This document shows positions 1 to 41,534 of a stretch of 41,534 nucleotides of DNA, in pieces (the stretch's first letter is position 1; each line of letters opens with the position of its first letter). The notes beneath the pieces are model-generated. The model saw only the letters and a list, made by a program, of their open reading frames with translations, did no database searches and was not told the DNA's origin. Position numbers and translations under genes: made by a program. This stretch comes from Pseudonocardiales bacterium (lineage in GTDB: Bacteria > Actinomycetota > Actinomycetes > Mycobacteriales > Pseudonocardiaceae): contig JAPLAT010000035.1 in the NCBI GenBank assembly GCA_026393175.1, positions 1 to 41,534 on the forward strand, in the 5' to 3' direction.

Positions 1-1
1 G

Positions 2-85
2 GCCCGCGTCACCACCGTCCCCGACCAGCCCGCCAGCACTACCGAGGAGGTGCCCACCAGCGACATCCAGGCGCTCAGCGCCTGA
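2..85 (+). CDS. 3' end of an unidentified gene (partial)
   Basis: An open frame enters from the left window edge and ends at TGA 83-85, giving a 27-residue tail rich in Thr, Pro and Ser that ends in SDIQALSA. Its composition looks like the low-complexity C-terminus of a longer protein. I do not recognise the family. A transposase or other mobile-element protein would fit the recombinase and IS remnants beside it, but that is only context. Confidence 0.3.
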   Translation, partial: ARVTTVPDQPASTTEEVPTSDIQALSA

Positions 86-100
86 CAGACCAACAGAAGA

Positions 101-820
101 TCACGCGACGACTGCCAAACACCACGTCCCGGGACTTGACCTCGCCAGGGCGTACTCACGTGGATAGCGACAGCGGTAGTAGGGCCGGTTGTGATTCCAC
201 TGTCCCTGCATCCGACGGTCGCAGACCCCACAGTGCAGGAGACCCCGAAGGACGTAGGGCCGCCGGACCCGTTCGCGCGTCCGAGACTTGGCGCGCCCGC
301 CTCCGGCGAGCATGTCCTGCGCGTTCTGGAAGTCGTCGATGCCGATCAGCGGCTCGTGCACGACGCCCGAGGACCACACCCACGCGTCCCGGTCGTTCCA
401 CCGAAGCCGGGGCTCGTGGCCGAGTGCGACGTCATCCACGTCGATGAGCACCTCGTCCATACGCTGCTTGTTCCAGACCTGGCGGCCGGTGTAGCGCGCG
501 TTGCCGAGAACTACCCGGATCGCCCCCTTCGACCCGGCGGCGCCCGAGCGGTGCCGGTTGCGCGCGGGGTCGTGCGCGGACGGGCAGAGGATTCCGTCCC
601 TGGTTAGCCCTTCGGCGATCGTGAAGATCCCGAGGCCGTCGAGGTACTCGGCGAAGATCCGTTTGACGACCGGCCCAGCCGCCGGGTCCGGCTCGAGGAC
701 GCGGAGCCGCCGACCGTCGGCGGCCTTCGCCGGGTTCGGATGCGGTCCGGCATCTGCCAGCCGGTAGCCGTAGGGCGGTCTTCCGCCGAGGAACCGGCCC
801 TCGACATCGGCTGACGGGGG
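101..820 (-). pseudogene. Truncated serine recombinase (large resolvase/integrase) remnant
   Basis: Read on the minus strand, the frame encodes the recombinase domain (GRFLGGRPPYGYRL, then IFAEYLDGLGIFTIAEGLT and NARYTGRQVWNKQ) followed by the recombinase zinc beta-ribbon (LRGLLHCGVCDRRMQG, YYRCRYPREYA). This is the middle of a large serine recombinase, a family that normally starts with a resolvase domain of about 140 residues carrying the catalytic serine. Here an in-frame stop at 821-823 lies just upstream of the homology with no start codon between, so the catalytic domain is missing. After EYALA the sequence leaves the family pattern and stops within 15 residues, so the coiled-coil C-terminus is also lost. 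The fragment cannot be an active recombinase. It marks an old integration or excision boundary. Confidence 0.8.
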
Positions 821-825
821 TCACT

Positions 826-975
826 TCAGGCATCCACCGTGGCGCTCGCGTGTGGCCGGGCCGTGGTCGCGGTGATCACCGGGGCGGCGTCGAGGACATC
901 AGCAGTGGCGAGAACGGTGTTGAGCTCGGCGAGTGAGCCCAGGTTCGGGAACGGGACCATGAGCTGCGGAACGCG
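826..975 (-). pseudogene. Possible IS21-type transposase (IstA) C-terminal remnant
   Basis: The minus-strand frame ending at TGA 826-828 reads RVPQLMVPFPNLGSLAELN followed by NTVLATADVLDAAP. The pattern of Val-Pro, then GSLAELN, resembles the region after the integrase core in actinobacterial IS21-family transposases. It has no start codon, no DDE core and runs into a stop, so at most it is a fragment. The assignment rests on a short motif and is weak. The rest of the stretch up to 1077 shows nothing I can identify. Confidence 0.3.
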
Positions 976-1077
976 GGCCCGTCACCGCTCGGGACCGAGC
1001 CCCGTTGTCCTCGACGGTCAGCATTCGGTCGTGAAGCCAGCCCTCGCAGCTACCGTCCTCGAACCGCCGACGAGCGC

Positions 1078-1701
1078 TCAACCAGCAGCGGTGCGACCGC
1101 CGATGTCGATCCCGACACCGCCGAGCGCTCCGGCGGCGAGTTGCTCCAGAAGCCCGACGAGGCGTGCTCTCGGAATGCTGTCCCTGATGTAGGCGGTCCC
1201 GTTCAGCATCGACAGCACCACTTTGACCACTGCGCGGACGTCGGGCTCGGCCAGGTCCGCGCGTTCCGCCGAGATGGCTGCGCACCAGACGCCTTCGTAC
1301 TCGCGCTGGCGGCGCCGCAGCTGTCGCAGCTCGCGGACCGGGAGCTCCCGCTGCTCACGCAGGTAGACCGCCAGCAGTGCTCTCTCGGTCGCTGCGAACT
1401 CGACGTGGAACTCGACGAGCCGGGCGGTTGCGGCTGAACCGACACCAGCGGACCCGACGATGGCCCGGGATCCGTCGAGGAGGTGGTCCATCGCCGCATC
1501 ACACAGCGTCGTCAGCAACTCGACCTTGCTGCCGAAATGGCGATACACGCCCGGACCCGAGATACCGACGGCACGGCCGATGTCGTCGGTGCTGACCGCG
1601 TGGTAACCCCTGGCCGCGAACAGATCGGCCGCGGCCTGGAGCAACGCGGACTTCCGCTGCGACCGGGTGCCGTCGTTCGCAATCACGACGGCCATGCCCA
1701 T
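1078..1701 (-). CDS. TetR/AcrR family transcriptional regulator
   Basis: A 207-residue protein with an N-terminal TetR helix-turn-helix at about residues 15-60 (ALLQAAADLFAARGYHAVST, then DDIGRAVGISGPGVYRHFGS), followed by an all-helical ligand and dimer domain. Family members are dimeric DNA-binding repressors released by a small ligand, often an acyl-CoA in actinobacteria. ATG 1701 and ATG 1695 are both possible starts; the longer reading to 1737 adds an unlikely leader. The stop is followed by about 100 bases without a gene and then the IS-like remnant. The gene lies upstream of, and co-oriented with, neither obvious enzyme gene, so its target is unclear. The ligand cannot be read from sequence. 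Confidence 0.85.
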   Translation of the reverse strand: MGMAVVIANDGTRSQRKSALLQAAADLFAARGYHAVSTDDIGRAVGISGPGVYRHFGSKVELLTTLCDAAMDHLLDGSRAIVGSAGVGSAATARLVEFHVEFAATERALLAVYLREQRELPVRELRQLRRRQREYEGVWCAAISAERADLAEPDVRAVVKVVLSMLNGTAYIRDSIPRARLVGLLEQLAAGALGGVGIDIGGRTAAG

Positions 1702-1818
1702 GCATCCACGTGTGCCCCCTGGGTCCAGATCCCGCATCGCCAGCCGTCCGCACGTTAGCCGTCGCTAACTTCGTACGCCAGTCGCCGGGACCGCAACGGA
1801 GCCGTCCCGGGGTCACAC

Positions 1819-2553
1819 CTAGTTCGACAGCCAGCGCTCCGGCGGTAGGACGGGCTGGTCCAAGCGGCCCTTGGCGGCCAGCACACGCTCGAACTGCTGC
1901 AGATGACGAGTCATCGCCTTCGCCGCGCGATCGGCGTCACCTGCCGACACTGCCTGCGCGATGCTGCGGTGCGCCCGGCGGGTTTCCTCCATGTCACGGG
2001 CGGAGAGCTGCTCTCCCGGAACGTGCCAGGTCAGCTCCTGCCCGAACGCCGCGATGACCACCCGGATGATCTCGTTGTTGCTGCACACCCCGAGCGCCTC
2101 GTGGAACTCGACCGACGGCTCCCACGAACCGTTGGGCGACGATCCTTCGTCGGCGAGCGCGAGCAGCCACGCACGCTGCTCCTCGGAAGCCGTTCGCGCG
2201 GCGGCAGCCGCCGCCGCGGGTTCGACGAGCTGGCGGAACTCGGAGAACGCCCGCATCGTCGTACCGGAGATCGTCAGCAGGAGAGCGAGCGAGCGGGTGA
2301 CCTGGCTCAGGTCGGGCTCGGCGACCCTGATGCCGCCGTGCGGCCCGCGCCGGATCTCGATCAGACCGTCGGACTCGAGGAGTCGCAACGCCTCACGCAC
2401 GGTCCCCCGGCTGAACCCCGTCTCCGCGATGAGGGTGGCCTCGGACCGCAGGGGCTCGCCCGGCCGCATCTGGTTGCCGAGGATCTGCGCGCGCAGCCGA
2501 TCTGCCAGGACGTCGGACGCCTTGGGCAGCCTCGGCTGTCGGCGACCGTACAT
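1819..2553 (-). CDS. GntR family regulator, FadR subfamily (FCD domain)
   Basis: A 244-residue regulator. Residues about 10-75 form the winged helix-turn-helix typical of GntR (SDVLADRLRAQILGNQMRPG, SRGTVREALRLLESDGLIEI, then the wing RRGPHGGIRV). The C-terminal FCD domain is all-helical and carries the conserved SVEFHEAL and RRAHRSIAQAVSAGDADRA segments, whose Asp and His residues usually bind a metal and carboxylate effector. FadR-type GntR proteins respond to organic acids or acyl-CoAs. ATG 2553 was chosen because homology starts there, although the frame stays open to 2679. It lies 164 bp beyond the stop of the Fis-type regulator on the same strand. It may control the adjacent catabolic genes, but no operator is evident. 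Confidence 0.88.
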   Translation of the reverse strand: MYGRRQPRLPKASDVLADRLRAQILGNQMRPGEPLRSEATLIAETGFSRGTVREALRLLESDGLIEIRRGPHGGIRVAEPDLSQVTRSLALLLTISGTTMRAFSEFRQLVEPAAAAAAARTASEEQRAWLLALADEGSSPNGSWEPSVEFHEALGVCSNNEIIRVVIAAFGQELTWHVPGEQLSARDMEETRRAHRSIAQAVSAGDADRAAKAMTRHLQQFERVLAAKGRLDQPVLPPERWLSN

Positions 2554-2686
2554 CGGGGCCTCGCTCGCAACACCTCTGGTGCCCGATGAATCAACGCCGT
2601 CCACGCCTGCCTCCGTCCTGCCGTTCGAGGGGACAGGACCACAGCAGTAGGAACACAACGTCCATCCTGTACCCGGCAACAGCCTA

Positions 2687-2700
2687 AGGAGTCGCCTCCT
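2687..2700 (-). terminator. Small hairpin downstream of the Fis-type regulator gene
   Basis: AGGAG-TCGC-CTCCT forms a 5-bp stem with a 4-nt loop beginning 16 nt after the regulator stop codon at 2717. There is no T-tract, so it is at best a weak terminator. The remaining sequence between 2554 and 2716 shows no gene. Confidence 0.25.
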
Positions 2701-2716
2701 CGGTTGCGCGACGGAC

Positions 2717-4453
2717 CTAGTTGAGGCCGATTCCCGCCGCCTCCAACTTGCGGTAGAGCGTCGAGCGGGAGATTCCCAGCAGCGACGCCGCGGCCTTCTT
2801 GTTGCCGGCCGCCTCGCTCAGCGCGTCCATGATCGCGCTGAGCTCGGCCTGCTCGAACCTGCTCATGCGGCGGCGGTAGGCCCGGGCGCGCAGCTCGTCG
2901 GGAAGGTCACCGAGGTGCACCTCGCTCCCCCGCGTGACGGTCAGCGCCTGGTCGACCGCGCTGCGCAGGTCGCGTGTGTTGCCCGGCCACGGCGTCCGCA
3001 TGAGAAGCGAGACGACCTCGGGTGCCAGCCGCCGGGGCGCGGCGAACGATCGGACCAGTGCCGGGATGTCGTTCGTCCGGTTGCGCAGTGGCGGCAGCGC
3101 GACCGCAGCGCACCGCTGATCATCGTGGCCGGCCGTCATCGGGACAGGCTGCGTGCCGGCGGTCGCCAGGCAGCGCCATCCGTGCGCGCGGGCACCGTGC
3201 AACATCGACGTGACGGTTCGCAGCGCTGCGGGCGAGACCCCGTCGGCGTGCCTCACGACGACGGTGCCCGGCTCGCCGACGAGAACCGACCGCAGACTCG
3301 ACATCCAGGCCGACGGGCCGTCCACCGTCATCGATTCGGCATCGCGCACGAGCAGCGGACCGTCGCCACCCAGGTGCCGATGAACCGCTTCGGCCACCGC
3401 CGTCTTCCCCACACCCGGTTCGCCGGACACGACGACGACCCGGTCGCGCGCGCGTGCGGCGATCGCGTGACACGCTCGCAGCCACGCCGGGTCGGTCCCG
3501 ACGAGGCCGGGAAGTGAGGACGGCCGGCTCAGGCCGGCGCCGGTGGAACCCGACTCGGTGCGCGCCTCCCGGATCTCGACGATCGCGCCGATCTCGTCGC
3601 CGCCGTCGCACATCGATTCACCGTGCATCACGACCATTCGACCGTCCGGCAGCTCCACCTCCGCCTCGGAGACGTCGGGCGACCGCAGCAGCCGGGAGAC
3701 CTGCTCCCATACCAATGACTGCTCGGCACCGTCGAGAAGCTGGGCCGCACGAGGTGAGCTGATCAGCAGTCGCTCGCTGATCACGAAGAAGTCGTGACGA
3801 ACGCGTCGCGAGGCCGCCACGAACCGGTCGAGCAGCGCCCGTTCCGCCCCCGACTGCTGCGCCCACAGCCGTTGTTCGATCTGCTCCGCGGTCTGCTCGG
3901 CGATGTACTCCACGAGCACGTTGTCGTGGTCGGCCGCGCAGGTGACGTCGAGCAGGCCGTGCAACCGCCGGTCCACGCTTCGGATCGGGACGCCGACACA
4001 GGTGAACTCGTGAAGATCCTCCGCGTAGTGCTCGTGGCCGTCGACCCGGACCGTCCGGCCGAGTTCGAGCGCGGTGCCGACCCCGTTGGTGCCGACCTCG
4101 CCCTCCGCGAAGACGAAGCCCTCGGCCGCCGACACGGCGTCGAGGCGGCCGAGCAGGTGTGTGTTCGACGACGTGCGGTCGAGGATGCGCGCGGAGGCGT
4201 CGGTGAGCAGGAAGGAGATGCCGAGGTCCCCGAGCCGCTCGTTGACGTGGTCGAGCACGGGGCGGGCTGCACGCACCAGGGGTGCCTCGTGATCGAAGTC
4301 AGGGGCGTAGCGTGGCCTCATGGTGTCCACCGGCACGTGGAGGTAGGAACAACGACGCCAGGACACGGCGATCTCCGGACGTGTCGTGCACGGGGCGCGG
4401 CCCTCGAGGAATGCCTCCCGCTCATGGGCCACCGCGTGCTGAAGGATCGTCAT
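2717..4453 (-). CDS. AcoR/MimR-like transcriptional activator (GAF, degenerate AAA+, Fis HTH)
   Basis: A 578-residue regulator. Residues about 60-210 form a GAF-like sensor (ISFLLTDASARIL, EGEVGTNGVGTALELG, EFTCVGVPI). Residues about 315-480 form an NtrC-type AAA+ domain with Walker A GEPGVGKT. The C-terminus ends in a Fis-type helix-turn-helix (AGNKKAAASLLGISRSTLYR). The AAA+ part is degenerate: the GAFTGA sigma-54 loop is absent and the Walker B position reads GTVVVRHADGV, without Asp-Glu. Actinobacteria generally lack sigma-54, and this architecture resembles their AcoR/MimR-type activators of alcohol, ketone and hydrocarbon catabolism. ATG 4453 has GGAGAG about 7 nt upstream. It lies next to the monooxygenase operon and is the likely regulator of it. 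The effector is unknown. Confidence 0.88.
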   Translation of the reverse strand: MTILQHAVAHEREAFLEGRAPCTTRPEIAVSWRRCSYLHVPVDTMRPRYAPDFDHEAPLVRAARPVLDHVNERLGDLGISFLLTDASARILDRTSSNTHLLGRLDAVSAAEGFVFAEGEVGTNGVGTALELGRTVRVDGHEHYAEDLHEFTCVGVPIRSVDRRLHGLLDVTCAADHDNVLVEYIAEQTAEQIEQRLWAQQSGAERALLDRFVAASRRVRHDFFVISERLLISSPRAAQLLDGAEQSLVWEQVSRLLRSPDVSEAEVELPDGRMVVMHGESMCDGGDEIGAIVEIREARTESGSTGAGLSRPSSLPGLVGTDPAWLRACHAIAARARDRVVVVSGEPGVGKTAVAEAVHRHLGGDGPLLVRDAESMTVDGPSAWMSSLRSVLVGEPGTVVVRHADGVSPAALRTVTSMLHGARAHGWRCLATAGTQPVPMTAGHDDQRCAAVALPPLRNRTNDIPALVRSFAAPRRLAPEVVSLLMRTPWPGNTRDLRSAVDQALTVTRGSEVHLGDLPDELRARAYRRRMSRFEQAELSAIMDALSEAAGNKKAAASLLGISRSTLYRKLEAAGIGLN

Positions 4454-4516
4454 CGATCACTCTCCGCGTCCATCGGGCGTCCAGTGGGGCGTCCGTCGCC
4501 GGTACTGCACGGAAAG

Positions 4517-4522
4517 ATTATA
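4517..4522 (-). promoter_or_regulatory. -10 box (TATAAT) upstream of the Fis-type regulator gene
   Basis: A perfect TATAAT on the minus strand, 64 nt upstream of the regulator start. No TTGACA-like -35 is present; at a 17-bp spacing the hexamer would be ACACGG, which lies inside the dyad at 4531-4571. Binding there would therefore act directly on this promoter. Confidence 0.45.
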
Positions 4523-4530
4523 CCGATTGA

Positions 4531-4571
4531 TGCCGGAATCCGTGTCCCCTTCTGGGACACGGATTCCGGCA
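4531..4571. promoter_or_regulatory. 41-bp perfect inverted repeat: candidate operator and terminator
   Basis: The 18-nt arms 4531-4548 and 4554-4571 are exact reverse complements around a 5-nt loop (CTTCT). The repeat starts 5 nt past the stop codon of the metallo-beta-lactamase gene, so in RNA it could end the five-gene operon, though no T-run follows. It contains CGTGT (4541-4545), 11 nt, then ACACG (4557-4561). The same half-sites and spacing recur at 9796-9820 and 11824-11843. Its centre (4551) is 29 nt from the TATAAT box of the regulator gene, so an operator role, probably autoregulation, is likely. Confidence 0.6.
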
Positions 4572-4576
4572 GACGA

Positions 4577-5365
4577 TCATTCGAAGCAGTTCGGTGCGTG
4601 TTTGAACTCCGCCCAGTCCTCGGGATCGTGACTGATCCAGATGGTGGCGTCGGCGGAGTCCCGGAGCAGGTTGAGCCGCCGGATGGAGCGCAGCGACGCT
4701 ACCGTGTCGGCGTCGTGGGGCATCGGCGCGATCGTGGTGAGCGCGTCGCGCAGGTGCACCGTGTCACCGGTGAGGATGAAGTTGCGGCCCGGGAGTCGGA
4801 CCAGCAGGCTCAGCTCGCCCGGCGTGTGCCCCGGGGTGAACAGGATGACCAGGCTGCCGTCGCCGAACACGTCGTGGTCGACCCCGGGTACCTCGAACAC
4901 GTTGCGGCCCCGCAGTGGCTCCAGGTCGGCCTGCCGGAAGAAGCCCGCACCCGCCGGGTCCGGCCAGAAGCCGAACCGCATGTCACCCTCGCCGACGTAG
5001 TAGCGCGCGTCGGGGAAGAGGTAAAGCCCCCCTGTGTGGTCGAAGTGCGTGTGCGAGGCGATCACGTACTTGATGTCGGTGAGCTTGTAGCCCAGCGCCT
5101 TGAGCTGCGCATCCACCGTCTGTTCCGGCAGGAACCGCAGGCCGAGATGCTCGGCAAGAGGCCCGTAGACCCCCTCGGGATCGGTGGCGGCGGCCGGGAC
5201 CAGCCCGGTGTCGAACAGGACCAGGCCCTTGGGGTGCTCGATCAGGTAGGCGGGCATCGGGATGGTGCACTCGCCGCTCGCCCCGAGCAGCAGCAGCGAC
5301 TTGTCGACGGTGAGGGTGGGCGAGTCGAGCGCCCACATCCGCTTGGCCGTTCCGGGTGTTGCCAT
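4577..5365 (-). CDS. Metallo-beta-lactamase-fold hydrolase, N-acyl-homoserine lactonase-like
   Basis: A 262-residue hydrolase with the metal motif SHTHFDHTGG (HxHxDH), a later metal-ligand segment FTPGHTPGELSLL, and ILTGDTVHL with the bridging Asp. Length and order match the AttM/AiiA-type lactonase branch of the superfamily, which opens lactone rings with two metal ions. ATG 5365 is preceded by AAGGAGA at a good distance; the longer frame to 5458 runs into the monooxygenase gene. It is the last gene of the five-gene operon, 20 nt after the LLM monooxygenase. That position suits hydrolysis of a lactone made by the monooxygenase rather than quorum quenching, but this is inference. No signal peptide is visible, so it is probably cytoplasmic. 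Confidence 0.85.
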   Translation of the reverse strand: MATPGTAKRMWALDSPTLTVDKSLLLLGASGECTIPMPAYLIEHPKGLVLFDTGLVPAAATDPEGVYGPLAEHLGLRFLPEQTVDAQLKALGYKLTDIKYVIASHTHFDHTGGLYLFPDARYYVGEGDMRFGFWPDPAGAGFFRQADLEPLRGRNVFEVPGVDHDVFGDGSLVILFTPGHTPGELSLLVRLPGRNFILTGDTVHLRDALTTIAPMPHDADTVASLRSIRRLNLLRDSADATIWISHDPEDWAEFKHAPNCFE

Positions 5366-5385
5366 CGGTCGTCTCCTTGCGGTGG

Positions 5386-6783
5386 TCAGGCGCTGACAGG
5401 GACGCGGGGCTGCACGTCGAGATCGACGCTGCTCGGCTCGCGCTCGATACGGCCGCACTCGCGGTGCAGGACGGGCATGATCTCCTCGGCGAAGTACTGC
5501 ATCTGCGCCTCGATCTCCTCACCCTGGAAGCCGGCGGACTCGAACCAGGTGTGGAACATGAAGTCGTCGTAGCCGCACTGCTCCTTGACCTCCATGATCG
5601 AGTCGATCACGTACTGCTTGGAGCCGTGGATCGCGACCTTCTTGTCCCGCAGCAGCTCCGCGGTCACCTTCATGTTCAGGTCGTAGAAGGGCTCGTCGGC
5701 CTCCGCGAGCACGGCGGCGAACCCGAACGGGCCGTAGTAGTCCCACTGCAGCTCCAGCGCGCGGCCGGCCCGGTCCATGTCACCGAGCCCCTTGTCCACG
5801 CAGTGGATGTAGCGGCAGGTCACCACGCCGCGGCGGCGCTCGGCGTCCCAGCCGCGCTTGAACTCGCCGCGATCCTGGCGGTCGGGCCAACCGGCCCGCT
5901 CGGCCTCCTCGTGGTAGAGGTCGATGTTCTGCTTGAGCCGGGAGTTGGGCTCGACGATGAAGTACCCGTTGATGCCCCGCTCGGCGGCGAACCGGATGGA
6001 CCGGGGGCTGGTCAGCGGCTCCCACATCTGCGGGTAGGGCTTCTGCAGCGGCTGCGGGTAGACCGGGATCTCCAGCAGCTTGGTGGTGGTGGCCTGCACC
6101 GGGTTGCCGGCGGAGTACATGTCCGGTGCCCCGAGCTTGAGCACCTGCTCCAGCGTGCGACCCATGCCCTCCTGGCTGAAGTAGGCGTGGGTCTGCTTGT
6201 GACCCCACTTGGTGTAGGACGGCGGGATCGACATGAACTCGCCGTGGTGCGACATCGAGTCCTGGGTCCAGGCCTTGATGATGATGTCGTAGGCCTCCTC
6301 GAAGTAGGCCCGGTTGCGCTCCTGGTCCTGGATCGTGGAGCCGTAGGCCCAGCCGAACACCTCGTTCTCCCGCGGCTGGTAGCCGCGACCGATCCCGAAC
6401 TCCAACCGGCCCCCGCTGATCACGTCCAGCATCGCGGCCTGCTCGGCGATCCGGATCGGGTGGTGCCAGGTGACGATGTTGGCGGCCTGGCCGAGTCGGA
6501 TGTTCTTCGTCCGCGACGCGATGGCCGCCTCGGCGAGCAACGGGTTCGGGCTGAGCTCCGCACCCTCGGGCTGGAAGTGGTGCTCGGTCTGGAACCAGTA
6601 GTCGAAGCCGAGCTGGTCGGCGAGGATGCCCTGGCGCACCTGGTTGACGATGGTGTGCTGGGCCGAGATGTGTGTCGCGGGCAGGTCACCGTCGTTGACG
6701 GCCACCGTGTCCCCGTTGTACTGGACGTGCTTGACAGGAAGGTCCGAGGCTCCGTTGTGGAACACCCCGATCTCGATCGCCAC
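5386..6783 (-). CDS. LLM-class (luciferase-like) flavin-dependent monooxygenase
   Basis: A 465-residue luciferase-like TIM-barrel protein. Family marks include LGFDYWFQTEHHF near residues 58-70 (the EHHF of bacterial luciferase-like enzymes), SRTKNIRLGQAANIVTWHHP, ISGGRLEFGIGRGY and a long C-terminal extension. Enzymes of this group use FMNH2 supplied by a separate reductase and O2; the group includes type II Baeyer-Villiger monooxygenases such as the diketocamphane enzymes. GTG 6783 has GGAGAA upstream. It sits between an SDR and a lactonase-like hydrolase, and a flavin reductase plus RibBA are encoded nearby, which supports FMN rather than F420 use. The substrate is not readable from sequence; a cyclic ketone is my inference. 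The gap to the SDR gene is 77 nt. Confidence 0.85.
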   Translation of the reverse strand: MAIEIGVFHNGASDLPVKHVQYNGDTVAVNDGDLPATHISAQHTIVNQVRQGILADQLGFDYWFQTEHHFQPEGAELSPNPLLAEAAIASRTKNIRLGQAANIVTWHHPIRIAEQAAMLDVISGGRLEFGIGRGYQPRENEVFGWAYGSTIQDQERNRAYFEEAYDIIIKAWTQDSMSHHGEFMSIPPSYTKWGHKQTHAYFSQEGMGRTLEQVLKLGAPDMYSAGNPVQATTTKLLEIPVYPQPLQKPYPQMWEPLTSPRSIRFAAERGINGYFIVEPNSRLKQNIDLYHEEAERAGWPDRQDRGEFKRGWDAERRRGVVTCRYIHCVDKGLGDMDRAGRALELQWDYYGPFGFAAVLAEADEPFYDLNMKVTAELLRDKKVAIHGSKQYVIDSIMEVKEQCGYDDFMFHTWFESAGFQGEEIEAQMQYFAEEIMPVLHRECGRIEREPSSVDLDVQPRVPVSA

Positions 6784-6860
6784 CGCTGTTCTCCGTTCCC
6801 CGGCCGAAGCCGATCATTGGTCGTGCACTGGTGGACCGCGCGCCTGAACGCCCGGTCGGG

Positions 6861-7613
6861 TCACTGCGTCGAGTAGCCGCCGTCGATCACGAGCTCGGAG
6901 CCCGTGACGTAGGACGCCTCGTCGGAAGCCAGGAAGAGCACCCCGTAGGAGATCTCCTCGGGCCGCGCCATCCGCTGCAGCGGCGTCGCCCCGACGATGA
7001 TCGGGATGACCTCGGCCGGTACGTCGTCGGACACCATCGGGGTGTCGACGATCCCGGGATGCACCGAGTTGACGCGGATGCCCGCACCGGCGAACTCGAT
7101 GGCCGCGGTCTTGGTGAGCAGCCGGACGGCACCCTTGGTGGCCTGGTACGCGGTGGCCCCGCCGCTGCCGATGAGGCCGTAGATGGAGGAGGTGTTGATG
7201 ATGGAACCGCCGCCCGCCCGGCGCATCGCCTCGGCCGCGGCCTTCATCCCGAGCCAGACACCGGTCTGGTTGGTCGCGATGATCCGGTCCCAGCTCTCGC
7301 GGGTGGTCGCCTCGACGCCGGTCATGTCGAGGACCCCGGCGTTGTTGACCAGGATGTCGAGGCGGCCGAAGCGCTCCTCGGCCAGTGCCACCGCGGCGTC
7401 CCAGCCGTACTCGTCGCGGACGTCGAACACGTGCGCGACGACGTCGTGACCCTTCGCGGTGAGCGTCTCCGCCACGGCCGCGAGCTCGTCGGCGAGGATG
7501 TCGCCGATCACGAGTCGCGCTCCCTCGTAGGCGAGCAGCGCCGCGTGCGCGGCACCCTGACCCCGTGCCGCGCCGCTGATGAGCGCCACCTTGCCGGCGA
7601 GCCTGTCACCCAT
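6861..7613 (-). CDS. SDR family NAD(P)-dependent oxidoreductase
   Basis: A classical short-chain dehydrogenase of 250 residues. It has the cofactor motif GAARGQG near residue 14, DVRDEYG for adenine binding, NNAGVLD, the catalytic Ser in SSIYG and YQATK (YxxxK), and the C-terminal SELVIDGGYS. ATG 7613 is preceded by GGAGGAGA. Typical reactions are alcohol-ketone interconversions with NAD(H) or NADP(H). In this operon it precedes the LLM monooxygenase, so oxidation of an alcohol to the ketone substrate is a reasonable guess. The gap after the FmdB-type gene is 41 nt. The subfamily resembles 3-alpha/20-beta-hydroxysteroid and cyclohexanol-type dehydrogenases, but sequence alone does not settle the substrate. 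Confidence 0.92.
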   Translation of the reverse strand: MGDRLAGKVALISGAARGQGAAHAALLAYEGARLVIGDILADELAAVAETLTAKGHDVVAHVFDVRDEYGWDAAVALAEERFGRLDILVNNAGVLDMTGVEATTRESWDRIIATNQTGVWLGMKAAAEAMRRAGGGSIINTSSIYGLIGSGGATAYQATKGAVRLLTKTAAIEFAGAGIRVNSVHPGIVDTPMVSDDVPAEVIPIIVGATPLQRMARPEEISYGVLFLASDEASYVTGSELVIDGGYSTQ

Positions 7614-7654
7614 GTCGTTCTCCTCCGGTAGTCGGTCCGGTCGGCGGGCCGCGC

Positions 7655-8095
7655 TCACGCGGTGCCGGCGGGGCCCGCCGCGGCCGGTGCCGCGTGGGTG
7701 TGTCCGTGCCCTGTCCCGTGGGCGTGCCCGTGGTCGTGGGACACCGGGTCGGCCACGGGCCCGGGGGTCTCCTTCAGGGAGCGCTCCTGGCGTTCGAGCT
7801 CCCGCTCGAGGCTGCGGTTGTCCCCCCTGGCCCTGGCGACCCACGTGCGCGCGGCGTCGGGCGCCATGTGGCAGAGCCCGGGCACGTCGCGGTTGTCCAG
7901 GCACAGCGCACGGTCGGACGCGGCCGGCCTGCGCTCGCTCGGCGGTGCCGCCCGGCCGGAGAGCCCGACCGCGGAGAACCGGCGCCTGGCGGGTGCCCGG
8001 CAGGCCGGGCACTGCATCGTGGGTGGCGCGGGGTTGGACACGAAGTGTTCGCTGACGCCGTCGCAGGCCGCGCACCGGTAGTCGACGATGATCAT
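7655..8095 (-). CDS. FmdB-type zinc ribbon protein with His-rich tail
   Basis: A 146-residue protein. The first 45 residues form an FmdB/CxxC zinc ribbon (DYRCAACDGVSEHF, then MQCPACRAPARRRF). A middle segment has CLDNRDVPGLCHMAPDA, and a charged helix (RSLERELERQERSLKE) precedes a histidine-rich tail with SHDHGHAHGTGHGHTH. FmdB-like proteins are small regulators or metal-binding partners named from an amidase locus; their exact function is unclear. The start ATG overlaps the stop of the acyl-CoA synthetase gene (ATGA, 8092-8095), so the two are translationally coupled. The His-rich tail could bind Zn, Ni or Fe, perhaps for the two-metal lactonase-like hydrolase two genes on; that link is speculation. 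Confidence 0.8.
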   Translation of the reverse strand: MIIVDYRCAACDGVSEHFVSNPAPPTMQCPACRAPARRRFSAVGLSGRAAPPSERRPAASDRALCLDNRDVPGLCHMAPDAARTWVARARGDNRSLERELERQERSLKETPGPVADPVSHDHGHAHGTGHGHTHAAPAAAGPAGTA

Positions 8096-9738
8096 CGGGA
8101 CGCCTCCGCTCGGTACCGCCTGCGGGCGTCGGCCTCGCCGAACCTGGCCCGCAGGACCTTCTTGTCGAACTTGCCCACGCCGGTCTTCGGGATGGCGTCG
8201 ACGAACAGGAACTCCTCGGGGATCCACCAGCGGGCGAAGTGCTCCAGCAGGTAGGCCGTGAGGTCCTCGGGGGTGACGGGCGAGCGCGTGACGACGCAGG
8301 CCAGCGGGCGTTCCAGCCACTTGTCGTGGGGCACCGCCACGACCGAGGCCTCGGCCACAGCCGGATGTGCCATCAGGGAGTTCTCCAGCTCCACCGAGGA
8401 GATCCACTCCCCGCCGCTCTTGATCAGGTCCTTGGACCGGTCGGTCAGCTGCACGTAGCCGTCCGGGTCGATCACGCCGACGTCACCGGTCCTGAACCAG
8501 CCCTGCGCGTCGTAGCTGGCCGGGCTGCGCGGGTCGTCGTAGTAGGCGCTGGCCATCCACGGCGACCGCAGGTGGTACTCGCCGACGGCCTTGCCGTCCC
8601 ACGGCAGGTCCTCGCCGCCCTCGTCGACGAGCCTGACCTCGCACAGCGGCAGCGGCAGACCCTGCTTGCCGCGGACGTCGTAGACCTCGTCCTCGGCGAC
8701 GTGCTCGTGCTTGCTCTTCAACGCCGTGAAGGTGACCAGCGGCGAGGCCTCGGTCATCCCCCAGCCCTGCGGCACCACGATGCCGTGGGTGTCGGCGAAC
8801 CACTTCATCAGACCGCGCGGCGGGGCCTGACCGCCCAGCCAGAGGACCTCGAGCGAGGAGACGTCGTAGTGCGGGTCGTCGCGCTCGAGCAGGTCGCGAA
8901 TCATCACGCCGATGGTCACCGCGCCGACGGCATGGGTGACCTGGTGCCGCTCGATCAGCTCGAGGTAGTGCCTCGGCTCGGGGTGCGGACCGGGCAGCAC
9001 CAGCGTCGCGCCCTGCAGCGCCGCGGCGAAGGGTACGCCCCAGCTGTTGGCGTGGAACATCGGGCTGATGGCGAGGAAGATCGCCTCCTCGCGCATCCCG
9101 ATCGAGCCGTGCAGGCACAGGGCCAGGGTGTGCAGCACCACGCTCCGGTGGCTGTAGAGGACGCCCTTGGGGTCTCCGGTCGTGCCCGACGTGTAGCACA
9201 TCGCGGACGCGGTGGTCTCGGGGAAGTCGGGGAACTCCAGCTTCCCGTCCTGTGCGGCGAGCAGCTCCTCGTAGGAGTGGACCGGGCTCAGCGTGGTCTC
9301 GGGCACCTCGTCGGCGAGCACCACGTAGGCCTGCACACCGGGCAGGTCCGGGGCGAGCCGCTCGACCAGCGGGATCTGGTCGGGGTCGATCAGCAGCACC
9401 CGGTCGCCACCGTGGTTGATGATGTAGGCGATCTGCTCGTCGAACAGCCGCAGGTTCACGGTGTGCAGGACGGCGCCCATGCACGGCACGCCGAAGTAGG
9501 CCTCGTAGTGGCGGTGGGTGTTCCACGCCAACGTCCCGACCCGATCGCCGGGCTGCACGCCCAGCGCGGTCAACGCCTGGGCGAGCTTTCGCGCTCGCAG
9601 CGCGTAGTCGGCATAGGTGTAGCTGATGTCCTCGCCGTCACCGATCCGGGAGATGATGCGCTTGTCCCCGAACACACGTTCCGCGCGCCAGAGCAGCTGC
9701 TTCATCAGCAGCGGCCGATCCATGATCAGGCCGTCCAT
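8092..9738 (-). CDS. AMP-forming acyl-CoA synthetase (FadD-like)
   Basis: A 548-residue adenylate-forming enzyme. It shows the P-loop YTSGTTGDPKGV, the GWGMTEAS motif, the hinge segment TGDVGVIDPDGY with DRSKDLIKSGGEWIS, and the adenylating Lys in PKTGVGKFDKK. It converts a carboxylic acid to its CoA thioester via an acyl-adenylate. Full length and all core motifs are present, so it should be active. ATG 9738 has GGAGG 7 nt upstream; GTG 9744 is too close to that site. It is the first gene of the operon running to 4577, and the dyad at 9796-9820 lies 58 nt upstream. It likely activates the acid released by the pathway; the motifs do not define chain or ring specificity. Confidence 0.92.
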   Translation of the reverse strand: MDGLIMDRPLLMKQLLWRAERVFGDKRIISRIGDGEDISYTYADYALRARKLAQALTALGVQPGDRVGTLAWNTHRHYEAYFGVPCMGAVLHTVNLRLFDEQIAYIINHGGDRVLLIDPDQIPLVERLAPDLPGVQAYVVLADEVPETTLSPVHSYEELLAAQDGKLEFPDFPETTASAMCYTSGTTGDPKGVLYSHRSVVLHTLALCLHGSIGMREEAIFLAISPMFHANSWGVPFAAALQGATLVLPGPHPEPRHYLELIERHQVTHAVGAVTIGVMIRDLLERDDPHYDVSSLEVLWLGGQAPPRGLMKWFADTHGIVVPQGWGMTEASPLVTFTALKSKHEHVAEDEVYDVRGKQGLPLPLCEVRLVDEGGEDLPWDGKAVGEYHLRSPWMASAYYDDPRSPASYDAQGWFRTGDVGVIDPDGYVQLTDRSKDLIKSGGEWISSVELENSLMAHPAVAEASVVAVPHDKWLERPLACVVTRSPVTPEDLTAYLLEHFARWWIPEEFLFVDAIPKTGVGKFDKKVLRARFGEADARRRYRAEASR

Positions 9739-9771
9739 GCCCACCTCCGAGCTCGATCCATCCGCTGGTCG

Positions 9772-9777
9772 ACGCTA
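9772..9777 (-). promoter_or_regulatory. Candidate -10 (TAGCGT) of the acyl-CoA synthetase operon
   Basis: TAGCGT on the minus strand lies 33 nt upstream of the start codon. No recognisable -35 hexamer is present 16-18 nt further upstream, as expected for an activator-dependent promoter. The dyad centre at 9808 lies 31 nt upstream of its first base. The same -10 sequence is used in the candidate thiolase promoter at 15109-15114. Confidence 0.35.
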
Positions 9778-9795
9778 GCCACCGGAGGAGGAAGT

Positions 9796-9820
9796 GGCGT
9801 GTGTCACATCGGAACACGCC
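9796..9820. promoter_or_regulatory. Dyad GGCGTGT-N11-ACACGCC upstream of the monooxygenase operon
   Basis: Perfect 7-bp inverted arms (9796-9802 and 9814-9820) are separated by 11 nt. The half-sites share CGTGT/ACAC and the N11 spacing with the sites at 4531-4571 and 11824-11843, and the spacer shares ACATCG with the latter. It is the best candidate activator site for the operon. Spacing fits a Fis-type dimer binding successive major grooves, as for the TGC-N11-GCA pattern of NtrC. Confidence 0.6.
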
Positions 9821-9846
9821 TGCTGCTCGACGGGCAGACCAGTGAT

Positions 9847-9869
9847 CCCGGGGTTCGATCGGCCCCGGG
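9847..9869 (-). terminator. GC-rich hairpin downstream of the flavin reductase gene
   Basis: CCCGGGG, a 9-nt loop and CCCCGGG form a perfect 7-bp stem about 170 nt after the flavin reductase stop and before the next minus-strand promoter. It could end the ribBA-flavin reductase transcript. No T-tract is seen. The rest of 9821-10042 shows no gene. Confidence 0.35.
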
Positions 9870-10042
9870 TCGACCTGTGGTGAGCGTCGGAGTGACCCGT
9901 TCTGCATCACGCTCCTGAAGAGCGGCCGGGCGACGATTCGACACGGCGCCGGCAGAGCCCGAGGTGGGCGCCTGCGCTGATGAGGCGAGGCCGCAGGCCA
10001 CGGCGGCCGGGCCGCACACGCGGGCCTACCGGCCGTGTCAGG

Positions 10043-10540
10043 TCATGGCAGGAGGTGGAACGCGCGCCGGAAGTACACTGCTGGCGTCTCCGGACCTGTC
10101 CGCACGTTCTGGACCCGGCCGACCAGGATCGTATGGTCTCCGGCCGGATGACGATCGTGCACCGAACAGTCGAGGATCACCGATGCGACGTCGAGCACCG
10201 GGAGCCCGTTGTCGTCGGCGACGAAGCCGGCCTCGGCGAACTTGTCCGCGCCGCGGGTGGCGAAGCGCATCGCGAGCTGCGCGTGCTCCGGATGGATCAC
10301 GTGGACGATCCATCTCGTGGCGCGCTGGAAGACCGGGGCGCACTCGGCGTCGGTCGCCAGGCACACCAACACGAGCGGCGGCTCCATCGAGACCGAGCAG
10401 AACGACGTCGCTGTGAAGCCCCACCAGCGGCCGGACGGGTCAGCCGTCGTGACGATCGTGACCCCGCTCGGGAAGGACGCCATCGCTTCCTTGAACAGGT
10501 GTGGTCCCTCCGGCGCGAGCGCGGGATCCTCCGCACTCAC
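10043..10540 (-). CDS. Flavin reductase family protein (FMN-binding split barrel)
   Basis: A 165-residue protein of the flavin reductase-like split-barrel family: FKEAMASFPSGVTIVTT at the start, GFTATSFCSVSMEPPLVLVC for flavin binding, then FAEAGFVADDNGLPVLD and the FRRAFHLLP end. Such proteins reduce FMN or FAD with NAD(P)H and pass the reduced flavin to a partner monooxygenase. The start is GTG 10540, overlapping the ribBA stop by four bases (GTGA); the long upstream frame is inside ribBA. Being coupled to flavin biosynthesis and near an LLM monooxygenase, it is the natural reductase component for that enzyme. Which nicotinamide cofactor it uses is not clear. Confidence 0.9.
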   Translation of the reverse strand: MSAEDPALAPEGPHLFKEAMASFPSGVTIVTTADPSGRWWGFTATSFCSVSMEPPLVLVCLATDAECAPVFQRATRWIVHVIHPEHAQLAMRFATRGADKFAEAGFVADDNGLPVLDVASVILDCSVHDRHPAGDHTILVGRVQNVRTGPETPAVYFRRAFHLLP

Positions 10541-11790
10541 CGCAGGGCCGTCGCGTCCGGGTCGGCCACGGATCCCATCTGGTGGTCCATGCGGACCCGC
10601 TTGGTCGTCAGGTAGGCGATGTTGTCCGCGTTCGGGGCGACGATGAGCGGTTCGCGGGCGGCGATCCTCACCCCGTGCCCGGCGAGCCCGTGGTACTTCG
10701 CCGGGTTGTTGGTCATCACGCACACCTGTCGCACACCGAGGTCACGCAGGATCTGTGCGCCGACCCCGTACTCCCGGCTGTCAACGGGCAGCCCCTGGGC
10801 GAGGTTCGCCTCGACGGTGTCCATGCCGGCGTCCTGCAGGGTGTAGGCGCGGAGCTTGTGGCTGAGCCCGATCCCGCGGCCCTCGTGACCGCGCAGATAG
10901 ACGACGGCACCGCGGCCGACCGCTCCGATGCGCTCCATCGCCGCCTGGAGCTGCTCGCCGCAGTCGCATCGGCGTGAACCGAACACGTCCCCGGTGAGAC
11001 ACTCGGAGTGGACCCGCACCAGCACATTGTCGTCGGGGGCTGGGTCCTCCGGCTGGCTGACGTCACCCATCACGAGCGCGACGTGCTCGCTGCCGTCGAG
11101 CTCCGATCGGTAGGTCGCGGCCGTGAACTCGCCGTACGGGCTGGGCACCCGGCCGGATGCCTGGCGCAGCACGAGGGTGTCCGTACGCAGGCGGTACCGC
11201 ACCAGGTCCGCGACGGTGATCGAGACCAGCCCGTGCTGCCGGGCGAACCGGGCCAGCTGGGGACGTCTCGCCATGGTGCCGTCGGCGTTGGTGACCTCGG
11301 CGAGCAGACCGGCGGGTGCCAGCCCCGCGAGCCGGCAGAGGTCCACGGCGCTCTCGGTGTGCCCGGCCCGCCGCAGCACGCCGCCGTCGCGGGCCCGCAG
11401 CGGGAAGATGTGTCCGGGCCTGGAAAGGTCACCCGGCCGGGTCCCCGGGTCGGCGAGTGCCCGGATCGTCGCCGCACGGTCCGCGGCCGACACCCCGGTG
11501 CTGGTGACGTTCTTCAGGTCGACCGAGACGGTGAACGCCGTCGCTCTCGGATCGTCGTTCTCCGCGACCATCGGCGGCAGCTCGAGCCGGTCGACGAGCG
11601 CGGCGTCCATGCCGACGCAGACCAGGCCACTGGTGTGGCGGATGACGAACGCGAGCATCTCCGGTGTCGCCAGCTCGGCGGCGGCGATGAGATCGCCCTC
11701 GTTCTCGCGGTCCTCGTCGTCGACGACGAGGACCATCCGGCCGCGGCGCAGCTCCGCCAGCGCGGCATCGACCTGGTGGTCCTGATCCAT
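10537..11790 (-). CDS. ribBA: Bifunctional RibBA: DHBP synthase / GTP cyclohydrolase II
   Basis: A 417-residue two-domain enzyme. The N-terminal half is 3,4-dihydroxy-2-butanone-4-phosphate synthase (VVDDEDRENEGDL, RHTSGLVCVGM, RPGHIFPLRARDGGVLRRAG, HTESAVDL). The C-terminal half is GTP cyclohydrolase II with the zinc site CLTGDVFGSRRCDCGEQL and YLRGHEGRGIGL. Together they feed both branches of riboflavin synthesis. It is the first gene of a two-gene operon with the flavin reductase, a dedicated flavin supply for the nearby monooxygenase. ATG 11790 matches where the family usually begins; it has no ribosome site, and a -10-like TACCGT just upstream would give a nearly leaderless mRNA. ATG 11835 with GAGGTG is the alternative start (432 residues). 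It is probably a paralogue of the housekeeping copy. Confidence 0.95.
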   Translation of the reverse strand: MDQDHQVDAALAELRRGRMVLVVDDEDRENEGDLIAAAELATPEMLAFVIRHTSGLVCVGMDAALVDRLELPPMVAENDDPRATAFTVSVDLKNVTSTGVSAADRAATIRALADPGTRPGDLSRPGHIFPLRARDGGVLRRAGHTESAVDLCRLAGLAPAGLLAEVTNADGTMARRPQLARFARQHGLVSITVADLVRYRLRTDTLVLRQASGRVPSPYGEFTAATYRSELDGSEHVALVMGDVSQPEDPAPDDNVLVRVHSECLTGDVFGSRRCDCGEQLQAAMERIGAVGRGAVVYLRGHEGRGIGLSHKLRAYTLQDAGMDTVEANLAQGLPVDSREYGVGAQILRDLGVRQVCVMTNNPAKYHGLAGHGVRIAAREPLIVAPNADNIAYLTTKRVRMDHQMGSVADPDATALR

Positions 11791-11797
11791 GCAGGCC

Positions 11798-11803
11798 ACG
11801 GTA
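11798..11803 (-). promoter_or_regulatory. Candidate -10 (TACCGT) for ribBA
   Basis: TACCGT on the minus strand lies 7 nt before ATG 11790, so transcription would start at or next to the start codon. Its first base is 31 nt from the dyad centre at 11834, the same spacing as in the acyl-CoA synthetase promoter. The call depends on that geometry, as there is no -35 consensus. Confidence 0.3.
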
Positions 11804-11823
11804 AGAGGCGTAGGCGACGGCGA

Positions 11824-11843
11824 CGTGTACGACATCGCGACAC
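11824..11843. promoter_or_regulatory. Dyad CGTGT-N11-ACAC upstream of ribBA
   Basis: CGTGT (11824-11828), 11 nt, then ACAC (11840-11843). Over 25 aligned positions it matches the site at 9796-9820 at 17, including the ACATCG inside the spacer. If ribBA starts at 11790 the site lies 34-53 nt upstream; if it starts at 11835 the site overlaps the start codon. It is a candidate binding site for the Fis-type regulator. Confidence 0.5.
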
Positions 11844-11890
11844 CTCGTGCCCGGGCGCCGCGTGCTGTGTCACCCGCCCGGACGTCCGGA

Positions 11891-12423
11891 TCAGCCCGGT
11901 TCGGGGGGCGCCCGCGGCGGGAGCGGGCGCCGCGCCGGACCGACGTAGTCCTCGCGGTCGGGCGCCAGCATCCGGAACCGGTCGCCGCTCTCGATCTCCT
12001 CGAGCATGTGCGCCCCGATCCCGGGCAGGAACGAGATCAGGCTGGTCACGTACATCTGCGGCGGCCCGAACCCGAGCTCGGTGAGCACCCTGGCCATGGC
12101 GCCGTCGATGTTGAGCGGGAGCGGCCGCCGGCCGGGCCGCAACGCTCTGTACGCGGCGAGGATCGCGTCGTGCAGCCGCTCACGGTGCCCTCGACGCCGT
12201 GCCGGCGCGCGGCCGGGTAGGCCATCAGCCCGCAGAGCACGGCCTCGAACACCGCGGCCTGCGCGGCGGTGGGCAGCTCGCCGCCGCGCAGGGTCGGCCA
12301 GGTGCACTCGGCGTAGCTGCGGCCACGGATCAGGTCCGAGAGCGGGTAGCCCCGGACGTAGATCTCCTCGTCGTCCATCTCGGTGATCGCGGTACGGAAC
12401 CACAGACCGTCGCCGCTCGTCAT
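11891..12423 (-). pseudogene. Citrate synthase / citryl-CoA lyase-like pseudogene (internal deletion and frameshift)
   Basis: From ATG 12423 the minus strand reads LWFRTAITEMDDEEIYVRGY, SDLIRGRSYAECTW and RRHGVEGTV, the N-terminal pattern of the small citrate-synthase-like (citryl-CoA lyase) family. Near 12181-12186 the homology moves to another frame and resumes as ERLHDAILAAYRALRP, PLPLNIDGAMARVLTELG and ISFLPGIGAHMLEEIE, ending at 11891. The two parts join at about 177 residues, clearly shorter than the usual 260 or so, and the middle with the active-site His region is missing. So it carries both an internal deletion and a frame change. It was probably co-transcribed with the alpha/beta hydrolase 43 nt upstream. 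A sequencing error could explain the frameshift but not the deletion. Confidence 0.7.
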
Positions 12424-12466
12424 CGCTGGACGCCTCGCTCCCGCTTCCGGCCCGCGGACCGCCGGT

Positions 12467-13327
12467 TCAGATGTCGCTGTCGGCCAGGAACCCCAGCACC
12501 GTGGAGGTGAAGGCGTCGTTGTCGTCGCCCGCGACCATGTGCCCGGTGGCGGACACGTCCACGTGCCGGGAACCGGGGATGAGCTCGAGGAACTCCGCGA
12601 CCCCCTCGTCGCTGACGATGTCGGACTGTTCCCCACGCACCAGCAGGGTCGGCACGGTGATCCGGCGCGCCGCGGCGGCGGCCCGTTCGTGGCTGGTGGA
12701 CCGGCGCGGCTCGGAGTCGATCTGCAGGAACGCCGGGTCCCAGTGCCAGTACCACCGGCCGTTCTCCCGCTGCCGCACGTTCTTGCGCAGACCCTCGGGA
12801 GTCGGCGCGCGCTTCCGGTGCGGGTTGTAGGCCCTGACGGCCTCCGCGACCTCCTCCAGCGAACCGAACCCGTCGGGATTCGCGCTCATGAAGGCCATGA
12901 TCCGGGCGACGCCCGCGGGTTCCGCCCGCGGCACGATGTCGACGAGCACGAGCGCGCGGGCCACGTCCCCCCGCTCGCCCTGCGCGACGAGCGAGGTCAT
13001 ACCGCCCATCGACGCCCCGATCAGCATCGGGCGCTCCTCCAGTGCCCCCACCACGGACGCCAGGTCGGCCACCAGCCCGTCGATGCCGTAGTCGCCGTCG
13101 GGCGCCCAGTCGCTGTCGCCGTGGCCGCGGGCATCCAGCGCGAGCGCGGTCCAGCCGTTGTCGGCCAGCGCCGCGGCCGTGCGGAACCAGGAGTGCCGGG
13201 TCTGGCCGCCGCCGTGCAGCAACAGCACGGCTCCACGGTGCTCGCCGACCCCGTCCCAGCGGTCGCCGACGATCTTGCCGGCGGCCCCGTCGAACACGGC
13301 CCGTTCACCCGGGCGGACGCCGTTCAC
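12467..13327 (-). CDS. Alpha/beta-fold hydrolase
   Basis: A hydrolase of about 286 residues with the oxyanion segment LLLHGGGQTRHSW, the strand LALDARGHGDSDW, the nucleophile elbow LIGASMGGM, the acid region RGEQSDIVSDEG and the catalytic His in ATGHMVAGDD. The Ser-Asp-His triad appears intact, so it should be active on an ester, thioester or lactone. The start is uncertain: GTG 13327 fits the family's N-terminus but has no clear ribosome site; the frame stays open to GTG 13432. It lies upstream of the citrate-synthase-like pseudogene. In the proposed ketone-lactone scheme it would be a second hydrolase, but nothing in the sequence fixes its substrate. Confidence 0.85.
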   Translation of the reverse strand: MNGVRPGERAVFDGAAGKIVGDRWDGVGEHRGAVLLLHGGGQTRHSWFRTAAALADNGWTALALDARGHGDSDWAPDGDYGIDGLVADLASVVGALEERPMLIGASMGGMTSLVAQGERGDVARALVLVDIVPRAEPAGVARIMAFMSANPDGFGSLEEVAEAVRAYNPHRKRAPTPEGLRKNVRQRENGRWYWHWDPAFLQIDSEPRRSTSHERAAAAARRITVPTLLVRGEQSDIVSDEGVAEFLELIPGSRHVDVSATGHMVAGDDNDAFTSTVLGFLADSDI

Positions 13328-13559
13328 GCGCGGGAGCTGATCGTCGCCGTCGGGACGGAACCGGGAAGGTTGGTATCGACCATGCCCCGGACCATAGACG
13401 TCCGGTCGAGCTCGGGCGAGGTAGGACGCCACCCCATTCTCTCAACCGTCAGTTCGAAGTTCGCCCGAGATGTCGTTCTACGATCACGTGCTGGAGTCCC
13501 GCCATGCTGACAGGGGATCAGCGCCTGGCCGGGGAGCCGCCGGATACGGGTGAGCCACG

Positions 13560-13940
13560 CGGCGGTCTGCGCACGGGGGTGATGCCGCCGATCGCGGACC
13601 CGGCAAGCCGGGGCACGGCGGACATCGCTGCGCCGGTCCACCTGGTACGGACCGCGCCGACACCATCCGTACAAGCGACCACCTCGCCTTCCACCCGATG
13701 CTGGAGGGCACCATCGCGCTCGTCGCGGCGGCCGCAGTCACCAGCACGCTGTCGACGGCACCTGCGTGCAGCTGATCGCCCGCGCTCCTGCCCGCCGCCG
13801 CACACCACCCACTGGGTCGGCGGCCACAGCGACTCCTCGATGCGGCGGGCGGCCCGGTTCGGCGACGGATGGCTGGCGATGCACCGGATGCCGAGCAGAG
13901 CGGTGAACCGGATGGGCAGACCGGCCGCCGGGTCCTCCGG
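13560..13940 (+). pseudogene. Decayed LLM-class oxidoreductase
   Basis: In one plus frame the stretch from 13659 reads DTIRTSDHLAFHPMLEG, then TIALVAAAAVTSTLS, before a stop, which matches the (W)TSDHLAFHP and ALAAAAAVTSTV region of luciferase-like F420- or flavin-dependent oxidoreductases. From about 13804 another frame resumes as HWVGGHSDSSMRRAARFGDG and WLAMHRMPSRAV, the family's C-terminal GG-S-x-x-A-x-RRAARFGDGW block. The intervening part and both ends are missing, and at least two frame changes separate the pieces. It is non-functional. It is convergent with the thiolase gene and opposite in strand to the intact LLM gene at 5386-6783, so it is a different member of the family. Confidence 0.65.
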
Positions 13941-13941
13941 G

Positions 13942-15090
13942 TCAACGATCGGCCGTCAGCACCAGGGCCGAGCCGTCGGTCAGCGCGCCGGAGGTGACGA
14001 CGCCGACCTCGTGGCGCGGCACCTGCCGGTCACCACCACGACCCTGGATCTGTAGCACCGCCTCGGCGACCGTGTTCATGCCGTGCAGGTAGCCCTCGGC
14101 GAGCAGGCCGCCGTGGGTGTTGACCGGAAGCGCTCCGTCGCGTGCGGTCGCCCCGGACCGGACGAACGCGCCGGCCTCTCCCCTATCGCAGAAGCCCAGG
14201 CCCTCCAGCCCCATCAGCACCACGCTGGTGAAGCAGTCGTAGATCTCGGCGAAGTCGACGTCGGTGGCGCTGATGCCGGCCCGGCCGTACAGCTCGTCGC
14301 GCAGCCCGTGGGTGAAGTTGCGGGTGTAGTCGTCGTGCAGCAGCTGGTCGCCGATGTCCAGGCCCGGCCGGGCGCCGGCCCGGTAGGCGGCCGATGCCAC
14401 CACCGCCGGCGGGTGCGGCAGGTCGCGAGCCCGGTCCAGGCTGGTCACCAGCACCGCGCAGGCACCGTCGACCTCGCTGGTGCAGTCGGCGGCCCGGAAC
14501 GGCTCGGCGATCATCGGCGAGTCCAGGTAGCCGGGCAGGTCCAGCGGGCGGCGCTGGATGGCACGGTCGTTTGCCTGCGCGTAGACCCGCTGCGCCAGCG
14601 CGACGGCCGCCAGGTCGCGCTCGTCGCCGCCGGTCTCGTGCAGGTAGCGCCGGGCCCACATCGCGATGTACATCAGGTACGCGGAGTAGCCGATCGGGTA
14701 CCGGTACTGCGCCGCGCCACTGCCGAAGGCGGTGCTGCCGACGCGAACCCCGGACCGGCCGTTGAGCGCGCGGAAGACCACCACGTTCTCCGCGTAGCCC
14801 TGGGCCACCGCCATCGCGGCCTGCTGCACCATGAAGCACGGCGACTGTCCGCCCTGCTGGAAGTCCATCACGAAGCGCAGCCCGGGTACGGCGAGCGTGG
14901 TGGCCACCGCCTCGCTCGACACCGAGTCGTTGAGAACGCTGAAGCTGACCACCCCGTCGACGTCGACGGGCCGCAGGCCCGCGTCGAGCGTGGCGGCGCG
15001 CGCCGCCTCGGTCGCCAGGTCCAGCACCGTCCGCCCGGAGGCCTTGCTGAACGCCGAGTACCCGACGCCCGACACCGCCACGTCTCTCAT
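13942..15090 (-). CDS. Thiolase family protein (SCP-x/Ltp2-like)
   Basis: A 382-residue thiolase-fold protein: VSGVGYSAFSKASGRTVLDL at the start, QQGGQSPCFMVQQAAMAV with a Cys at the nucleophile position, then FAEIYDCFTSVVLMGLEGLG and NTHGGLLAEGYLHGMN carrying the catalytic His. The CGGG-type second cysteine block of true thiolases is not evident, which is common in the SCP-x/Ltp branch. Some of those enzymes act as retro-aldolases together with a DUF35 OB-fold protein, and a DUF35 gene is encoded about 1 kb away at 16159. ATG 15090 has GGGAGG upstream. The gene is transcribed away from an enoyl-CoA hydratase and probably shares its control region. Confidence 0.88.
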   Translation of the reverse strand: MRDVAVSGVGYSAFSKASGRTVLDLATEAARAATLDAGLRPVDVDGVVSFSVLNDSVSSEAVATTLAVPGLRFVMDFQQGGQSPCFMVQQAAMAVAQGYAENVVVFRALNGRSGVRVGSTAFGSGAAQYRYPIGYSAYLMYIAMWARRYLHETGGDERDLAAVALAQRVYAQANDRAIQRRPLDLPGYLDSPMIAEPFRAADCTSEVDGACAVLVTSLDRARDLPHPPAVVASAAYRAGARPGLDIGDQLLHDDYTRNFTHGLRDELYGRAGISATDVDFAEIYDCFTSVVLMGLEGLGFCDRGEAGAFVRSGATARDGALPVNTHGGLLAEGYLHGMNTVAEAVLQIQGRGGDRQVPRHEVGVVTSGALTDGSALVLTADR

Positions 15091-15108
15091 GTCGCCTCCC
15101 GGTCGAGG

Positions 15109-15148
15109 ACGCTAGGGCGGCGGACCCGGTTCGTCAACCGACGATTCG
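15109..15148 (-). promoter_or_regulatory. Thiolase promoter with overlapping candidate operator
   Basis: On the minus strand TTGACG (15132-15137), 17 nt, then TAGCGT (15109-15114), in front of the thiolase gene. The plus-strand word CAACCGACGATTCG (15135-15148) overlaps the -35. Its core ACCGACGAT recurs at 17311-17319 beside the TetR gene, suggesting a common operator. A weaker plus-strand pair TTGACG (15159-15164) and TAAGAT (15184-15189) could serve the enoyl-CoA hydratase, but its spacer is 19 nt. Confidence 0.5.
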
Positions 15149-15325
15149 AACTTTTTCGTTGACGTTGGTTAACGGCCAAGTGTTAAGATTCCGTCCATTG
15201 AGTCAGGACGGCGGAACCGTCGGGCCCGGTCCGACACCGGCCGCGGCGGGCCGCGACCGGTGAGCGGTCCCCGCCATCGCGAGCGTCGCCGCCACCGACA
15301 GCAGCACCGACCGCGGAGGCCGTAC

Positions 15326-16147
15326 ATGACAACGCAGCAGCAGGCCGGGATCCTCGTCGACCGGGTACGGCTCGGCGACGGGGACGACGAGATGGGCCTG
15401 GTCACCCTCAACCGGCCAGCCGAGATGAACCCGCTGGACTGGCCGACGGCACTGGAGCTGGGCCGGGTGTTCGACGAGCTGGCCGGCGACGACCGTGTCC
15501 GGGTCGTTGCGGTGACCGGCGCCGGGCGGGCGTTCTCCGCGGGTGGGGACATGAAGAAGTACCGGGAACTGCAGCGTGACCCGGCCGCGTTTCCCCAGTT
15601 CCTGAGCGACGCCACTGAGGTGTTCGCCCGGATAGGCCAGTACCCGAAACCGTTCGTCGCCCTGGTCAACGGCGTCGCCGTGGCCGGCGGGATCGAGCTG
15701 CTGCTGTCCTGCGATCTCGCCATCGCCTCCACCTCGGCCAGGATCGGCGACGCGCACCTCACGTTCGGCCAGATGGGTGGGGGCGGGGTACTCACGTTGC
15801 TGCCGCGCGCGGTCGGCCCGGCCAGGGCGCGTGAGCTCATCCTGTCCGGTCGGCTGCTCTCGCCCCAGGAGGCCCTGGACTGGGGGCTGGTGTCGAAGGT
15901 GGTGCCCGACGAGGAACTCGTCGCAGCGGGAACCGCATTCGCCGCGGAGGTGGCGAAGAAGTCGCCGCTGGCGGTGGGCAACGCCAAGCGGGTGCTCAAC
16001 GCCGCCCTCTGGGACGGCACCGGCGTGGCCGCCGGAATACGCCTGGAGCGTGAGGTCACCAGCCGCTACTGCCTGACCAGCCACGACGCCGAGGAGGGCC
16101 TGGTCGCCTTCGCCGAGAAGCGCCGGCCAGCCTTCACCGGGCGCTGA
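15326..16147 (+). CDS. Enoyl-CoA hydratase/isomerase family protein
   Basis: A 273-residue crotonase-fold protein. It contains VTLNRPAEMNPLDW, the first oxyanion segment TGAGRAFSAGGDMKKY, the second LVNGVAVAGGIELLLSCDL, and FAEKRRPAF near the end. The usual hydratase acidic residues are not where expected: the segment corresponding to PE..LG..PGAGGT reads FGQMGGGGVLTLLP. It may therefore be an isomerase, hydrolase or aldolase of the crotonase superfamily rather than a simple hydratase. ATG 15326 has GGAGG 7 nt upstream. It is followed 12 nt later by the DUF35 gene and is divergent from the thiolase gene, consistent with a small beta-oxidation or retro-aldol unit. Confidence 0.88.
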   Translation: MTTQQQAGILVDRVRLGDGDDEMGLVTLNRPAEMNPLDWPTALELGRVFDELAGDDRVRVVAVTGAGRAFSAGGDMKKYRELQRDPAAFPQFLSDATEVFARIGQYPKPFVALVNGVAVAGGIELLLSCDLAIASTSARIGDAHLTFGQMGGGGVLTLLPRAVGPARARELILSGRLLSPQEALDWGLVSKVVPDEELVAAGTAFAAEVAKKSPLAVGNAKRVLNAALWDGTGVAAGIRLEREVTSRYCLTSHDAEEGLVAFAEKRRPAFTGR

Positions 16148-16158
16148 GGAGGACCGCC

Positions 16159-16569
16159 GTGCCGACCCCCGAGCGCCCCGGGCCGCCCCCTCCGAACACC
16201 GACGTCGACAGCGAGCCGCATTGGGCGAACCTGCGCGCGCACCGCCTGGCGCTGCAGGCCTGCGCAGCGTGCGACCGGCGCCGGTTCCCGCCCACGCCGG
16301 CGTGCCCGTACTGCGCGCACCCGGAATCGCGGTGGGAGGATGCGCCCGGCACCGGCACCGTCTACTCCTCGATCACGGTGCACCGGACCCTGGACCCGGC
16401 CTTCGCCGCCGAGGTGCCCTACTCCATCGCCACCGTCGACCTCGACGGAGGCGGCCGCATGATCGCCAGGATGGCCGACGGGGTGCCCCTGGACGCCCGG
16501 GTCGTTCCCCACTTCGTCGATCACGAGGGGTGGACGGAGCTCCGCTTCACCGGCGTGGTCGGCTCGTGA
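16159..16569 (+). CDS. DUF35 OB-fold protein with rubredoxin-like zinc ribbon
   Basis: A 136-residue protein. A four-cysteine zinc ribbon (LQACAACDRRRFPPTPACPYC) is followed by an OB-fold (GTGTVYSSITVHRTLDPAF, VPYSIATVDLDGGGRM). DUF35 proteins usually partner a thiolase-like enzyme; in steroid side-chain degradation a DUF35 domain carries the aldolase Ltp2. The start is GTG 16159 with GAGGAGG upstream. It follows the enoyl-CoA hydratase gene by 12 nt. The likely partner is the thiolase at 13942-15090, which here lies on the other strand instead of next to it as is usual. Confidence 0.88.
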   Translation: MPTPERPGPPPPNTDVDSEPHWANLRAHRLALQACAACDRRRFPPTPACPYCAHPESRWEDAPGTGTVYSSITVHRTLDPAFAAEVPYSIATVDLDGGGRMIARMADGVPLDARVVPHFVDHEGWTELRFTGVVGS

Positions 16570-16581
16570 CGGACATCGGGG

Positions 16582-16612
16582 CGGGCGGCCACGCCCGGCC
16601 GAAGGGCCCTTC
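16582..16612. terminator. Hairpins between convergent DUF35 and TetR genes
   Basis: CGGGCG-GCCA-CGCCCG (16582-16597) forms a perfect 6-bp stem. It is followed by the 12-bp perfect palindrome GAAGGGCCCTTC (16601-16612), which runs into the TetR stop codon. Lying in a 41-bp convergent gap, they could end transcripts from both sides. There is no T-tract. Confidence 0.4.
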
Positions 16613-17261
16613 AGCCGCCGGGACCGGCTCCGGGACGGAACAGCCGCAGCAGGTTCGCCGCGACCGCGGCGGACGCCGCGTCGAAGTCCCGCTTGCGGCG
16701 GCCGCGGAACCACACCGGCACGTAGTTCATCGCCCCGTAGAGGTTGTGCATCGCCACGTCCTCGTCCACGTCGAACTCCCCGTCGGCGATGCCGCGGCGC
16801 ACGACCGCCCGGAAGATCGCGTCGTGTCCCTCACGCAGCCGGCGGGTCCGCCGCCGGTAGGTTTCGGGCCAGTCCAGCGGCTGGAGGAACAGCCGGGCCA
16901 TCTCCGGGCGGGTGCGCACGATCAGCTCGAGCTGTCGCGTGATCAGCAGGGTGAGCTGCTCGGTCGCGGTGCCCGGGTGTGCGACCACCACGTCCCGCAG
17001 CTCGCCGTTGAGCGAGCTGCCGAGCTGCTCGAGGCAGGAGCTGACGAGCTCCTCCTTGCTCGGGAAGTAGTGGTAGAGCGACGCCTTGGTGAGGTCCAGC
17101 CGCTCGGCGATCTCGTCCAGGCTCAGGCCGTGGTACCCGCGCTCGGCGAGCACCACCGCCGCCGCGGCGAGGATGTCCTGGACCTTGCGGTCGCGCCGCC
17201 GCGCAACCCGCCCCCCCGCGGGCTGCTCCGCCGAGCCGACCGCCCCGCGCACACCTGTCAT
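16611..17261 (-). CDS. TetR/AcrR family transcriptional regulator (KstR2/FadR-like setting)
   Basis: A 216-residue regulator with the TetR helix-turn-helix at about residues 24-70 (DILAAAAVVLAERGYHGLSL, DEIAERLDLTKASLYHYFPS) and a helical ligand domain with YGAMNYVPVWFRGRR near the C-terminus, a pattern often seen in TetR proteins of actinobacterial acyl-CoA catabolism. It probably represses genes until an acyl-CoA intermediate binds. ATG 17261 is the likely start; the open frame beyond it overlaps the divergent promoter. It faces the nine-gene CoA-transferase operon across a 134-bp intergenic region. The word ACCGACGAT occurs there and at the thiolase promoter, so it may control both units. 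Confidence 0.88.
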   Translation of the reverse strand: MTGVRGAVGSAEQPAGGRVARRRDRKVQDILAAAAVVLAERGYHGLSLDEIAERLDLTKASLYHYFPSKEELVSSCLEQLGSSLNGELRDVVVAHPGTATEQLTLLITRQLELIVRTRPEMARLFLQPLDWPETYRRRTRRLREGHDAIFRAVVRRGIADGEFDVDEDVAMHNLYGAMNYVPVWFRGRRKRDFDAASAAVAANLLRLFRPGAGPGG

Positions 17262-17308
17262 CGCCGCTCCGTCCCGTGGTCGCCGGGTCGATGCTACCAG
17301 GCGGTCGA

Positions 17309-17353
17309 TTACCGACGATCCTTCTATAATTCGACCGTATGGTTGACGATTCG
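17309..17353. promoter_or_regulatory. Divergent control region: -10 box and candidate TetR operator words
   Basis: TTACCGACGATCC (17309-17321) shares ACCGACGAT with the thiolase promoter. TATAAT (17325-17330) is a perfect plus-strand -10 for the CoA-transferase operon, with no good -35. GTTGACGATTCG (17342-17353) shares GACGATTCG with the thiolase site. Repeats flanking the -10 suit repression by the adjacent TetR protein. Confidence 0.45.
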
Positions 17354-17395
17354 CCGATCGGGCACCTACGGTCAGCACGACTGCAGGAGGCGACG

Positions 17396-18268
17396 ATGAC
17401 TGCTGTGACGGCCCGTGGACCGGGCACGAAGGTGACCGACCCGGCACGGGTGATCGCGTCGCTGCCGCCGGTCGACGTGCTGGCGCTCGGTGGCCTGGCC
17501 CTGGAGAACCGGCCGGCCACCCTCGTCCGGGCGGCCGTGCGGGCCGGGTTGCGGACACGGGTGCTCACCTCCAGCCCGGCGGCGTCCTGGGACGCGGATG
17601 TGCTGCTGGTCGCCGGGCTCGTGGAGCGGCTGAGAATCCCGCACGTCTCCCTCGGCGAGGCGGGTCTGGCCCCCGGCGTGCGCGCGGCCGCCGACGCCGG
17701 CGTGGTGTTCGAGGACCTGGACGAGGCGGTGCTGATAGGCAGCCTGATCGCTGCGGCCGAGGACTCCCCCTACCAGGTCCTGCACAAGCTCGGCGCCAAC
17801 GACGTGCTCGACGACAACCCGCTGCTCGACACGCGCGACGGGCACCGCGTGGTCGCGGCCTGCCACCCCGATGTCGCGTTCCTGCACGCCCCGCTCGGCG
17901 ACAGCGCGGGCAACCTCGCCTATCTCGGCAGCCGCTACGCCGATCTGCTGCTGGCTCGCGCGAGCACCCGGGTCTACGCCCAGGTCGACGCGATCGTGCC
18001 GACCTCGGTCGTCCGCCGGGTCGGCATCGGCGTACCGGGTCACCTCGTCGACGGCATCGTCGCGGCCCCGTTCGCAGCGCACCCCACGGCGAGCGGAGGG
18101 TGCTACAGCGCAGACGTGCGCCATCTCGCGGAGTACGTGCGGGCCGTGCGGACCGGGGCGGCTCAGGAGTACCTGCAGCGCTACTGCCGGGCGGAGCGGC
18201 CAGCGGAGTACGCCGAGCTGATCGGCCATCCGCACCTGCGCACACTCGAGACGGAGGCACTCGCGTGA
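17396..18268 (+). CDS. CoA-transferase subunit A (IpdA-like)
   Basis: A 290-residue class I CoA-transferase alpha-type subunit. It shows LALGGLALENRPATLVRAAV, VLTSSPAASWDADVLLVAGL, the acyl-site region YQVLHKLGANDVLDDNPLL, and HPDVAFLHAPLGDSAGNLAY. The pattern resembles IpdA of the steroid C/D-ring pathway, where the IpdAB pair acts as a ring-opening hydrolase instead of transferring CoA. ATG 17396 has AGGAGG 6 nt upstream. It is the first of nine genes whose stop and start codons overlap. It should form a heteromer with the next product. Whether it transfers CoA or hydrolyses a cyclic beta-diketone-type CoA ester cannot be decided here. Confidence 0.85.
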   Translation: MTAVTARGPGTKVTDPARVIASLPPVDVLALGGLALENRPATLVRAAVRAGLRTRVLTSSPAASWDADVLLVAGLVERLRIPHVSLGEAGLAPGVRAAADAGVVFEDLDEAVLIGSLIAAAEDSPYQVLHKLGANDVLDDNPLLDTRDGHRVVAACHPDVAFLHAPLGDSAGNLAYLGSRYADLLLARASTRVYAQVDAIVPTSVVRRVGIGVPGHLVDGIVAAPFAAHPTASGGCYSADVRHLAEYVRAVRTGAAQEYLQRYCRAERPAEYAELIGHPHLRTLETEALA

Positions 18269-19011
18269 ACCTGGGATCCAGGGAACGGATGGCCGTCCTG
18301 CTGGCCCGCGAGCTGCGTGACGGGTGGACCGTAGGGACGGGCGTCCGCTCGCTGGTGCCGGCGGCGGCCTGCCTGCTGGCCCAGGCCACGCACGCCCCGG
18401 ACCTCACCGTGCTGGCCGGAGGCATCTACACCAACCCCCGGCGGCTGGTGGCGCTCGCCACCGGACTCGACTGCCGCCCCGAGGCCACCGGCGACTTCGT
18501 CGACGTCTACCAGACCACGGAGCGGGGCATCGACGCGATCTTCCACAGCGGCCTGCAGATCGACCGGTTCGGCAACGTCAACCTGCACTGGGTGGACCGC
18601 CCTCAGGGACGGCTGCGGGGGCCGGGAGTCGCCAACACCTCCTTCGGCCACACCGCGGGACGCATCCTGCTCTGGCTGGAGCGCCACGACCCGCGAGTGC
18701 TCGTCGAGCACGTCGACTTCGTCTCGATCGCCGGCCTGCGCATCCGCAAGCGCACCCGCGCCGAGCTGGGCATGCCCAACCTCGGGCCCGCCGTGCTCGT
18801 CACGCCGTCGGTGCTCTTCGCCCCCGACGGGGGCGAACTGCTGGCACGCAGCACCCACGGCACCCGGGACTGGGCCGCGGTCCGACGCGACACCGGCTGG
18901 CCGCTCCCCGACCAACCTCCGCCCTGCACCCCCGAGCCGACGCCCGAGGAGATCTCGGTGCTGCGCTCGGTCGTCGACCCCGGTGGGTTGCTGCGGGAGG
19001 CCGCCTCGTGA
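18265..19011 (+). CDS. CoA-transferase subunit B (IpdB-like)
   Basis: A 248-residue beta-type subunit. Recognisable parts are GVRSLVPAAACLLAQATHAP, AIFHSGLQIDRFGNVNLHWV and LVEHVDFVSIAGLR, which align with IpdB-type proteins (QxDRxGNxN, then VFVDxVDxVSGxG). The SENG segment that carries the catalytic Glu of standard class I CoA-transferases is not seen; the corresponding place reads LTVLAGGIYTN. That absence supports an atypical, perhaps IpdAB-like hydrolase, activity. GTG 18265 overlaps the subunit A stop by four bases, so 1:1 translation is likely. Confidence 0.85.
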   Translation: MNLGSRERMAVLLARELRDGWTVGTGVRSLVPAAACLLAQATHAPDLTVLAGGIYTNPRRLVALATGLDCRPEATGDFVDVYQTTERGIDAIFHSGLQIDRFGNVNLHWVDRPQGRLRGPGVANTSFGHTAGRILLWLERHDPRVLVEHVDFVSIAGLRIRKRTRAELGMPNLGPAVLVTPSVLFAPDGGELLARSTHGTRDWAAVRRDTGWPLPDQPPPCTPEPTPEEISVLRSVVDPGGLLREAAS

Positions 19012-20090
19012 TCTACCTGGAGCACGAGGCGAAGTCGGTGCTGGCCGCGGCGGGGCTGCCCGTGCCGGTGGGCAGGCTCTGCACCGGCAGGGCCGTGCCG
19101 CGGGTCGGGGAGACCGGCCCGTGGTACGTCAAGGCGCAGGTGCCCTACGGCGGACGCGGCAAGGGCGGGCTGGTCCGCCGGGCCGACGACGAGGCCGGGC
19201 TGCTGGCTGCGGGCGAGGCGATCCGGCAGGTGGCACCCGAGGCCGACCAGCTGGTGGAGCTGGCCGTCCCGACCCGGTCCGAGCGCTACGTCGCGATCGG
19301 GTTGGACACCGCGGCCGGGCGGCCCTACGCGGTGTTCGGCGCGCGGGGCGGGATCGAGATCGAGTCGGGCGACCCCGCCCTCCTGGCCCGGACCGACATC
19401 TCGATGGCCCGGGGGGTCCGGGCGGAGGACGGGGTCGAGCTGGCGCACCGGGTCGGCCTGCCGGCCGACGAGGCGGCTGCCGCCGGGGCGCTGCTCGTCC
19501 GGCTGTGGGACCTGTTCCGACGCCACCAGGGTGAGCTGCTGGAGATCAACCCGTTGATCTGGGACGGGGCGCGGTTCGTGCTCGCCGACGCGAAGCTGCG
19601 TACCTTCGAGCACGAGGCCGAGGACGGCACGGTCTACTTCCCGCGCCCCGGCCCGGTCGCCGTGCTCAGCGGAGGCGCCGGGCTGGGCATGGCGGTGGCG
19701 GACATGCTGCACCATCTCGGCACCCCACCGGCCAACTTCGCCGACATCGTCGGCGGGGTCACCACGCAACGGCTGACCCACGTCGCCCGGCAGGTCCTGC
19801 ACCGGTGCCGCGACGACGACGTCGCGGCGGTCCTGATCGTGCTGTCCGTGTCGCTGACCCCGCTCGGCGGCGTGTTGAGCGTGATCCGTGACGTGATCGT
19901 CGAGGTCGGCCTCGACGTCCCCGCCGTCGCCTACTTCGGAAGCGGGGCGGCTCGTTCGGACACCGGGGACCTCCTGGGCGAGCTGGCCGGGCTCGGCGTC
20001 GACGTGCGGCCCGAACTGGAACAGGCGATCTCCCGTGCAGCCGAGCTGGCCGGCGCGGCAACACGTCCGGACACGGAGGCAGCGTCATGA
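19008..20090 (+). CDS. SucC-like succinate/acyl-CoA ligase beta subunit (ATP-grasp)
   Basis: A 360-residue protein with an ATP-grasp N-terminal half (YLEHEAKSVLAAAGLPVP, WYVKAQVPYGGRGKGGLV, ELLEINPLIWD, FVLADAKLRTF) and a C-terminal ligase domain (VLSGGAGLGMAVADMLHHLG, PPANFADIVGGVT). This is the beta subunit layout of succinyl-CoA synthetase-type (NDP-forming) ligases. It is divergent from the housekeeping SucC, so the acid may differ. GTG 19008 overlaps the previous stop by four bases. It pairs with the SucD-like gene that follows. It could conserve energy from a CoA ester by substrate-level phosphorylation or activate an imported acid. Confidence 0.87.
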   Translation: MIYLEHEAKSVLAAAGLPVPVGRLCTGRAVPRVGETGPWYVKAQVPYGGRGKGGLVRRADDEAGLLAAGEAIRQVAPEADQLVELAVPTRSERYVAIGLDTAAGRPYAVFGARGGIEIESGDPALLARTDISMARGVRAEDGVELAHRVGLPADEAAAAGALLVRLWDLFRRHQGELLEINPLIWDGARFVLADAKLRTFEHEAEDGTVYFPRPGPVAVLSGGAGLGMAVADMLHHLGTPPANFADIVGGVTTQRLTHVARQVLHRCRDDDVAAVLIVLSVSLTPLGGVLSVIRDVIVEVGLDVPAVAYFGSGAARSDTGDLLGELAGLGVDVRPELEQAISRAAELAGAATRPDTEAAS

Positions 20091-20962
20091 GCATCCTCGC
20101 CGACCGCAGCACCCGCGTTCTGGTCCAGGGCGCCACGGGCTCCGCCGGACGGCGCCAGCTGCGGGCTCTCGCCGAGTTCGGTACCCCCGCGGTCGCCGGC
20201 GTGACGCCCGGCCGCGGCGACACGACCGTCGACGACGTCGCGATCTTCGACACGGTCGCGGAGGCCGTCGCGGCCACCGGCGCGACCGCCTCGATCGTGC
20301 ACGTCCCCCCGCGCGACCGAGCGGCGACCGGCGCCGCGCTGGAGGCCATCGAGGCCGGCCTGGACCCAGTCGTACTCGTGACGGAGGGGGTTCCGGTCCA
20401 CGAGACCCTCGAGATCGTCGAACACGCGCGCGCAGCCGGAACGACCCTGGTCGGGCCCAACTGTGTCGGCGCGATCGTTCCCGGGTCCGCCCTGCTCGGC
20501 ATGCTGCCCCCGGGCTGCACCACACCCGGCCGGGTCGGGCTGATCTCCAAGAGCGGCAGCCTGGCGATCGAGATGCTGCGGGCGCTGACCGGTGCGGGCA
20601 TCGGCCAGTCCACGGCGGTGTCGATCGGCGGAGACCCGGTTCTCGGCACGAGCCAGGCTCGCTACCTGGAGCTGTTCGAGGCCGACCCGGACACCGACGC
20701 GGTACTGGTGCTCGGCGAGATCGGCGGGACCATGGAGGCCGCCGCGGCGGAGCAGGTGGCGCGGATGCGGACCCCGGTGGTGGCGTTCATCGCCGGCCGT
20801 ACGGCACCGCCGGGCCGGCGGATGGGGCACCTCGGCGCCCTGAGTTCGTCGGGCGCGGACTCCGCGGCCGGCAAGGAGGCAGCGCTCGCCGAGGCCGGTG
20901 CGGTGGTGGTCCCCACCCTGTGGGCGGCCCGCGACGCGCTGCGGGAGCTGACCCGTGGCTGA
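20087..20962 (+). CDS. SucD-like succinate/acyl-CoA ligase alpha subunit
   Basis: A 291-residue protein with an N-terminal CoA-binding Rossmann domain (VLVQGATGSAGRRQLRALAE), the GPNCVGAIVPGSALLGMLPP block, the SKSGSLAIEMLRALT ligase segment, and the phosphohistidine loop RMGHLGALSSSGADSAAGKE, equivalent to GHAGAI of SucD. The active-site His is therefore present. ATG 20087 overlaps the beta-subunit stop (ATGA). Together the pair makes a complete NDP-forming ligase. Its location between an IpdAB-like pair and an importer suggests a specific organic acid, not the TCA cycle, as the substrate. Confidence 0.88.
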   Translation: MSILADRSTRVLVQGATGSAGRRQLRALAEFGTPAVAGVTPGRGDTTVDDVAIFDTVAEAVAATGATASIVHVPPRDRAATGAALEAIEAGLDPVVLVTEGVPVHETLEIVEHARAAGTTLVGPNCVGAIVPGSALLGMLPPGCTTPGRVGLISKSGSLAIEMLRALTGAGIGQSTAVSIGGDPVLGTSQARYLELFEADPDTDAVLVLGEIGGTMEAAAAEQVARMRTPVVAFIAGRTAPPGRRMGHLGALSSSGADSAAGKEAALAEAGAVVVPTLWAARDALRELTRG

Positions 20963-21710
20963 TCTCGAGGTCGAGGTCGTCGGCGGCACCCACTGGGTGC
21001 GGCTGAACCGGCCACGGGTGCTCAACGCCATCACGACCGCGCTCAAGGACGAGTTGCTCGCCGCGCTGGAGCGGGCTGAGGACGATCCGGGTGCGGTCTG
21101 CCTGGTGCTGACCGGTACCGGTCGGGCGTTCTGTGCCGGGGCGGACACCCGCGAGCTGGCCGCCGCGGGCGAGGTCGAGAACCTCCTGACCTCCGTGGCC
21201 CGGGTGGAGCGCACCCAACGGCTGGTCGAACGGATGCGCCGCAGCCGCCTTGCGACGATCGCCGCGGTCAACGGGATCGCCGCCGGCGGCGGGGTCTCCC
21301 TGGCCCTGGCCTGCGACATCGTGGTAGCGGCGGGGTCGGCCCGGTTCGCCCTGCTGTTCGGGGCGAGGGGCCTCGTCCCCGACGCCGGTCTCACCCGCCA
21401 CCTCGTGGAGTCGGTCGGCAGGCGTCGTGCGCTGGCGCTCGCCCTCACCTGCGCCGACCTGGACGCCGACGAGGCCCTGCGCTGCGGGCTCGTCGATGCG
21501 GTCACCCCCGACGACGAGCTGGTGAGCAGGGTGACCGAGCTCGCCGCTGATCTCGTGGGTCGCGGGGCGCACACGATCGCGCTCACCAAGCGGGCGTTCG
21601 CCGCCCCGCAGCACTCCGACCTCTCCCTCGAAGCGCTCACACAGGCGGTGGCGCTGCAGGGCGCGGCGACCCCCGGCACCCGCACCGCCCCGGCGAAAGG
21701 ACGATCATGA
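20955..21710 (+). CDS. Enoyl-CoA hydratase/isomerase family protein (PaaG-like active site)
   Basis: A 251-residue crotonase-fold protein: VRLNRPRVLNAITTALKDEL, TGTGRAFCAGADTREL (first oxyanion hole), AAVNGIAAGGGVSLALACDI (second), and GARGLVPDAGLTRHL. The Asp in VPDAG matches the catalytic Asp of PaaG-type isomerases rather than the Glu of classical hydratases, so double-bond isomerisation or ring chemistry is plausible. GTG 20955 overlaps the SucD-like stop by eight bases. It is the fifth gene of the coupled operon. Confidence 0.9.
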   Translation: MADLEVEVVGGTHWVRLNRPRVLNAITTALKDELLAALERAEDDPGAVCLVLTGTGRAFCAGADTRELAAAGEVENLLTSVARVERTQRLVERMRRSRLATIAAVNGIAAGGGVSLALACDIVVAAGSARFALLFGARGLVPDAGLTRHLVESVGRRRALALALTCADLDADEALRCGLVDAVTPDDELVSRVTELAADLVGRGAHTIALTKRAFAAPQHSDLSLEALTQAVALQGAATPGTRTAPAKGRS

Positions 21711-22747
21711 CCCGGTCACCCTCCCCTGGCCGCAGGCTCCGCCTGCCCGCGGTCCTGCTCACCATGGCGTTGCTGCTCGCGGGATGCGGCGGCGGCGCCG
21801 CCCCCGGCGCGGCCGGCGGCCCGTTGCGGATCGCGAGTGCCAGCTCGAGCCTCAGCGCCGGACCGCTCCTGGCGGCGATGGCCCTGGACACCTTCACCCC
21901 TGCCGGCATCGCCTACGAGTACACCGACTTCGCCGGGAACAGCCCCAACACCATCGCGGCGCTGAGCGCCGGTGCCGCCGATGTCGCGCTGGTCGGCGCG
22001 GCGTCGGGATGGGACGCGCTGCAGGAGGGAGCGCCCCTCGTCGTGGTCGCCGCGATCGCCGGGAACACCAGCGAGCTCGGCATGCGCACCGACGTGGCGC
22101 AGCGCCTCGGGATCACCGAGACCTCGCCGATCGAGCAGCGGGTGCAGGCGCTGCGCGGGCTGACGATCGCCACCGCACGGACCGGGTCGGCCAACTACCA
22201 GATGCTGCGCTCGCTGTTCACCCTCTACGGCCTCAACCCCGACACCGACGCGACGATCGTCCCGTCCGAGCCGACCGCGATCGTCGCCGGGCTCCAGAAC
22301 GACGGGATCGACGCCGCCTTCTACGGAACCGGGGTGATGCAGACCAACTACGCGGACGGCACCGCCGTCCCCATGGTCAACCTGCCTCGCGGTGACGTCC
22401 CGGAGCTCGAGGACATCGTGTTCGCCACGGCGTTGGTGCGCACCGAGACACTCGAGAACGACCCCGCCCGGGTGGAGCAGTTCGTCACCGCGCTGCGGGC
22501 GGCGGGCACCGCCATCACCGACCGGGGCGAGGAGACCCGCGCCGCGGTGAAGGACAGGTACTTCCCCGACCTTCCCGACGAGGTCTACCGGCTGTCCTGG
22601 GATCAGGTCGCACCGGCCTGGATCCTCGACGGCACCCTGAGTCCCCAGCAGCTCACCGCATCGCTGGACTTCCAGACCCAGACCACAGGGAAGCCCTATG
22701 ACGGGATCGGCTTCGAGGACGACGTCGCGCCGATCGCCCGCTCGTGA
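21707..22747 (+). CDS. ABC transporter substrate-binding lipoprotein (SsuA/NMT1-like)
   Basis: A 346-residue protein. The first 27 residues form a lipoprotein signal peptide with basic start, hydrophobic core and lipobox LLLAGC; Cys 27 is the likely lipid anchor. The mature part resembles SsuA/TauA/NMT1-type periplasmic binding proteins (PLRIASASSSLSAGPLLAAM, AALSAGAADVALVGAASGWD, GLTIATARTGSANYQML, EPTAIVAGLQNDGIDAAFYG). These bind sulfonates, nitrate or small aromatic and organic anions. ATG 21707 overlaps the previous stop (ATGA). It should deliver substrate to the ATPase and permease encoded next. The ligand is unknown; the surrounding CoA genes suggest a carboxylate. Confidence 0.9.
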   Translation: MTRSPSPGRRLRLPAVLLTMALLLAGCGGGAAPGAAGGPLRIASASSSLSAGPLLAAMALDTFTPAGIAYEYTDFAGNSPNTIAALSAGAADVALVGAASGWDALQEGAPLVVVAAIAGNTSELGMRTDVAQRLGITETSPIEQRVQALRGLTIATARTGSANYQMLRSLFTLYGLNPDTDATIVPSEPTAIVAGLQNDGIDAAFYGTGVMQTNYADGTAVPMVNLPRGDVPELEDIVFATALVRTETLENDPARVEQFVTALRAAGTAITDRGEETRAAVKDRYFPDLPDEVYRLSWDQVAPAWILDGTLSPQQLTASLDFQTQTTGKPYDGIGFEDDVAPIARS

Positions 22748-23535
22748 GCGGCGGCACCGTGACCGCGACACGTGCGGAACTCGTCGGTCTCGACGGCGTG
22801 AGCGTCCGCTTCGGGGACACCGAGGTCCTCGCGCCCACCTCGATCCAGGTGCGCGAGCGTGAGTTCGTCACGCTGTTCGGTCCGAGCGGATGCGGGAAGT
22901 CGACCCTCCTCAACATCGTCGCGGGGTTGCTGGTCCCCAGCTCGGGTCAGGTGCGGTTCGACGGGAAGGCGATCTCGGGGATCAACACCCGGATCGGCTA
23001 CATGACCCAGGACGACACCCTGCTGCCCTGGCGTACGGTCCGGGCGAACGTGGCGATGCCGCTGCGGATGCGCGGCGTCCCGCGCCCCGAGATCGCCGAC
23101 CGGGTCCAGACCTACCTGCGGCTGCTCGACCTCGAGCACGCCGCGGACCGGTACCCGGCCCAGCTGTCGGGTGGTATGAAGCGGCGAGCCCTGCTGGCCC
23201 GCAGCATGATCTACGAGCCTCGGATGCTGCTGATGGACGAGCCCTTCGCCGCCGTCGACGCGAGGCTGCGGGAAGGACTGCACGACGAGGTGCGGCGGGC
23301 GGTGGAGCAGGCGGACCAGACCGTGTTGTTCGTGACCCACGACGTCGCCGAGGCCGCGCTGCTCTCGGACCGCGTCCTGGTGCTCGGACACCGGCCCGGC
23401 CGCGTGGTCGCCGAGCTGACCATGCCCTTCGGAGCGAATCGCGACCTCCGTCGGCTGCGGCTCAGCGAGGAGTACCTCGCAGCCCAGCTGGCCGTGCGCC
23501 GCGCCCTGGACACCGCGGAGGAGGACGATGACTGA
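22744..23535 (+). CDS. ABC transporter ATP-binding protein (SsuB/TauB-like)
   Basis: A 263-residue ATPase with Walker A FGPSGCGKST near residue 50, the Q-loop MTQDDTLLPWRTV, the signature LSGGMKRRALLARS, Walker B MLLMDEPFAAVDA and the H-loop VLFVTHDVAEA. All catalytic parts are intact. The subfamily is that of nitrate/sulfonate/taurine importers. GTG 22744 overlaps the lipoprotein stop by four bases; its own 3' end overlaps the permease start by eight. It energises uptake by the adjacent permease at the inner face of the membrane. Confidence 0.93.
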   Translation: MSGGTVTATRAELVGLDGVSVRFGDTEVLAPTSIQVREREFVTLFGPSGCGKSTLLNIVAGLLVPSSGQVRFDGKAISGINTRIGYMTQDDTLLPWRTVRANVAMPLRMRGVPRPEIADRVQTYLRLLDLEHAADRYPAQLSGGMKRRALLARSMIYEPRMLLMDEPFAAVDARLREGLHDEVRRAVEQADQTVLFVTHDVAEAALLSDRVLVLGHRPGRVVAELTMPFGANRDLRRLRLSEEYLAAQLAVRRALDTAEEDDD

Positions 23536-24355
23536 CACCATGAACGGTCGCGCCCGTGCTGTGGCGACCAGGCCGGCACTAGCATCGGGGATCCGGGACC
23601 GGGTGGCCCGCCACCTGTTGCAGGCGGCGATCCTGGTCGCCTTCCTGCTGCTGTGGCAGTACGCCTCGGGACGCTGGGTCGCGCCACTGTTCATCAGCTC
23701 CCCGGTCGCGGTGTGGGACACTGTCGTCCGCTGGATCGCGGACGGCACGCTCCTCCACCACGCGGTCGCCACGTTCCGGGTCGCGGTGGCCGGTTTCCTG
23801 ATCGGCGGGCTGTCCGCGGTGGTGTTCGGTTACCTGCTCGGCGTCTCGCGGTTCTGGGCGGGGGTGGCGGAGCCGTTCATCACCGCGCTGTACGCGCTGC
23901 CCAAGGTGGCGATCATCCCGCTGCTGATCATCTGGGTGGGCGTCGGTGCGGGGCTGTCGCTGGTCGTCTGCGCGCTGATCGTGTTCCTGCTGCTGTTCTA
24001 CAACACCTTCTACGGCATCCGGGAGGTCAAGCCTGCACTGATCGACGGGGTGCGCATCATGGGCGGCGGCTGGGCGGACGTGGCGTTCAAGGTACGGCTG
24101 CCCTCGGCCTTCGTGTGGATCGTCGCGGGAATGCGGATCTCGGTACCGCAGGCTCTGGTCGGCGTGGTCACCGCGGAGATCCTGGCCGGCAACCGCGGCC
24201 TCGGCTACCTGGTGAGCTTCAACGCGGGCCAGTTCAACACCGCGGGCACCCTGGCCGCGGTGGCGACGCTGCTGCTGATCGGACTGGGGCTCGACCGGGT
24301 GGTCGCGCTGGCCACCCGGAGCGCGCTCGCCTGGCAGCACGGCGGGGGCCGGTGA
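23528..24355 (+). CDS. ABC transporter permease (SsuC/TauC-like)
   Basis: A 275-residue integral membrane protein of the BPD permease family. About six hydrophobic segments are visible, such as AAILVAFLLLW, VAVAGFLIGGLSAVVFGYLL, PLLIIWVGVGAGLSLVVCAL and LAAVATLLLIGLGL. The ATPase-contact (EAA) region reads VRIMGGGWADVAFKVRLPSA. ATG 23528 lies inside the end of the ATPase gene. It completes an importer of the sulfonate/nitrate/taurine class, in the same transcript as the catabolic genes. Confidence 0.92.
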   Translation: MTDTMNGRARAVATRPALASGIRDRVARHLLQAAILVAFLLLWQYASGRWVAPLFISSPVAVWDTVVRWIADGTLLHHAVATFRVAVAGFLIGGLSAVVFGYLLGVSRFWAGVAEPFITALYALPKVAIIPLLIIWVGVGAGLSLVVCALIVFLLLFYNTFYGIREVKPALIDGVRIMGGGWADVAFKVRLPSAFVWIVAGMRISVPQALVGVVTAEILAGNRGLGYLVSFNAGQFNTAGTLAAVATLLLIGLGLDRVVALATRSALAWQHGGGR

Positions 24356-26427
24356 GCGTGCCGGCCGGCGCCGGTCACCGGCCTGCGCTCGCGCGCCTGC
24401 TCGCACCGGCGTCGGTCGCGGTCGTCGGGGCGTCGGAGGGGCTGGGCGGCTTCACCGGGTCCTGCGTGCACAACCTGCTGCGCTACGGGTTCACCGGCCG
24501 GATCCACCCGGTCAACCCGCGGCGCGCCGAGGTGCTCGGCCTCACCTGCCACCCGAGCCTGGCCGAGGTGCCCGGTCCGGTCGACTCCGCCGTGCTGCTC
24601 GTCGGTGCCGACCGGGTGCTGCCGGTGCTGGAGGACTGCGTCGCCGCCGGGATCGACAACGTGATCGTCGCCGCGTCGGGTTTCGGCGAGGGCGGGGCGG
24701 GACCGGCCGGCCTGGCCCGACGACGGGCACTCGACGCCTTCCTGGACCGGCACCGGATCACCCTGCTGGGACCGAGCACCACGGGTGTCGTCAACCTGTT
24801 CGACCGCTACGTTCCGCGCGCGGCCACCAACATGATCGGCCCGGACGGCGTGGTGCCCGGACCGGTGGCGGTCGTCTCGCAGAGCGGCGCGTCGAGCAAC
24901 ATCGTGTTCAACCGCGCGCAGGATCACGGGCTCGCCGTGGGCCTCGCCGTCGCCACCGGGCTACAGGCCACCCTCACGACCTGGGACGTCGTCGAGCACC
25001 TGGCCACCGACGACCGGGTCAGGGTGCTGGCACTGATCGTCGAGGAGCTCGGCCCCGCGGCGGTGTGGCGGCCGCGGGTCCAGGCGGCGGCCGCGGCCGG
25101 CCAGCAGGTCGTCCTGTGCCGGGTCGGCACCTCCGATCGCGGGGCCGCTGCCGCGGCGTCGCACACGGGAGCGGTCGCCGGGCACTGGCGCTCGCAGCGC
25201 GCGGCGCTGCTCGACGCCGGGGTGCTGGTCGTGGACGATCTCGACCAGCTGTGGGAGGTTGCCGCGCTGTGCGCCGCATGGGGCCCGGCGTCCGCACCGG
25301 CACGCCTGGGCGTCGTCGCGCTGTCCGGCGGCGAGGGCGCGCTGATCAGCGACCAGGCCACCGCGGCCGGGATCGCCATGCCCGACCCGTCCGACGCCTT
25401 CGTCGGACTGGTCGGGAAGCATCTCACCCTGACCCGGGGCGCCAACCCCTTCGATCCGTCCGGGGAGATCCTCGGCAAGCCCGACCTACTGGTCCCGATG
25501 CTGGAGCAGTTCTTCGACGACCCGGCTTTCGACCGGGTGCTTCTCGCCTGGCACGTGCTCGACCAGAACGTCCTTCCCGCCCAGCAGGAGGCGCTCGACG
25601 ACCTGTTCGCGCGCTACCGGCACCGGCTCGTGGTCACCGCGTGGCCGCTGTCGACCCTGGACGGGTGGCACCGGCTCGCCGGACCGGGCGCCCCACCGCT
25701 GCTGCCCGGCTCGCACCGAGCCGTCGCGGCGCTCGCCCGCTGGTCCGGATCCGCGCCCATCATGGCGGTGGCACCGGCGGTGACGGCACCGGTCACGCTC
25801 CCGGCCCGGCTCGGCACCGGCTACCACGAGGTCCGGGAGCTGCTGGCGGGTCTCGGCGTCCCCTTCGGCCCGGCGCGTCGGGCCGAAGGGGAGGACGCCG
25901 CCGCGGCGGCGGCGGCGGCGATCGGTCCACCGGTCGTGCTCAAGTCCGACGTCGACTCGATCACCCACAAGTCGGCCGCCGGCCTCGTCGAGCTCGGCCT
26001 GGTCGCCGACGACCAGGTGCGGGCCGCGTGGCGCAGGCTGCACGCGGCGACCGGGTCGGCCACGGTCATCGTCGAGGCACAGCTCACCGGGGAACTGCAG
26101 GTGTTCCTGGGTGCCCGGCGAGACCTGGACGCCGGCCCGGTGCTGGTCTTCGGCTCCGGCGGTTCGGCAGTGGAGTACCTCGACGACATCGGGATGGTTC
26201 CGGCCGGCGCCGACCCACGCCGCGCGATCGCGGCCAGCCGGGTCGGCCGCTTCCTCGCCGACCACACGCCCGCCGTCACCGACGCACTGGCCGACATGCT
26301 GGCCGCGCTGGGCGGCGTCGTGACCGACCCGCGGATCGCCGCCGTCGAGGTCAACCCGGTGATGGTCGACCTCCGGCGGGGCACCGCGCTGGCCGTCGAC
26401 GCACGGATCGAACTCAGCTCGGACTGA
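24352..26427 (+). CDS. NDP-forming acyl-CoA synthetase, alpha-beta fusion (acetate-CoA ligase family)
   Basis: A 691-residue fused ligase. Residues about 10-135 are the CoA-binding domain (LLAPASVAVVGASEGLGGFT), about 150-460 the SucD-like ligase region (VVSQSGASSNIVFNRAQDHG) with the phosphohistidine loop ASHTGAVAG, and about 475-690 an ATP-grasp domain (VVLKSDVDSITHKSAAGLVE, VFGSGGSAVEYL, VEVNPVMVD). It makes acyl-CoA from acid, CoA and ATP via a phosphohistidine. GTG 24352 overlaps the permease stop by four bases. As the last gene after the importer, it probably activates the imported acid, which makes the SucCD-like pair earlier in the operon a second ligase acting elsewhere in the route. 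It converges with an enoyl-CoA hydratase 12 bp away. Confidence 0.9.
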   Translation: MSVPAGAGHRPALARLLAPASVAVVGASEGLGGFTGSCVHNLLRYGFTGRIHPVNPRRAEVLGLTCHPSLAEVPGPVDSAVLLVGADRVLPVLEDCVAAGIDNVIVAASGFGEGGAGPAGLARRRALDAFLDRHRITLLGPSTTGVVNLFDRYVPRAATNMIGPDGVVPGPVAVVSQSGASSNIVFNRAQDHGLAVGLAVATGLQATLTTWDVVEHLATDDRVRVLALIVEELGPAAVWRPRVQAAAAAGQQVVLCRVGTSDRGAAAAASHTGAVAGHWRSQRAALLDAGVLVVDDLDQLWEVAALCAAWGPASAPARLGVVALSGGEGALISDQATAAGIAMPDPSDAFVGLVGKHLTLTRGANPFDPSGEILGKPDLLVPMLEQFFDDPAFDRVLLAWHVLDQNVLPAQQEALDDLFARYRHRLVVTAWPLSTLDGWHRLAGPGAPPLLPGSHRAVAALARWSGSAPIMAVAPAVTAPVTLPARLGTGYHEVRELLAGLGVPFGPARRAEGEDAAAAAAAAIGPPVVLKSDVDSITHKSAAGLVELGLVADDQVRAAWRRLHAATGSATVIVEAQLTGELQVFLGARRDLDAGPVLVFGSGGSAVEYLDDIGMVPAGADPRRAIAASRVGRFLADHTPAVTDALADMLAALGGVVTDPRIAAVEVNPVMVDLRRGTALAVDARIELSSD

Positions 26428-26439
26428 GCCGCGCAGCGG

Positions 26440-27234
26440 TCACGTCCCCTGCCCGAAACGGGGCGGCCGCTTCTCGACGAACGCCGCGATCCCCTCCTCG
26501 GCATCGGCGGTGCCGAAGAGCCGGTCGATCCCGGACGCCTCGGCGCGCATCCCGGCTCGCCGGCCGCCGTCGAGGTGGGCCAGCACGCACGCCTTGAGCT
26601 CCCGCAGCGCCGGGCGGGCCCCCGCGGCGAGGCCTGCGGCGTAGTCCACGGCCTCCGCCACCAGCCGATCGACCGGGTGCACGCTGTTGACCAGGCCCAA
26701 CGCCAACGCCTCGGCGGCGGCGAGCTGGCGTCCGGTGTAGAGCAGGTCCAGCGCCCTGCCCTTGCCCACGACCTCCACGAGCCGCTGCGTGCCGCCCGCC
26801 CCGGGGAGCAGTCCGAGCTTCACCTCGGGGAGCCCGATCCGCGCCTGCTCCGCGAGCATGCGGAGGTCGCACGCCAGTGCCAGCTCCATGCCGCCGCCCA
26901 TCGCATGGCCGTTGACCGCCGCGATGGTCGGCAGCGGGATGGCCTCGATGTCGTCCATCGCCCGCTGGATGCCGCTGATGAACCGGGGCATCTCGTCGGC
27001 GTCGAGCGAGTTCATCATCTTGATGTCGGCGCCGGCGACGAAGCGCGGCCCGGCACCGGTGATGACGAGCGCGCCGACGTCGTCGCGGGCCGCGGTCCGC
27101 GCCATCGCCTGCGAGATCTCCTGCACGAGCGCGAGGTCCAGCGCGTTCGCCGGCGGCCGGTCGACGGTCAGCAGGCCGACCCCGCGGGCGACCTCGATCC
27201 GGACGTGGTGGAGGTCGGTCTCGGTCACGGTCAT
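26440..27234 (-). CDS. Enoyl-CoA hydratase
   Basis: A 264-residue crotonase-fold protein with LLTVDRPPANALDLALVQEI, TGAGPRFVAGADIKMM, AAVNGHAMGGGMELALACDL and GLPEVKLGLLPGAGGTQRL. The Glu in LPEVKLG and the PGAGGTQRL block are those of classical enoyl-CoA hydratases, so of the crotonase-fold genes here this one is the most canonical. FVEKRPPRF closes the protein. ATG 27234 has GGAGGA upstream. It is transcribed convergently to the acyl-CoA synthetase gene and lies downstream of the alpha/beta hydrolase gene (36-bp gap), so those two probably form an operon. Confidence 0.93.
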   Translation of the reverse strand: MTVTETDLHHVRIEVARGVGLLTVDRPPANALDLALVQEISQAMARTAARDDVGALVITGAGPRFVAGADIKMMNSLDADEMPRFISGIQRAMDDIEAIPLPTIAAVNGHAMGGGMELALACDLRMLAEQARIGLPEVKLGLLPGAGGTQRLVEVVGKGRALDLLYTGRQLAAAEALALGLVNSVHPVDRLVAEAVDYAAGLAAGARPALRELKACVLAHLDGGRRAGMRAEASGIDRLFGTADAEEGIAAFVEKRPPRFGQGT

Positions 27235-27270
27235 CTGGTCGTCCTCCGGAATGGTCGGGTCGGTCGCGGC

Positions 27271-28158
27271 TCAGCGGGCTCCGAGCACCCGGTCCAGCCA
27301 GGCCACCAGGTCGGCGATCACCTCGGCACGGTTGGTCTCGTTCAGGATCTCGTGCCGGCCGCCCTCGTAGGTGGCGACCGTGACGTCGGTGAGCCCGGCC
27401 GCTCGGTAGCGCTCGACGACCAGGTCAAGGAGCGCGAGCCCGGCGTTGATCGGGTCCTGGTCACCGGCGACGACGTAGAGCGGGAGGTCCGCGCGGATGC
27501 CGGCGAGCCGTTGCGGGTCGGCCAGCTCGGCGCCGGAGCCGAACATGAGCTTGGACGAGGGGATGTCGGTACCGAAGCCGCAGGCCGGGTCGGCGACGTA
27601 GGCGTCGACGATCGCCTCGTCCCGGCTGAGCCAGTCGGACTCGGTGCGGGCCGGCTCGAACGCCGCGTTGAACCCGGCGAGCTCGAGGGGCTGGTCGAGG
27701 TCGATGGCGGCGGCGATCTGGTCCACCGCCGTCGTCCCCGACAGCACGGCCGCGTCGATGCGGTCGCTGTGGTCGAGCAGGTACTGCTGGGTGGCCATCG
27801 ACCCCATGCTGTGCCCGAGCAGCACGACGGGCACGCCCGGGTGGGCCTCGTGGACCGTCTCCACCAGCGCGCCGACGTCCCCGACCAGACGGTTCCACCC
27901 GTCCTCCCCGAACACCCCGAACCGGGACGGGTCGCCCGCGGTGGCGCCGTGGCCGCGGTGGTCGCCTGCGTAGACCACGAAGCCGGCCGCGTTCAGCGCC
28001 GCCGCGGTCTCCGCGTACCGACGCGCGTGCTCGCCCAGGCCGTGCGCGATCTGGACGACGCCACGCGGGGCCCCCGCCGGATCCCACCGGTAGACCACCA
28101 CCCGGGTGCCGTCCCGGGACACCAGCTCCGAGGTGTGGGCGGGCTCGACGGTGCTCAT
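27271..28158 (-). CDS. Alpha/beta hydrolase, monoacylglycerol lipase-like (lysophospholipase)
   Basis: A 295-residue hydrolase. It has QIAHGLGEHARRYAETAAAL (the HGxGEHxxRY motif of the monoacylglycerol lipase family), YAGDHRGHGATAGDPSRFG, the nucleophile elbow LLGHSMGSMATQQYL, the acid-bearing VAGDQDPIN and the catalytic His in YEGGRHEILNE. The triad is complete. No signal peptide is seen, so it acts in the cytoplasm on mono-esters or similar. ATG 28158 with GAGGAGGAA upstream is the better start than 28185. It is divergent from the first acyl-CoA dehydrogenase gene. Confidence 0.92.
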   Translation of the reverse strand: MSTVEPAHTSELVSRDGTRVVVYRWDPAGAPRGVVQIAHGLGEHARRYAETAAALNAAGFVVYAGDHRGHGATAGDPSRFGVFGEDGWNRLVGDVGALVETVHEAHPGVPVVLLGHSMGSMATQQYLLDHSDRIDAAVLSGTTAVDQIAAAIDLDQPLELAGFNAAFEPARTESDWLSRDEAIVDAYVADPACGFGTDIPSSKLMFGSGAELADPQRLAGIRADLPLYVVAGDQDPINAGLALLDLVVERYRAAGLTDVTVATYEGGRHEILNETNRAEVIADLVAWLDRVLGAR

Positions 28159-28199
28159 CCGGTTCCTCCTCAGCAGGTCGTGCACGGTGGTCGCGCCTA

Positions 28200-28251
28200 G
28201 TGACGGGGCCGCCGGTAGCCGCTAACGTACCGGGTGATCCTTATCAGGAAC
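28200..28251 (+). promoter_or_regulatory. Promoter and candidate operator of the acyl-CoA dehydrogenase cluster
   Basis: GTGACG (28200-28205), 17 nt, TAACGT (28223-28228) gives a good actinobacterial-type promoter reading into the dehydrogenase at 28265. The 17-mer TGATCCTTATCAGGAAC (28235-28251) lies at the predicted start of transcription. It matches 14 of 17 positions with 32344-32360, upstream of the second half of the cluster, so it may be an operator. Confidence 0.45.
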
Positions 28252-28264
28252 AGCGAGGTTTCTC

Positions 28265-29407
28265 ATGGCAGCCCTGCGCGAGCGGCTCACCCCGGAACAG
28301 GCCGACTACGTGAAGGCCGTCGATGCGTTCTGCGAGCGGGAGTGCCCACCACACAAGCTGCGCGCGATGACCGCGGACGGCACCGTCGCCCACGACCACG
28401 CCCTCTACCGGAAGCTGGCGGCAACCGGCTGGCTCGGGTTGACCATCCCCGAGGAGTACGGCGGCTCGGGCGGCGAGCTGTCCGACGTCGCCCTGCTCAC
28501 CGAACGCCTGTCCTACCACCGCCTGCCGGTCACCGGATACCTCACCACGGTCATCACCGCCCAGGCGCTGATCAGGTTCGGTACCGAGGAGCAGAAGCGG
28601 CGCGTGCTCCCCGCGGTGGCCCAGGGTGACGTGCTGTCCATCGCGATCACCGAGCCGGACACCGGATCGGACGCCGCGGCGGTACGCACCCACGCCCGCC
28701 GCCACGGCGACGGCTGGCGGATCAACGGCGAGAAGATCTACACCAGCAACGCCAACCATGCGCGCTGGGTCCTGGTGGTCACGCGCACCGACCCCGACGC
28801 GGCCAAGCACCGCGGCATCTCGCTGTTCCTGGTGCCGATGGACCGGGTGGAGGTGACCAAGCTGGACATGCTCGGACACATCGACACCACCATCACCCGC
28901 TACGCGGATGTCCGCGCCACCGACGCCGACATCGTGGGCGGGCTCGACGCGGGCTGGCAGGCGCTGGTACAGGGGCTCAACAGCGAGCGGATGATCATCG
29001 GTGCGGAGGCGGTCGGGGTCGGCCAGCGCGCGTTCGACGACGTGCTGCGTTATGTGAAGGAACGCCACCAGTTCGGGCAGCCCATCGGACGGTTCCAGGC
29101 GCTGCAGCACGGGCTCGCCGAGACGGCCACCAAGCTGCTCGCAGCGCGGCTGCTGGTCCGGCACGTCGCCGAACTGCTGGACGAGGGTGACCCGGCCCCG
29201 GCCGAGGCCTCGATGGCGAAGCTGTTCGCCACCGAGACGGCCAAGGAGGCCGCCCTGCAGGGCATGCAGTTCATGGGCGGGATGGGCTACAGCATGGAGA
29301 GCGACATGCAGTCCTACGTCCGCGACAGCCTCGTCATGACCATCTTCGGGGGCACGTCGCAGATCCAGAAGAACATCATCGCCGGGCAGCTCGGCCTCAA
29401 CGGCTGA
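28265..29407 (+). CDS. Acyl-CoA dehydrogenase
   Basis: A 380-residue FAD enzyme of acyl-CoA alpha,beta-oxidation. It shows TIPEEYGGSGGELSD, the FAD/substrate strand AITEPDTGSDAAAVRTHARR, WRINGEKIYTSNANHA, VKERHQFGQPIGRFQALQH and FMGGMGYSMESDMQSYVRDS. The MCAD-type base in YEGT is replaced (IFGGTSQIQ), but an ER pair in LNSERMIIGAEAVG matches the alternative Glu position of isovaleryl-CoA-type dehydrogenases. ATG 28265 starts the plus-strand cluster behind its own promoter. Electrons should go to ETF. The substrate is unknown. Confidence 0.92.
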   Translation: MAALRERLTPEQADYVKAVDAFCERECPPHKLRAMTADGTVAHDHALYRKLAATGWLGLTIPEEYGGSGGELSDVALLTERLSYHRLPVTGYLTTVITAQALIRFGTEEQKRRVLPAVAQGDVLSIAITEPDTGSDAAAVRTHARRHGDGWRINGEKIYTSNANHARWVLVVTRTDPDAAKHRGISLFLVPMDRVEVTKLDMLGHIDTTITRYADVRATDADIVGGLDAGWQALVQGLNSERMIIGAEAVGVGQRAFDDVLRYVKERHQFGQPIGRFQALQHGLAETATKLLAARLLVRHVAELLDEGDPAPAEASMAKLFATETAKEAALQGMQFMGGMGYSMESDMQSYVRDSLVMTIFGGTSQIQKNIIAGQLGLNG

Positions 29408-29435
29408 CCAGCCCGCACCACGACCGGGGAGCACC

Positions 29436-31103
29436 ATGACCGACGAGCTCAGCGACCGACTCGACGAGCTGGCCGCCCGCGACGACACCTGGGTCACCCG
29501 CGAGGTGCTGCAGCGCTACGTCGACCAGGGCGCCTGGACCGAGCAGAGTTTCGTGCACGACCTCGAGCGGCACGCGGCCGAGCGGCCGGACTCCCTGGCG
29601 ATCATCGATGAGGACGGCCGGCGCACCAGCTACGGCGAATACGAGGAGCGGACCCGGCGGTTGGCGAGCTCGCTGCTGGGTCTCGGCCTGCGGCCCGGCG
29701 ACCGGCTCGCGATGCAGCTGCCGAACTCGAGCGAGTTCTGCCTGACGTTGATGGCCTGCGCCCGGGTCCGGATCATCCCGGTGTTCCTGCACGTCGTCTA
29801 CGACGAGCACGACCTCGACTACGTGCTGAACCTGACGGGGGCCCGGGCGCTGGTCGTCCCCGCCTCGTTCAAGGGCCGCGACTTCGTCCCGCTGGCCCGC
29901 ACGATGCGCGACCGGATCGCCGTGCTGGAGCACCTCGTGGTGGCCGGCGGTGACGGCGACGACCTGCTCTCCTTCGAGGACCTGACCGCGGCGGAGCCCG
30001 CGCACGACATCGAAGCGCTGCGGCCCACCGGCGCCGACCCGTTCTTCATCATGTTCACCTCAGGCACCACGGGGCGGCCGAAGGCGGAGCTGCACACCCA
30101 CGCCAACAACCTGTTCTGGATCCAGAGCTTCGAGCAGGGCCAGCAGTTCCCCCGCGACGCGCAGTGGATCATCGTCACGCCCATCGCGCACCTGACCGGG
30201 CTCGGCCTGGGCGTGCTCTCGGCCCTGCGGCGCGGAGCGGCGTTCACGCTGCTGACCGGCTGGGACGTCAACAGGTGCGTCGAGCTGCTCGAACGCGACG
30301 AGCCGACCTACCTGCTCGGGGCGGCGCCGATGCTCATCGACCTCGCCCGCTTCCCCGACCTCGGCTCCCGCGAGGTGCGGAGCCTGCGCGGCATCTGCTA
30401 TGCCGGTGCCCCCTGCCCGGCCGAGACGCTGAACGCGCTCAACTCCCAGCTGGGCGCCGAGATCGCCGCGTTCTACGGCTACACCGAGGCCGGCGTCACC
30501 TTCATGACCCGGCCCGGCGACCCGATCTCGGTCACCAGTCGCAGCATCGGCTCGGTGCTCGACGGGGTCGAGATGCGACTGGTCGACGACGAGGGCAACG
30601 ACGTCGAGCCGCCCGGCGAGGGCGAGCTCTGGTCGCGCGGGCCGAACTTCGTCGTGGGCTACTACGGCCAGCCGGAGACGACCGCGCGGATGTTCGACGC
30701 CGACGGCTGGTTCCGTTCCGCCGACATCGTCCGCATCGACGCCGACGGCTACGGCTACTTCGTGTCGCGCCGCGACGACCTGATCAACCGGGGCGGGTAC
30801 AAGATCGACCCGCGGGAGATCGAGGAGCTGCTCTACGAGCACCCGCGGGTGGGCCAGGCCGCGGTCGTGGCCATGCCCGACGAGCGGCTCGGGCAGCGGG
30901 CCGCCGTCTTCGTCGTCCCCGCGACCCCGGGCGACGAGGTCGCACTGGCCGACCTGACCACCTTCCTCGAGGGGAAGGGGTTGAGCCGCACCAAATGGCC
31001 GGAGGCGGTCGAGCTGGTCGAGTCCTTCCCGATGACCAGCACCGGCAAGTTCATGCGGTACTCGCTGCGCGAGCGGGCCGAACAGCTGCGCCCGCAGCGA
31101 TGA
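29436..31103 (+). CDS. AMP-dependent acyl-CoA ligase (cyclohexanecarboxylate/DHB ligase-like)
   Basis: A 555-residue adenylate-forming ligase. Motifs: MFTSGTTGRPKAELHTH (P-loop, with Ala-Glu where Gly-Val is usual), FYGYTEAG, SRGPNFVVGYYGQPE, SADIVRIDADGY, SRRDDLINRGGYKIDPREIE and the catalytic Lys in TSTGKFMRYSL. The layout resembles ligases for cyclic or aromatic acids such as cyclohexanecarboxylate or 2,3-dihydroxybenzoate. The ATG has GGGGAG upstream and the gene follows the dehydrogenase by 28 nt. It probably makes the first CoA ester for the dehydrogenases downstream. Confidence 0.9.
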   Translation: MTDELSDRLDELAARDDTWVTREVLQRYVDQGAWTEQSFVHDLERHAAERPDSLAIIDEDGRRTSYGEYEERTRRLASSLLGLGLRPGDRLAMQLPNSSEFCLTLMACARVRIIPVFLHVVYDEHDLDYVLNLTGARALVVPASFKGRDFVPLARTMRDRIAVLEHLVVAGGDGDDLLSFEDLTAAEPAHDIEALRPTGADPFFIMFTSGTTGRPKAELHTHANNLFWIQSFEQGQQFPRDAQWIIVTPIAHLTGLGLGVLSALRRGAAFTLLTGWDVNRCVELLERDEPTYLLGAAPMLIDLARFPDLGSREVRSLRGICYAGAPCPAETLNALNSQLGAEIAAFYGYTEAGVTFMTRPGDPISVTSRSIGSVLDGVEMRLVDDEGNDVEPPGEGELWSRGPNFVVGYYGQPETTARMFDADGWFRSADIVRIDADGYGYFVSRRDDLINRGGYKIDPREIEELLYEHPRVGQAAVVAMPDERLGQRAAVFVVPATPGDEVALADLTTFLEGKGLSRTKWPEAVELVESFPMTSTGKFMRYSLRERAEQLRPQR

Positions 31104-31116
31104 CGCCGGTCCCGCC

Positions 31117-32346
31117 GTGATCGACCTGCGGGAGTTCGTCCGTCCCGGGGACACCGTGGCCTGGGGGCAGGCGGGCGGCGAGCCGCGGGCGTTGATCGGT
31201 GCGCTGCTGCTGCAGGCTCCGGGCCTGGGCGGGGTCACCGCGTTCGTGGGGATGACCTTCGACGACCGGCTCGCCGCGGCGCCCGGCGTGGCGCTGCGCT
31301 CCTACGGCGCCCTCGGCGTGCTCTCGGGCGGGCCGGTGGAGGTGCTGCGCTGCCACATGTCGTCGCTCCCCAGCCTCATCCGCTCCGGCCGTCAGCCGGT
31401 GGACGTGGTGTTCTGCCAGGTCTCACCGGCCGACGCGGACGGCTGTCACGGCCTCGGGGTGAGCGTGGACTACCTCATGGCGGCGGTCGGGACCGCGCGG
31501 GTGGTACTGGCCGAGATCGACCCGTCGGTGCCGGTGACGCACGGGCCGGGTCGGGTGCACGGCTCGGTGTTCGCCGCCACGGTGACCACCGACCGCGGGC
31601 CGACGCCGATCCCCGACCGGCCGGGAGGCGCGATCGAGGCCCGGATCGCCGCGCACGTCGCAGCGCTGGTCCCGGACGGGGCGGTGCTGCAGCTGGGCGT
31701 CGGCGGGCTGGCCACCGCCGTCGCAGGGGCGTTGCGTGGCCACCGCGGGCTGCGCGTGCACAGCGGGCTGGTCGGCGACTGGCTGGTCGATCTGGACGAG
31801 AGCGGTGCACTGGTCACCGGCGACGGGCCGCCGGCCGTCGTGGCGGGCACGGCGCTGGGCACCGACCGGCTCTACCGCTACCTCGACCGCAACCCCCGCG
31901 TCGAGATGCGGCCGGTCGAGCTGGTCCACCCGCCTACGGTCACCGCCGCCCTACCCGGGTTCGTCGCGGTGAACCAGGCGCTGCAGGTCGACCTCGACGG
32001 GCAGGTCGGCGCCGAGTCGGTGGCCGGCCGGTACCTCGGGGCGGTCGGCGGCCAGGTCGACTTCCTGCGCGGTGCCGCGATGTCGGCAGGCGGGGTGGGG
32101 ATCGTGGCGCTGCCGTCGGTGACCACGCACGGCGCGTCCCGGATCGTCGAGCGGCTCGACGGTCCCGTCACCACCTCGGCGGCGGACGTCGGGTGGGTGG
32201 TCACCGAGCACGGTGCGGTCGACCTGCGCGGCCTGACCCGCGGCGAGCGGGCCCGCGCACTGCGAACCGTCGCCGACCCCTCCCACCGGCCCCGCCTCGC
32301 CGACGTGGCCCACCCCCTTTCCCCACCGCCGGCCACGGCGTCATAA
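31117..32346 (+). CDS. Acetyl-CoA hydrolase/transferase family protein (4-hydroxybutyrate CoA-transferase-like)
   Basis: A 409-residue single-chain CoA-transferase. It has FVRPGDTVAWGQAGGEPRAL at the start, DVVFCQVSPADADGCHGLGV, PDGAVLQLGVGGLATAVAGA, and NQALQVDLDGQVGAESVAGR, where the Glu of GQVGAES is at the family's catalytic position. The C-terminus WVVTEHGAVDLRGLTRGERA is also typical. It would swap CoA between an acyl-CoA and a free acid such as acetate. GTG 31117 lies 13 nt after the ligase stop. Having both a ligase and a transferase gives two ways to make the starting CoA ester. Confidence 0.88.
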   Translation: MIDLREFVRPGDTVAWGQAGGEPRALIGALLLQAPGLGGVTAFVGMTFDDRLAAAPGVALRSYGALGVLSGGPVEVLRCHMSSLPSLIRSGRQPVDVVFCQVSPADADGCHGLGVSVDYLMAAVGTARVVLAEIDPSVPVTHGPGRVHGSVFAATVTTDRGPTPIPDRPGGAIEARIAAHVAALVPDGAVLQLGVGGLATAVAGALRGHRGLRVHSGLVGDWLVDLDESGALVTGDGPPAVVAGTALGTDRLYRYLDRNPRVEMRPVELVHPPTVTAALPGFVAVNQALQVDLDGQVGAESVAGRYLGAVGGQVDFLRGAAMSAGGVGIVALPSVTTHGASRIVERLDGPVTTSAADVGWVVTEHGAVDLRGLTRGERARALRTVADPSHRPRLADVAHPLSPPPATAS

Positions 32347-32360
32347 TCCTTATAATGAAC
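32344..32360 (+). promoter_or_regulatory. Second copy of the 17-mer motif, containing TATAAT
   Basis: TAATCCTTATAATGAAC matches 28235-28251 at 14 of 17 positions and contains a perfect TATAAT (32351-32356). It overlaps the CoA-transferase stop and precedes the next gene by 10 nt. It may be an internal promoter or an operator. No -35 is evident. Confidence 0.35.
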
Positions 32361-32370
32361 GGAGACCCCC

Positions 32371-32733
32371 TTGGCGGCAGCCCACCCCTCCTTCCCGCTC
32401 CGCGAGGCGGACGGCGTCACGCGGATGTACGACCTCGGTCTGTGGGACGAGCACACCCTCGCCGTGCCCGACGACCGGCTGGGCGCGCGGGCCTGCGCCG
32501 TCGTCGTACCGGTCGCGGGTGCCGCACCCGACCTGGCCGGCATCTGCGCCTTCCTGCGCGAACGCGATGTGGCGGTGGTGACGCCGTCCGAGGAGCTCGT
32601 GCTCGTCGACGCACTGCCCACCAACGCCGGCGGCAAGATCGACAAGGCCGGGGTGCGCGATGCCGCGCTCGCCGAGCTCCGGTCCCGGCCCGGGCGTCCG
32701 ACCATCCGACCCACCATGGAAGGAACCGCATGA
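32371..32733 (+). CDS. Free-standing C-terminal domain of an AMP-forming acyl-CoA ligase
   Basis: A 120-residue frame that matches only the C-terminal lid of adenylate-forming ligases: DEHTLAVPDDRLGARACAVV and VLVDALPTNAGGKIDKAGVR, with the catalytic Lys kept in NAGGKIDK. The large N-terminal domain with the P-loop is absent. The frame opens at TTG 32371 behind GGAGA; ATG 32425 is an alternative. The stop overlaps the next dehydrogenase start (ATGA), so it is still embedded in the operon. It may be the leftover of a deleted ligase gene or a domain acting in trans; the first is more likely. Confidence 0.65.
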   Translation: MAAAHPSFPLREADGVTRMYDLGLWDEHTLAVPDDRLGARACAVVVPVAGAAPDLAGICAFLRERDVAVVTPSEELVLVDALPTNAGGKIDKAGVRDAALAELRSRPGRPTIRPTMEGTA

Positions 32734-33914
32734 CCAGCCCGCTCGACCAGCTCACCGACACCCAGGCCGATCTCGTCGCCCGCGCCCGGGCGATCGCCCA
32801 GCAGGAGCTGCGCCCCCGCGCCGCCGAGTGGGACCGGCGCGCCGAGTTCCCGGAGGAGCAGTTCCAGCTGCTGCGCGAGGCCGGCCTGACCGGGCTCACC
32901 GTCCCCGTCGAGTACGGCGGCCAGGGCCTGGGGACCTTCGAGGCCTGCCTGGTGCTGGAGGAGCTGTCCGCGGGCTGCCTGGCCAGCGCGATGACGATCC
33001 AGATGCAGGTCAACGGGCCGCCCCGGGTGATCGCCCGGATCGGCACCGACGCGCAGCGCAAGGAGTACCTGCCACGGGTGGCGGACGGTTCGATGTGCTT
33101 CTCGATCGCCATGACCGAGCCCCAGGCCGGCTCCGACGGCACCGCGCTGCAGACCACCCTGCGCCCGCACGGCGACGGGTTCCTGCTCAACGGCGAGAAG
33201 TGCCACATCACCGGTGCGCTGCGGTCGGACGCCTTCCTCGTCTTCTGCCGGGCGCCCGACACCGCCGGCCCCGACGGCATCGGCGCGGTCCTGATCGACC
33301 GCGACGTGGAGGGCCTCGCCCCGATCGAGACCGAGCCGAAGATGGGCGGCCGCGCCGTCGCCGAGGGCATCATGCGCTTCACCGACGTCCCGGTGCGCGC
33401 CGACCAGGTCGTGCTCGAACCGAGGAAGGGCTCCCGGGACGGGGCCAGGTTCCTGATCCGCCAGTTCAACCCGGAGCGCTGCGGCAACGCGGCGATGTCG
33501 CTGGGCCTGGCCCGCAGCGCGCTGGACGACGCGGTCGCCTACGTCAAGCAGCGTGAGCAGTTCGGCCGGCCCATCGTGGAGTTCCAGGGACTGCAGTGGA
33601 AGATCGCCGACATGGCCACCGCCATCGACGCGGCCCGGCTGCTGCTCTGGCGCGCGGCCCGCACCGACGTCGAGGGCTTCCCCGGCATCCGGGAGACCGC
33701 GATGGCGAAGCTCGCCGCGAACGAGGCGGCCCTCATGGTCACCACCGAGGCCCTGCAACTGCTCGGCCACAAGGGTTACCTCACCCGGTACCCGATGGAA
33801 CGCTACGTGCGCGACGCGTTCGGCCTGGGCATCGGCGGCGGCACCACCGCGGTCCTGCGCAACATGATCGCGGGCGAGGTCACCGGCGTCCGCGTCAGCC
33901 AGCGGAAGTCCTGA
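32730..33914 (+). CDS. Acyl-CoA dehydrogenase
   Basis: A 394-residue FAD enzyme. It contains TVPVEYGGQGLGTFEACLVL, FSIAMTEPQAGSDGTALQTT, LLNGEKCHITGALRSDAFLV, VKQREQFGRPIVEFQGLQWK and LLGHKGYLTRYPMERYVRD. The C-terminal GGGTTAVLRN has Gly where MCAD carries its base; NPERCGNAAMSLG supplies a Glu-Arg pair at the alternative base position. ATG 32730 overlaps the stop of the lid-domain gene by four bases and its own stop overlaps the next gene by one base, so the genes are translationally coupled. Confidence 0.92.
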   Translation: MTSPLDQLTDTQADLVARARAIAQQELRPRAAEWDRRAEFPEEQFQLLREAGLTGLTVPVEYGGQGLGTFEACLVLEELSAGCLASAMTIQMQVNGPPRVIARIGTDAQRKEYLPRVADGSMCFSIAMTEPQAGSDGTALQTTLRPHGDGFLLNGEKCHITGALRSDAFLVFCRAPDTAGPDGIGAVLIDRDVEGLAPIETEPKMGGRAVAEGIMRFTDVPVRADQVVLEPRKGSRDGARFLIRQFNPERCGNAAMSLGLARSALDDAVAYVKQREQFGRPIVEFQGLQWKIADMATAIDAARLLLWRAARTDVEGFPGIRETAMAKLAANEAALMVTTEALQLLGHKGYLTRYPMERYVRDAFGLGIGGGTTAVLRNMIAGEVTGVRVSQRKS

Positions 33915-35053
33915 TGGACCTGGCGCTGTCCGCCGAGGCCGTGACCTACCGGGACCAGCTGCGCGCGTGGGTCTCGGAGCACCTGCCCGAGCAGTGGCGC
34001 GACGTCCCGGTGGGCACCGGCGACGACGAGGCGTACGTCGCGATGCGCCGCGAGTGGGGGCGCATGCTGCACCGGGGCGGCTGGTTGGCGCCGCACTGGC
34101 CGGTGGCCCGCGGCGGGCGCGGGCTCGGCGTCGACGCACAGCTGGCGTTCCTCGACGTACTGGTCGCGGCGGGTGCCCCCGAGCAGATGAACACCAACGG
34201 GATGGGCATCTTCGCCCCGGCCCTGATGGCGTTCGGCACCGAGGCGCAGCAGGACCGCTACCTCGGCCCGATGCTGGCCCACGACGACATCTGGTGCCAG
34301 GGCTTCTCCGAGCCCGGGGCCGGGTCCGACCTGGCCGGGTTGGCCACCCGGGCGGTTCCCGACGGCGACCGGTTCGTCGTCTCCGGGCAGAAGGTGTGGA
34401 CCTCCTACGCCCTGTTCGCCCAGCGCTGCTACCTGATGGTCCGGGTCGCCGGGGTGCCGGACGGCGTCACGATGGTGGTGCTGCACATGGACCGGCCGGG
34501 GGTCACCGTCAGGCCGCTGCGCAACATCACCGGCACCAGCGAGTTCTGCGAGGTCTTCCTCGACGAGGTCACCGTCGACGCCGACGACGTGGTGGGCGGG
34601 ATCGGCGACGGGTGGCGGGTGGCCACGTACGCGCTCGCCCGGGAGCGATCGACCGGGTTGGCCCAGCGGGCCCTGCAACTGTCCCGCGAGCTGGAACTGA
34701 TGAACGCCCGGCTGCACCGCGACGGCCACGCCGACGACGTGCTGGTCGACGCGTTCGTGCGCAGCCGGGCGGTGGACAGCACCGTGCGGCGGGTGCTCGC
34801 GACGGTCGCCGACTGAGGCGAGCCGGGGATGCTCGCACCGGTGGCCACGCTGCTGTGGCGCGAGGGTCACCAGGCCCAGCTCGCCACTCTGGTCGAGGCG
34901 GCTGGCCCGGAGGTCACCGGCGCCGGCGAGGGCTGGTCGGACTGGCTGCGGGCCCTGCTGTTCAGCCGGGGGGAGACGATCTACGGCGGCACCTCGGAGA
35001 TCCAGCGCAACCTGATCGCGAAGTCGCTCGGCATGCCGAGCGACCGCGGCTGA
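33914..35053 (+). pseudogene. Acyl-CoA dehydrogenase interrupted by an in-frame TGA
   Basis: A single frame from ATG 33914 to TGA 35053 encodes a normal-length dehydrogenase (380 codons) except for TGA at 34814-34816 (codon 301). Before it come GWLAPHWPVARGGRGLG, GFSEPGAGSDLAGLATRAVP, VSGQKVWTSYALFAQR and ARERSTGLAQRALQLSRE. After it the same frame continues as MLAPVATLLWREGHQAQLAT and ends with IYGGTSEIQRNLIAKSLGMP, the normal C-terminus. The stop falls in the C-terminal helical domain, so the first product lacks the last FAD and dimer contacts. A single C-to-T change from CGA would explain it. ATG 34829, 12 nt after the stop, could restart translation and yield two fragments. Confidence 0.8.
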
Positions 35054-35069
35054 ACGGACGAGGAGCGGG

Positions 35070-36248
35070 ATGGACCACCGGATCGACGACGAGACGGCGG
35101 CGCTGCGCGCGGCGCTGCTGGAGTTCCTGCGCGAGCGGATGCCCGACCCCGGTGCGGAGCCCGGGCCCGGGACGCGGCTGGACGCCTGGCGGGAGCTGGT
35201 CGGGTCGGAGTGGCTGGAGCACTTCGCCTCCGCGGACCGTGCCGATCCGGCCGCGCGGGTCGCGGCGCTGCACGTGGCGGAGGCCTTCGGAGCGGTGCCG
35301 GTCACCGGGCCGGTCGACGTGGTCGCCGGCTACCTGCTGCCGCTTGCCCTGGCGACCACCTGGAGCGCCGGGCTCGACCGGCTGCGCGACGGGTCGCTGG
35401 TCACCGCGCTCGTGCCGGGGATCGACGCTCCCGGCCCCGACGCCGTGCCGCGCCGCCGGGCTCAGCGCCTGGCCGCGGTGCCCGACGGGCACGGGGTACG
35501 GGTGAGCGGCGTGCTGCCGCAGGTGGCCTGCGCCGCGGGCGCCGACGCGGTCGTCGTCGCCACGGAGTTCGGCGGGCGTCCGGCGGTGGCGCTCGTCGAG
35601 CTCGACCGCCCCGGGGTGGTCGTCGGCGAACCGTCCGGTGTGGACCTGCGCAGGCCGGTGGCCGACGTGGCCCTCGACGCCGTCGCGGTCGACGCCGCCG
35701 GGGTCCACGCCCCTCCCGACCTGCTCGATCGCGAGGACGCCTGCGCGGCCGGGCACAGCCTGTTCCTCGACGCCGAGGCCGTCGGCGGTGGCACGGAGGT
35801 GATCGCCCGCACGGTGGCCTACTGCACCGACCGGGTCCAGTTCGGCCGCCCGATCGGCTCCTTCCAGGCCGTCCGGCACCGGTTGGCCGACGTGACGGCG
35901 AAGGTCGAGGGTGCCCGTTCCCTCGCCTACCGCGTGGCCTGGGACCTCGCCGCAGCCGCCGCCGGCGCCCCCGCCGACGTGGTCGCCAGCCGAATGTGGT
36001 CCTCGGGCGCCTACCTCGCGGCGGGAGAGGCGGCGGTGCAGTGTCACGGCGGCGCGGGCTTCACGTGGGAGCAGGGCGTGCACGTGTTCTACCGCGCCGC
36101 CCTCGCCGGGCGCGGCGGCGCCGACCTCGCCGCGGCCCGCACCGCACTCGCTGCGCACCTGCGTGCGCTCGCCGGCCCGGCCCCGGCCGGCCCGGGCACC
36201 GGGCGCGCGGCCGAGCCCGTCGGGGCGACGGGAGGGGCGCACCGATGA
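35070..36248 (+). CDS. Acyl-CoA dehydrogenase-like protein, probable non-catalytic partner subunit
   Basis: A 392-residue member of the family that keeps CTDRVQFGRPIGSFQAVRHR and the C-terminal QCHGGAGFTWEQGVHVFYRA, a pattern typical of beta subunits in actinobacterial heterotetrameric dehydrogenases (FadE pairs). The EPxAGSD strand is replaced by poorly conserved sequence (LVPGIDAPGPDAVPRRR), and neither base position has Glu. It is therefore likely to work only together with a catalytic subunit, and the obvious partner is the interrupted gene just upstream. ATG 35070 has AGGAG upstream. The Ala-rich C-terminal tail is not conserved in the family. Confidence 0.85.
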   Translation: MDHRIDDETAALRAALLEFLRERMPDPGAEPGPGTRLDAWRELVGSEWLEHFASADRADPAARVAALHVAEAFGAVPVTGPVDVVAGYLLPLALATTWSAGLDRLRDGSLVTALVPGIDAPGPDAVPRRRAQRLAAVPDGHGVRVSGVLPQVACAAGADAVVVATEFGGRPAVALVELDRPGVVVGEPSGVDLRRPVADVALDAVAVDAAGVHAPPDLLDREDACAAGHSLFLDAEAVGGGTEVIARTVAYCTDRVQFGRPIGSFQAVRHRLADVTAKVEGARSLAYRVAWDLAAAAAGAPADVVASRMWSSGAYLAAGEAAVQCHGGAGFTWEQGVHVFYRAALAGRGGADLAAARTALAAHLRALAGPAPAGPGTGRAAEPVGATGGAHR

Positions 36249-37048
36249 GCGAACGGGTCGTGCTGGTCGACCGACCGGAGCCGGGTGTCACGGTGATCAC
36301 CCTGAACCGGCCGGCCGCGCGGAACGCGGTCGGGTGGCAGACCTGGGAGGAGCTCGGGCCGGTGGTGTCCGAGGTGGCCGCCGACGACCGCTGCCGGTCG
36401 GTCGTGCTGACCGGGTCGGGCGGGTCGTTCTGCGCCGGTGGGGACGTCAAGTCGTCCCCGTCGCGCGGCACCGGGCTCGGGGCGCCTGCGGCTCGCCTGC
36501 TCGTCGGGCAGCGGGTGCTGGAGGACCTGCTCCGACTGCCCAAACCTGTGCTCGCCGCCGTCGAGGGCCCGGCGATGGGTATCGGCTGGAGCCTGGCGCT
36601 GGCCTGCGACGTCGTCGTCGCGGCCCGCGACGCGGTGTTCGGCGCGCCGTTCGTGCTGCGCGGGCTGGTGCCCGACGGCGGTGCGGCCTGGTTCCTGACC
36701 CGGGCGCTCGGCCGGCAACGGGCCTCGGCCCTGCTGCTCACCGGCGGCCGGATGACCGCGGCGGAGGCCGCCGCGGCGGGCCTGGTCGCGCATCAGGCGG
36801 AGCCGGGTGCCGCGCTCACCGACGCCGTCGCGATGGCCGCGGTCATGGCCCGCGGGCCGGCCGAGGCGCTGCGCCTGACGAAGGGGATGATCCGCGCCGC
36901 CGACGACCTGCCGCTGGAGCGCTTCCTCGAGGTCGAGTGGCTCTCGGCGACACTCGACATCACCGGTCCCGACGCCGTGGAGGGTCGTGCCTCCTTCGTC
37001 GAGAAACGCGAACCCGACTTCTCCGCCGTCCGGGACAGCCCGCTGTAG
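36245..37048 (+). CDS. Enoyl-CoA hydratase/isomerase family protein (PaaG-like active site)
   Basis: A 267-residue crotonase-fold protein with ITLNRPAARNAVGWQTWEEL, TGSGGSFCAGGDVKSS, AAVEGPAMGIGWSLALACDV and LRGLVPDGGAAWFLTRALG. As in the protein at 20955, Asp occupies the VPDGG position, the isomerase-type active site. FVEKREPDF is near the end. ATG 36245 overlaps the dehydrogenase stop by four bases. It should act on the enoyl-CoA products of the neighbouring dehydrogenases. Confidence 0.92.
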   Translation: MSERVVLVDRPEPGVTVITLNRPAARNAVGWQTWEELGPVVSEVAADDRCRSVVLTGSGGSFCAGGDVKSSPSRGTGLGAPAARLLVGQRVLEDLLRLPKPVLAAVEGPAMGIGWSLALACDVVVAARDAVFGAPFVLRGLVPDGGAAWFLTRALGRQRASALLLTGGRMTAAEAAAAGLVAHQAEPGAALTDAVAMAAVMARGPAEALRLTKGMIRAADDLPLERFLEVEWLSATLDITGPDAVEGRASFVEKREPDFSAVRDSPL

Positions 37049-37097
37049 CGCCTGCCGCGGCACGGCCGTGGCGGTGGCCGACCCGAAGGGGACACCG

Positions 37098-38264
37098 ATG
37101 GACTTCGAGCAGGACGAGGATCACGACGCACTGCGCAAGGGCGTGCGCGAGCTGATCGCCCGTTACGACGACGCGTACTGGTCGGCGTGCGACGCCGAGC
37201 ACCGCTTCCCGACCGAGTTCTACCGGACACTCGCCGACGGCGGCTGGCTCGGCGTGGCGATCCCGGAGGAGTACGGCGGCGCCGGGCTGGGCATCACCGA
37301 GGCGGCGCTGCTGCTGCAGGAGGTCGCCTCCTCGGGTGCGGCGATGAACGGCTGCAGCGCCATCCACCTCACGCTGTTCGGGATGAACCCGCTGGTCAAG
37401 CACGGGTCGGCGGAGCTGCGTCGGGAGCTGCTCCCCCGGGTCGTCTCCGGCGACCTGCACGTGTCCTTCGCGGTCACCGAGCCCGACGCCGGCACCGACA
37501 CCAGCCGCATCACCACCCGGGCCCGCCGCGACGGCGACGGCTACGTCGTGGACGGGCGCAAGGTCTGGATCACCAAGGCCCAGCAGGCGGAGTACCTGCT
37601 GCTGCTGACCCGCACCACCCCGTTGGAGGACTGCGCCAAGCGCACCGACGGGATGACGCTGTTCATGGCACCGATGGACCGCTCCGCCATCGACGTCCGC
37701 GAGATCCCCAAGATGGGCCGCAACGCCGTCAACTCCAACGAGCTGTTCATCGACGGCCTGCGGGTGCCCGAGGCGTGTCGCATCGGGGAGGAGGGCCAGG
37801 GCTTCCGCTACCTGCTCGACGGTCTCAACCCCGAACGCATCCTGCTCGCCCACGAGTCGGTCGGCATCGGGCGTTCGGCGGTGGACCGGGCCGTCACCTA
37901 CGCCAGGCAGCGGGTGGTGTTCGACCGCCCGATCGGGCAGAACCAGGGCATCGCGTTCCCGCTCGCCGAGGCCACGATGCGGCTCGACGCCGCCGAGCTG
38001 GTGGCCCGCAAGGCGGCATGGCTCTACGACCGCGGCCGGCCCTGCGCCCGCGAGGCCAACTCGGCGAAGTACCTGGCGGCCGACGCCGCGTTCTTCGCCG
38101 CCGACCGTGCCGTGCAGACCCACGGCGGTTTCGGCTACGCCGTCGAGTACCACGTGGAGCGTTACTTCCGGGAGGCGCGGCTGATGCGGATCGCGCCGAT
38201 CTCCCAGGAGATGGTGCTCAACTACGTCAGCGAACACGTTCTCGGGCTGCCCCGGTCGTACTGA
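37098..38264 (+). CDS. Acyl-CoA dehydrogenase
   Basis: A 388-residue dehydrogenase. Landmarks are AIPEEYGGAGLGITEAALLL, FAVTEPDAGTDTSRITTRAR, VVDGRKVWITKAQQAEYLLL, GLNPERILLAHESVGIGRSA (Glu-Arg at the alternative base position), FDRPIGQNQGIAFPLAEATM and THGGFGYAVEYHVERYFREA. The usual YGGT segment is RIAPISQEM instead, as in a branch of bacterial FadE proteins. ATG 37098 is preceded by GAAGGGG; the open frame upstream to 36987 overlaps the hydratase gene. It seems complete and active. Confidence 0.92.
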   Translation: MDFEQDEDHDALRKGVRELIARYDDAYWSACDAEHRFPTEFYRTLADGGWLGVAIPEEYGGAGLGITEAALLLQEVASSGAAMNGCSAIHLTLFGMNPLVKHGSAELRRELLPRVVSGDLHVSFAVTEPDAGTDTSRITTRARRDGDGYVVDGRKVWITKAQQAEYLLLLTRTTPLEDCAKRTDGMTLFMAPMDRSAIDVREIPKMGRNAVNSNELFIDGLRVPEACRIGEEGQGFRYLLDGLNPERILLAHESVGIGRSAVDRAVTYARQRVVFDRPIGQNQGIAFPLAEATMRLDAAELVARKAAWLYDRGRPCAREANSAKYLAADAAFFAADRAVQTHGGFGYAVEYHVERYFREARLMRIAPISQEMVLNYVSEHVLGLPRSY

Positions 38265-38326
38265 CCACGCTCGCACCGGCCGCCGCGCCGACCGCGGAGC
38301 AGCTCGACGAGGAGAGGACCGAACCC

Positions 38327-38458
38327 GTGACGACCACCGAGACGCGGTTCCACGAGGAGGTCCGTTCGTGGCTGGCGGACGCGCCGGCGGCGGACCGGGG
38401 ACGCGGCCGGTCCGCGGCCCCGACCGGGCGCGCCCCGATGTGCCGGACGGCGTTCTGA
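38327..38458 (+). pseudogene. N-terminal fragment of an acyl-CoA dehydrogenase
   Basis: A 43-codon frame from GTG 38327, with GAGGAGAGG upstream, reads TTTETRFHEEVRSWLADAP, which is the first helix of many FadE-type dehydrogenases. It then runs into unrelated Arg/Pro-rich sequence and stops at TGA 38456-38458, overlapping the SDR start. The rest of the gene is missing. This is consistent with deletion of a dehydrogenase between the flanking genes. The homology is short, so the call is moderate. Confidence 0.5.
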
Positions 38459-39228
38459 TGACCGCGGGGGTCCGCCTCGACGGGCGGGTGGTGCTGATCA
38501 CCGGGGCCAGCCGCGGGTTGGGCCGCGGGTACGCGCTCGACCTGGCCCGTCGCGGCGCCGCGGTCGCGCTCAACGCCCGTGACGGGGACGCGCTGGCGGC
38601 GCTGCGCGCGGAGATCGAGGCGGCGGGCGGGCGGGCCGCCGTGGCCGCGGGCGACGTCGGCGCGCCCGGCGTGGCCGAGCAGGTCCTGGAGGCCGCGACC
38701 GCGCTCGGCCCGCTCGACGCCGTGGTGAACAACGCGGGGGTCAACCGGGACCGGACGGTGGCGAGGATGTCCGACGAGGAGTGGCACTCGGTGATCACCG
38801 CCAGCCTCGACGGCACGTTCTTCGTGTGCCGGGCTGCGGTACGGGCCTGGCGGGCCGCCGGGCGCGGCGGCCGGATCGTCAACACCGCCTCGGTCGCGGG
38901 CCTCGTCGGCAACGTGGGCCAGGCGAACTACGCCGCGGCGAAGGCCGGGATCATCGGCTTCTCGCTCAGCCTCGCCCGCGAGGTCGCACCGTCGGGCATC
39001 ACCGTCAACGTCGTGTCCCCGCGGGCGGTCACGGAGATGAGCGAGTCGATCCCGCCGGAGCGCCGCCGGGCCTTCTACGAGATGCAGTCCCGCACGAACA
39101 CCCTGGGTCGGCCGGGCACCCCGGAGGACGTCGCTCCGGTGATCGCGTTCCTGTGCAGTGCGGAGGGCGCCTACCTGACCGGGCAGACCCTCACCGTCAC
39201 CGGCACTCCGGGCACGTCGGTGGGGTGA
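38458..39228 (+). CDS. SDR family oxidoreductase (FabG-like)
   Basis: A 256-residue short-chain dehydrogenase: VVLITGASRGLGRGYALDLA (cofactor motif), VVNNAGVNRDRTV, NTASVAGLVGNVGQANYAAA with the YAAAK active site, and the family C-terminus LTGQTLTVTGTPGTS. It is closest in style to FabG or 3-hydroxyacyl-CoA dehydrogenases, fitting the third step of beta-oxidation after the dehydrogenases and hydratase upstream. ATG 38458 overlaps the fragment stop. The gene ends 19 bp from the convergent aldehyde dehydrogenase gene; a 5-bp hairpin (39242-39255) spans that gap. Confidence 0.92.
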   Translation: MTAGVRLDGRVVLITGASRGLGRGYALDLARRGAAVALNARDGDALAALRAEIEAAGGRAAVAAGDVGAPGVAEQVLEAATALGPLDAVVNNAGVNRDRTVARMSDEEWHSVITASLDGTFFVCRAAVRAWRAAGRGGRIVNTASVAGLVGNVGQANYAAAKAGIIGFSLSLAREVAPSGITVNVVSPRAVTEMSESIPPERRRAFYEMQSRTNTLGRPGTPEDVAPVIAFLCSAEGAYLTGQTLTVTGTPGTSVG

Positions 39229-39247
39229 GGGTCGGGATCGGCGGGCA

Positions 39248-40710
<1,463 letters not shown>

Positions 40711-40714
<4 letters not shown>

Positions 40715-41534
40715 GCGGGGCCTCCCTGGGCCAGATCGAGCACGGGTCGTTCGGCACTGCGGTTCGACACGGCGTCGGCGAACGCCGCGTCGATGTCGTC
40801 GAGGGCGTAGCGGTGGCCGGAGCCGAGACGGGTGATGACGGGGTCGGTACGCAGGTCGCCGAGCATCCCGACGACGTCGCGGAGGATCTGCGGGTCGTAG
40901 AGCGCGACCCCGACCAGTGAGATGTTGCGCATCAGCAGTGCCAGCGCCGGCACGTGGAACACGTCGGAACCGCGGGTGATCTGCCCCATCTCGATGTAGC
41001 GGCCACCGCGGGCGAGCATCCGGACCCCCTCGTCGACCACGCCCGGCGCCCCGGCGACCTCCAGGACGACGTCGGCGCCCCCGCCGGTGAGCTCCCGCAC
41101 CCGCTCGACCCGTGCGGCCGCGTCACCGATCTCGGTGACGTCGACGGTGGCGTCGGCACCCAGCGCCGTGGCGGCGGCGAGCCGGTCGGCCATCGCGTCG
41201 ACGGCGACGACCAGGCCCGCCCCCATCCGCTTCGCTGCGGCGACCGCGTAGAGGCCCAGCCCACCGGCGCCCTGCACGACGACCCGCTCGCCCGGCCCGA
41301 CCCCGCCGCGCAACAGGCCCATCCAGGACTGGGCGGCCGCGCAGTTGGCGCTGATCCCGTGCTCGGGCGTCATGCCGTCGGGGAGCTTGAACACGTACTG
41401 ACCGCGGCGCAGGTGGTAGTAGTCGGCGAACGCGCCGACGAAGTGCGGCGGTTACGACGGCGGGCGCAGCAGCCCGCCCATCACCCGCTCGCAGGCGTTC
41501 GCCCGGCCCTGGGTGCAGCAGTGGCAGCGCCCGC
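40711..41534 (-). pseudogene. Zinc-dependent alcohol dehydrogenase, 5' beyond the window, interrupted by TAA
   Basis: The gene enters from the right edge. The first visible residues GRCHCCTQGRANACERVMGG belong to the structural zinc lobe of medium-chain dehydrogenases. Then PPS-stop-PPHFVGAFADYYHLRRGQYV shows that TAA at 41452-41454 interrupts an otherwise continuous frame. After it comes a complete nucleotide-binding half (VVVQGAGGLGLYAVAAAKRM, VDVTEIGD, VVLEVAGAPGVVDEG) to the stop at 40711. A GAA-to-TAA change would explain it. The downstream part could be restarted from GTG 41394, but that product lacks the catalytic domain. It is upstream of, and overlaps, the aldehyde dehydrogenase gene. 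A sequencing error is possible. Confidence 0.8.

Follow-up and report, generated by a model that had tools for sequence, protein, structure and literature searches.

A probable recent nonsense pseudogene for a catalytic-type acyl-CoA dehydrogenase subunit in a decaying catabolic module of a Pseudonocardiales bacterium

The window, a stretch of 41,534 nucleotides from a Pseudonocardiales bacterium, carries an acyl-CoA dehydrogenase gene whose reading frame is cut by a single internal TGA, at a position that encodes glycine in every close full-length ortholog. We consider it likely that this gene is a recent nonsense pseudogene within a decaying, redundant catabolic module. This would be ordinary gene decay, and no new mechanism is required by the evidence. 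The window corresponds to contig C39 of a draft genome, here called G000, which comprises 5,547,723 bases in 712 contigs at 90.45% completeness and 5.66% contamination; its relatives of the same genus are called G009, G059, G056, G035, G038 and G027.

An acyl-CoA dehydrogenase gene interrupted at codon 301

The elements of the interrupted gene are as follows.

33914–35053, plus strand: acyl-CoA dehydrogenase gene for a catalytic-type (PimC/ChsE4-like) subunit, 379 codons, interrupted by one internal stop
33914–34816, plus strand: proximal frame, 300 amino acids, with the N-terminal and middle domains and two C-terminal helices; E244 retained
34814–34816, plus strand: in-frame TGA, codon 301; a glycine codon in all six close full-length orthologs
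34829–35053, plus strand: distal frame, 74 amino acids, from an ATG (codon 306); would carry the last three helices
34847–34849, plus strand: codon 312, Thr in the window, whereas all 109 relatives have Lys; private A>C at 34848
34859–34861, plus strand: codon 316, Arg in the window, whereas all 109 relatives have Ser, Ala, Asn or Thr; private A>C at 34859

Read from the ATG at 33914, the frame meets the TGA at codon 301 and is then open, in the same phase, up to the terminal TGA at 35051–35053. The ATG at 34829 is in frame and lies 12 nt past the internal stop. A preliminary description of this DNA had pointed to this arrangement, and its coordinates and frame were correct on re-reading. Since both pieces match single uninterrupted orthologs of the genus, the interrupted frame is, as judged from sequence, one gene in two pieces and not two neighbours. 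The parts before and after the stop are 95.7% and 92.3% identical at the amino acid level to those of G009, and 95.0% and 91.0% identical to those of G059.

The domain assignments follow the same pattern. The N-terminal and middle domains were assigned in the first part, and PF00441 was found in the distal part alone with 28.2 bits. In the read-through translation, PF00441 spans the stop (residues 231–372, 46.6 bits), and PF02771, PF02770 and PF00441 all exceed their cut-offs, placing the read-through protein in the acyl-CoA dehydrogenase superfamily. The window's own genome yielded no second intact copy, the next-best DNA match being 418 bases long at 71%, and the search for a plasmid copy returned a single 123-base match.

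Codon 301 in the orthologs of the genus

We searched 62 genomes of the genus, including the window's own, and counted orthologs among the other 61. Six of them have a close full-length ortholog (73 to 95% identity, E < 1e-150), and in all six it is a single uninterrupted gene, as expected of the intact relatives of a nonsense pseudogene. The comparison of codon 301 in close relatives, which the preliminary description had called for, gave a glycine codon in each: GGG in G009, G059 and G056, GGA in G035, and GGT in G038 and G027. The codon of the window is two bases away from that of its three nearest relatives. The proposal of a nonsense mutation is supported, while the suggested change from CGA to TGA is not, because the relatives have glycine codons at this position. 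None of the six orthologs is split, which rules out a conserved two-gene arrangement; the alternative idea that relatives might carry two separate conserved genes thus found no example.

Two kinds of apparent interruption elsewhere were set aside. A second gene of G027 (contig C270, 72% identity) covers residues 1–300 only, with a match that runs to base 6050 of 6053; it is uninformative about a split, since the contig stops at that point. Several distant paralogs were flagged with one TGA, TAG or TAA. Those listed reach query residues 377–379, so that the flags probably mark their own terminal stops; among 109 realigned loci, stops occur only in L052 (residue 378) and L103 (residue 377). G027, with its identity of 73%, was used in the codon comparison and left out of the private-change counts and of the module comparison.

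Over the whole gene, the window is 94.2% identical in nucleotides to G009 and 93.7% to G059. The grouping of the window with G009 and G059 as a clade is based on pairwise identities rather than on a tree. Between the read-through frame and five relatives, dN/dS ranges from 0.15 to 0.18, as compared to 0.11 to 0.22 among the intact relatives. Given such low values, the break must be very recent, or not real.

A predicted catalytic-type subunit of a heteromeric enzyme

The product of the broken gene is predicted to be the catalytic-type member of a heteromeric acyl-CoA dehydrogenase resembling ChsE4-ChsE5 and PimC. The gene is followed directly by its partner.

35070–36248, plus strand: partner subunit gene, intact, 392 amino acids; carries a PF00441 domain

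The two subunit genes (33914–35053 and 35070–36248) are adjacent and different, and they stand side by side in five relatives too. The partner frame is free of stops in the window, and likewise over the matched stretch of the five relatives, which bears out the earlier claim of an intact partner gene at 35070. In the broken gene, E244 is invariant in all 22 aligned sequences and aligns with E247 of chain A of 4x28, which we take to be the catalytic base. With this residue on the broken gene and an intact partner beside it, the suggestion that the partner has been left without its catalytic subunit is a reasonable fit. The partner is 88.3% identical to its counterparts in both G009 and G059; the broken subunit is closer to its own, at 94.7% and 93.9%.

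Among the NCBIfam models, the best match is PimC, the pimeloyl-CoA dehydrogenase large subunit (TIGR03204). The match extends over nearly the whole model (positions 1–391 of 395), but its score of 189.4 bits is far under the curated cut-off of 623.85, so the protein is not a member of this equivalog. The best PDB sequence matches are 6wy9, 6wy8, 4x28 and 8hk0, and they include Tcur3483, chain A of 4x28 and chain A of 8hk0. We also modelled the structure of the read-through protein from 22 sequences (mean pLDDT 87.4), and its best fold matches include 6wy9 at rank 1, 8hk0 at rank 3 and 4x28 at rank 7. The best matches by fold and by PDB sequence include the alpha2beta2 complexes Tcur3481-Tcur3483, ChsE4-ChsE5 and Fic32-33, the last of which is counted as heteromeric on its title. 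As in these heteromeric enzymes, the window has an adjacent PF00441 partner gene and a glutamate at the position of E247 of 4x28_A. On the other hand, the window gene is only 25 to 28% identical to them in the fold alignments and is cut by a stop, and its assembly as alpha2beta2 with FAD at the interface would be a prediction. The steroid enzymes of this type are described in a review as alpha2beta2 heterotetramers with the catalytic glutamate on only one subunit per pair and FAD at the dimer interface (PMC8399759), and another enzyme is set beside PimCD and ChsE1-ChsE2 as maybe a heterotetramer too (PMC12543098).

In the structure model, codon 301 is flanked by helices 274–299 and 307–330. 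It is predicted to lie in the loop between them, and the stop would consequently remove the last three helices (307–330, 342–356 and 361–371).

Changes at conserved sites behind the stop

The distal part was compared with a family alignment of 109 loci, 29 from the genus search and 80 from a wider search; paralogs are included, and at least one gene is present twice (L017, L057). Residue 312 is lysine in 109 of 109 loci and threonine in the window. At residue 316 the alignment has serine in 94 loci, alanine in 7, asparagine in 4 and threonine in 4, and the window has arginine. In agreement with a loss of constraint after a nonsense mutation, the window carries private replacements at columns invariant in five orthologs at 1 of 239 such columns before the stop versus 3 of 66 behind it (Fisher p 0.033), a contrast that is built on few events and is one among several tests made. 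The same contrast is absent in the other five sequences (p 0.19 to 1.0).

Taken together, the private A>C changes at 34848 and 34859 produce a short inverted repeat, GCCAC-N6-GTGGC (34844–34859), of the kind that template switching at a quasipalindrome would leave. They may therefore have arisen in one template-switch event, in which case K312T and S316R would be weaker as two independent signs of relaxed selection. Quasipalindromes are described as hot spots of mutation (PMC7202029).

The surrounding module is eroding in the window and in its relatives

The genes around the two subunit genes are listed below.

29436–31103, plus strand: acyl-CoA ligase gene, intact
31117–32346, plus strand: CoA-transferase gene, intact in the window but reduced in G059 to two pieces with only about 190 of 409 residues recognisable
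32371–32733, plus strand: acyl-CoA ligase remnant, with ~31 codons of the start and ~88 codons of the end; ~1.33 kb between them is missing
32730–33914, plus strand: upstream acyl-CoA dehydrogenase gene, intact, 394 amino acids; ends in a stop that overlaps the start codon of the broken gene
36245–37048, plus strand: enoyl-CoA hydratase-family gene, open over its full length
37098–38264, plus strand: acyl-CoA dehydrogenase gene, open over its full length
41452–41454, minus strand: second in-frame stop, TAA, in an alcohol-dehydrogenase-family gene; GAA in G056 and CGA in G009 and G059; 80 bases from the contig end

The ligase gene between the CoA-transferase and the next dehydrogenase is open over its full length in three of the five compared relatives (G056, G035 and G038), with 555 to 620 codons from stop to stop. 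G009 retains other scraps of it than the window does, including a middle piece that is missing from the window, and in G059 nearly all of it is gone. Because the losses take different shapes in the window, G009 and G059, those of the ligase and the CoA-transferase look at least partly independent of each other. Besides the ligase remnant and the stop near the contig end, the module genes that were checked in the window are open; the downstream SDR gene of the module was covered by the family scan only. In the genome as a whole, PF00441 occurs widely: there are 42 stretches, 41 of them without a stop, implying that the step catalysed by the broken enzyme may be redundant.

Alternative explanations for the internal stop

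The main rival explanation is that the draft consensus is wrong at or near codon 301 and that the gene is intact in the organism. We hold this to be improbable, though far from negligible: in our judgement, a real mutation is clearly the likelier of the two. The fragmentation, incompleteness and contamination of the draft speak for an error, as do further in-frame stops in the same assembly, namely the TAA 80 bases from the contig end and a TAG in a ligase gene on contig C55. So do the four private changes, two of them A>C, one G>T and one G>A, that crowd into the 46 nt at 34814–34859, given that A to C is cited as the most frequent Illumina miscall and that wrong calls pile up regionally (PMC3334598). 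However, a systematic signature of sequencing error was not found when substitution classes and clustering were compared with those of the relatives. Private substitutions at the 25,389 shared sites number 481 in the window, as against 482 in G059 (assembled in 3 contigs), 419 in G009 and 668 in G056. After folding by strand, A>C plus G>T changes show no excess: they make up 76 of the window's 481 private substitutions, as against 222 of 1569 for the three relatives together (p 0.375). Counting the private sites at which a cluster of four within 46 nt starts gives 112 for the window, 151 for G056 and 100 for G059, but only 55 for G009. Inner stops are also rare in the draft: there are none in 105 stretches of PF00005 (for which 150 of 211 candidates were scored), none in 58 of PF00106, none in 28 of PF00107 and one in 42 of PF00441, and for PF00501 there is one among the 23 listed of 46 stretches. 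Finally, an error would have to account for a codon that differs by two bases from those of the three nearest relatives. In the less fragmented assemblies of G009 (2 contigs) and G056 (1 contig), a stop occurs in 1 of 112 PF00441 stretches, which means that decayed dehydrogenase copies occur there too.

If the stop is real, it could still be compatible with a complete enzyme in two ways. Ribosomes might re-start at the ATG at 34829, with both chains assembling into a working subunit. The geometry would allow this: the ATG follows the stop by only 12 nt, GAGG lies 10 nt upstream of that ATG, Met306 is present in six of six close orthologs, and in the structure model the stop falls in a loop with Met306 just before a predicted helix. 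A re-start split at this ATG is thus sterically imaginable, yet unlikely. None of the full-length orthologs is split, and the distal part has private changes at family-conserved sites, with losses at codon 312, the conserved lysine, and at codon 316; the natural split into two chains offered by the preliminary description is not upheld by this evidence. We regard a working two-chain subunit as very improbable, and slightly more so the further step in which stop-and-restart chains still assemble with the partner to give a newly born three-chain acyl-CoA dehydrogenase. The other way is that the UGA is read through, by selenocysteine insertion or by a suppressor. Contig C191 of the genome carries SelB (269.6 bits) and tRNA-Sec (68.4 bits), both over their cut-offs, so that UGA is in principle readable as selenocysteine in this organism. 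Bacterial SECIS elements vary. Nevertheless, the relatives have neither cysteine nor selenocysteine at the site, but glycine in all six; a search of 34500–35100 against Rfam gave no family with an E-value of 1 or less; and the 52-nt RNA that starts at the UGA shows no more structure than shuffled sequences (z +0.54), as is also the case for three orthologs tried. Reading of TGA as an amino acid throughout the genome was rejected, since an inner stop is absent from all but one of the 42 PF00441 stretches and from all 191 stretches in three further families (again with 150 of 211 PF00005 candidates scored). A special reading of the genetic code at codon 301 is unlikely and nothing at the site suggests selenocysteine use, so the read-through codon of the preliminary description finds no support; we give this explanation the smallest chance of all those considered.

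The TAG on contig C55 of the window's genome (about 2738–2740, L131) stands at the codon of the P-loop lysine in an otherwise open acyl-CoA ligase gene, where three relatives (80–81% DNA identity) have AAG. In G009, a partial acyl-CoA dehydrogenase domain with an inner TGA (C1, 6034735–6035016, within L134) represents another decayed copy. SelB and tRNA-Sec exceed the family cut-offs in G009 and G059 as well, and all three genomes can probably make selenoproteins, to go by these gene complements.

A recent loss in a redundant pathway

Under the explanation that we prefer, the gene is a recent nonsense pseudogene: in this lineage, TGA would have replaced a glycine codon located in the C-terminal domain, in the loop that joins its second and third helices. 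Translation would end after 300 of 379 residues, giving a product that keeps the catalytic glutamate and is without the last three helices. Such a product would be unlikely to form a folded, partner-binding, FAD-holding enzyme; activity would be lost, and the partner subunit, though intact, would have no catalytic half to work with. This loss may have been tolerated because the module is wearing away in the clade and the genome has many other acyl-CoA dehydrogenases, pointing to relaxed selection as the probable cause.

Frameshifts or in-frame stops are stated to affect a small percentage of the frames in every bacterial genome (PMC2277376). The interrupted coding sequences of the Mycobacterium tuberculosis complex described there resemble the present one in that an otherwise normal gene contains one in-frame stop. 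They differ in that we are dealing here with an actinomycete of another genus and with a pathway gene whose neighbours are eroding too.

For annotation, we suggest labelling the gene a probable pseudogene; the intact partner is not reason enough to assign this dehydrogenase step to the strain. The same module is breaking at different places in three close relatives, with ligase remnants, a reduced CoA-transferase and the dehydrogenase stop, and these differing breaks would give a small natural series on the loss of a redundant degradation pathway.

A further observation concerns the left part of the window. The stretch 13778–32436 is 97.4% identical to G009, as compared to 92.7 to 96.5% for the blocks on the left side and 94.2% on the right side, and is perhaps, to go by these identities, a recently exchanged island. 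Of the region from 13.8 to 26.4 kb, the compared stretch of G059 has no match and G056 has only about 0.6 kb.
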